NCBI GenBank assembly: GCA_947479085.1
Contig: CANJYB010000033.1
Location: 1 to 38,981 of the forward strand
DNA: 38,981 nt
Origin: Bacteroidota bacterium
GTDB taxonomy: Bacteria; Bacteroidota; Bacteroidia; 2-12-FULL-35-15
Direction: 5' to 3'
The translations under genes and the position numbers were made by a program. The notes under the pieces were generated by a model. The model made no database searches and was not told the DNA's origin. It saw nothing but the letters and a program-made list of their open reading frames with translations. Positions 1 through 38,981 of the stretch are shown here, one piece after another (position 1 is the first letter of the stretch; every line of letters begins with the position of its first letter).

Positions 1-7
1 CATAGCA

Positions 8-74
8 CAAGGTTATTCTGATAATTTTTTTGAACCCTCAAAGGTTCAAAAAAAAATTATCGGAAATAACCTTG
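8..74. repeat. Long imperfect inverted repeat (hairpin)
   Basis: Arms at about 8-36 and 43-74 are complementary: the outer part is CAAGGTTATT against AATAACCTTG, and the inner part is GATAA, a T run and GAACC against its complement. The loop is only CTCAAA. A few unpaired bases interrupt the stem near 18-20 and 61-63. There is no T run outside the stem on either strand, so it is not a standard intrinsic terminator. Its role is unknown. Confidence 0.75.
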
Positions 75-104
75 AGTAACATCTGTTTTTATTCATTATG
101 TTTG
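72..104 (+). promoter_or_regulatory. Bacteroidota-type promoter candidate
   Basis: TATGTTTG at 97-104 matches the TAnnTTTG -7 motif of Bacteroidota, with TTG at 72-74 near the -33 position (22-base spacing). It lies about 200 bases before the phosphatase start, so it would give a long leader or belong to a lost gene. Motif match only. Confidence 0.35.
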
Positions 105-305
105 TATCACTAATTAATAACATTTGTTGCGATAAGGCCTTGAATCCACAATTGGGGTGGGGAACAGAATCAATATAGACAAACGCTCTAAAAAGATGGG
201 CAATAGATTTTAAAACCAAATTTTGATCGGTAATTGATATTGAAGTAAAGTTTGCTAAAGAGTTAGGCTATAATTTATTTATAAGTAAAAAAACTACTAA
301 ATAAC

Positions 306-1058
306 ATGAGAAATATAATTATTGGCGATGTTCATGGATGTATACTAGAACTAAAAGAACTTATAAATAAATTAGAGTTGACCAGCACAGACCATTTGTT
401 TTTTATTGGCGATTTAATTAATAAGGGGCCAGATTCAATAGGTGCTGTTAAGTACGTTTATGAATTATCTCAGAAAATTAAAACTATTTTGATTTTAGGC
501 AACCACGAAGAAAAGTTTTTGCGCTATTTACATAACAAGAAGCATAACGCTAAAGCTCTCAAGCAAATGAAAATAGATATAAATTTTGAAGAGTTAGATC
601 GTGAATTATCAAATGAAGAAATTACCTTTTTAAAATCTAGTTATTATACATATACAATTTCTGAATGCAATTTGCTCTTGCTTCATGGTGGAATAATAGG
701 TAATTACAAATTAAACCTAAATAATAATTATCAATATGATGTTCATTCGCTTAAGGAATTCCCAGAACTTGATTTAATAACAAAAACTAGGTACATTGAT
801 GCATACGGTAAATTTGTTAGTTTAGGGCAAGAAACGGAAGAAATGCCATTTTGGGCAGATGTTTATAACGGTAATTTTGGTACAGCAATATTTGGACATC
901 AACCTTTTTTACAAGAACATCCTAAAATGTTTCCTCATGCTATAGGTATAGATACAGGCTGCGTATTTGGAGGTTATTTAAATGCACTAATTGTAAAGGA
1001 TAATTATAATTTCATTTCAATACTTGCCCATAAAACATATGCGCAAGTAAAAAATTAA
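306..1058 (+). CDS. PPP-family metallophosphatase
   Basis: A 250-residue calcineurin-like phosphoesterase of the PPP serine/threonine phosphatase / diadenosine-tetraphosphatase type. The metal-binding motifs appear in family order: GDVHG (residues 7-11), GDLINKG (35-41, the usual GDxVDRG), GNHE (65-68), HGG from His127 and GHQP around His198. It has no signal peptide or membrane segment, so it should be cytoplasmic. The ATG at 306 places GDVHG seven residues in, typical of the family. It lies 17 bases upstream of the next gene and is probably cotranscribed with it. The substrate (phosphoprotein, Ap4A or another nucleotide) cannot be told from sequence. It is cargo of the integrated element. 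Confidence 0.85.
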   Translation: MRNIIIGDVHGCILELKELINKLELTSTDHLFFIGDLINKGPDSIGAVKYVYELSQKIKTILILGNHEEKFLRYLHNKKHNAKALKQMKIDINFEELDRELSNEEITFLKSSYYTYTISECNLLLLHGGIIGNYKLNLNNNYQYDVHSLKEFPELDLITKTRYIDAYGKFVSLGQETEEMPFWADVYNGNFGTAIFGHQPFLQEHPKMFPHAIGIDTGCVFGGYLNALIVKDNYNFISILAHKTYAQVKN

Positions 1059-1075
1059 AAATAAAAATTACTGCG

Positions 1076-2902
1076 ATGAATAAAAACTTTGAATTAAATA
1101 CAAATAAAACAGGAAAAATTAGCGAGGCAAAATCATTCATCTTTCTGCCTTTTGATTTAAATATTTCAAACCCTGAAATTAAAAATCCATATACTAGAAT
1201 CCATTCTGAAAACAGTCCTGGAAAGCGAAATAAATTATTAGACATTCTAAACAATCCAAACGTAAGTGTAAATAAGTTTGAAGATGCTATAATAAAGGAT
1301 AATTTACAACTAGCAGAAAGTATAATAGATACTTCAAAACATCTTGATTTTATTGTTAATAATTTTAATTATAAAAAGAAAAAAAAGTGCCTAAATGATA
1401 ATTTGAATTTAGAGTTGGATAGTGAAAAAGACAATATAGGTTTTATAGATTGGTATGAAAAAAAAGGTAGCAATGGAAGTTATATTGTCTCTCCAAAATC
1501 TGAAATCCAAGATAATCCAAAATATGAATTCAAAATTGAAAAATTTGGAATCGTTTTCAATAAAACAGCCCGATTGGGTTCAATTATGATTGAAATAACT
1601 TGGATGGGAGAAGGAAATAAGTTAGAGCTACTTTCTGAAATCGATTTTTTTAGATTTCACGACAATAAAAACGCAAAAATTATTGAAGAAATAAAAACAT
1701 TAAAAACAGAATTCTCTAACAATGTATCGGAAGAGATTTTAACATTTATACAATTAAATAAACCAAAAGAAATAAATCCTAATTCTGTTTTGCTAAGTGG
1801 ACGAATTTTACCTACTGAAATTGAAAGTGCTGAAATGGGCTTTTGCTGCTCTAAAAATAGCCCTCCTTCTATTTCAGATAAAGTGATTGATCCTAGCTTC
1901 AATCAAAATTCGAAAGAATATTTAAAGGCAACTTTAAATAAGTTAGATCAAAATACAACTTATTATTATTGCGCCTATTTTAAACATAAAAATGAAAAAA
2001 TAAGTTTTGGACACGTTCAGTCTTTTACTACTTCTTCAATATATGAAGAGCGGAAGGAAACATGTATTTCAGATATCATAAAAGAGAACTATTCGGGAAT
2101 ATACAGTTTAATATATTTTAATCACGTAAAACCTATCGCAGTTCATTTAATTAACGATTCACAAGCATTTGAAATAGATGATGAAAAAATTAGTGAATTA
2201 ATTTATAAAACTTTAAGAATTCCAGCGAAACCAACTAATTCAAATATACCACATAAAATAAATTATAGCGAAATTGTGAAATTACAATCTCCAGATGAAA
2301 ACATTAGTTTTGCTACAATGAATGAAGGTGTTTTGATTATTGATAATACAGTTGAATTAGCATCTTTAACGAATAAATATCTACCTGCATTTGTTCTTGC
2401 TTTGAATCAAAGAGAATTTTTGTTAAAAGTGGTTCGCATAGCACCATATGTTGATATAAATAAATTGGAGGAATTAAAACAATTGAAAAAATTTGTGACA
2501 GAGATTTACCTGAAGCAAATTTCTTTTAAAATTTCCGCTTATAACGAGATAGATATTCTTTTTGCAGAATTACAAAAGAGATTCGATATTGAAATTCTGA
2601 TGAGAGATAATAAAGAAAGCATAAATGAAATTCATCAATTGATAGAAGGATTAGACAAAGAAGAAAAAGCAAAGGAAGACAAAGCTAAAGAAGAAGCAGA
2701 TAAAATAAAATCAGATAATCTTAATAATATTATTCTAGCGCTTACTACTATTCAAGCTATATCCATTTTTTATACTTTGTTTAATGATTTGCTAGGGAAT
2801 AGCCCCATTTTGTTTGGAATTACAATGTTCATTAATTGTTTTGTAATAATAGCTGGTATTTATTATATTTATAATAGTAAAAAAAATGACGGTAAACGTT
2901 AG
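1076..2902 (+). CDS. Protein with FnIII-like domain and C-terminal TM hairpin
   Basis: A 608-residue protein that I do not recognise as a whole. There is no N-terminal signal peptide. Residues about 238-319 resemble the fibronectin-type domain common in Bacteroidota surface proteins: VLLSG..., then NTTYYYCAYF, ending in FTT at 317-319. Residues about 520-550 are charged and rich in Lys and Glu, probably helical. The last 60 residues hold two hydrophobic segments with a short loop (about 552-572 and 578-600) and a Lys-rich tail, suggesting a C-terminally anchored inner-membrane protein. It follows the phosphatase by 17 bases, so the two may act together. A surface-type domain in a protein without an export signal is unusual. 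Function unknown. Confidence 0.7.
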   Translation: MNKNFELNTNKTGKISEAKSFIFLPFDLNISNPEIKNPYTRIHSENSPGKRNKLLDILNNPNVSVNKFEDAIIKDNLQLAESIIDTSKHLDFIVNNFNYKKKKKCLNDNLNLELDSEKDNIGFIDWYEKKGSNGSYIVSPKSEIQDNPKYEFKIEKFGIVFNKTARLGSIMIEITWMGEGNKLELLSEIDFFRFHDNKNAKIIEEIKTLKTEFSNNVSEEILTFIQLNKPKEINPNSVLLSGRILPTEIESAEMGFCCSKNSPPSISDKVIDPSFNQNSKEYLKATLNKLDQNTTYYYCAYFKHKNEKISFGHVQSFTTSSIYEERKETCISDIIKENYSGIYSLIYFNHVKPIAVHLINDSQAFEIDDEKISELIYKTLRIPAKPTNSNIPHKINYSEIVKLQSPDENISFATMNEGVLIIDNTVELASLTNKYLPAFVLALNQREFLLKVVRIAPYVDINKLEELKQLKKFVTEIYLKQISFKISAYNEIDILFAELQKRFDIEILMRDNKESINEIHQLIEGLDKEEKAKEDKAKEEADKIKSDNLNNIILALTTIQAISIFYTLFNDLLGNSPILFGITMFINCFVIIAGIYYIYNSKKNDGKR

Positions 2903-2957
2903 ATTCTAATAATAAGAAATTCTAAATTAAAATGGCAATCAATCATTTATTTTGAAT

Positions 2958-2986
2958 CTTTGAGATTATACAAAATAATCTCAAAG
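2958..2986. terminator. 12-bp perfect hairpin after the FnIII/TM gene
   Basis: CTTTGAGATTAT (2958-2969) and ATAATCTCAAAG (2975-2986) are exact reverse complements around the loop ACAAA. It starts 56 bases after the stop at 2902. No T run follows on the plus strand, so termination is plausible but weak. Confidence 0.5.
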
Positions 2987-3083
2987 AAAATGCAAAGCTA
3001 CTTTGACAGATTTTCAGATTAAGCTATAAATAAAAAGATGTTTATTAATTGGCAAAATTAAAGGATGAAAATCAAAAAAAGTT

Positions 3084-3347
3084 ATGAGATTTCTAGCAGC
3101 ATTAATTAAAGTAATTGAAGGATTGGCAATATTTGCTATCGTTTTTTGGTTCATGAAATGGTATATCAAAGGTCATTTTGGTAAACATGCTTTATTCTTT
3201 TGGATATGGTCAATATCAGTTCTTGTTATGGCTATTCATGATAACAATAGAAGAAATAGGGAGCAAATGGAATACGAAAAAATGGGTACGGGTGCGGAAA
3301 TATGGAAGGAAAGAATGAAAACATATGATGTAGAAAGAGGATACTAA
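3084..3347 (+). CDS. Small two-TM membrane protein
   Basis: An 87-residue protein with two hydrophobic segments (about residues 4-27 and 36-51) separated by a short basic loop (WYIKGHFGKH), then a hydrophilic, highly charged tail of about 35 residues. No family is recognised. It is isolated: 181 bases of spacer before it and 221 after, between the phosphatase pair and the HEPN/STAND operon. Small membrane proteins beside defence operons are sometimes effectors or accessories, but nothing in the sequence shows that here. Confidence 0.5.
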   Translation: MRFLAALIKVIEGLAIFAIVFWFMKWYIKGHFGKHALFFWIWSISVLVMAIHDNNRRNREQMEYEKMGTGAEIWKERMKTYDVERGY

Positions 3348-3527
3348 AAAAAGGGATGAAATTGTCAACATTTTCCTACTTCTGAATCAGCAAAATAACT
3401 CAAGTTAATAATATTCGTAGTGTAAAAATCGCATCAGATTTTTTGCTCATTGCTTTTTATAAATTGAAAATTATATCAAATTATTCAAAACCACTAGTGA
3501 CATAAATCATCAAGAAATTATTTTTAT

Positions 3528-3559
3528 TCTAATGTTTATTAGAGTATTTTAAAAAATAC
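3528..3559. promoter_or_regulatory. Two palindromes just upstream of the HEPN/STAND operon
   Basis: TCTAAT-GTTT-ATTAGA (3528-3543) and GTATTTT-AA-AAAATAC (3544-3559) lie back to back, ending 9 bases before the ATG at 3569. They could be operators or a leader structure. No clear TAnnTTTG motif is visible nearby. The stretch is very AT-rich, so short palindromes could arise by chance. Confidence 0.35.
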
Positions 3560-3568
3560 AAACTAAAT

Positions 3569-5122
3569 ATGAACGACAACTTGCTAAAATCTGATAAACT
3601 TAGTTCTGCATTGAAGTTATCTCTTCCAATCAGGCTGAAAGAAAAAATTGATGCAGTATTGAAAGAAGATGAAGCATACGCTGCAGATGAATTAGTAGAA
3701 CTTGCTGAGGAAATTCTTAATCAAATTGCTGCCGTAGGCATATTTAACTACCTGAAACACGCACCTCAGAAAGAAGTATATAACGATTTTGTTATTCAAC
3801 TTTTTAATTCTTCTGGACATGATTACAATGCCGGTCCATTGTTTCGCTGGTCAGCAAATATGATTAAAGATTGCCCGAAAACGCGAAGTGAAAAATACTT
3901 TCAATTTTTCTGGGAAGTTAAAAATGGGAAAGATGTTCTTTGTGAAAAAGTCCAACAGTTGGCAGAATTACGAAACATGGTAATGCACGGTTTTTTTGTT
4001 TTACCACCTGATAAAAATAAAGCGATTGCTGATAATATAGGTCAATTATTAGTTGAATTGCATCAAGCTGATTTCTTCTCAACATTAGAGGACTACCATT
4101 TTGTAAATCAAAATGGATTTACAGGCAAATGGAATATTACTGACCCTGAAGAATGGAATGCATATAAAGCGGAAACTCCTTTTGGTAAATTATCCCAACG
4201 TATTATTCATGAACAAAGTGAAATATTTTGGGAAAAAGAAGAAGAGGTTTTTGATTATGAAAACAAACTATTTGTACCTGAGGAAATAAAAGCTTTTGTA
4301 AATAATAACATTCGAGGTGCTTTTGCTTGTTGGGTTCATCCTAAAGACAATAATGCCACAAATAGGTATGCTGCAATAGGTAATTTTCTAAAAGCTCAAA
4401 AAGAAATTTTATTTATTGGATATGGGTTGCATGAATATGGAATTTCATACACGACCACTTTTTTAATGAATCGGTTATTAAGTTTATTGAATAAAAAAGA
4501 TAAACCGATTTCAAAAAACAAAAAAGCTGAGGAACTTATAACTGGGTTAAGAAAAAACAATAAACAAAAAGTTGTAATTTTAATAAATAACATTCACCTC
4601 GCTTTGTTTAGTTCTCAGCATGTCTCAAAACTGAACAATTTTCTTTACGACAATAATATTATTCTCATCGCAGTTGGGCATCATTACGAGCATTTTGATT
4701 CTTTTTTTAATCAGAGTGCTTCCATCTCATATCCAACATCGCTTCCAAGTATAGATGAACAGAAAATAATTTTGCATAATTACCTTCGTTTTAAAGGACC
4801 ATCAATGGATAAAGTGGAAGAAGTTGAAAATGTCCAATTATTAGATCTTATATTGAAAAAAGTTATTTCAGAATTAACTGATGGAAAAAAAATTTATGCA
4901 CGAAGGTTTGCTGATGAACATAATTACGATATGGAATATGTGCATGAGATTTTCGCTTTGCTACAACCTTGGGTAAAATCTGATAGAGAAAAATTTGAAG
5001 AAGATACTGTCGATGAATTATATGGTTTTCCAAGTATCATGACTGAAGTAACCCCAATTTATTTGGCATTAGGTCGGCGAGATTTAAAATTAGAGTATCA
5101 ACATAAAGTATTATCACTATGA
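3569..5122 (+). CDS. HEPN protein with degenerate NTPase-like domain (operon gene 1)
   Basis: A 517-residue protein. Residues about 1-180 look all-helical and contain RNMVMH (Arg135 to His140), the R-N-x3-H pattern of HEPN RNase domains. Residues about 275-400 have the layout of a P-loop NTPase, but GYGLHEYGISYTTT (284-297) has no lysine where Walker A would be, and the Walker B-like strand reads VVILINNIH (335-343) with Asn for the acidic residues. I infer a HEPN domain on a non-hydrolysing NTPase fold. Its stop overlaps the start of gene 2 by 4 bases (ATGA), so the two are translationally coupled and probably made in fixed ratio. It could be the partner in a composite HEPN dimer with gene 2. 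The family is not recognised. Confidence 0.65.
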   Translation: MNDNLLKSDKLSSALKLSLPIRLKEKIDAVLKEDEAYAADELVELAEEILNQIAAVGIFNYLKHAPQKEVYNDFVIQLFNSSGHDYNAGPLFRWSANMIKDCPKTRSEKYFQFFWEVKNGKDVLCEKVQQLAELRNMVMHGFFVLPPDKNKAIADNIGQLLVELHQADFFSTLEDYHFVNQNGFTGKWNITDPEEWNAYKAETPFGKLSQRIIHEQSEIFWEKEEEVFDYENKLFVPEEIKAFVNNNIRGAFACWVHPKDNNATNRYAAIGNFLKAQKEILFIGYGLHEYGISYTTTFLMNRLLSLLNKKDKPISKNKKAEELITGLRKNNKQKVVILINNIHLALFSSQHVSKLNNFLYDNNIILIAVGHHYEHFDSFFNQSASISYPTSLPSIDEQKIILHNYLRFKGPSMDKVEEVENVQLLDLILKKVISELTDGKKIYARRFADEHNYDMEYVHEIFALLQPWVKSDREKFEEDTVDELYGFPSIMTEVTPIYLALGRRDLKLEYQHKVLSL

Positions 5123-6633
5123 ATCCATTCGAACAATATCATAGCCGTTATCTAAAACTTAAAAACGATTATAGTCTAAAATTGACTGATTCTAATTTAT
5201 TAGAATTTATTGAAAAAGAACCTTCTCAGCTCAACAACCTAATTATGGCGGGCATGGGAATGAGCACACTTTTTCTTCGGATGGGAGCGGTAATTCAAAT
5301 GAGTAAGAAATTGCATGATGGAGATTCCTCTAATGATGCATTGTTTCTTAAACAAGTAATGGATAATTTGCGTGAAACGTTGCCAAGTGATACAAGTTGG
5401 AAGAATCTTTGGTATGCTTCCATGCTAGCCGAAAGCGAATGGGAAAAAGCTATACCAAAAGATTCAAATAACAATACTGCGCTAGACCGCTTTGTGACAT
5501 TTAGAAATAAATTCGTTCATCAATCCATTCGCTTAGTTCCAGAACATTTAAATGAACTAAAAAAAGGGTTAAACACGATTGATGAAATCGCTAAGCTTTT
5601 TGATTTATTTGCAAGCAGCGAAATTGTTTTGATAGATGAAAAATATTTTTGGATAAAAGGTATTTCTCCTCGGTTAGAGTTACACCCTTTTGTACAAAAG
5701 GGAGAACAAGATGGGTTGCCTTATTTATTTCAAGGAATGTATGAAAATAAATTAAAAGCCAAATTTATAAATACAATTTATGGTGATGAAACAAAACCTG
5801 AAATAAATAACTCCTTGGATGAAAAATTTCAGCCTATACAAAATGCATTAAAAGGTGGGGCGGGACAAATTTTTGATCATACCGAACGTATGCAATATTA
5901 CTTAGATTGTTTTGTAGGAAGAGATCGGGAGGTCAAGTCGGTATTAGATTGGATAAATATTGATTCAAAAAACAATGTTATGCCGATATATTCAGAGGCA
6001 GGTATGGGGAAAGGAGCTTTAACGGCTGGCATAATAGATGGTTTAATGAAAGAGAATATTCCTGTAATGTATCATTACTGTAGTTCAGGTATGGCTAATA
6101 GTTTGCACGCAATTTTATATCATTTTATTTTGCAAGGTAAAAAGATGCAAGGCATGAATGGTGCAGGTGTTTGGAAGGTAGAAGATGAAATCATAAAAAG
6201 AAAATTAGAACGACTGCCATCTCGCTACCACGATGCTATCAAACTATTTCAAACCTTACTAAGCGATTGTTATTCTCCCACCAACAAATATAAAGATAGG
6301 CCTTTGGTTATAGTAATTGATGGTCTCGATGAAGCAGCTCTTGTTAACAGTCAATTAAAAGTATCTGATTGGTTTTATAACTATAACGATAAAGATGAAG
6401 TAGAAGATAATTGGAATTCACCAACATATATAAAATGGATTTTTACTTATAGGTCAATGCCAATCAATATGAAAGACGGATTTCAATTAAAGGGTAATTT
6501 TTCATTAGAAGAAAATAAAATACTTCAACCTTTACTTGGATTAACTGAAGAAGCAGTAAGAAATGCATTAAAAAAGTTTGATGTTTCTGAAGAGTTTTTA
6601 AATGCAGTAATTGAAAGAGGTGCTATTTTATGA
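5119..6633 (+). CDS. HEPN-STAND NTPase, split after the NTPase domain (operon gene 2)
   Basis: A 504-residue protein. The N-terminal helical region carries RNKFVH (Arg129 to His134), a HEPN RNase-type motif. GRDREV (267-272) marks the start of a STAND (NACHT-like) NTPase module. The P-loop reads SEAGMGKGAL: Lys298 is kept, but the first Gly is Ser292 and the usual Ser/Thr after Lys is Gly299. Walker B is LVIVIDGLDEA (396-406), the classic NACHT form. The protein ends at VIERGAIL, where single-chain relatives continue with GNPLYLR. The next gene opens with DPTYLR in another frame, overlapping by ATGA. The chain therefore looks like effector plus motor without its own winged helix and sensor. 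Likely a cytoplasmic immune NTPase; its ligand is unknown. Confidence 0.75.
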   Translation: MNPFEQYHSRYLKLKNDYSLKLTDSNLLEFIEKEPSQLNNLIMAGMGMSTLFLRMGAVIQMSKKLHDGDSSNDALFLKQVMDNLRETLPSDTSWKNLWYASMLAESEWEKAIPKDSNNNTALDRFVTFRNKFVHQSIRLVPEHLNELKKGLNTIDEIAKLFDLFASSEIVLIDEKYFWIKGISPRLELHPFVQKGEQDGLPYLFQGMYENKLKAKFINTIYGDETKPEINNSLDEKFQPIQNALKGGAGQIFDHTERMQYYLDCFVGRDREVKSVLDWINIDSKNNVMPIYSEAGMGKGALTAGIIDGLMKENIPVMYHYCSSGMANSLHAILYHFILQGKKMQGMNGAGVWKVEDEIIKRKLERLPSRYHDAIKLFQTLLSDCYSPTNKYKDRPLVIVIDGLDEAALVNSQLKVSDWFYNYNDKDEVEDNWNSPTYIKWIFTYRSMPINMKDGFQLKGNFSLEENKILQPLLGLTEEAVRNALKKFDVSEEFLNAVIERGAIL

Positions 6634-9600
6634 GAATGATAGATCCCACATACCTGCGTAACATCCACGATGGCTTGATTTTAGGTACGTTGCACAAAGA
6701 CAATGCATCGGCTTTACCTATGGGCATAGTGGGCATGTATGAAGAAGCTTTACCACCGACTAGCAATGTAAATGAACGCAAAAAGTTCTTGGAATTTTTT
6801 ACCGTTTGGGCTTTGTTGAAAAAGGAAGTGAGTGTGATCTTTTTAATACCCTTGTTAGAAGGTTGGTCTGAAGAAATAATAATTTATTATATAAATAAAT
6901 ACAGTAAGTGGTTTAATTCCCCGCAGAGTGGTAAGTATGTTTTATACCATGAGCGACTGAGAGCATTTTTTTTGCAGAAGATTTCAAAACAACAATTCAA
7001 TGCCTGCAATGAAACTATTATTAAAGTTTCTAACGATGCACTCTCAAGGCGCAGTGGGGATGAATTGGAACGCTATGCTTTGGAATACCTCAGTAATCAT
7101 ATGCTCATTCCTGCCATAGAGAAAGGAGATGCCTCCGCATTGAAATTATTGACATATAATACAACACATTGGAACCGCCAAGTAGAAATAAGCAAGGGCT
7201 TTGAATGGAGCAAGCGCATGCTCAACAACATGATGCTTTGGGCTTCTAAATATGACGATGAAGAAGTAATTGAATGTGCGCTTAACAAAGTAGATCTCCA
7301 CTACCAGGAACAAAATGATGCCCCGCGGATTGTGGAGTTGGTTGCCCAGAATGATATTGAAACTGCATTGCAAAGAATTGAAGCGTTTGGTGGGAATGAT
7401 AAAGAAGGATTAGAAAGGAAGTTCATTTTATACATGCTTTGTTTGATGGAGTTAACGCTGTTGGACAGCAAAGACAAGCCATTCAGAAAAGAGGCCATTG
7501 AAAAGTTATTGAAGCATTTTGATGATAATATTCCTGCAAACCAGCCAGATTTGATTAATTGGAATGATTTCTTCCCGAGTTATTTAATGTTTCAGATGGC
7601 TTGTGAATGGGCAGAGATGGGGTTGGATTACATGATAACATACAAAACCACTGATGAGATAGAAATGATTTGGATTGAAGATTTTGTTCCTTATTCTGAT
7701 ATACAGTTAAGTGTTCTTTCAAATATATGGCGGCATCTTTTTGAGGGGTCAAGAAATAGTATTTCCTCCTTTACTTCCGAAAAATGTAAAGCATTAATAT
7801 TTATATCAACCATTCTAAATAGTAAAGGGGAAATTAAAGATTCCGAAAAATTACTTAATAAAGCACCCATTTATATTAGGAAAATATCTAATAAATCTGA
7901 AATATGTGAATTACTTTGTATTTTATCAAGTGTTTTTGTGAAGAAAGGAAATGTCGAAGGGTCTGAGTTAGCGATGGAAGAAGCCTTGAATTGCGCATTA
8001 ACAATTTCGGATGAATTAGATCAGAGTTATGCACTTCGTGAATTATCCACTCAACTTGCCAAACAAGGAAAAGTTGATGAGGCCTTGAAGCTCACTAACC
8101 AGATTCTAGATGAATTTGTGAAAATTATGTCGTTTGCAAAAATATCTACAATATTTGTCAAACAAGGGTGGATTGACAAGGGAGAAGCATTAATGCTCGA
8201 TGCCTTGCAAAAAGCCCGGAAATTATCATTTGAATATGGAAAGACTTTTGTGTTAAGTGACATCTCTACAGAGCTAGCTAAACAGAAAAAATTTACTGAG
8301 GCGGATAACGTGATACAGGAGGCTATTTTTAGTGCAAATAAAATAACCTCTGGATATCTGAAAAGTTATGCTTTTAGGGATATATCCTTTGATTTGGCGA
8401 ACCAAGGAAAGATAGAAAAGGCGTTGACTTTTGTTAATCATATTGAAGATGAACCAGCTAAAGGGTATGTTCAAAAAGCTATTTCCATTGAACTTGCTAA
8501 ACAAGGTATGATTGAAAATAGTTTGTCAATCGCTAAAGGAATATTGGATGAAAATAATATGAGTTCAGCAATAAGAGATATATCAGCTGAGTTTGCTAAA
8601 CAAGGAAATATCATAGAAGCAGGAAAAACGATGAAGGAAATATTGACTATTTCTGGGGGAATATCATCTGATATGTTAATAAAAAAGAAAGTACTTGGGG
8701 GTATTTCATTAGAGCTAGTGAGACATGGGAAAAATGAAGATGCATTAGCATGTGTTTATTCATTTTCGAGTGAATCAGAGCGCGAAACTGCATTGTTGGA
8801 CGTCCTAATAGAGCTTACAATACAGGGTAAAATTGAAGATGCCATGGCCTACGCTTTGGGTATTTCTGAAGAATTTAGAACTAGCGGTGCCTTACTTGCA
8901 ATTTCTATTGAACTAGTAAAACAGAAAATGTTTGATGCCTCTGAAACAATTTTCCAGAAAGCCTTGAACTCCACACAAGGGATATTGTCTGAATTCGATA
9001 AATCCATAGCATTGAAAAATATTGCTAGGGAACTTAATAAGAATGGAGAAATCTCAAGGGCAGAAAAACTGATTAAAGAATCCTTGATTTCTGTTCATGG
9101 AATATTGGATGATTCAAGTAAGAGCATTGCTTTGGGGCAGTTAAGTATTGTACTAGCAGAAATGGGCAATATTGATGAATCCTTAAAGTACCTCAGACTT
9201 ATAAAAGAAGATTTTGTTAAGAACTATATATTGAATGATATCTCTGTTGTTCTTGCCAAGCAGGGTAATATTGAACAGGCTTTGTTAATCATTAAGGAGA
9301 TATCTGAAGAAAATGAACAGAGTAAATCATTATTTGCAATCTCTTCAGAACTCGCTAAAATTGGGAAGATAGAAGATGCTTTTAACTGTGCGAGAAAAAT
9401 ATCAGATGAGTCTGTTGAGAGAAGTGCACTATGTGATATATCTGCAGAGCTTGCTAAACAAGGTAAAACTGAAGACGCCTTAATAATCGCTGGAAGGATA
9501 CTTGAAGAATCAAAAAAAAATACTGCTTTATTTAATATATCATTGGCGCTTTGCGATCAAGGAAATATAGCTAGAGCAGAAGAAGTAGGGTTGGGGATTC

Positions 9601-9959
9601 TCTTAACTAATGAGCGCTGCAAATGTTGGCAGAGAATGGGAGAGAGTGAATTGAAGCTAAAAGGCTTCTTCAATGCTACTGAATCAATAAAGTTATTTAA
9701 CTATACCGAAGCTCGTCTTTATTTTAAACGTGGATTAATAAATGCACTTGGTGTAGTGAAAGCGAATTCTAAAACCGCTATTTATGCTTTAAAAGATTCA
9801 GCTCAAGAAATATCAAGCATAGAGCACGTTCTTAAAATGTATGCTTTAAACCAGTTCTTTTTCGAAGAAATAACTGATGAAAAAATTAAACGATATAACC
9901 GCACCCTCAACATCCAATGGGCCATGGACATTAAAAATAACCAATATGATAAAATTTAA
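6630..9959 (+). CDS. STAND sensor chain with TPR-like solenoid (operon gene 3)
   Basis: A 1109-residue protein. It opens with DPTYLRNIHDGL, matching the segment that follows the NTPase in single-chain STAND proteins, then a winged-helix-like region ending near YVLYHERLRAFF (residues about 5-120). A helical linker runs to about 380. Residues about 383-1010 are a solenoid of degenerate TPR-like repeats of roughly 31-36 residues with the core ELAKQGKIEDAL. Such solenoids are the ligand-sensing part of many STAND proteins. A C-terminal cap of about 100 residues follows. The start overlaps the gene 2 stop by 4 bases. Residues about 1-150 are closely similar to the start of gene 5, also at the DNA level. 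I infer that it completes the NTPase of gene 2 in trans. Confidence 0.7.
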   Translation: MRMIDPTYLRNIHDGLILGTLHKDNASALPMGIVGMYEEALPPTSNVNERKKFLEFFTVWALLKKEVSVIFLIPLLEGWSEEIIIYYINKYSKWFNSPQSGKYVLYHERLRAFFLQKISKQQFNACNETIIKVSNDALSRRSGDELERYALEYLSNHMLIPAIEKGDASALKLLTYNTTHWNRQVEISKGFEWSKRMLNNMMLWASKYDDEEVIECALNKVDLHYQEQNDAPRIVELVAQNDIETALQRIEAFGGNDKEGLERKFILYMLCLMELTLLDSKDKPFRKEAIEKLLKHFDDNIPANQPDLINWNDFFPSYLMFQMACEWAEMGLDYMITYKTTDEIEMIWIEDFVPYSDIQLSVLSNIWRHLFEGSRNSISSFTSEKCKALIFISTILNSKGEIKDSEKLLNKAPIYIRKISNKSEICELLCILSSVFVKKGNVEGSELAMEEALNCALTISDELDQSYALRELSTQLAKQGKVDEALKLTNQILDEFVKIMSFAKISTIFVKQGWIDKGEALMLDALQKARKLSFEYGKTFVLSDISTELAKQKKFTEADNVIQEAIFSANKITSGYLKSYAFRDISFDLANQGKIEKALTFVNHIEDEPAKGYVQKAISIELAKQGMIENSLSIAKGILDENNMSSAIRDISAEFAKQGNIIEAGKTMKEILTISGGISSDMLIKKKVLGGISLELVRHGKNEDALACVYSFSSESERETALLDVLIELTIQGKIEDAMAYALGISEEFRTSGALLAISIELVKQKMFDASETIFQKALNSTQGILSEFDKSIALKNIARELNKNGEISRAEKLIKESLISVHGILDDSSKSIALGQLSIVLAEMGNIDESLKYLRLIKEDFVKNYILNDISVVLAKQGNIEQALLIIKEISEENEQSKSLFAISSELAKIGKIEDAFNCARKISDESVERSALCDISAELAKQGKTEDALIIAGRILEESKKNTALFNISLALCDQGNIARAEEVGLGILLTNERCKCWQRMGESELKLKGFFNATESIKLFNYTEARLYFKRGLINALGVVKANSKTAIYALKDSAQEISSIEHVLKMYALNQFFFEEITDEKIKRYNRTLNIQWAMDIKNNQYDKI

Positions 9960-10953
9960 CAGACAATTATTAATTAACTCAGCAAATGAGTTAGGATTAA
10001 ATAACGAAGTAAATGAGAACAATGAGTATTTAATAGAATTATTTAATCATGCACAGAATTGGATTAGGGGCAGTGACCCTAAAAGACTGCCTTGTTGCCC
10101 ACCACCTGAAAAACATCCATATTTAAATCTATGTCCAATTAATCCGGAATTTAAAAAGTATATTATTGGTACATTTCCTCCTATAACTTATCAGTCTGAT
10201 TTCTATACAAATATTCAATTTTGTAATGGTAAAAGATTATCAATACCTCAATTACCTTTTTATCATGGAAATAGACAGATGCTATGGCTATATCTCTTAT
10301 CAGAACAAGAATATAGTTTACTGAGCGAAGATAGATTACAAAGAAGAAACCAAATCATCAATTATTTGAATGAAAATAGAATAAATTACGCTGACGTAAT
10401 ATCTTATTGCCAAAGAGCTGAATACAATGCAGATGATAAAAATTTATTTAACATCATCTTGAATGAACAACTTCTAGAAATTGCAACGCGGAAATCTAAT
10501 GAAGAAATTTTATTAGTGTTTAATACGGGCTCTCTTTTTACAGCAAGAGGCTTAAAGTTTTATCGCAATGGGAATATTAATGCCGGATCATTTGTTTTTG
10601 ATATGTTCATTACGCTTTTATTTGAGGCTGGTATTGAAGTTCAAATTCAATTTCTAAATGAACAACCTATCCTACTTAATTATGCTAATAGAAGGTTATT
10701 AGCTGGGTATTCTAATATAATAAGATTTGATATTTATTTAAATGGGAAACGATTTAAAGTTGTAGCAGGTCCTTCTCCTGCAAACGGTGATGGCCAATTA
10801 CACAATAGCGCCATTTATAGTCGATTTAAAAGAATTTTTCATACAAATGATAACCTATCTATTGGTGAAATAAAGAAAAGATTCAAACAGTATGTTTATC
10901 ATACTGCACTGTTGGGTGATTGCGATGAATTGTATCGATTGAATTATGATTGA
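9946..10953 (+). CDS. Uracil-DNA-glycosylase-superfamily protein (operon gene 4)
   Basis: A 335-residue protein from the ATG at 9946; a start at 9877 is possible but its extra residues only translate the end of gene 3 in another frame. Motifs in order fit the UDG fold: IIGTFPP (GTFPP at 75-79), FYHGN (105-109) followed by W, YADVISYCQR, a VFNTGS strand-turn, and GPSPAN (PSPAN at 276-280). These match Mug/TDG-like proteins with GTFP, FYxGN and PSPAN signatures. The Asn or Asp that activates water in many UDG motif 1 sequences is absent, so the activity and base specificity are uncertain. Gene 3 overlaps it by 14 bases and gene 5 by 8. Within a defence operon it might act on modified or uracil-containing phage DNA; that is inference. 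Confidence 0.6.
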   Translation: MIKFNRQLLINSANELGLNNEVNENNEYLIELFNHAQNWIRGSDPKRLPCCPPPEKHPYLNLCPINPEFKKYIIGTFPPITYQSDFYTNIQFCNGKRLSIPQLPFYHGNRQMLWLYLLSEQEYSLLSEDRLQRRNQIINYLNENRINYADVISYCQRAEYNADDKNLFNIILNEQLLEIATRKSNEEILLVFNTGSLFTARGLKFYRNGNINAGSFVFDMFITLLFEAGIEVQIQFLNEQPILLNYANRRLLAGYSNIIRFDIYLNGKRFKVVAGPSPANGDGQLHNSAIYSRFKRIFHTNDNLSIGEIKKRFKQYVYHTALLGDCDELYRLNYD

Positions 10954-13030
10954 TAAAAGATTTACCGACCCCACCTATCTCCGCACCATCCACGATGGGC
11001 TTCTATCAGGCGTTTTGCACAAAGACAATGCTTCTTCTTTACCTATATGTATTGTCGGTATGTATGAAGAATCTTTGCTTCCGGCTTATAATGTTTATGA
11101 ACGCAAAAAGTTCCTAGAGTTATTTGCAGTTTGGGCCTTGTTGAAGAAAGAAGTTAGTTCATCCTTTGTGTTACCATTAATGGATGGCTGGGCAGAAGAA
11201 GATGTGTTAAAGTATATCGGCCAATACAGCAAATGGTTCAACTCCCCTATTAACGGTAAGTATGTGTTATATCATGAACGATTGCGAACTTTTATCTTGC
11301 AGAAAATTTCCACAATACAATTTATGGACTGCCTTGAGGCGATTATAAAAACTTGTGAGCGAGCTATTGATTTAAAATTAAACGATGAGTGGGAAGATTA
11401 TTCATTAGAGTGGTTGACACACTATTTGTATTTAGATGCAATAATTAGAGATTGTGGAGGAGAACGGTTATTTAAAATTAGCAGAAATGAAAAGTTTTGG
11501 AACAGACAGATAGAAAAGTCCCAGGGATTTAATTGGTCAAAAAATTCAATTCAGTATACAATTACCTATAATAGTAAGTATGATAAGGGAGCATGTAAAC
11601 TGGACTATCATAATTTGTTGAAAATTGAAAACAAAAGCACACTATTAATAAATGCCCTTATGAATTCTTCTATAGTTGAATTCAATGATGAAACCATTCA
11701 AAAAATTGATTCCGTTCTATTAAATAATGAATACGATGCTCAGAGGATGTATATATTCATTATAATCAAAATGCATGGTTTAATAACAAGTAATAAAGAT
11801 GAAGATTATAAAATAAAATATATAAAGGAATTGATTAAGATTTTGAAAAAAGTGAAGTTAATTGAATTTTCAAGATTAAGTTTTCATGATATTATTCCAC
11901 TAAAATATTTTCAAATTGTTTATGATTATTTTCTTGCTAATAATTTAGACGTCTCAGATTTAGTAGCCAATGACTATGAACTTGACCAATACCAAAATGG
12001 TATACATTTACCATCGGAAACTTCGGAGCACTTGTTTAATAAATATTATGAATCTAGCGGTGCTATATATCCTTTGATTCCGGAAAATTTAGTTCCGTCT
12101 TTACGAGAAATTTATGCCGTTATACCTACGATAGATTATTCATCGATTTTATCTTTAGAAGATTTAAAATCTGTTTTGGAATTGAATGGATTGGCAAGCG
12201 ATGAAATAGAATCGGAAATACTGGTGTTACCATTAGTATTTAATAATTTAATTGAATCAAATAACAATTTTCATATTATTCAAAGAGATTGGCTTTATTC
12301 AGTTGGTCATTTATTTGATAACACATCAGAAGCACTAAGTTTGATAACGGCAATGCTTAATTGCGCATCATCTAAAGAGTTAAATAGTAATAAAATTTGG
12401 GAATATATTAAGCAAGTAGTAAATGGTCTTGCAATTGAAAAATATGATCGTGATATTATAGTAGCGTTAATTTTGGATTACCTAAACATAGAATTTAAAA
12501 AAGATTTTCTAAAACATTTTCTAAATGATATTCTAATTTCTCAATTTAGTATAGCAGCTCAACCATATATAGAAGATCAAAAGCATCAAGTATTGATCGA
12601 TTTACATTGGTCGGACCCTCAATGGAGAAATGTATATAAGGATGTGCTAACCCCTTTGATGTATTCACTCTATTGTGAGGAGGCTGAAGGAATAATTAGT
12701 TATACAACACCTGATATTGCAGATGAAAATGAAATAATTTTAAAAAGTCAGTTAGACTTTAAGTCAGTTGATGCTAAAGAATATTTACTTGATGATTTTG
12801 GACAGAGTTACAGTAGAAAATACAAATCAATTGTTTCTGCAGTTTCTGTGCAGAAAATAAATTGGGAGTCGATTCTGCCCTTTCTTAAAGGGATTGATCC
12901 AACTACTCTATTCATTATTATGCATAAAATATTTCTTCAAGATTTGGTTTATAATACTAAATCTAATAAGAATTTACCAATTGATGTAATTGATTTTTAT
13001 CACTTAGATTGGATTAAAAAACTCAATTGA
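10946..13030 (+). CDS. Second STAND sensor chain with a different C-terminus (operon gene 5)
   Basis: A 694-residue protein. Residues about 7-150 align with the start of gene 3: DPTYLRTIHDGL, LHKDNASSLP, GMYEES, ERKKFLE, FAVWALLKKEVS, YSKWFNSP and YVLYHERLR are shared nearly word for word. After about residue 200 the two diverge completely. The remaining 490 residues are helical-looking, with no TPR-like core and no recognised domain. It starts at the same domain boundary as gene 3, so it too lacks an NTPase and presumably docks on gene 2. The ATG overlaps the gene 4 stop by 8 bases. It is followed by about 100 bases of spacer and a convergent gene. I read it as an alternative sensor for a second trigger. 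Confidence 0.65.
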   Translation: MIDKRFTDPTYLRTIHDGLLSGVLHKDNASSLPICIVGMYEESLLPAYNVYERKKFLELFAVWALLKKEVSSSFVLPLMDGWAEEDVLKYIGQYSKWFNSPINGKYVLYHERLRTFILQKISTIQFMDCLEAIIKTCERAIDLKLNDEWEDYSLEWLTHYLYLDAIIRDCGGERLFKISRNEKFWNRQIEKSQGFNWSKNSIQYTITYNSKYDKGACKLDYHNLLKIENKSTLLINALMNSSIVEFNDETIQKIDSVLLNNEYDAQRMYIFIIIKMHGLITSNKDEDYKIKYIKELIKILKKVKLIEFSRLSFHDIIPLKYFQIVYDYFLANNLDVSDLVANDYELDQYQNGIHLPSETSEHLFNKYYESSGAIYPLIPENLVPSLREIYAVIPTIDYSSILSLEDLKSVLELNGLASDEIESEILVLPLVFNNLIESNNNFHIIQRDWLYSVGHLFDNTSEALSLITAMLNCASSKELNSNKIWEYIKQVVNGLAIEKYDRDIIVALILDYLNIEFKKDFLKHFLNDILISQFSIAAQPYIEDQKHQVLIDLHWSDPQWRNVYKDVLTPLMYSLYCEEAEGIISYTTPDIADENEIILKSQLDFKSVDAKEYLLDDFGQSYSRKYKSIVSAVSVQKINWESILPFLKGIDPTTLFIIMHKIFLQDLVYNTKSNKNLPIDVIDFYHLDWIKKLN

Positions 13031-13135
13031 ACTCAGTCCTAGTATTTATGTTTCAATATGTAATTAAGAACACATAATTATAAAATTATTAAATCCTAAT
13101 CTGATGTATGAAACTATTTTACAAAAATGAATTTC

Positions 13136-13957
13136 TTAATAATTATCTTCAATATAGGTTGCTAGCAGTTGATTTATCAGCCAAATATTTTGGCTTGGTA
13201 AGTAATCTTCCTCTGACCCTAATAGATAATCATTGCTTTCAATTAATTGACTAAAAAAAACTAAGTCTCTTCCCCAAAAATACTTTCGATTTTTAAATGT
13301 TATTTCTATTTGATAACAATATTCGTTTATTTCCGCAATTTTCAGAATGGTTAAATCTTCATTTATTTGAATAGCTTCACTTAACTTCAAATGACTTCCT
13401 AATTGGTCCAATTGATCATCTAAGGTCTCCGCAACTGATTCTAAAGAGTATACTCTAGTGTAGCCATTATGATCTTGAAAATAAAAAGGTTCCTCATTAT
13501 TTATGTTATTGATTAATAATTCATAATCACTTTGCAATGCATCATTCCACTTACTATCGTCTTCTAGTAACTCTTTATTAAGCAACAACCATATTGCAGG
13601 TTTCGGACCCCAAGTATATTCGTCTTCATTTATTTCTATGTGCGATAGCCCGTCATCTATGACCTTATATTCATTAATTGGCAACATTTCATTATCATTA
13701 TTCAACAAAAACTTCATATTGTCTTTTATAACTTGTAATGGATCGTTATCAGGAAATAAATTTAAAATAGCAGGTACTTTCGGGAATTCCCCATCGCCTT
13801 TTTGCATAACAAAACGTATAAAATAAATCTTACCTGCAATTCGATTGTCTTTATTTTTCAGCCTTTCTTCTAATTCTAATATTTTATTCTTTAGTTGAAT
13901 AATTTCTGTTGAATCACTTTGTTTTGATTCATCATTTTCCTGGTTTATTTCTGACAT
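13136..13957 (-). CDS. Unrecognised acidic protein with N-terminal coiled coil
   Basis: A 273-residue protein of unknown family. Residues about 1-40 are polar and then form a short coiled-coil-like stretch (IIQLKNKILELEERLKNKD). The rest looks like a mixed alpha/beta globular domain rich in Asp, Glu, Asn and Trp, with no signal peptide or membrane segment. It is convergent with the end of the HEPN/STAND operon and upstream of another small acidic gene on the same strand. Base composition matches the rest of the element. No catalytic motif is visible. Confidence 0.55.
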   Translation of the reverse strand: MSEINQENDESKQSDSTEIIQLKNKILELEERLKNKDNRIAGKIYFIRFVMQKGDGEFPKVPAILNLFPDNDPLQVIKDNMKFLLNNDNEMLPINEYKVIDDGLSHIEINEDEYTWGPKPAIWLLLNKELLEDDSKWNDALQSDYELLINNINNEEPFYFQDHNGYTRVYSLESVAETLDDQLDQLGSHLKLSEAIQINEDLTILKIAEINEYCYQIEITFKNRKYFWGRDLVFFSQLIESNDYLLGSEEDYLPSQNIWLINQLLATYIEDNY

Positions 13958-14088
13958 TATTTATGAATTAAATTAATTCGTATTAAAGCAAATATATATT
14001 ATTAAATTATTAAACTATACATTTCACCATTTATTAGTGAGAATACTTGTTGTTTTCCTCAAGCAAGAAATAGTCGGTTATTGTTTAA

Positions 14089-14448
14089 TTAAAAATATCG
14101 AACTTGTCCATTTGTAGAAATTAAAATGATCTTTCCGTCTTCGTTTTGTATGTTTTTCAATCTTGGATTTGGATTAAAAGCATCAATGATATAAAATATC
14201 TCATTTGAATTTAATGATTCAATTAACTTGTCATTAATTTCATTAATTTGATCAATTCCAAAATCGTAATCTTCAATATCTAAACCATCATCAATTCCCA
14301 ATACATTCAAATCTTCTTCTTCAATAAATTTCAAACAAGTATCAATTTGAGATTGAGTTGGTTTATTTTGTGATTTTGAAAACAAAAAAAGAGTTAAATA
14401 TGCATAATCAGCATCTCCTTTTCGCAAGTCAACTTGAAAAATTTTCAT
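14089..14448 (-). CDS. Small acidic protein of unknown function
   Basis: A 119-residue cytoplasmic protein starting MKIFQVDLRKGDADYAYL. It is rich in Asp, Glu, Ile and Asn and probably alpha/beta. I recognise no domain. Its size and acidity recall immunity or antitoxin-type proteins, but no toxin gene is visible beside it, so that is only a possibility. It lies 131 bases from the 273-residue acidic protein gene on the same strand. Confidence 0.5.
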   Translation of the reverse strand: MKIFQVDLRKGDADYAYLTLFLFSKSQNKPTQSQIDTCLKFIEEEDLNVLGIDDGLDIEDYDFGIDQINEINDKLIESLNSNEIFYIIDAFNPNPRLKNIQNEDGKIILISTNGQVRYF

Positions 14449-14604
14449 AAAAATTCAATATTAGTATTCAATATTAGCATTGGCAAAGTTATTAAGTTTT
14501 CGATGTTCAGTCGGGTGAGGAATTGAAAAATACAATATTAAGCATCACATTACCTGAGACACCTTATGACCACAGCACTTCCCCGTCATCACATGGCGAA
14601 GGCC

Positions 14605-14649
14605 AAATTCCCCCGTTTTCGGCCGTAATATAGACTCTACGGGGAATTT
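14605..14649. repeat. Inverted repeat in the non-coding region
   Basis: AAATTCCCC (14605-14613) pairs with GGGGAATTT (14641-14649). Pairing extends inward as CGT/ACG if one C bulges, leaving a loop of about 22 bases. No T run follows, so it does not look like a terminator. Confidence 0.6.
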
Positions 14650-14783
14650 AGAGGGCTAGTTAACGTAATTTCAGATAAAAAACCATTCACTCCCGTTTTT
14701 GGTAGTAAATTAATTACTCAAATTGGGGATTGAAGGTCTTTTGTTGGGTTAAATAAGTTAATCGCGACAGGAATATAACACAA

Positions 14784-14811
14784 GTTATCAGGCATAGCTT
14801 CGCCTCATAAC
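14784..14811. repeat. Hairpin in the non-coding region
   Basis: GTTATCAGGC (14784-14793) pairs with GCCTCATAAC (14802-14811) with one C-C mismatch and the loop ATAGCTTC. No T run follows it. Confidence 0.6.
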
Positions 14812-14918
14812 TAGAAATAAATATCTAATTATTCATACTATAAGAGGAAGACGGAATCGTATTTAATAATTGACCTAAGCCTATTTTAATCAAACTGAGA
14901 TTCTACGAATTCCCAGTA

Positions 14919-15113
14919 CTAGTTTTTTTCGTTCCTAAGGATAGTTATCTTACGTTCTAATTCGGCATTTTTATTTGTTTTGACTACTATCACAACAACA
15001 GTTATAGTGAGTAAAACACCAAATAATATTAGAAGATCATTATTGCTAGATGTTGTAATATCAGTCGCGTAATTTATTGGTGTGCCAAAAGCACTAGAGT
15101 TAAAATTGCTCAT
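14919..15113 (-). CDS. Small single-TM protein
   Basis: A 64-residue protein with a polar, Ser/Thr-rich N-terminus of about 25 residues, one strongly hydrophobic helix (LLILFGVLLTITVVVIVV, about residues 27-44) and a short charged tail. No family is recognised. Its start lies 6 bases after the stop of the zinc-finger gene, so the two are probably one transcript. It belongs to the integrase-proximal minus-strand group of the element. Confidence 0.55.
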   Translation of the reverse strand: MSNFNSSAFGTPINYATDITTSSNNDLLILFGVLLTITVVVIVVKTNKNAELERKITILRNEKN

Positions 15114-15119
15114 GTTTTT

Positions 15120-15614
15120 TTAGTTTTTTAGTTTTTCTATTTTTATTTTGATTCTATCAAGTTGAGTTACTTTGTAATTGCCGAAAATCAATGCAAAACA
15201 GATCTCGACTTTACCTTCTATTCTTTCTTTATATGAAAAATGCTCAAAATTAACGCCCATATCTACGATGTCTTTCATAAAATATACTGTTCCTTCTATT
15301 GGGTCAATTGTAAGTTTTTCAAATTTTCGAATATTATTCCTTAGAATATTTTCTGGTGATGGCAATGAATTTTTATACTCTATTTTTCTTTTTTCATCTT
15401 CTTTCAATTGCAGCAATAGCTTTTCTGCTTCTCTTAATGGTCTAATGTTCTGATTATAGTTATTATCGGCACAATTATCACAACAAAATTCTTGATCCGA
15501 CCGGTTTGCAATATATGACTCATAGCAATAATCACAAATGCGATCGTAGCTGACATTAGTTGTAGCTTTTTTTAGCAGCTTATTTATTTTTTGAATGATT
15601 TCTTCTGTATTCAT
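15120..15614 (-). CDS. Zinc-finger protein of the mobile element
   Basis: A 164-residue protein. Cys27-x2-Cys30 and Cys44/Cys45-x2-3-Cys48 form a short treble-clef or zinc-ribbon-like site (CDYC ... FCCDNC), as in small DUF2116-like zinc fingers. Residues about 65-85 are charged and helical; the C-terminal half is mixed alpha/beta and unrecognised. It sits between the HTH protein and the small TM protein on the same strand. A nucleic-acid-binding role in element maintenance is plausible but not shown. Confidence 0.6.
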   Translation of the reverse strand: MNTEEIIQKINKLLKKATTNVSYDRICDYCYESYIANRSDQEFCCDNCADNNYNQNIRPLREAEKLLLQLKEDEKRKIEYKNSLPSPENILRNNIRKFEKLTIDPIEGTVYFMKDIVDMGVNFEHFSYKERIEGKVEICFALIFGNYKVTQLDRIKIKIEKLKN

Positions 15615-15642
15615 TTTTATAGTTTTTGTGAATTATTAGATT

Positions 15643-16011
15643 TTATTTTTTCTTTTTTTTCTTTTTCGATGTCAGATAATTATCTGTTTCCTCCTCCATT
15701 TCTTCGACACTTTTCACCTTGCCAGATTCCATCCAAGCACGTAATTCTGCTATGACAAATTGTAATTTTTTTGTGCCTGGTGGTTTGAAATATGGCATCT
15801 CACCCAAATGACATTTGGTGCGTATAGTAGAAATAGCTAAACCGGTAATTTTGCTTGCGGCTTCGATTAAGCAATTTTTTGTTTCGGGTAAAGCTTTTCC
15901 TTCACCCGATACTTTCAGATATTCAGTAACTTTTTTAAATTCAGCAGATACTGCCCGCTGAATCAATTCAGTTAATTCTTGTTGCGTGGTTATTATTAGT
16001 GGACCTTCCAT
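15643..16011 (-). CDS. Excisionase-like helix-turn-helix protein
   Basis: A 122-residue protein. Residues about 47-95 form a MerR/Xis-type helix-turn-helix of the HTH_17 kind: CLIEAASKITGLAISTIRTK, then GEMPYFKPPGTKKLQF and LRAWMESGK. This arrangement is standard for excisionase-type proteins next to tyrosine integrases in Bacteroidota elements. The C-terminus ends in a run of Lys. The role inferred is bending DNA at the attachment sites or controlling excision. It could instead be a transcription regulator. The gene lies 65 bases downstream of the Lys-rich 416-residue gene, in the same direction as the integrase. Confidence 0.7.
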   Translation of the reverse strand: MEGPLIITTQQELTELIQRAVSAEFKKVTEYLKVSGEGKALPETKNCLIEAASKITGLAISTIRTKCHLGEMPYFKPPGTKKLQFVIAELRAWMESGKVKSVEEMEEETDNYLTSKKKKKKK

Positions 16012-16075
16012 CTCCTGTTTTTATACAAAGGGAGGAGTATTCAGGTAATGAGGAAGTAATAGATTACGTAATATA

Positions 16076-17326
16076 CTACGTAATGTCTCGCAAGTTCTTG
16101 ATAATCATATCAATAGATTTGTAGATAATTCCACTGCTTTTATGGGAAGTGGCTTTCACTTTGGCCCAATTTGGTATGTGTATTTGATTCCCTTGCCAGG
16201 TAAAATGAGGTGCAAATTTTGAAATAGAAATGGTATTATTCTTTCCAGTATAAATTAGTTCATTTAAAAAAGGTTTAAGTTTATCTATTAAATAGATAAG
16301 TGGGAATTGTCCTTTTAACCAATTTATGGCAATGCTATCAGAAATTTTGCCGTTAAAATGAGCTTCAAATTTTATTAGATTAATTTTATCGATATAGTCG
16401 TTATCTATTAATTGTTCTCGCAAAAAAATTAATTGCTTACTTTTCAATTCCGGATTTTTTTCTATCCAACTAAATTCCGTTATCGATGGTTTAGATTTTT
16501 CTTTTTTATTTGGTTGGTGAGTCAATGTTTTTTTTGCGTTCGATGTTGTGGATTGCTTTTTACTTTTAGTCGCATCCAGAACAGCTTTTTTGACTACTTT
16601 ATTTTTATCCTTTATGTTTTGTTTTATTTTTGCAAGCCTGCTTTTTTTTACTGCTTTATTTTTTGTCTTTAAGTTTGTTTTTTCAGGCCCTTTTTTATCA
16701 AACTTGATATCTATCTTCTTTTTATTTGTTTTTTCAAGTTTCCCTGGGGCAATAACTGTCTTTTTTCTTTTTTCTTTAATTGGTGCGTTTTCTATATTGT
16801 TAATCCATTCATTCGTTGTTTCAATAACTCTAGAAGTTAATAATTCCGGGTACTGACGAATGCACATTTTAATATGGATGGAAAATTTAGAAAAGTTTTT
16901 ACTAAAATTAGTTTTAAGCTGAAATTTCAGGAAGTTAGAAATATCTGAAAGTTTTCCATCATATTGCCTTAATTTGAGTGTAAACCAAAATTCATAATCC
17001 AGGTTATTTCTTTTAATGATGACAGGATTATTGTATAAATAACACTTTTCTTGTATGAAAAAAAAATCTATCGCGAATTGATTTTCAAGTGTATCAAGGT
17101 TTTTTACATATGAGGTATATTGCTGTTCGTAATAACTTTCATTTGAAGTTCGCATTTCTTTTCCAAAAGCAGGTTTTCCATATTTAAGGATTGAAGATTG
17201 AGTCTTTTCCAATAATTTGGAAGCAAATACAAAATCTTTTTCTTTAGAAAAGAAATAAAGTCTCTCGCAAAACCAAATGTCTGCGATGTCAATTTTGAAG
17301 TAATCAAAGTTCTCTATATCAGACAT
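16076..17326 (-). CDS. Lys-rich mobile-element protein, possibly RteC-like
   Basis: A 416-residue protein in three parts. Residues 1-175 are helical and aromatic-rich, with an arrangement that faintly recalls RteC, the excision regulator of CTnDOT. Residues about 175-275 are a very basic, low-complexity Lys linker. Residues about 280-416 form a compact domain (FSWIEKNPELKSKQLIFLREQL ... INWLKGQFPLIYL), a pattern often seen in hypothetical proteins of Bacteroidota integrative elements. It lies 6 bases after the integrase stop, so it is cotranscribed with the integrase. A role in regulating excision or transfer is inferred from position. The RteC link is weak. Confidence 0.5.
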   Translation of the reverse strand: MSDIENFDYFKIDIADIWFCERLYFFSKEKDFVFASKLLEKTQSSILKYGKPAFGKEMRTSNESYYEQQYTSYVKNLDTLENQFAIDFFFIQEKCYLYNNPVIIKRNNLDYEFWFTLKLRQYDGKLSDISNFLKFQLKTNFSKNFSKFSIHIKMCIRQYPELLTSRVIETTNEWINNIENAPIKEKRKKTVIAPGKLEKTNKKKIDIKFDKKGPEKTNLKTKNKAVKKSRLAKIKQNIKDKNKVVKKAVLDATKSKKQSTTSNAKKTLTHQPNKKEKSKPSITEFSWIEKNPELKSKQLIFLREQLIDNDYIDKINLIKFEAHFNGKISDSIAINWLKGQFPLIYLIDKLKPFLNELIYTGKNNTISISKFAPHFTWQGNQIHIPNWAKVKATSHKSSGIIYKSIDMIIKNLRDIT

Positions 17327-17332
17327 TTTGTA

Positions 17333-18544
17333 TTAAATTAGATTAGCGTTCGCTTCATCTAGCACCTCGTGTACAAATGATTGTAAATAAATTTGCGTTG
17401 TTTTTTCAGAATCATGTCCCATGCTTTCACTAATTACCGAAGTCCCGGTTCCATTTTGTTTTTGAATACTTGCCCAACTGTGCCGCGCAACATAATGAGT
17501 AATGCTATGCGTAGCCTTTATTCCAACTTCCAATGCTATTTTTTTTAAATCTTTATTTACTTTTTTATTGACCTTGTTTATCCTGTCTTTAATGCTTTGG
17601 GGCGTATGATGTATTTGGGGATTCAAAATAGGAAATACATAATCATCAGTGTATTCGTTCCCTTTTGAATAAAAATTTAATATTTCCTGAGTTCTTGGTT
17701 GAATTTTAATATCGTAATGTTTCCCGGTTTTTGCTCTAATATACAAAATTCTATTATTCAAAAGTGTTGACCACTTTAGTAGAGCCATATCTTTAAAATT
17801 CATCCCTATGTTGTAAAAACTAAAAAGAAAATAATTTTTGGAATGCCAAACACTAGTTCCTTGTTCGGCTGGATAATTAATTATTTTCAGCATTTCATCT
17901 TTAGATATTGCTCTTTTTTGAGTTTTTGTATCTAGTTTTGAAACTTTATACTTTTTAAATGGGTAGTCCTCCTCCTTACAATAGCCCTCCTTTATTGCTT
18001 TATTCATAAGGGAACGAAGGGTGCGCATGTAAACAGAGATGGAGTTTTCTGACACCCCATTTTTAAGAAAATACTCCTCATAGCTAACTAGGAAGTTATA
18101 ATCGACATCCGAAAAGAATAAATCTTTGCTACACCGAAATTTTTTGAGCGTTCTTAATAGATCCTTATAAACAGTTGCGTTGCCAATTTTTTTTGTTTCA
18201 ACCAACCTTTCAATAAATTGTTCACAATAGTTAAATACAGTAATTTTCTTCACGGAACCAAGGAACTTTCGCTCAACTTCTTCCAAAGAGAAATCTTTAT
18301 TCTCGTTTTCAAGATCAAGAATTATATCATCTAACTGGTGCTTCTTTTTTTGTATAAGGTGGTTAGTTTTCTTAAAATTCACATACCCCTTTAACAACTC
18401 ATTTCCATTCCAAAAAGCAGGAATTGTTGAAAATCCCAAGGAAATATATTTCGTTTTCCTATCTTTGATTATTCGGAGCATGATCGGATGCTCATTGTTC
18501 TTTAAGGTTTTGGACTCATAAAGTATTAGTTTCGTTGATGCCAT
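17333..18544 (-). CDS. int: Tyrosine integrase of the tRNA-Val element
   Basis: A 403-residue tyrosine recombinase. Residues about 1-95 are an arm-type DNA-binding domain (KYISLGFSTIPAFWNG), 100-190 a SAM-like core-binding domain, and 215-400 the catalytic domain. Visible active-site elements are the Lys in RAKTGK (270-275), Arg354 in HYVARHSWA, His377 in MGH and the nucleophile Tyr386 in TQIYL. The box I arginine is missing: the site reads NIGMNFKDMALLKW (245-258). IntDOT of CTnDOT also lacks it, so this is probably a CTnDOT-type enzyme and not a dead one. It is transcribed into the element from next to attR. The ATG at 18544 fits the arm domain and lies about 30 bases after a TATATTTG promoter motif. 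Confidence 0.9.
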   Translation of the reverse strand: MASTKLILYESKTLKNNEHPIMLRIIKDRKTKYISLGFSTIPAFWNGNELLKGYVNFKKTNHLIQKKKHQLDDIILDLENENKDFSLEEVERKFLGSVKKITVFNYCEQFIERLVETKKIGNATVYKDLLRTLKKFRCSKDLFFSDVDYNFLVSYEEYFLKNGVSENSISVYMRTLRSLMNKAIKEGYCKEEDYPFKKYKVSKLDTKTQKRAISKDEMLKIINYPAEQGTSVWHSKNYFLFSFYNIGMNFKDMALLKWSTLLNNRILYIRAKTGKHYDIKIQPRTQEILNFYSKGNEYTDDYVFPILNPQIHHTPQSIKDRINKVNKKVNKDLKKIALEVGIKATHSITHYVARHSWASIQKQNGTGTSVISESMGHDSEKTTQIYLQSFVHEVLDEANANLI

Positions 18545-18557
18545 TTTTATAATCCTG

Positions 18558-18583
18558 GTTTAAACATGGTTTAAACAAATATA
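18558..18583 (-). promoter_or_regulatory. Integrase promoter with paired palindromic operator
   Basis: On the minus strand TATATTTG (18583-18576) matches the TAnnTTTG -7 motif. Two copies of the 8-bp palindrome GTTTAAAC, at 18558-18565 and 18569-18576, are 11 bp apart (one helical turn) and cover the expected transcription start. This suits autoregulation by a dimeric regulator. The protein bound is unknown. Confidence 0.5.
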
Positions 18584-18700
18584 GCAAAAAAGACTAAAAA
18601 ACGCATAAATTTAACTTTTCAGTTTTCAACAAAATGCTCTGTAAGTCAATTTTAACAAAGGAAAACAAATAAAAACAAAAAATCACAAAACAAAGGTTAC

Positions 18701-18750
18701 TCTGCCTTACAAGCAGAGGGTCACTGGTTCGAACCCAGTAGCTCCCACCA
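18701..18750 (+). other. attR: 3' fragment of a tRNA-Val(TAC) gene
   Basis: The sequence folds as the last 50 bases of a tRNA: anticodon stem TCTGC/GCAGA with loop CTTACAA (anticodon TAC at 18708-18710, valine), variable loop, T arm ACTGG-TTCGAAC-CCAGT, acceptor strand AGCTCCC, discriminator A and encoded CCA. The D arm and 5' acceptor strand (expected GGGAGCT) are missing; the sequence before 18700 is A-rich element DNA. This is what integration into a tRNA 3' end leaves at the distal end. The intact tRNA-Val gene should lie left of the window at the element's other end. AACAAAGG occurs at 18654-18661 and 18689-18696 and might be an integrase arm site. Confidence 0.85.
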
Positions 18751-18754
18751 AAAC

Positions 18755-18797
18755 AAAAAAGCCTTTCAATGTTTTGAAAGGCTTTCTTGTTTCTTTT
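18755..18797. terminator. Bidirectional intrinsic terminator
   Basis: AAAGCCTTTCAA (18758-18769) and TTGAAAGGCTTT (18774-18785) form a 12-bp stem. A T-rich tract follows on the plus strand and a T run follows on the minus strand. It would end both the ancestral tRNA-Val transcript and the T9SS-protein gene that converges on it. Confidence 0.8.
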
Positions 18798-18812
18798 AAT
18801 TAACTATCTCCT

Positions 18813-19688
18813 TTATTTCGTCAGTTTCCCTTTCCTTACAATTCTACTATTAGTTTTCACTTCATATAAATAAAGCCCTTTTGCCAGTTCATCGGTATTG
18901 ATAACTAATGAATTAACAAAATACTGCTGAATTAGCTTTCGTGAAGTAACGTCATATATAGTAAGCTCTGAAGAAGAATTGTTATTCATATTTATGGTTA
19001 GTTGGTCCGAAAAAGGGTTCGGGTAAATCATTAAATCTTCATTTGATGAGATGGAAGAAATACCAACCGAAGATGAATTCCCGGTAATTTTGAGATTATC
19101 AATTGCAAAGGCAGGATTGGTGCCATAGCCAGAATTAGTAAAACCAAATCTCAACCTGAAGTCCAAATGATTAAGCATAGCAGGAAGCTGTGTAGAGGTA
19201 ATATCTGTATGTGTCCATGCAGAATGGCCATTATATTGTGCCATCGGCATTGTTATGTTTACCCAGCTGATTCCGCCATCAATGCTATAATCAACAGAGC
19301 CATAACTTGCCAGTATTGGTCCTGTTTGTCCTTGGCAAAGCCAGTCAAATTGAATTGAATCCAGAGTGCTTCCCATTGTATTAATTCCGGTAGTCATTGT
19401 TGCGTATACCAAACCACCAGAGCCTGAACCATAAAAACCACTATGCGCGCAATAATCTCCTCCCAAATCATCATAGATATGTAGATAATTTCCTCCTCCC
19501 TGATTTGGAGTGGTGGATGCACAGACATATGTGTTGTTCACTATCCACGTGTCAAAGTTGTTACCTTGTCCCAGTTGCCAACCTGCTGCACCACCAGTAA
19601 AATCATTGCTGTACAGAACTGTTTGCGAATTCGTTATTCCATAAATTGAAATAAATAAAATAAATAAGTAGTGTTTTGTTTTCATCAT
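18813..19688 (-). CDS. Secreted protein with type IX sorting domain
   Basis: A 291-residue protein. An N-terminal signal peptide (KTKHYLFILFISIYGITNSQ) is followed by a jelly-roll-like extracellular domain of about 180 residues, rich in Gly, Ser, Asn and Trp (NDFTGGAAGWQLGQG ... FAIDNLKITGN). The C-terminal 75 residues are a type A T9SS sorting domain: YPNPFSDQLTINM, LTIYDVTSRKL, GLYLYEVKT and a basic tail. The protein is expected to cross the outer membrane by the type IX system and be released or anchored. The substrate or ligand of the middle domain is unknown. It is the first chromosomal gene right of the element, ending at the bidirectional terminator. Confidence 0.85.
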   Translation of the reverse strand: MMKTKHYLFILFISIYGITNSQTVLYSNDFTGGAAGWQLGQGNNFDTWIVNNTYVCASTTPNQGGGNYLHIYDDLGGDYCAHSGFYGSGSGGLVYATMTTGINTMGSTLDSIQFDWLCQGQTGPILASYGSVDYSIDGGISWVNITMPMAQYNGHSAWTHTDITSTQLPAMLNHLDFRLRFGFTNSGYGTNPAFAIDNLKITGNSSSVGISSISSNEDLMIYPNPFSDQLTINMNNNSSSELTIYDVTSRKLIQQYFVNSLVINTDELAKGLYLYEVKTNSRIVRKGKLTK

Positions 19689-19726
19689 TTTTAGTTTAGA
19701 GTTATTAGTTTATAAATTATTTTTGG

Positions 19727-20611
19727 TTAAGCTTTTGGATGCGCCTGTTTATGTATGTTTTTTAACTTCTCTACTGTATTATGAGTATATACCTGGGTAG
19801 CGGAGAGGTTGGCATGCCCTAGTAATTCTTTAATGGCATTCAAATCGGCACCGTTGTTAAGCATGTGTGTTGCAAAGGTATGCCGCAATACATGGGGACT
19901 TTTCTTATCAATAGTAGTTACCTGGGAAAGGTAATTATGCACTACCCCATACACAATATCTGCGGTAAGTTTTTTCCCCTTTTTTGTTTCAAACAAATAT
20001 TCATTTGGCAACTCCTTCTTTGATTGAATGTATTTTTGAATCTCATTTTTCAGCTCACGATTAAAAGGAATTATCCGCTCCTTATTTCTTTTTCCCAATA
20101 CTTTCATTTGCAAAGAATACAAATCAACATTGGCCTGTTTTAGGTTAATAAGCTCCGATAAACGCATACCTGTTGCATAAAAAATCTCAATTATAAGTTT
20201 ATTCCTTTGACCTTCTTCATCGCCTCCGAAATCAACTACATCCAGCAGCATATCCATTTTTTCCTTTTCCACAAAAACCGGCAGACGCTTTGAAGTTTTG
20301 GGAGATTGAATTTTAAGCATGGGGTTTTCGGTAACCAGGTTTTGTCTCAACAGGTATTTATAAAACGTCTTGAGTGTGGTTATTTTCCGGTTAACGGAAC
20401 GGGGAGTAATTTTCTGTTCCATCAGGCTTACAATCCAGGAACGAACAATGGTATGATTTATTTCTTCTATTGCCTTTATTTCATAGGTAGTTTCCAGGAA
20501 GGCAAAAAACTGAACTATATCATTCGAATAGGCAATAAGTGTATGATTAGAAAACCGCTTTTCGAATTCCAGGTATTGGGTAAAACTGTCTTTGCTTTCG
20601 TTTAAATCCAT
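19727..20611 (-). CDS. xerC: Chromosomal tyrosine recombinase XerC/XerD
   Basis: A 294-residue tyrosine recombinase of the length and layout of XerC/XerD: SAM-like domain (residues about 8-92), then a catalytic domain with the full set Arg150 (ATGMR), Lys174, His240 and Arg243 (HVLRH), His266 (GHANL) and Tyr275. These enzymes resolve chromosome dimers at dif with FtsK. It follows rpsU on the same strand; an rpsU-xerC arrangement is common in Bacteroidota, so this is a host gene and not part of the element. XerC versus XerD cannot be settled from one copy. Confidence 0.85.
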   Translation of the reverse strand: MDLNESKDSFTQYLEFEKRFSNHTLIAYSNDIVQFFAFLETTYEIKAIEEINHTIVRSWIVSLMEQKITPRSVNRKITTLKTFYKYLLRQNLVTENPMLKIQSPKTSKRLPVFVEKEKMDMLLDVVDFGGDEEGQRNKLIIEIFYATGMRLSELINLKQANVDLYSLQMKVLGKRNKERIIPFNRELKNEIQKYIQSKKELPNEYLFETKKGKKLTADIVYGVVHNYLSQVTTIDKKSPHVLRHTFATHMLNNGADLNAIKELLGHANLSATQVYTHNTVEKLKNIHKQAHPKA

Positions 20612-20713
20612 AAAAAAAGGAAATACTTAATTGCTCAATGTAAATAACTTGGTAAAGTTAAACAAACAATTAAATACTTCCTTATTCGGGAAAATATACT
20701 TACGAAAAAAGTT

Positions 20714-20908
20714 TTAAGCCTCTTCCGACTGGTGCATCTTTTTTACGTAGATGGCTTTTTTCTTGCCTTCGCGGTAAACTACAGATGGTTTTGTGAATTT
20801 CTGACGTTCACGCAATTCTTTAACAACACCGGTTTTTTCAAATTTCTTTTTGAACTTTTTAAGTGCTTTCTCAATTGGTTCACCGTCTTTAATTTGTACT
20901 ATTAACAT
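20714..20908 (-). CDS. rpsU: 30S ribosomal protein bS21
   Basis: A 64-residue basic protein with the bS21 signature: an N-terminal IVQIKDGEPIEKALKKFKKKFEKTG, then VVKELRERQKFTKPSVVYRE and a Lys-rich tail. It binds near the 16S rRNA 3' end in the small subunit. The short acidic end (HQSEEA) is normal for Bacteroidota. The gene lies about 100 bases upstream of xerC and is preceded by its own promoter-like motif. Confidence 0.95.
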   Translation of the reverse strand: MLIVQIKDGEPIEKALKKFKKKFEKTGVVKELRERQKFTKPSVVYREGKKKAIYVKKMHQSEEA

Positions 20909-20963
20909 TCGTTTTGAATTAAATTATTAAACTTTTTTTATCCCTTTTTTTGATTTGGGGATG

Positions 20964-20971
20964 CAAATATA
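20964..20971 (-). promoter_or_regulatory. -7 promoter motif of rpsU
   Basis: The minus strand reads TATATTTG, an exact TAnnTTTG match, 56 bases before the rpsU start. It lies in the only sizeable gap between rpsU and the acyl-CoA dehydrogenase stop. No strong -33 TTTG is seen. Confidence 0.5.
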
Positions 20972-21018
20972 TTAAAATTTTGGAAATCAGGAGTAAGAAT
21001 TCAGATTTTATTGCAAAA

Positions 21019-22158
21019 CTATTTCATTATTTCTCTTGAGATAACCAGCTTCTGAATCTCAGAGGTACCTTCCCCTATCGTGCAAAGCTTGCAGTCGCGG
21101 TAGTATTTTTCTGCCGGAAAGTCCTTTGTATAACCATATCCACCAAATATTTGAACCGCTTCGTTAGAAACTCTACAGGCAACTTCAGAAGCATAATATT
21201 TAGCAAAAGCTCCTTCTTTTGTCATTTTAAGGCCTTTGTTTTTTCTATCGGCCGCCAAAAGGGTAAGTAATTCAGCAGCTTCAATTTCAGTAGCCATATC
21301 AGCCAATTTAAAGGCAATGGCCTGGAAATGAGAGATTGGCTTTCCAAATTGCTCACGCTCTTTTGAATATTTTAAGGAAGCTTCGAAAGCTCCTTTTGCG
21401 ATACCTACAGACAAAGCAGCAATGGAAATACGTCCGCCATCCAATACTTTCATGGCTTGTATAAACCCATCTCCTTCCTTGCCAAGCATTTGGTCCTTAT
21501 GAACGCGACAATCCGTAAATATTAATTCAGCCGTTTCGGAGGCACGCATTCCTAATTTATTTTCCTTTTTTCCGGGTTTAAAACCTTCTGTTCCTTTCTC
21601 AATTATAAAAGCGGACATCCCGTGAGAATCTCCCTTTTCACCCGTACGCACAATAACTACCGCTAAATTTCCGGAAATAGCATGTGTAATAAAATTCTTG
21701 GACCCGTTGATTATAAAATAATCCCCATCCTTTTTTGCTGTGGTATTCATTCCACCGGAATCAGACCCTGTTCCTGTTTCTGTTAATCCCCAAGCTCCTA
21801 TCCATTCGGCAGTTGCAAGTTTAGGAAGGTATTTTTTCTTTTGTTCTTCATTTCCGAAAGCCAGAATATGACCTGTACATAACGAATTATGCGCTGCCAT
21901 GGATAATCCTATAGAACCACATATTTTAGACAATTCTACAATTGCTGTTACATATTCGGTATACGAAAATCCTGAACCGCCATACTCCTGTGGCACCAAA
22001 ACGCCCATTAATCCAAGCTCCCCAAGTTTTTTAAATACTTCTACAGGAAATGTTTGAGCTTCGTCCCATTCCATCATTTTAGGACGAATATTATCTTCTC
22101 CAAATTTTTTAATCATGTCAGCAATCATGCGCTGATTTTCAGTAAGGCTAAAATCCAT
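21019..22158 (-). CDS. Acyl-CoA dehydrogenase (short-chain type)
   Basis: A 379-residue FAD flavoprotein of the acyl-CoA dehydrogenase family, oxidising acyl-CoA to trans-2-enoyl-CoA in fatty-acid or branched-chain amino-acid breakdown and passing electrons to ETF. It has the usual order of N-terminal helical domain, beta domain with WGLTETGTGSD and KNFITHA (residues about 120-170), and C-terminal helical domain with REQFGKPI and IFGGYGYTKDFP. The catalytic Glu is in IGEGTSEIQ near the C-terminus, the position used by short-chain enzymes. Full length. The exact chain-length preference is not readable from sequence. Confidence 0.9.
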   Translation of the reverse strand: MDFSLTENQRMIADMIKKFGEDNIRPKMMEWDEAQTFPVEVFKKLGELGLMGVLVPQEYGGSGFSYTEYVTAIVELSKICGSIGLSMAAHNSLCTGHILAFGNEEQKKKYLPKLATAEWIGAWGLTETGTGSDSGGMNTTAKKDGDYFIINGSKNFITHAISGNLAVVIVRTGEKGDSHGMSAFIIEKGTEGFKPGKKENKLGMRASETAELIFTDCRVHKDQMLGKEGDGFIQAMKVLDGGRISIAALSVGIAKGAFEASLKYSKEREQFGKPISHFQAIAFKLADMATEIEAAELLTLLAADRKNKGLKMTKEGAFAKYYASEVACRVSNEAVQIFGGYGYTKDFPAEKYYRDCKLCTIGEGTSEIQKLVISREIMK

Positions 22159-22178
22159 TTTATTTTTTTTTGAGGGGA

Positions 22179-22186
22179 CAAAAATA
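22179..22186 (-). promoter_or_regulatory. -7 promoter motif of the acyl-CoA dehydrogenase gene
   Basis: The minus strand reads TATTTTTG, matching TAnnTTTG, 21 bases before the ATG at 22158. The -33 element is not clear. Confidence 0.4.
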
Positions 22187-22228
22187 TACTTTTTATCCGA
22201 ATTGAATTTGATTACTTATAAATATAGC

Positions 22229-22756
22229 CTAATAATTTACCAGGCTAACAATGTTTGAGGAATATTTAGCTAACTTTTCCTTTCCTTTTAAAAAGTCGAG
22301 TTCCAGCACAAATGCAAAGCCGGCAACAAAACCACCCTGCATCTGAACCAGAATTGAAGCCGCTTCAGCTGTTCCTCCGGTTGCAAGCAAATCATCATGG
22401 ATAATTACTTTCCAATTTTTCTGAATTTCATTTACCTGCATTTCTATTACTGCGCTTCCATATTCCAATTTATATTCATATGAAATTGTTTCAAAAGGAA
22501 GTTTTCCGGCCTTACGAACTAGTATAAAAGGAATGTTTAATTTATTTGCCAAGGCAAATCCAAATAAAAAGCCCCTGCTCTCCACACCCACTATAGCGTC
22601 AATTTTTTCATCTGCAAACCGCTTTGCAAATTCATCAATTATTTCGTTGCACAATTCCTGATTGTGAAAGATGGGTGTGATGTCCTTAAATAATATTCCC
22701 GGCTTTGGAAAATCTTTAACATCCCGAATGGTGTCTTTTATTTTTTGTTCTAACAT
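22229..22756 (-). CDS. apt: Adenine phosphoribosyltransferase
   Basis: A 175-residue purine-salvage enzyme making AMP from adenine and PRPP. Family landmarks are FPKPGILFKDITP (residues about 17-29), VGVESRGFLFG (58-68), LVRKAGKLPFET, and the PRPP loop IIHDDLLATGGTAEAA. Full length and cytoplasmic. Its start codon shares a base with the stop of the upstream helix-hairpin-helix gene, so the two are translationally coupled. Confidence 0.95.
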   Translation of the reverse strand: MLEQKIKDTIRDVKDFPKPGILFKDITPIFHNQELCNEIIDEFAKRFADEKIDAIVGVESRGFLFGFALANKLNIPFILVRKAGKLPFETISYEYKLEYGSAVIEMQVNEIQKNWKVIIHDDLLATGGTAEAASILVQMQGGFVAGFAFVLELDFLKGKEKLAKYSSNIVSLVNY

Positions 22757-23754
22757 TATTCTGTTTTTAAATAAGGTGCAATTTTACGGTATGTTTCGTC
22801 ATCTACCAAATCTGTTTTTTTAATATCGTCAATTTTTATAAACTTTCCATGCTTTGACCGGTAGCTTATTATACCGTTTACTGCATTCCAGCTAAGGTAG
22901 GGATGCTTTAATTCAGCGGAAGTACAGGTATTAATATTTATTTTTTTTATTTTAGAAACATCAACAGTAACATATTTCTCAACGGCATCGTATTTTTCCT
23001 TATCAAATTTCCAGAGTTCCATTAATTGTTCTTTTGAAGCATAACCTCCCAACTCTGCCCTGTGTTCTATTATTTTCTTTGAATAAAAACCTTTGATGCC
23101 CCTTATTCTTATTAATGATAAAGAATCGGACGAATTCAATTCAACGACTAAGATTTCCGGTTCTGGTTTTTTTGTTACCGGCCTTTCTGTATCTTTTTTC
23201 GGGTATTTAAAACTGAGTGTGTCCCGCTTTTTTTCAGGGATAATTATGTATGGTTCTAAAGACAGATATAGCTTTTCCTGAATACAATACATCTTTTTTA
23301 CATCCGCTTTGCTTCTAAACTGCCCTCCTTTGGATTCATAATGTTTGATGACATAAATCTGCTTATCAGATAAACCCATCCTCTTCCATTCGCTTTCCGG
23401 AAGGTTATTGGGGTTGAAATTAAATCGTTCTCCTTTTACTTTGTTTGACTTGTCTGAACTGGTGTAATAATTATTCCCTTTATTTTGTTGTTCTTCTCTT
23501 TCAATAGAGTCGCTTTGGGATTTAACAGAATCGGAAAAGAGTTTTAATTCCTGTTCATATTTTGAAAAATCAATTTTTTCTGAGGAAAATAAATAATGAG
23601 AAAAATTGAGGTAAATAATCATGAGAACAATTATTCCTAATAATACAAAGGCGCCATTTCGTTCACGCCTGTGGTAAGACATAAAATCACGAAAGAATTG
23701 TTTCATCGTAATACTTAGAAATTGGCCACCCTGGCATAAACTCAGGATGTCCAT
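22756..23754 (-). CDS. Membrane-anchored helix-hairpin-helix (ComEA-like) protein
   Basis: Up to 332 residues; MKQFFRDFMSYHRRERNG, starting at 23706 (Met17 of the long form), is the more likely start because the 16 residues before it look non-native. One TM segment (AFVLLGIIVLMIIYLNF) follows, then a polar linker and three helix-hairpin-helix units with ComEA-like spacing: DKQIYVIKHYESKGGQFRS, IKGFYSKKIIEHRAELGGY and WNAVNGIISYRSKHGKF. These are non-specific DNA-binding motifs. In Bacteroidota such proteins are annotated as helix-hairpin-helix or ComEA-like; a role in DNA uptake is possible but not shown. The first helix-hairpin-helix unit is the most degenerate. Confidence 0.75.
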   Translation of the reverse strand: MDILSLCQGGQFLSITMKQFFRDFMSYHRRERNGAFVLLGIIVLMIIYLNFSHYLFSSEKIDFSKYEQELKLFSDSVKSQSDSIEREEQQNKGNNYYTSSDKSNKVKGERFNFNPNNLPESEWKRMGLSDKQIYVIKHYESKGGQFRSKADVKKMYCIQEKLYLSLEPYIIIPEKKRDTLSFKYPKKDTERPVTKKPEPEILVVELNSSDSLSLIRIRGIKGFYSKKIIEHRAELGGYASKEQLMELWKFDKEKYDAVEKYVTVDVSKIKKININTCTSAELKHPYLSWNAVNGIISYRSKHGKFIKIDDIKKTDLVDDETYRKIAPYLKTE

Positions 23755-23764
23755 GATTAAACTT

Positions 23765-25216
23765 TTATTCCTCTCCTATAGTTTTCTTTTTAGTTAAATA
23801 ATAAACCGGTATTCCTGCAAAAACACAGATTAATCCGAAACCGGTGTTTCTTCCATCGTAAATAATAAGTATAGTGCATATAGCTAGGGCTGATAAAATA
23901 TACAAGGCCGGAATAAGCGGATAACCAAATGCCTTGTATGGGCGTTCTGCATCTGGTTCTTTTTTTCTTAATACAAAGAGTCCTGTTATGGTAACAATGT
24001 AAAATATCATGGAAGCGAAAGTGGAATAGTTTACCAGATCGCTATAGGTACCAGAGAGACATAAAGCACAAGCCCAGATACACTGTGTCCAAAGTGCAAA
24101 TGCAGGTACATCGTTTTTATTCAGTGTACCTGCCTTTTTCAAAAAGAGTTTTTCTTTTGCCATAGCATAATACACCCTTGCACCCGAAAGTATCAGCCCA
24201 TTGTTGCACCCAAATGTGGAGACCATTATCAAACCAGCCATTATGAAGAGTGCAATGTTTCCGAATATCATGGTGGCAGCACTGGCCCCTACCCTATCGT
24301 TTGTGGCAAACTGAATTCCCTGTCCAAAAGCATCATGAGCAGTGGGGTCTCCTTTTAATGGCAATAATGCAAGGTAGGCAACATTGGCAAGTACATAAAT
24401 TACGGTTACCAAAAAAGTTCCAAGGAACAAACTGCGGGGAATATTTTTTTTCGGGTCTTTAATTTCTCCTGCAATAAAGGTTACATTGTTCCATGCATCA
24501 GCCGAAAACAAAGAATTGATAATGGTTGAACCCATAGCACCAATCAATGCAAAACCGGCAAGATGACTGATGCTTATTGTTCCGTCTTTATTAACGGTGG
24601 TAGTACTGGCATCCCAAGCGTTCCTGAAATTTTCTGCCAGGGTATTAGTTTTAAATGCCATGGCTATTCCTAATACAATCAAAGCAAACAGGGCAAGTAA
24701 TTTTGTAGAGGTAAAAATGAGTTGAATCATTTTCCCGTTCCTGATGCCACGGGTATTGGAATAGGTAAGTAACAGGATGGTGATGATAGCAAGGATTTGT
24801 TTCCAGGTAATAACAAATGCACCTCCACCGATTGATAATAATTGGTTTTGCAACTCAGGGAAAAAGATGGCCGTATAATTTGCAAATGCCACCGCTACTG
24901 CAGCTATAACTCCTGTCTGAATAACTGTAAATACGGTCCAGCCATATAGAAAGGAAACAAGGTTACCAAAAGCCCTTTGTATGTATACAAACTGCCCGCC
25001 TGCTTTCGGCATCATACCTGCCAATTCACCATAACTTAAGGCAGCCATAACAGTAATTACTCCGGTGATTATCCAAAGTAATAACAAATAACCCGCAGAA
25101 CCTACAGCACGGGACATACTTGCACTGACAATAAAAATTCCGGAACCAATCATGGAACCTGCTACAATGCTGGTGGCATCTATCAGTCCGAGTTCGCGTT
25201 TTAATTCTTTTTCCAT
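23765..25216 (-). CDS. APC-family amino acid permease (LAT-like)
   Basis: A 483-residue inner-membrane transporter with about 12 hydrophobic segments. The N-terminal signature DATSIVAGSMIGSGIFIVSA and GGQFVYIQRAFG are typical of the amino acid-polyamine-organocation superfamily, LAT/SteT-like branch. Substrate unknown. It is downstream of a second APC permease on the same strand, separated by a terminator, and just upstream of the helix-hairpin-helix gene. Confidence 0.85.
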   Translation of the reverse strand: MEKELKRELGLIDATSIVAGSMIGSGIFIVSASMSRAVGSAGYLLLLWIITGVITVMAALSYGELAGMMPKAGGQFVYIQRAFGNLVSFLYGWTVFTVIQTGVIAAVAVAFANYTAIFFPELQNQLLSIGGGAFVITWKQILAIITILLLTYSNTRGIRNGKMIQLIFTSTKLLALFALIVLGIAMAFKTNTLAENFRNAWDASTTTVNKDGTISISHLAGFALIGAMGSTIINSLFSADAWNNVTFIAGEIKDPKKNIPRSLFLGTFLVTVIYVLANVAYLALLPLKGDPTAHDAFGQGIQFATNDRVGASAATMIFGNIALFIMAGLIMVSTFGCNNGLILSGARVYYAMAKEKLFLKKAGTLNKNDVPAFALWTQCIWACALCLSGTYSDLVNYSTFASMIFYIVTITGLFVLRKKEPDAERPYKAFGYPLIPALYILSALAICTILIIYDGRNTGFGLICVFAGIPVYYLTKKKTIGEE

Positions 25217-25277
25217 AGTATTAGCCTCACCTTAATCCCTCTCCAAAGGAGAGGGGTGTTAATTAATTATTTTTCAA

Positions 25278-25310
25278 AAAAGAAGGACGGTTAATTTCCG
25301 TCCTTCTTTT
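25278..25310. terminator. Bidirectional intrinsic terminator
   Basis: AAAAGAAGGACGG (25278-25290) pairs perfectly with CCGTCCTTCTTTT (25298-25310) around a 7-base loop. It starts 18 bases after the stop of the minus-strand cationic amino acid permease, and the T run needed on that strand is present. Confidence 0.85.
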
Positions 25311-25328
25311 ATTTATCTAAATCAAAAA

Positions 25329-26819
25329 TTATTTTTTCGGATTATTCAACTTGCTGTTCTTGATACTGTATCCGAAATAAATAACGAAGCCTATTGCCAG
25401 CCATATTATTAATCGCAACCATGTATCGCCTGGTAATGCAACCATCATTCCGACACAGGCAAGGATTCCTAATATTGGAACTAATGGTACCAATGGTGTT
25501 TTGAATGAACGCGGAAGGTCGGGTTGTGTTTTGCGCAATACCATTACTCCTACACATACTAAAACAAATGCAAGCAAGGTGCCGATACTGGTCATTTCGC
25601 CTACCACACGGGCAGGCACAAATGCTGCAAACAAACTTACAAATAACATGAATAATAAATTTGATTTGCTCGGTGTTCCAAATTTAGGATGTACTTTGGA
25701 AAATATTTTTGGCAACAATCCATCATGACTCATGGAGAAGAATACGCGCGACTGGCCCATTAACATGACCATGATAACAGATGAATAACCTGCAAGGATA
25801 GCAATAATGATGGCTTTGTTTAACCATGGATATGCAGGAACAATTACTCCGTCAGCACCTGCTGTGCCCATGTGGTCGATGGCTACTGCAACCGGTGCAA
25901 TACCATCAGCACCCTGGAAACTGGTGTAATTGGCAACCCCTGTCATTACGTGAGCAAATAATAAATAAAGCACAGTACAAATGGCCAACGAAACAAGGAT
26001 ACCGATTGGCATATCGCGCTTTGGATTTTTTGCTTCCTGCGCAGCAGTAGATACTGCATCGAAACCGATGTATGCAAAGAAAATAATACCTGCTGCACGA
26101 ACTATTCCGCTCCAGCCGAAACTTCCGAAATCGCCTGTGTTAGCTGGGATGTATGGATGGTAGTTTTCGGAATTGATGAAACCCCAACCCAAAACGATGA
26201 AGATAAGTACAACGGAAACTTTCAAGGCTACTATAAAATTATTTACTGCTGCTGATTCACGGGTTCCTTTGATTAATAATAAAGACATAAGCACCACAAT
26301 AAATATAGCAGGAAAATTTATCATTCCATGTACCACTGTTCCATCTGCTAACGTAGCAGTATCGAACGGGGACATGGTCATGGATGCGGGGAGATGAATA
26401 TCGTAACTGGAAAGAAGTTTGACAAAATAACGGGACCAGGAGATGGATACAGTGGCTGCACCTACTGCATATTCGAGCACTAAATCCCAACCGATGATCC
26501 AGGCAATGAATTCGCCCATGGTGGCATAAGAATAAGTGTATGCACTACCTGCAACGGGTATCATGGATGCAAATTCGGCATAACATAAACCGGCAAATGC
26601 ACAGGCACAGGCGGCAATGACAAAGGAGATGGTAACTGCAGGTCCGGCATTATTAGCTGCTGCACCTCCGGTGATGGAAAACAAACCGGCTCCAATGATG
26701 GCACCGATACCTAATGCTACCAATGAACGGGAGCCAAGGGTTCGTTTTAAACTTCCTTCTTCTTTTGTGGCTTCGTGCTGAAGCGCGGTGATTGATTTTT
26801 TGACCCAGAGATTTGCCAT
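25329..26819 (-). CDS. APC-family permease (cationic amino acid transporter type)
   Basis: A 496-residue protein with about 12-13 membrane segments. GIGAIIGAGLFSITG near residue 40, FAGLCYAEFASMIPVAGSAY, and the helix with IGWDLVLEYAVGAATVSISWS are the CAT-type (2.A.3.3) signature, shared with bacterial YfnA-like permeases. It imports an amino acid by proton symport; arginine, lysine and neutral amino acids are all possible. The soluble N-terminal segment (VKKSITALQHEATKEEGSLKR) is the usual form. The gene has its own terminator. Confidence 0.85.
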   Translation of the reverse strand: MANLWVKKSITALQHEATKEEGSLKRTLGSRSLVALGIGAIIGAGLFSITGGAAANNAGPAVTISFVIAACACAFAGLCYAEFASMIPVAGSAYTYSYATMGEFIAWIIGWDLVLEYAVGAATVSISWSRYFVKLLSSYDIHLPASMTMSPFDTATLADGTVVHGMINFPAIFIVVLMSLLLIKGTRESAAVNNFIVALKVSVVLIFIVLGWGFINSENYHPYIPANTGDFGSFGWSGIVRAAGIIFFAYIGFDAVSTAAQEAKNPKRDMPIGILVSLAICTVLYLLFAHVMTGVANYTSFQGADGIAPVAVAIDHMGTAGADGVIVPAYPWLNKAIIIAILAGYSSVIMVMLMGQSRVFFSMSHDGLLPKIFSKVHPKFGTPSKSNLLFMLFVSLFAAFVPARVVGEMTSIGTLLAFVLVCVGVMVLRKTQPDLPRSFKTPLVPLVPILGILACVGMMVALPGDTWLRLIIWLAIGFVIYFGYSIKNSKLNNPKK

Positions 26820-26944
26820 AGCTTTTGAAATTATAAATGATGAATGATAAATTATAAATTTTATTGCGTTTCAAATATAGATAAGTTTTGATAATGGACA
26901 AGGAAAAATTTTATGAGTGGAGGAAAGATGGGGTGTAAGGGCGA

Positions 26945-26970
26945 GCACTTCGACAGGCTCAGTGACCGAG
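26945..26970. repeat. Interspersed repeat C, copy 1
   Basis: CACTTCGACAGGCTCAGTGA followed by CCGAG. A related copy is at 27728-27752. Confidence 0.6.
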
Positions 26971-26971
26971 A

Positions 26972-27004
26972 CCGAATAATGCGTAAGAGCAAAATGCTCG
27001 CGTG
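26972..27004. repeat. 33-bp interspersed repeat B, copy 1
   Basis: It begins CCGAATAATGCG and ends GCTCGCGTG, with the small hairpin GAGCA-AAA-TGCTC inside. The copy at 38614-38646 differs at only 3 of 33 positions. Confidence 0.8.
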
Positions 27005-27044
27005 AGTGGGAGTTTTGGGGGTAGATTTTTGGTTTTGGGATTTT

Positions 27045-27140
27045 GGGGGTATACTAATATAAATAAGGTGGGGCGAATTATTTTAGTGTTTGCAGGCGGA
27101 AAAACACCTGCAAAGGCATCGTTTCTGCAAAATTTTACCG
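27045..27140 (+). repeat. Diverged direct repeat left of the minisatellite
   Basis: It starts GGGGGTATACTAATATA and contains ACCTGCAAAGGCATC. The copy at 27527-27635 starts GGGGGTATACTATAATA and contains ACCTGCAAAGGAATC. The two flank the 21-bp minisatellite. Confidence 0.5.
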
Positions 27141-27187
27141 AAGACAAAACAAGGGCTTAATTTAACAGACTCCTTTTTTTGAAAAAT

Positions 27188-27424
27188 GAAGTGATTTCGG
27201 GATGGGGAGATGTGACTTCAGGAAGGGGAGATGTGATTTCAGGGTGGGGAGAAGTGACTTCAGGGAAGGGAGAAGTGACTTCAGGGAGAGGAGAAGTGAC
27301 TTCAGGGAGGGGAGAAGTGATTTCAGGGAAGGGAGAAGTGACTTCAGGGAGGGGAGAAGTGACTTCAGGGAGGGGAGAAGTGATTTCAGGGAGGGGAGAA
27401 GTGACTTCAGGGAGGGGAGAAGTG
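27188..27424 (+). repeat. 21-bp minisatellite, 11 copies
   Basis: Eleven full tandem copies of a 21-bp unit (GAAGTGACTTCAGGGAGGGG plus A) and a partial twelfth. Variation falls at a few fixed positions (ACTTC/ATTTC, GGAGGG/GGAAGG), and the first three copies are the most diverged. The period keeps every frame open, giving heptapeptides such as GEVTSGR, but I do not call a gene. Confidence 0.9.
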
Positions 27425-27526
27425 GGGATTAGGAGGGGGTATTTTTTGATTTTGAGGGTTGAAAGCTGGGTTTTTGGGGTGAAAAGTTGGATTTTGGGGT
27501 GTTTTTTTAGGGAATTAGGGTTGGGA

Positions 27527-27635
27527 GGGGGTATACTATAATATATAGGGGGAATTTTTTAAAATTGATTTAGTATGATTGGAGGTGAGAAAAGACCTGC
27601 AAAGGAATCTAAAACTCTTGACCAAAATGTGAAGA
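27527..27635 (+). repeat. Diverged direct repeat right of the minisatellite
   Basis: The partner of 27045-27140. It ends in the terminator-like hairpin at 27611-27644. Confidence 0.5.
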
Positions 27636-27644
27636 GTTTTTTTT
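27611..27644 (+). terminator. Intrinsic terminator-like hairpin
   Basis: AAAACTCTT (27611-27619) pairs with AAGAGTTTT (27632-27640) and a T run continues to 27644. No plus-strand gene precedes it, only the minisatellite, so it may mark an unannotated transcript or be a chance structure. Confidence 0.45.
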
Positions 27645-27651
27645 AGGGTAA

Positions 27652-27686
27652 TACCCCTGTCAGGGTTTGAAACCCTGACAGGGGTA
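27652..27686. repeat. 35-bp palindrome, copy 1
   Basis: TACCCCTGTCAGGGTTT and its reverse complement meet at a central G. A nearly identical palindrome is at 29979-30013, so the two flank the ABC-F gene. It is REP-like. Confidence 0.85.
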
Positions 27687-27727
27687 GTTCGTGATTGTTA
27701 CGAAATCTCCAAACTGGCGAAGGAGGC

Positions 27728-27752
27728 ACTTTGGCAAGCTCAGTGACCAAGA
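27728..27752. repeat. Interspersed repeat C, copy 2
   Basis: CACTTTGGCAAGCTCAGTGA followed by CCAAG, related to 26945-26970. CGCTCAGTGACCGA recurs once more just after it. Confidence 0.55.
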
Positions 27753-27861
27753 CATTTCGGCTTCGCTCAGTGACCGACAAGGCGATACTTTAGCCCACTG
27801 CACCCGACCCGCGCGAAGTATCCTTTTTTTATCTGGCTGTGAGTGTTTGAAAATGTGAAAA

Positions 27862-27893
27862 CCTCCAAACTCGCGAAGGAGCGAGTTCGGAGG
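27862..27893. repeat. Covarying hairpin repeat A, copy 1
   Basis: CCTCC-A-AACTCGC, loop GAAGGA, GCGAGTT-C-GGAGG: a 12-bp stem with one A-C mismatch. Copy 2 at 38670-38701 has the same outer stem, mismatch and loop length, but different inner arms that still pair. A degraded relative (CTCCAAACTGGCGAAGGAGG) is at 27707-27726. Confidence 0.75.
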
Positions 27894-28016
27894 GAGGAGG
27901 TAGTGGATAAAAAAAGATACCGCGTGAGGGCGGGAGGACTGGTGATTAGATGTGGTGAGGTATCTGCCCAAAATATTATAACTACTGTGGGGATGACTGC
28001 AATGAAGTAAAAAACC

Positions 28017-28024
28017 TACCTTTG
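28017..28024 (+). promoter_or_regulatory. -7 promoter motif of the ABC-F gene
   Basis: TACCTTTG is an exact TAnnTTTG match, 28 bases before the TTG start at 28053. No TTTG is seen at the -33 distance. Confidence 0.5.
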
Positions 28025-28052
28025 CGGCCTGAAATTTTAAAAAAATATACAA

Positions 28053-29957
28053 TTGAATTATCTATCGGTGGAATCGGTTTCGAAGAGTTTCGGACCAAAA
28101 ATATTATTTGATAAAATCAGCTTTGGGCTTAATAAGGGTCAACGGATAGGGCTGATTGCGAAAAACGGGGCGGGTAAATCGACTTTGCTGAAAATAATTA
28201 TGGGCAGGGAGATTCCGGATGAGGGGAATGTGACCTTCAGGAAGGATATCAGTGTGATTTACCTGGATCAGAATCCGCTGTTTGATGAGGAGAGTACGGT
28301 GATTGAGGCGATATATAATACGAATAATCCGTCATTGAACGCGGTGAGGGATTATGAAACTGCGCTGCTGGAGTTTGAAAATAATTATAATGAGGGAACG
28401 AGTGCGCAGCTGGAGGAGTGCACGGCTATAATGGATAAGCTGGAGGCATGGAGTATGGAGGCGAAGATTCATGAGGTGCTGCAGCGGTTGAAGATTGCTT
28501 TTCTGGATAAGAAGATTGGTGTGCTGTCGGGCGGGCAAAAGAAACGGGTGGCGCTGGCCAAGGTGCTGATAGATGAACCGGATTTGGTGATTTTGGATGA
28601 GCCAACCAACCACCTTGATGTGGAGATGATAGAGTGGCTGGAAAATTATTTGATTTCGAGGGACCTTACTTTGCTGCTCGTGTCGCATGATAGGTATTTT
28701 TTGGATAGCGTGTGTAGCGAGATTATTGAGATAGATGCTGCGAAGATTTTTCATTATAGGGGGAATTTTCAATATTTTGTGGAGAAAAAAGCGGAGCGGG
28801 AGGATATGGAAAATGCGGAAGTGGATAAGGCAAAAAACCTGTACCGAAGGGAGCTGGAATGGGTGAGAAAGATGCCGAGGGCAAGGGGAACAAAATCGAA
28901 ATCGAGGGTGGATGCTTTTTATGATGTGAAGGATAAGGCGTTCAGTAAAAAGGTGGAGGAGAAACTGGAACTGAGTGTGAAGATGACCCGACTTGGTGGA
29001 AAGATATTGGAGTTGATAAAGATTAAAAAATCGTACGGTGATTTTAAAATACTGGATAACTTTTCGTACACGTTTAAAAAGGGCGAAAAGATTGGTATTA
29101 TAGGTAAGAACGGTGTGGGTAAAACTACGTTGCTGAATATGATAATGGGCAAGGAGAAAGTGGATGGAGGAAAAATACAAACGGGGGAAACGATTGTGTT
29201 TGGCTATTATTCTCAGGACGGCTTGACTTTGAATGAAGATAAAAGGGTGATAGAGGTGGTAAAGGATATTGCGGATTTTATTCCGTTGGCAGATGGTAGT
29301 AAGTTGACAGCTTCGCAACTGTTGCAGAAGTTTCAGTTTAACCCGGATGTGCAATATAATTTTGTTTCGAAGCTGAGCGGTGGAGAAAAAAGGAGGTTGT
29401 ACTTAATGACGATATTGATTAAGAATCCTAACTTTTTGATATTGGATGAGCCTACCAATGATTTGGATATATTGACTTTGAGCGTGCTTGAAGATTTCCT
29501 AACAAGTTTCCAGGGTTGTGTATTGATAGTGACCCACGACCGTTACTTTATGGATAAAATGGTGGACCACCTTTTTGTGTTTGAAGGAAGCGGCATTGTA
29601 CGCGACTTTCCGGGCAACTATACTGAATATCGTGATAAGAAAGAAATGGAAGAACGACTGCTGAAAAAAGGAGAAGCAAAAATAGCAGTTGCCGAAAAAA
29701 TAGAGGAAGCAAAAGAGGACCCTACTGAACTCATTGCGAGCAAAAAGAAACCGAGCTTTAAAGAAAAGTTTGAGTTTGAACAGCTTGAAAAAGAAATAGC
29801 AGAACTGGAAGTGGAAAAAGCTAAACTAACTGAACTGCTGAATGCAGGCAGCACCAATCATGAAGATATGATAAAGTGGGCAGAACAGATAGGTGTGCTG
29901 GAAAACCAATTGGATAATAAATCTTTTCGTTGGATGGAGTTGAGTGATTTGATGTAA
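28053..29957 (+). CDS. uup: ABC-F family ATPase, Uup-like
   Basis: A 634-residue soluble protein with two ABC domains and no membrane segment. Domain 1 has Walker A KNGAGKST (about residues 37-44), signature LSGGQKKR and Walker B LVILDEPTNHLD. Domain 2 has GKNGVGKTT, LSGGEKRR and FLILDEPTNDLD. The linker has the ABC-F KMPRARGTKSKSR form, and the last 70 or so residues are a Lys/Glu-rich coiled coil as in Uup. ABC-F proteins act on the ribosome; Uup is linked to translation and to transposon excision. The start is TTG, preceded by a good -7 motif. Codon use in about the first 1.45 kb is rich in GCG, CTG and GGG, while the end is AT-rich like its neighbours. Confidence 0.85.
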   Translation: MNYLSVESVSKSFGPKILFDKISFGLNKGQRIGLIAKNGAGKSTLLKIIMGREIPDEGNVTFRKDISVIYLDQNPLFDEESTVIEAIYNTNNPSLNAVRDYETALLEFENNYNEGTSAQLEECTAIMDKLEAWSMEAKIHEVLQRLKIAFLDKKIGVLSGGQKKRVALAKVLIDEPDLVILDEPTNHLDVEMIEWLENYLISRDLTLLLVSHDRYFLDSVCSEIIEIDAAKIFHYRGNFQYFVEKKAEREDMENAEVDKAKNLYRRELEWVRKMPRARGTKSKSRVDAFYDVKDKAFSKKVEEKLELSVKMTRLGGKILELIKIKKSYGDFKILDNFSYTFKKGEKIGIIGKNGVGKTTLLNMIMGKEKVDGGKIQTGETIVFGYYSQDGLTLNEDKRVIEVVKDIADFIPLADGSKLTASQLLQKFQFNPDVQYNFVSKLSGGEKRRLYLMTILIKNPNFLILDEPTNDLDILTLSVLEDFLTSFQGCVLIVTHDRYFMDKMVDHLFVFEGSGIVRDFPGNYTEYRDKKEMEERLLKKGEAKIAVAEKIEEAKEDPTELIASKKKPSFKEKFEFEQLEKEIAELEVEKAKLTELLNAGSTNHEDMIKWAEQIGVLENQLDNKSFRWMELSDLM

Positions 29958-29978
29958 GGAAATTCTGAAATACAACCC

Positions 29979-30013
29979 TACCCCTGTCAGGGTTTAGAAC
30001 CCTGACAGGGGTA
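29979..30013. repeat. 35-bp palindrome, copy 2
   Basis: It reads TACCCCTGTCAGGGTTT, a central A, and the nearly exact reverse complement. It differs from copy 1 at 27652-27686 by about one base at the centre. It sits 22 bases after the ABC-F stop and could also stop transcription. Confidence 0.85.
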
Positions 30014-30048
30014 ATAAACAGTAAATAGAAATAACACCCAAAAACTTA

Positions 30049-30273
30049 CTATTCCTCTTTTTTAATATAACTCAAAGCACCGGAAGGGCAGCGGTCCACC
30101 TGTTCAATTATTCTTTCGGTAGTAGCTCCTTCCATTTTTACCCAGGGGCGAACCGAAGGATCAAAAACTTCTCTTAATTGTTTCCAGCAAATGGTAGAGT
30201 GCTGACACATTTTGGGTTTCCAGACAACAGTAATGTCCTCATTACTGTATTTCATTGTGATGTCTTTTTCCAT
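30049..30273 (-). CDS. YjdI-like [4Fe-4S] mono-cluster protein
   Basis: A 74-residue protein of the divergent 4Fe-4S mono-cluster (YjdI, Fer4_19) family. MCQHSTICWKQL and DRCPSGALSYI carry the cluster cysteines (CxxxxxxC and C-P). It is a small cytoplasmic electron carrier or iron-sulfur protein of unknown partner. It closes a minus-strand run with the FMN reductase and OsmC genes; the FMN reductase stop is 25 bases upstream. An alternative start at Met7 (MKYSNEDIT) is possible. Confidence 0.8.
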   Translation of the reverse strand: MEKDITMKYSNEDITVVWKPKMCQHSTICWKQLREVFDPSVRPWVKMEGATTERIIEQVDRCPSGALSYIKKEE

Positions 30274-30298
30274 TGATTGATAAATTTAGATAATACAA

Positions 30299-30856
30299 TT
30301 ATTTCATTTTATTAAAAGCTTCGGCATACCAAAGTAGTTCTTTTAAAAAAGTAGCCGCCCGTTTATCGGTTGCTTCCTTGTTTGTGGGAACACCGTTATC
30401 ATCAAAACTATTCTGAACCACCGGAACGGGAAAAGGAACAGCAATAGGAACTGCACGCACTTTCAAAAATATATTCTGCAATAAAGCCAATGCGTTTACT
30501 CCACCAAAACCTCCTGAAGAAGCAGTGGCTATCCCGATTGGTTTATGATACCATTCGTTGTAAAGTAAGTCGATAGCGTTTTTAATACTAGCAGGATATC
30601 CACTGTTGTATTCGGGCGAAACTACAATCACGGCATCCGCTTTCGAAATCTTTTCAGAAAATAATTTCTGTGCATCCGTTGGATTTGCAGTAAAGGATAA
30701 GCGTTCTTCAAACACCGGGAAATTATATTCCTTCAAATCGATGATTTCGGAATTAGCCAACTGGTGTTCGGTAATATAATTGTGAAAATACAAAGCAACC
30801 TTGTGACTTTGCCGGCCAATGCGAATGCTTCCTGAAATGATGGCGATGTTTAACAT
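30299..30856 (-). CDS. NADPH-dependent FMN reductase family protein
   Basis: A 185-residue flavodoxin-fold protein. GSIRIGRQSHKVA (residues about 8-20) is the FMN phosphate loop, VVSPEYNSGYPASIKNAID is the classic family motif, and ATASSGGFGGVNAL follows. It transfers electrons from NAD(P)H to FMN, quinones or azo compounds. The gene starts one base after the OsmC stop and runs into yjdI, so these probably form an operon dealing with redox or oxidative stress. Confidence 0.9.
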   Translation of the reverse strand: MLNIAIISGSIRIGRQSHKVALYFHNYITEHQLANSEIIDLKEYNFPVFEERLSFTANPTDAQKLFSEKISKADAVIVVSPEYNSGYPASIKNAIDLLYNEWYHKPIGIATASSGGFGGVNALALLQNIFLKVRAVPIAVPFPVPVVQNSFDDNGVPTNKEATDKRAATFLKELLWYAEAFNKMK

Positions 30857-30857
30857 T

Positions 30858-31235
30858 TTATATGGTATTCATTTTTATTTCTCCCAACAGAATTTTGGAA
30901 ATCGGGCAGCTGTGGGAAATTTGCAGGAGTCTTGTTTTCTGTTCCTCCGAAATAGATTCGGAGAACGATATTTCTTTATTAATAGTAGTTGTTCCGTTTC
31001 CTGTTTCAAGGGATAAATTTACAGAAATATTTCCAACGTTCCATTCCTTCCTAGTGGAATACATTCTTAATGTAATAGCAATGCAGGAGCCCAATGATGA
31101 TAGTAACAATTGCTCGGGCGACATTCCTGTATTGCCACCATTGTTTACTATAGGTTCATCAGCCATAATAGTATGCCCTTCCGAGTTAATGGTAACCTGA
31201 TAATTTATCTTTTCTATTTTAGCAATAACGTTCAT
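30858..31235 (-). CDS. OsmC family peroxide-defence protein
   Basis: A 125-residue OsmC/Ohr fold protein. Two redox cysteines are visible: SLGSCIAITLRMY (helix cysteine) and SCPISKIL near the C-terminus, the usual pair for thiol reduction of organic hydroperoxides. The MSPEQLLLSSLGSC stretch is diagnostic. It lies 11 bases downstream of the threonine aldolase and one base before the FMN reductase on the same strand. Confidence 0.9.
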   Translation of the reverse strand: MNVIAKIEKINYQVTINSEGHTIMADEPIVNNGGNTGMSPEQLLLSSLGSCIAITLRMYSTRKEWNVGNISVNLSLETGNGTTTINKEISFSESISEEQKTRLLQISHSCPISKILLGEIKMNTI

Positions 31236-31246
31236 TGGATTTTGGA

Positions 31247-32263
31247 TTAAATGGATTTCAATACCTGTTCCGTCTTTTCCAGCATTTCATCTGTAAAATC
31301 CAGATGCGTTACAAACCGGACAGCCTGTTTGCCAAAGCCACTTGCTTTAATATTATGTGCTGCCAGTTTTTTTACAAACTCTTCAGGTGATAATTTATCA
31401 TTGAGATTAAATATAATGATGTTGGTATCAACAGGCAATATATTGTCAATATACGACAAACTCTTCATTGTGTTTGCCAGTTGCTTCGCTCTTTTATGGT
31501 CTTCTTTTAATCGGTTAATATTATTGTCAAGGGCATAAATGCAGGCCGCTGCAAGGTAACCCGCCTGCCTCATTCCACCACCAAACACCTTTCTTACTCT
31601 CCTTGCTTTCCTGATAAATTCCTTATCACCAATAATTACAGAACCAATGGGTGCACCAAGGCCTTTGGAAAAACAAACAGAAATGGAATCGAACAGGTTT
31701 CCTAAATCGGAAGGTGTATAATCATTTTCAACAATAGCATTAAAAATACGCGCACCATCTAAATGGTAGTTCAGTTTGTTTTGTTTGCAAACATCGGAAA
31801 GCTCTTTCATTTGCTGCAGCGAATAATAACTACCTCCCGCGCGATTAGCAGTGTTTTCAACACATACCAAACTGGTTCTTGTTAACCAATCGAAGCTTGG
31901 GTTCATGCTTTCCTTTACCTGCTGTGCCGAAATCCTTCCTCTTTCTCCAGGAATTAGTTTTGCTTGCACCCCAGAATTAAAAGAAATTCCTCCCCCTTCA
32001 TAATTATAGATATGTGCAGTACTATCACACAAAAGCTCATCGCCCGGTTGGGTATGCACTTTTATAGCTATTTGATTTGTCATTGTTCCGGAAGGGCAAA
32101 ACAGAGCGGCTTCCTTTCCAAACAGTTTGGATACTTTTTCCTCTAATGCATTTACGGTAGGTTCTTCCGCAAAAACATCATCGCCCACTTCGGCATTAAA
32201 CATGGCTTCCAACATTGGTTTGGTTGGTTTGGTAACTGTATCGCTTCTTAAATCTATTGTCAT
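31247..32263 (-). CDS. ltaE: Low-specificity L-threonine aldolase
   Basis: A 338-residue PLP enzyme that splits L-threonine or allo-threonine to glycine and acetaldehyde. It has the family opening [12 protein letters not shown], the glycine-rich [11 protein letters not shown] (residues 56-66), [10 protein letters not shown] with the PLP-pairing Asp169, and the Schiff-base Lys200 in [11 protein letters not shown]. Full length and cytoplasmic. It is upstream of osmC by 11 bases and may head the transcript; the O-methyltransferase gene stops 74 bases before it. Confidence 0.9.
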
Positions 32264-32337
32264 ATTTAATACTAGTAATTTGTTAATATATTAGTGTTCC
32301 ATTTATTCGCTATTCGTGAAAATTCGTTATTCGTTGT

Positions 32338-32979
32338 TTATTTTTTTCGAGCAATCATTAACCCATCACGCACTGGTAACAACATATTTTCAACGCGTTC
32401 ATCATCATTGACTTTTTTATTAAACGCATCAATGGCTTTAGTTTCTGCATCCATCTTTTCTGCTTGTTCCAAAACCTTCCCACTCCATAATACATTATCA
32501 GTAATAATATACCCTCCGCTCCGAACTTTATCAAATACTAAATCATAATACTTAGCATAGTTCTTTTTATCCGCATCTATAAATACAATATCAAATGTTT
32601 CGCTGATGTCCGGAATAATGGTTAATGCATTACCTGTATAATATGTAATTTTATCACTCAAACCTGCTTCTTCAAAAAAACCACGCACCATTTTTTCGAG
32701 TTCTTCATTAATATCAATTGTATGTAGTTTCCCGCCTTGTTGCAACCCTTGGGCAAGGCAAATGGCTGAATAGCCCGTATAGGTTCCTATCTCAAGAATT
32801 TGCATTGGTTTGATCATTTTGCTGAACATACTTAATACATTTCCCTGAAGATGTCCGGAAAGCATACGAGGCATTAATACTTTTGCAAAAGTTTCCCTGT
32901 TTATCTTTTTAAGAATATCTGTTTCAGGCTGAGAGTGGGTTAATGAATAGGTTTCAATTTTTTCGTCAATAAACTCCAT
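32338..32979 (-). CDS. SAM-dependent O-methyltransferase (COMT-like)
   Basis: A 213-residue class I methyltransferase of the caffeoyl-CoA/catechol O-methyltransferase family. LEIGTYTGYSAICLA is SAM motif I, HTIDINEE the following acidic strand, FDIVFIDADKKNY the metal-binding DADK motif, and YIITDNVLWSGKV the second metal motif. Full length and cytoplasmic. The acceptor is unknown. Confidence 0.9.
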   Translation of the reverse strand: MEFIDEKIETYSLTHSQPETDILKKINRETFAKVLMPRMLSGHLQGNVLSMFSKMIKPMQILEIGTYTGYSAICLAQGLQQGGKLHTIDINEELEKMVRGFFEEAGLSDKITYYTGNALTIIPDISETFDIVFIDADKKNYAKYYDLVFDKVRSGGYIITDNVLWSGKVLEQAEKMDAETKAIDAFNKKVNDDERVENMLLPVRDGLMIARKK

Positions 32980-33016
32980 TGTGCTTTTTTGCTTTAAAAT
33001 GCTAAAGTAAATACTT

Positions 33017-33238
33017 TTATTCTAACCCGATAATTTCTTGCACACGACCTACCTGCCGGTTATCAAGCATTACTTTTATTCCTCTCGTATGAAATGGGGC
33101 ACTCGTCAATATGGCTCTAACTGTGCCTTTGGTGCGTTTTCCGGTCCGCTGATCTTTCTTCAATACTACCTGTACTTCCTGGCCAAGTTTTATATTTTCC
33201 CGGTACATATTTTTTGTATGTGGTGAATTTAAGTTCAT
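33017..33238 (-). CDS. ywbE: YwbE family protein (DUF2196)
   Basis: A 73-residue protein with the family core KLGQEVQVVLKKDQRTGK, GTVRAILTSAPFHTRGIKVML and GRVQEIIGLE, a small KOW-like beta fold of unknown role. The start may be Met11 (MYRENIKLG, at 33208) because the first ten residues look less conserved. It lies about 37 bases upstream of the O-methyltransferase gene on the same strand and is divergent from the PD40/SPOR gene. Confidence 0.85.
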   Translation of the reverse strand: MNLNSPHTKNMYRENIKLGQEVQVVLKKDQRTGKRTKGTVRAILTSAPFHTRGIKVMLDNRQVGRVQEIIGLE

Positions 33239-33255
33239 ATATCGGTAAAAATACT

Positions 33256-33263
33256 TATTTTTG
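33256..33263 (+). promoter_or_regulatory. -7 promoter motif of the PD40/SPOR gene
   Basis: TATTTTTG matches TAnnTTTG 25 bases before the ATG at 33289, in the 50-base gap between the divergent ywbE and PD40 genes. The -33 element is weak. Confidence 0.45.
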
Positions 33264-33288
33264 GCTCACATAATTTAAAACATCTACT

Positions 33289-35643
33289 ATGAAAAAAGTA
33301 TTACTTATTCTTTTAACTGTGTTTTATGTTGCCAATTCGTTTTCACAAAATACGATGGTAACACGTAAATGGCGTAATAAAGAGAATGATTCTTTAGTAA
33401 AAGCACAAACTATTTTTGAAGCGAGAAATTACCCTGTGGCCTTAGGTTATTTTGAAAAAATACTCGAAAACCATCCTAACGAGCTGTATTTACGTTATGT
33501 TGTTGGTATTTGTGGTTTATACCGTAGCGATATGCACGAAAAATCGCTGGAATACTTATCCGAAACTTATGTTAAAAACCGAAAAACCAATGATATAGAA
33601 TACGACCTGGCCCGGGCCCAGCATTATAACTACCGGTTTGACGATGCTCTTACCAATCTGGATGATTACTTAAAGAAAAAAAGTCTAACTGAGGTTCAAA
33701 AGAAAGAAGCGCATCTGATACAGGACTTTTGCAATAATGGTAAAGAACTGATTGCAAGACCCGTTAATGCCAAAATAGAGAACATCGGAAACGTGGTAAA
33801 TACAATTAATTCTGAGTATGTTCCTTCCATTTCATCTGATGAAACCACTATGATTTTCACTTATAAAGGTGAAGAAAGTACAGGAGGTAAACAAAATGAA
33901 TTAAACCAGCCGGACATTTACGGAGAATATAATGAAGATGTTTTTATTACCCATAAAGAAAATGGCAAGTGGACCAAGCCGGTAAGCATGGGTCCATTGA
34001 TTAATACAAACCTGAACGATGCTGCTATTTCGATTTCAAATGACGGACAAAAACTGTTTGTTTACAAAGACGATGCTTCTGATGGTGGAGATATATATAT
34101 GAGTACACTTTCAGGAGACAATTGGTCGGCACCTGAAAAACTAAGAGGAGATGTAAACACTTATTATTGGGAAGGAAGTGCTTCGCTTTCTTCAGATGGC
34201 AAAACACTTTTCTTCTCGAGCGAACGTCCGGGTGGTATAGGTGGAAGAGATATTTATAAAGCTACCCTGCAGGATGATGGCACATGGAAAAATGTAGAAA
34301 ATCTGGGAATCGAAGTAAATACAAACTTTGACGATGATGCTCCATTCATACACCCTGATGGAAAAACACTTATTTACAGTACTCAGGGTTTAAAGAGTAT
34401 GGGATACAATGATATTTTTGTTACCCGTTATAATCCAAAAGATTCTACCTGGTCAAAACCCGAAAACATTGGTTATCCTATTAATACTACTGATGATGAC
34501 GGTTTCTTTGTTCTTTCAGCAAGTGGTGACCGTGGATTTTACTCTTCCGGTAAAAAAGGAGGTTACGGATTACAGGATATTTATTCTGTTGATATGCCTT
34601 CTACATTTTTAAGACCTATAGTAGAAACAGTAAAAGGAAAAATAACTATCAACGGAAAACCGGGAGAAGCAACTGTACAAGTTGATATAATAAATACTAA
34701 TAAGAACTTCGGTAACTTCAATTCCAATTCAAGTTCCGGAAACTATCTTGTAAACATTCCTCCCGGAAACAATTATAAAATTACTTACAAAGCCGAAGGT
34801 TTTCCTCCACAGGTACAAATGGTGGATGCAACAAGCCTTACCGCTTATCTTGAAAAAATTATTGATGTTCAGTTCCCGATAAAATCGGATGCAGTAGCAA
34901 CTACGGATGGTGCTGCTGGAATAGGAACAAAAGCTCCGGAGCCAGGCAATACCACAGATGGAACTAATTCTGGAGGAACTACTACCGGTGGTACTAACGC
35001 GGGAGGAACTACTACCATTGTTACTAACACGGGAGGAACAACAACCGGAGGAACTAACACAGGCGGAACTGCAACCGGAGGTACGACAACAGGTGGAACT
35101 TCAACCGGAGGAACGAACACTGGAGGAACTACAACAGGTGGAACTACAACAGCAGGTACAACAACAGGTGGAACTACAACAGGAGGTACAACAACAGATG
35201 GAACTGCAACTGGAGGAACCTCAACCGCTGTTTCACCCGAAAAAGCTGCTGCCGATGCAAAGAAAGCGGAAGCTGATGCAAAAGCTGCAGAAGTAAGAAG
35301 AGAAAAAGTAAATGCAACTGAAGTAAAAGTAGCAAGTAAAGTAGGTAATGAATCAAAACCTGGTTTATCATTTAAAATACAGGTAGCGGCTTTGTCTTCT
35401 CCGAAAAGTTTTGATTACTCCAAATTAAAAGGATTAGGAAAATCAGAAAAAATAAAACTGGAAGACGGATTAACCCGTATTACTGTAGGGAAGTTTAATA
35501 CCTTGAACGAAGCGCTTGAGTTTAAAAAGAAAGTGAGAGATGCAGGTATTTCAGATGCATTTATCACTGCTATCTATAAAGGGAAACGTGTTTATTTAAC
35601 AGAGCTTGTAACAATGGGCTTGTTAAAAGTAGATGATAAATAG
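33289..35643 (+). CDS. Large envelope protein: TPR, PD40 propeller, Thr/Gly linker, SPOR-like
   Basis: A 784-residue exported protein. Residues 1-20 are a signal peptide. About 35-150 are TPR-like helices. About 170-440 are PD40/WD40-like propeller repeats (SISSDETTMIF, ISNDGQKLFVY, LSSDGKTLFFSSERPGG, IHPDGKTLIYS). About 450-535 are a carboxypeptidase-regulatory-like beta domain. About 552-645 are a low-complexity run of GGTTTGGTNTGG repeats, also repetitive in DNA. A Lys/Ala helix and a SPOR-like domain (about 694-784, FKIQVAALSS ... TRITVGKFNTLNEALEFK) close the protein. TPR-PD40 proteins with a C-terminal peptidoglycan-linking domain are common in Bacteroidota envelopes (PorE/OmpA-like types). 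The SPOR-like end here would bind denuded peptidoglycan. The exact role is unknown. Confidence 0.8.
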   Translation: MKKVLLILLTVFYVANSFSQNTMVTRKWRNKENDSLVKAQTIFEARNYPVALGYFEKILENHPNELYLRYVVGICGLYRSDMHEKSLEYLSETYVKNRKTNDIEYDLARAQHYNYRFDDALTNLDDYLKKKSLTEVQKKEAHLIQDFCNNGKELIARPVNAKIENIGNVVNTINSEYVPSISSDETTMIFTYKGEESTGGKQNELNQPDIYGEYNEDVFITHKENGKWTKPVSMGPLINTNLNDAAISISNDGQKLFVYKDDASDGGDIYMSTLSGDNWSAPEKLRGDVNTYYWEGSASLSSDGKTLFFSSERPGGIGGRDIYKATLQDDGTWKNVENLGIEVNTNFDDDAPFIHPDGKTLIYSTQGLKSMGYNDIFVTRYNPKDSTWSKPENIGYPINTTDDDGFFVLSASGDRGFYSSGKKGGYGLQDIYSVDMPSTFLRPIVETVKGKITINGKPGEATVQVDIINTNKNFGNFNSNSSSGNYLVNIPPGNNYKITYKAEGFPPQVQMVDATSLTAYLEKIIDVQFPIKSDAVATTDGAAGIGTKAPEPGNTTDGTNSGGTTTGGTNAGGTTTIVTNTGGTTTGGTNTGGTATGGTTTGGTSTGGTNTGGTTTGGTTTAGTTTGGTTTGGTTTDGTATGGTSTAVSPEKAAADAKKAEADAKAAEVRREKVNATEVKVASKVGNESKPGLSFKIQVAALSSPKSFDYSKLKGLGKSEKIKLEDGLTRITVGKFNTLNEALEFKKKVRDAGISDAFITAIYKGKRVYLTELVTMGLLKVDDK

Positions 35644-35672
35644 ATAATACGCACTTTTAAAAACGGAGTCTT

Positions 35673-36545
35673 TTATTTAGACTCTGCAACAATTGCCATC
35701 TTTGTTCCATCGGAACTGATGGCAATTCTTGTTATGTTCTTAATCCCTTTGTTTGCCAAATCAAGCACTACTTTATCCGCATTTTTAAAAGGATAAGAAG
35801 CTATTATCTTTGATTTTACTCCAGTAATATATATTGGCTGAAACGAAAGCAGAATTGCAAAATCTTCATTGGGAAGGCTGTAATAGTTCTTTTCCCTTTC
35901 TTTTACATTCTTCATGTAGTTTGATAAATAGTTTTTAGTGGAATCCTGTTTCTGAACATAAAACAAGGTTTGAGAAACAGAAGTAATGCACCTGCCCACA
36001 TTATTTAGCAATACTTTGTGCTTTTGTGTTTTTACATTTGCCACTTCAAGGGTGGGTGTTTTGGTAATCATTACCAATGCAAGGCTGTCTTTTGTAATCC
36101 AGCAATGATACCCTATTGAATCAATATCTTTCATTATCAAAACCGGAGCTCCGCCTCTCAGCGGGAATTTCCACAGCCGTTGTGTTACTGTATCTGCTTC
36201 CACCATTACTACTGAAATGTTCTTTCCGTCAGGCATAAAGGTGGGCGAATATTCACTTGTCGGAGTTTTAGTAAATTGTGAAATCAGTTTAGTTGTTAAG
36301 TCATATTTATAGATGTCGGCTTGCTTGTCCTCTCGAATAGAAGTATATAATATGTATTTCGCGTCAGGAGAAAAAGCAGGTTGGTTGTCATAGCCCGTTC
36401 GGTTGGTAATATTTACAGGATTTTTAAGTATTACGCTATCCTTGGTAGATTTAATGTCGAGTAACCAAATGTCGGTGTTTGGAAGTTGAGCAAACAGTTT
36501 TACTGTTGCTGTTAGTATAGTAAGTGATAAAATAATTTTTCGCAT
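35673..36545 (-). CDS. Exported PD40 (TolB-like) propeller protein
   Basis: A 290-residue protein. A signal peptide (MRKIILSLTILTATVKLFAQ) is followed by a TolB/PD40-type beta propeller: QPAFSPDAKYILYTS, YSPTFMPDGKNISVV and, at the end, RIAISSDGTKMAIVAE. Probably periplasmic. It is convergent with the large PD40/SPOR gene and stops 29 bases from it. Single-domain proteins of this kind often serve as periplasmic binding scaffolds; the partner is unknown. Confidence 0.75.
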   Translation of the reverse strand: MRKIILSLTILTATVKLFAQLPNTDIWLLDIKSTKDSVILKNPVNITNRTGYDNQPAFSPDAKYILYTSIREDKQADIYKYDLTTKLISQFTKTPTSEYSPTFMPDGKNISVVMVEADTVTQRLWKFPLRGGAPVLIMKDIDSIGYHCWITKDSLALVMITKTPTLEVANVKTQKHKVLLNNVGRCITSVSQTLFYVQKQDSTKNYLSNYMKNVKEREKNYYSLPNEDFAILLSFQPIYITGVKSKIIASYPFKNADKVVLDLANKGIKNITRIAISSDGTKMAIVAESK

Positions 36546-36725
36546 TTATTCCAATTTTTTCTTCGTTTCTTAGTTATTGCTGTACCATTACTTTTTTGAT
36601 TACAAATGAAAGAAGAGCAGTAGAAAGTATATTTTCTTCAGATCTGATAATTTTGGCAAAACTATTGCATGGCACAGACTCTATTAGCTTTGGCTCGCAC
36701 TCTTCATAACATGGCGGAATGTACA

Positions 36726-36753
36726 TTGGCTAAAATTAGTTATTTTTACTTTA
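36726..36753 (+). promoter_or_regulatory. Promoter candidate for the small secreted protein
   Basis: TTGG at 36726-36729 and TACTTTA at 36747-36753 are 17 bases apart, close to the Bacteroidota TTTG-TAnnTTTG pair, 21 bases before the ATG at 36775. Confidence 0.4.
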
Positions 36754-36774
36754 TATATTAATAAATCATCTTTT

Positions 36775-37251
36775 ATGAAATCATTTCTTTTTCTATTTAT
36801 ACTTGTTTCTTTTTCGGCAACCGCACAGCAATTGAAACTAAGTAAGGCAACCAAACAAACTATTAATGGCGGTGCTTTCCCGTCTTCCTCTGCTAACTAT
36901 TGCATCTTTATTAAAAAAGAAAAAGCCTTTGCATGGTCGGTAGATTCGGTGGTGGATGTGTACACGCAAAGGTCGGTTAAATTTCATATTGTAAAAGTGG
37001 ATAATGCCGATGTACTTTCTCCAAACAGTTATACCCAAGTGAAAACGTACTCCAAAAAAGATAAGGGTAATTACCAGCTTACTTTTTCGATGAATACTAC
37101 AAGGAAGACAGGTCCTGATACCCCAATGAATAAAATGGTTCCGGTGAATGATGTGACACAGGGTGTTATTATTTATTATTCCGCAAAGAAAAAAGGAAAG
37201 CAACTCAAAGTGGAATCGTTTGACAAATTGGAAACGATTGATGCTCCTTAA
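36775..37251 (+). CDS. Small secreted protein of unknown function
   Basis: A 158-residue protein. Residues 1-18 are a signal peptide (KSFLFLFILVSFSATAQQ). The rest looks mostly beta, with many Lys and Ser/Thr residues, and I recognise no domain. It stops one base before the convergent methyltransferase stop codon. Probably periplasmic or surface-exposed. Confidence 0.65.
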   Translation: MKSFLFLFILVSFSATAQQLKLSKATKQTINGGAFPSSSANYCIFIKKEKAFAWSVDSVVDVYTQRSVKFHIVKVDNADVLSPNSYTQVKTYSKKDKGNYQLTFSMNTTRKTGPDTPMNKMVPVNDVTQGVIIYYSAKKKGKQLKVESFDKLETIDAP

Positions 37252-37806
37252 TTAATTGGTGCAGGTAAAAATAAAGGCAGGAGGCAGATTGATGGGAGTA
37301 AAATTCAGGTCTACTTTTTTAAATGTGTTTTTCAGTTTTGTATAAGCATTCAAAGAGTATTGATATTGAATGAATGCTCCTTTGGGATTCAATACGCGTT
37401 TTACAATTTTTAGAATGTTTCGCACAATAGTGTTAGGAATGAGGCTGAACGGAAGAGAAGAAACAATATAATCTACCCGGGCAATGTTGTTTTTCTTTAA
37501 ATAGGTTTCCAGATTTTCGGCACTGTCGCTGATGATGCGTATTCTTGAATCGTTTATTTCCTTAAGCTTTTCGCAAAACTCTTTATTTATTTCAAAAACA
37601 ATTAAAATTGCATCTTGGGGCATTCGGTTTAACAACTCAAGAGTTATACTGCCAGTACCGGGGCCAAATTCGACAATGCATTTTACTTTGGTGAAGTCGA
37701 TGGGGTCTACCATTTTCTTTACCAGGTATTTTGAACTGGGTGCTACTGCGCCTATATTGTTCTTAACCGGTTTTAAAAACTCTGTAAAAAATTCTTTCTT
37801 GCTCAC
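37252..37806 (-). CDS. PmtA-like SAM-dependent methyltransferase
   Basis: A 184-residue class I methyltransferase. The opening FFTEFLKPVKNNIGAVAPSSKYL and motif I VEFGPGTGSITLELL are the signature of phosphatidylethanolamine N-methyltransferase PmtA-like proteins, which are related to KsgA rRNA dimethyladenosine transferases; VDYIVSSLPFSLI is motif IV. Whether it methylates phospholipid or another substrate cannot be read from sequence. The protein is soluble, cytoplasmic or peripheral. It is convergent with the small secreted protein. Confidence 0.75.
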   Translation of the reverse strand: MSKKEFFTEFLKPVKNNIGAVAPSSKYLVKKMVDPIDFTKVKCIVEFGPGTGSITLELLNRMPQDAILIVFEINKEFCEKLKEINDSRIRIISDSAENLETYLKKNNIARVDYIVSSLPFSLIPNTIVRNILKIVKRVLNPKGAFIQYQYSLNAYTKLKNTFKKVDLNFTPINLPPAFIFTCTN

Positions 37807-38169
37807 TTTCCTTTTTGTTAAATCGATATAAAGTTAAACAATAAATAACAGAAAAAGGAAATTAGTTTGTTTTTCTATCAGAAGGGCATATAAAAACACA
37901 AGAATTTACATAGAAAAGGTAAGGAGGGTGCGGACTTGTAAGATAAGTTTAGGATTACGGGTGGAGGAAATAGGAATAGGGATGAAGAAAATAAAAAAGG
38001 CCCCTTCGAAAATGCAGATTGAGACTTTTTAGAAGAGAAACTATGGCCTAAAAATGATGGGAAAGGAGAGGATGTTAAAAAGAGGGGGGAATTACTGCCA
38101 AATTTGCGCCAAATTGACATGAAATGAGCTTTGCCTAGTGTAACAAGGGTTTCCAAAGGAAAAAAAAGG

Positions 38170-38442
38170 GTGTCGGAGGTACTCAAACAGCAATCGGAGG
38201 TACTCAAACAGCAATCGGAGATACTCAAACCACAATCGGAGGTTCTCAAACTGCAATCGGAGGTTCTCAAACTCCAATCGGAGGTTCTCAAACTCCAATC
38301 GGAGGTTCTCAAACTCCAATCGGAGATACTCAAACTCCAATCGGAGGTTCTCAAACCACAATCGGAGGTTCTCAAACTGCAATCGGAGATACTCAAACTC
38401 CAATCGGAGATACTCAAACTGCAATCGGAGGTTCTCAAATTG
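38170..38442 (+). repeat. 21-bp minisatellite, 13 copies
   Basis: Thirteen tandem copies of a 21-bp unit (CAATCGGAGGTTCTCAAACT plus C or G) with variants GGTTCT, GGTACT and GATACT and endings CAG, CCA, CTG and CTC. The plus strand encodes the heptad QSEVLKL, which with V at a and L at d is a perfect coiled-coil pattern. A TTG-started 116-residue frame (38131-38481) contains it, but all frames are open and there is no start signal, so I list it as a repeat and not as a gene. Confidence 0.9.
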
Positions 38443-38598
38443 CAATCGTACGATCAAAGTAAGGAATCGGAAGGGAAATAGAATAAAATTATGAAGGGAG
38501 TGGCTAATAAAATGAACAGATAGCCAGATAGATAGGTGGGTAAAATGGTTTTTAGGTGGCGGGAATTTGGAGGGGGGTGAAGATGAAGTAATTTGTGT

Positions 38599-38615
38599 GG
38601 TGGCGAAACGCCACC
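38599..38615. repeat. Small hairpin next to repeat B
   Basis: GGTGGCG-AAA-CGCCACC is a perfect 7-bp stem with a three-base loop, directly before repeat B. Confidence 0.6.
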
Positions 38616-38646
38616 GAATAATGCGCATGAGCAGAATGCTCGCGTG
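38614..38646. repeat. 33-bp interspersed repeat B, copy 2
   Basis: It starts CCGAATAATGCG and ends GCTCGCGTG. It is the partner of 26972-27004 (30 of 33 positions equal) and also contains a GAGCA/TGCTC stem. Confidence 0.8.
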
Positions 38647-38669
38647 CGGAGGAGAATTAGGGGTAAAAA

Positions 38670-38701
38670 CCTCCAAATCCGGAAACGACCGGATTCGGAG
38701 G
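38670..38701. repeat. Covarying hairpin repeat A, copy 2
   Basis: CCTCC-A-AATCCGG, loop AAACGA, CCGGATT-C-GGAGG. The outer stem, A-C mismatch position and six-base loop equal those of 27862-27893, while the inner arm is TCCGG/CCGGA instead of CTCGC/GCGAG. A run of ten G begins at 38700. Confidence 0.8.
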
Positions 38702-38938
38702 GGGGGGGGTGATAAAAAAAGATTCTACGTGAGCGAAAGATGAAGTGTTTTGTGTGGTGGCGAGATGCGAATGTGGGTAAAAAAGACACACTCCCGAATA
38801 TCTCGGGACTAATAGCCCCTACCCCCTCTCGCTCAATGTCATTAAGTTAAGGAGACGAAATTAACATTATAGTTTTAATAAGATACAATGAAGTTGGGTA
38901 ATTCAAGAGGAAACAAGCCCGAATTTTACAAATAAAAA

Positions 38939-38981
38939 ATGGCAAAAAAAACAATACTCAACTTATTTCAGTATTTAAAAA
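38939..38981 (+). CDS. Start of a truncated open frame (window edge)
   Basis: From the ATG at 38939 the frame reads MAKKTILNLFQYLK and runs off the window. Fourteen residues are too few to identify a family. Its position after a repeat-rich region would also suit a transposase, but that is a guess. Confidence 0.3.
   Translation, partial: MAKKTILNLFQYLK

Follow-up and report, generated by a model that had tools for sequence, protein, structure and literature searches.

Right edge of a genomic island inserted at tRNA-Val in an uncultured Bacteroidetes bacterium

We analyzed a 38,981-base stretch of DNA (the window), which is the whole of contig C33 in a genome of 50 contigs (4.28 Mb, 99.4% complete). 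Contigs C14, C19 and C6, mentioned below, belong to the same genome. The comparison set consisted of 36 genomes of the genus, this one and 35 relatives (labelled G001 and so on); many of them are drafts, and in the relatives neighboring genes could be hidden by contig ends.

Positions 18701 to 18750 of the window (plus strand) contain the 3' part of a tRNA-Val(TAC) gene, from the anticodon stem to an encoded CCA (TCTGCCTTACAAGCAGAGGGTCACTGGTTCGAACCCAGTAGCTCCCACCA). The anticodon loop, CTTACAA, gives the anticodon TAC (Val), and the last bases of the fragment, AGCTCCCACCA, are the same as in the nearest relative, G015. The Rfam tRNA model scored 21 bits on the fragment, with a gathering score of 29, and ARAGORN found no tRNA in the window, both as expected of half a tRNA. 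A first-pass annotation of this DNA had described a remnant of tRNA-Val(TAC) reaching from the anticodon arm to the CCA end, and the Rfam match, together with the match to an intact gene on C14 described below, bears this out. Of the span then assigned (18654-18750), only 18701-18750 is derived from the tRNA; 18654-18700 is AT-rich element DNA. The annotation had also reported the original terminator of the gene. A hairpin at 18751-18792 (plus strand; -20.2 kcal/mol, 50 bases folded) does abut the fragment, past the end of the annotated span, and resembles the tRNA-Val terminator of G005; it is presumed to be the original terminator of the host tRNA-Val gene.

To the left of the fragment, on the minus strand, is a gene for a tyrosine integrase of 403 amino acids (17333-18544), with Pfam matches to an arm-binding domain (Arm-DNA-bind_5, E = 1.2e-16), a SAM-like domain (Phage_int_SAM_5, 2.7e-24) and a catalytic domain (Phage_integrase, 3e-15). 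The gene sits at one end of the island and reads leftward into it, pointing inward as the first pass had proposed. In an alignment of the integrase, Asn249 takes the place of the first catalytic Arg, and Tyr351 that of the His in the HxxR motif; both residues are invariant in five aligned integrase sequences. Between the start of the integrase gene and the fragment there is a 20-base repeat, GGTTTAAACATGGTTTAAAC (18557-18576, plus strand), which contains two GTTTAAAC palindromes 11 bases apart (at 18558 and 18569) and is presumed to be an arm-type binding site for the integrase.

The DNA from position 1 to 18700 is element DNA. Next to the integrase gene are genes on the minus strand for a 416 amino acid protein without a Pfam match (16076-17326) and for a 122 amino acid protein (15643-16011) that has a weak HTH_17 match and is possibly an excisionase. 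By tblastn, the first has matches beside the integrase in G024 (38%) and, for its N-terminal part, in the contigs VEQH01000087.1 and CAMAZP010000027.1 (32%), and the second has matches near the integrase in G041 and in the same two contigs (43-51%). The cargo includes a run of five genes on one strand at 3569-13030, for proteins of 517 amino acids, a STAND-like ATPase (NPHP3_N, 504 amino acids), a TPR protein (1109 amino acids), and proteins of 358 and 694 amino acids. PADLOC returned only a weak TPR match for this run, which could be a defense or signalling cassette. The ATPase gene is 91% identical to one on contig C36 of G011, where an 861 amino acid open reading frame separates it from the upstream gene.

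No relaxase or type IV secretion domain was matched by Pfam in the 14 open reading frames of the window that were taken as genes, or in nine of the 11 in the part of the element on C14 (one scanned in part). Several of the element's open reading frames that were scanned have no Pfam match at all, and the gap between the contigs could hold further genes. Phage structural or packaging genes were likewise not recognized in the Pfam scans of the window and of the element on C14. Among ten element proteins compared with PHROGs (seven from the window and three from C14), only the integrase, a phosphatase-like protein (306-1058) and the HTH protein (unknown function) had matches. To the right of the fragment (18751-38981) the genes encode a secreted protein, a XerC/D-like recombinase, an acyl-CoA dehydrogenase and further housekeeping-type proteins. 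The GC content is 30.9% to the left of the boundary and 38.4% to the right of it.

The intact tRNA-Val(TAC) gene of this genome is on a different contig, at C14:96388-96463. Searching the genome with the fragment gave one other good match, C14:96416-96509 (84% over 94 bases, E = 5.4e-22); a search allowing up to 3 mismatches over 56 bases returned nothing beyond the fragment itself. Counted on the sequences, 47 of the 50 bases at 18701-18750 agree with the intact gene, 41 of them without a break (18701-18741, identical to C14:96416-96456). A complete tRNA-Val with the same 3' 50 bases had been predicted at the left end; the intact gene is there, sharing 47 rather than 50 bases because it has an element-type 3' end. 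That end, AGTTCCCACAC, is equal to those of G024 and G007, which have the same left end. The intact gene has one changed base in the acceptor stem, where it forms a G-U pair (the host end would give G-C), and no encoded CCA. It is followed by another terminator and then by the arm repeat GGTTTAAACATGGTTTAAAC, with GTTTAAAC copies at C14:96516 and 96527; a further, lone GTTTAAAC is found left of the tRNA gene at C14:91881. Thus the 3' part of the tRNA is directly repeated at both ends of the element, once within an intact tRNA gene, with the two ends on two contigs.

The element on C14 runs from 96457 to the contig end at 113180. Its GC content is 33.8%, compared to 35.4% to the left of it, which is a small contrast. 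Close to the left end, within the island, is an IS21-type pair (istA, istB; C14:96936-99277); neither protein was matched in the first 20 kb of contig C17 of G024, on which the homologous left end lies. The cargo at C14:99354-112653 includes two DUF2779 proteins (651 and 616 amino acids), two open reading frames of 223 amino acids and one of 1702 amino acids with TPR repeats, which suggests duplicated modules.

The end of C14 and the start of C33 lie in one repeat that is also present at the end of C19 (window 1-149; C14:113077-113180; C19:90970-91118), all three contigs entering it from one side. The repeat contains a 67-base imperfect hairpin (z = -5.5, folded as DNA); in C19 it comes after what appears by eye to be a reading frame with a signal peptide. 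It is this repeat that breaks the assembly at C14 and C33. Joining the two contigs by overlap of their ends was abandoned, as the ends of C14, C33 and C19 share the repeat and give no unique join. We infer that C14 and C33 carry the two ends of one insertion; if they do, the element has a minimum size of 16.7 kb (C14) plus 18.7 kb (C33). The first pass had taken everything left of the fragment as cargo. Within the window this seems to be right, and the element continues beyond it on C14.

Homologous islands have the same arrangement. The 36 genomes contain two close relatives of the integrase, in G024 (95% identity) and G041 (73%). In the named collection we found relatives in CANFRC010000014.1 and JAFLBF010000002.1, counted as the same loci as those of G024 and G041, and two more, at 70%, in VEQH01000087.1 and CAMAZP010000027.1. 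All five loci whose integrase is at least about 70% identical to ours (our own among them) have a 3' fragment of tRNA-Val(TAC), and at each the T loop lies 178-183 bases from the integrase match. When the five right ends were aligned, there was no variation in 26 bases surrounding the arm repeat or in 15 bases of the anticodon arm, and the DNA between them diverged. Integrase matches in phages and plasmids were all below 60% identity, the best among the matches listed being about 39-40%, and neither of two matches to an integrase pattern in viral contigs was a relative.

The exact arm pattern occurs at seven sites in four of the 36 genomes and is absent from the other 32; a reversed control pattern occurs nowhere. 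Six of these sites are at island ends, and the seventh is in an attL-type remnant to the right of the fragment in G024. A similar remnant in G006 has an altered copy. The pattern also occurs in four viral contigs, which we took as unrelated, with different surroundings and no integrase match or tRNA in the stretches examined. The integrase most likely uses the GTTTAAAC pairs inside the two ends as its arm sites. In G024 and G007 a closely similar terminator and arm repeat follow the intact tRNA-Val gene; G007 has this left end, yet no integrase match at E = 1e-30.

In G041 both ends of the island are on a single 307 kb contig (C12), with the intact tRNA-Val gene near 123.0 kb and the fragment and integrase at 74.0-75.4 kb, 49 kb away. 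Within the 70 kb examined there, GTTTAAAC pairs are found at the two ends only (the left pair with one change from the exact pattern), plus a lone copy between. Only the integrase and the HTH protein of our element have matches in this island, whose cargo resembles efflux genes by eye; the end module therefore seems to carry quite different cargo.

The tRNA-Val gene is also a target for other integrases. With a cutoff of E = 1e-30, the genus yielded sixteen further integrase loci, none above 36% identity. Fragments of tRNA-Val lie beside three of them (G006, G003 and contig C987 of G023), tRNA-Asn beside six (445 bases off in G047), tRNA-Leu beside two (one of the two is a fragment, identified through its similarity to the other), and tRNA-Met and tRNA-Lys beside one each; nothing was found beside the remaining three, including the second integrase of this genome, on C6. 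At the three loci with tRNA-Val fragments, the DNA separating integrase and fragment has TTTGCACAA-type repeats in place of GTTTAAAC, and the same motif also comes after the intact tRNA in G006. An attL-type remnant belonging to the present family lies behind the island of another integrase in G006, and the right end in G024 runs on into such a remnant, with no clean host end. Insertions at this gene are therefore layered.

Such layering, seen in G024 and G006, together with the unassembled joint between C14 and C33, leaves an unlikely alternative in which the left end on C14 and the right end on C33 belong to different tandem islands, one or more further half-sites between them having been lost in the gap. 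In this genome, at 99.4% completeness, only two 3' halves of tRNA-Val(TAC) were found, and the arm repeats at the two ends are those of one integrase family. In addition, G024 has near relatives of both ends: the right-end region matches at 88% over 1850 bases and the left arm at 94% over 6446 bases. Compared to positions 1-17300 of the window, G024 has one match at E = 1e-20 or better, TPR-like and 68% identical.

We also considered that the fragment might be a leftover or duplicated tRNA copy with no connection to an insertion. Copies resembling tRNA-Val do exist behind tRNA-Val or its fragment in G010 (L074), G014 (L060), G019 (L076), G001 (L108) and G041 (L102). They have a tRNA-Val-like T arm and 3' end, and their anticodon arms, of the type CCCGATTTTCAATCGGG, differ from that of the fragment. 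Three stand in a row in G010, and ARAGORN made no call on any copy in the loci scanned. Since our fragment begins at the anticodon stem and abuts an arm repeat and an integrase, as in the four other islands, we consider an unconnected copy highly improbable.

By their genes, the flanks on both sides are chromosomal. Genes to the left of the intact tRNA are common to G015, G005 and G004 (four each) and G014 (three), and the Xer and acyl-CoA dehydrogenase genes adjoin in six of the seven relatives in which the Xer region was examined (the contig of G012 stops short). No relative with both of our flanks joined, that is, with an empty site, was seen among the 35. A Xer-type match was found in 30 of them, 29 of which also have a tRNA-Val match that never adjoins it: in 28 the two fall on separate contigs, and in G016, where they share a contig, 297 kb lies between them. 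The relatives with the left-flank genes and tRNA-Val (G015, G005, G014 and G004) have right flanks unlike ours, and one contig of G004 stops just behind tRNA-Val. Gene order in this region is poorly conserved. Of five near relatives, G014 and G012 are the only two with common genes to the right of tRNA-Val (three genes, 77-90% identical); at this locus G014 has an intact tRNA-Val and G012 the 3' fragment alone, as the insertion of some element would leave it.

It is accordingly conceivable, and still improbable, that the fragment is the true right end and that a later rearrangement changed the right flank, an explanation that is compatible with the preferred one. The limited sharing of genes to the right of tRNA-Val would fit it, as would the DNA after Xer, which also differs among near relatives. 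Against it, the terminator begins right behind the fragment and is similar to the one in G005, and inspection showed no sign of a second junction.

Taken together, these data lead us to propose, with a probability of about 0.88, that 18701-18750 is the attR half-site of an island inserted into tRNA-Val(TAC) by the site-specific recombination of a tyrosine recombinase. The intact tRNA-Val partner, the arm repeats and the homologous islands bear out the first-pass reading of this position as the right end of an integrative element targeted to tRNA-Val, and support the view that the whole is a genomic island occupying a gene for tRNA-Val, with its right edge in the window. The integrase would have recombined the host gene with an element site carrying its own tRNA 3' half. 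The exchange would lie within the 41 bases that the two have in common, the crossover probably falling in the anticodon loop CTTACAA, which is flanked by TCTGC and GCAGA. At the left end (C14:96388 onward) a whole tRNA-Val would be rebuilt, with 3' half, terminator and arm repeat from the element; at the right end the displaced host 3' half would stay, with its encoded CCA and terminator. The arm sites and the small HTH protein would control excision.

The alleles of the tRNA 3' end fit this proposal. Our fragment has GTAGCTCCCACCA, the same as G015, and G005 has GTAGCTCCCACAT, also AGCTCCC; the intact gene ends in GTAGTTCCCACAC, like G024 and G007. For the Xer gene and also for the left flank, G015 and G005 are the relatives that match best. 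Because the fragment matches G015 and G005 and the intact gene matches G024 and G007, the two are most simply read as the displaced host end and the element's end, respectively. Among the intact tRNA-Val genes of relatives examined, AGCTCCC was found in five (G015, G005, G010, G019 and one copy in G011), AGTTCCC in nine (G004, G016, G024, G007, G009, G006, G001, G021 and the other copy in G011), and AACTCCC in one (G014); G011, with two copies, is counted under both main types. The difference between AGCTCCC and AGTTCCC is common in the genus, and it therefore supports an allele swap and does not prove it. More speculatively, this integrase family may move tRNA-Val alleles between species, imposing its own acceptor-stem strand, CCA region and terminator, while two integrase groups compete; we hold this idea only tentatively. 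If it is true, at each insertion the host loses its acceptor-stem strand, encoded CCA and terminator to the element's version, and at least two distantly related integrase groups, one with GTTTAAAC pairs and one with TTTGCACAA repeats, compete for the core from anticodon to T arm.

Our results give a base-level boundary for a family of islands in uncultured Bacteroidetes, and an end signature, made up of the arm repeat and the tRNA-Val core, with which fragmented assemblies can be searched to tell cargo from chromosome. Two things go beyond the routine: each integrase group is paired with its own arm motif at a target that they share, and the 3' half of a tRNA is seen as being swapped. A search of an open-access library returned no report joining Bacteroidetes, integrase, tRNA-Val, attachment site and integrative. 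The mechanism of insertion is already well known, and so is this kind of island, targeted to a tRNA and with a CTnDOT-like integrase; its end markers are unusually clear. The closest published cases that we found, going by portions of three articles (PMC5704250, PMC8138268, PMC6764341), are the NBU1-type elements and an island of Riemerella anatipestifer. In sections of a review, NBU1, NBU2, MTnPi4 and Tn6031 are described as integrative mobilizable elements of Bacteroidetes that insert at tRNA 3' ends (tRNA-Leu for NBU1 and MTnPi4, tRNA-Ser for NBU2, tRNA-Pro for Tn6031), leaving the target gene undisrupted (PMC5704250). Our island is like them in having a tyrosine integrase and inserting at a tRNA 3' end; it differs in its target, tRNA-Val(TAC), and in that no relaxase was recognized in the proteins scanned. 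The tandem accretion treated in those sections (PMC5704250) resembles the different integrases on one tRNA target, with remnants in G024 and G006, although accretion was not seen in this genome. The integrase has the arm-binding, core-binding and catalytic domains that the IntCTnDOT subgroup requires and, like that subgroup as outlined in part of PMC8138268, comes from Bacteroidetes, has an N-terminal arm-binding domain and lacks arginine at the first catalytic position. The likeness is one of domains and residues, and the His of HxxR reads Tyr here. The Riemerella island, as reported in excerpts of PMC6764341, is also a Bacteroidetes island at a tRNA (tRNA-Arg) with one integrase and a direct repeat (53 bases); it is 10 kb long, and its integration and excision were shown. 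The present island, spread over two contigs, is longer, at 35 kb or more.
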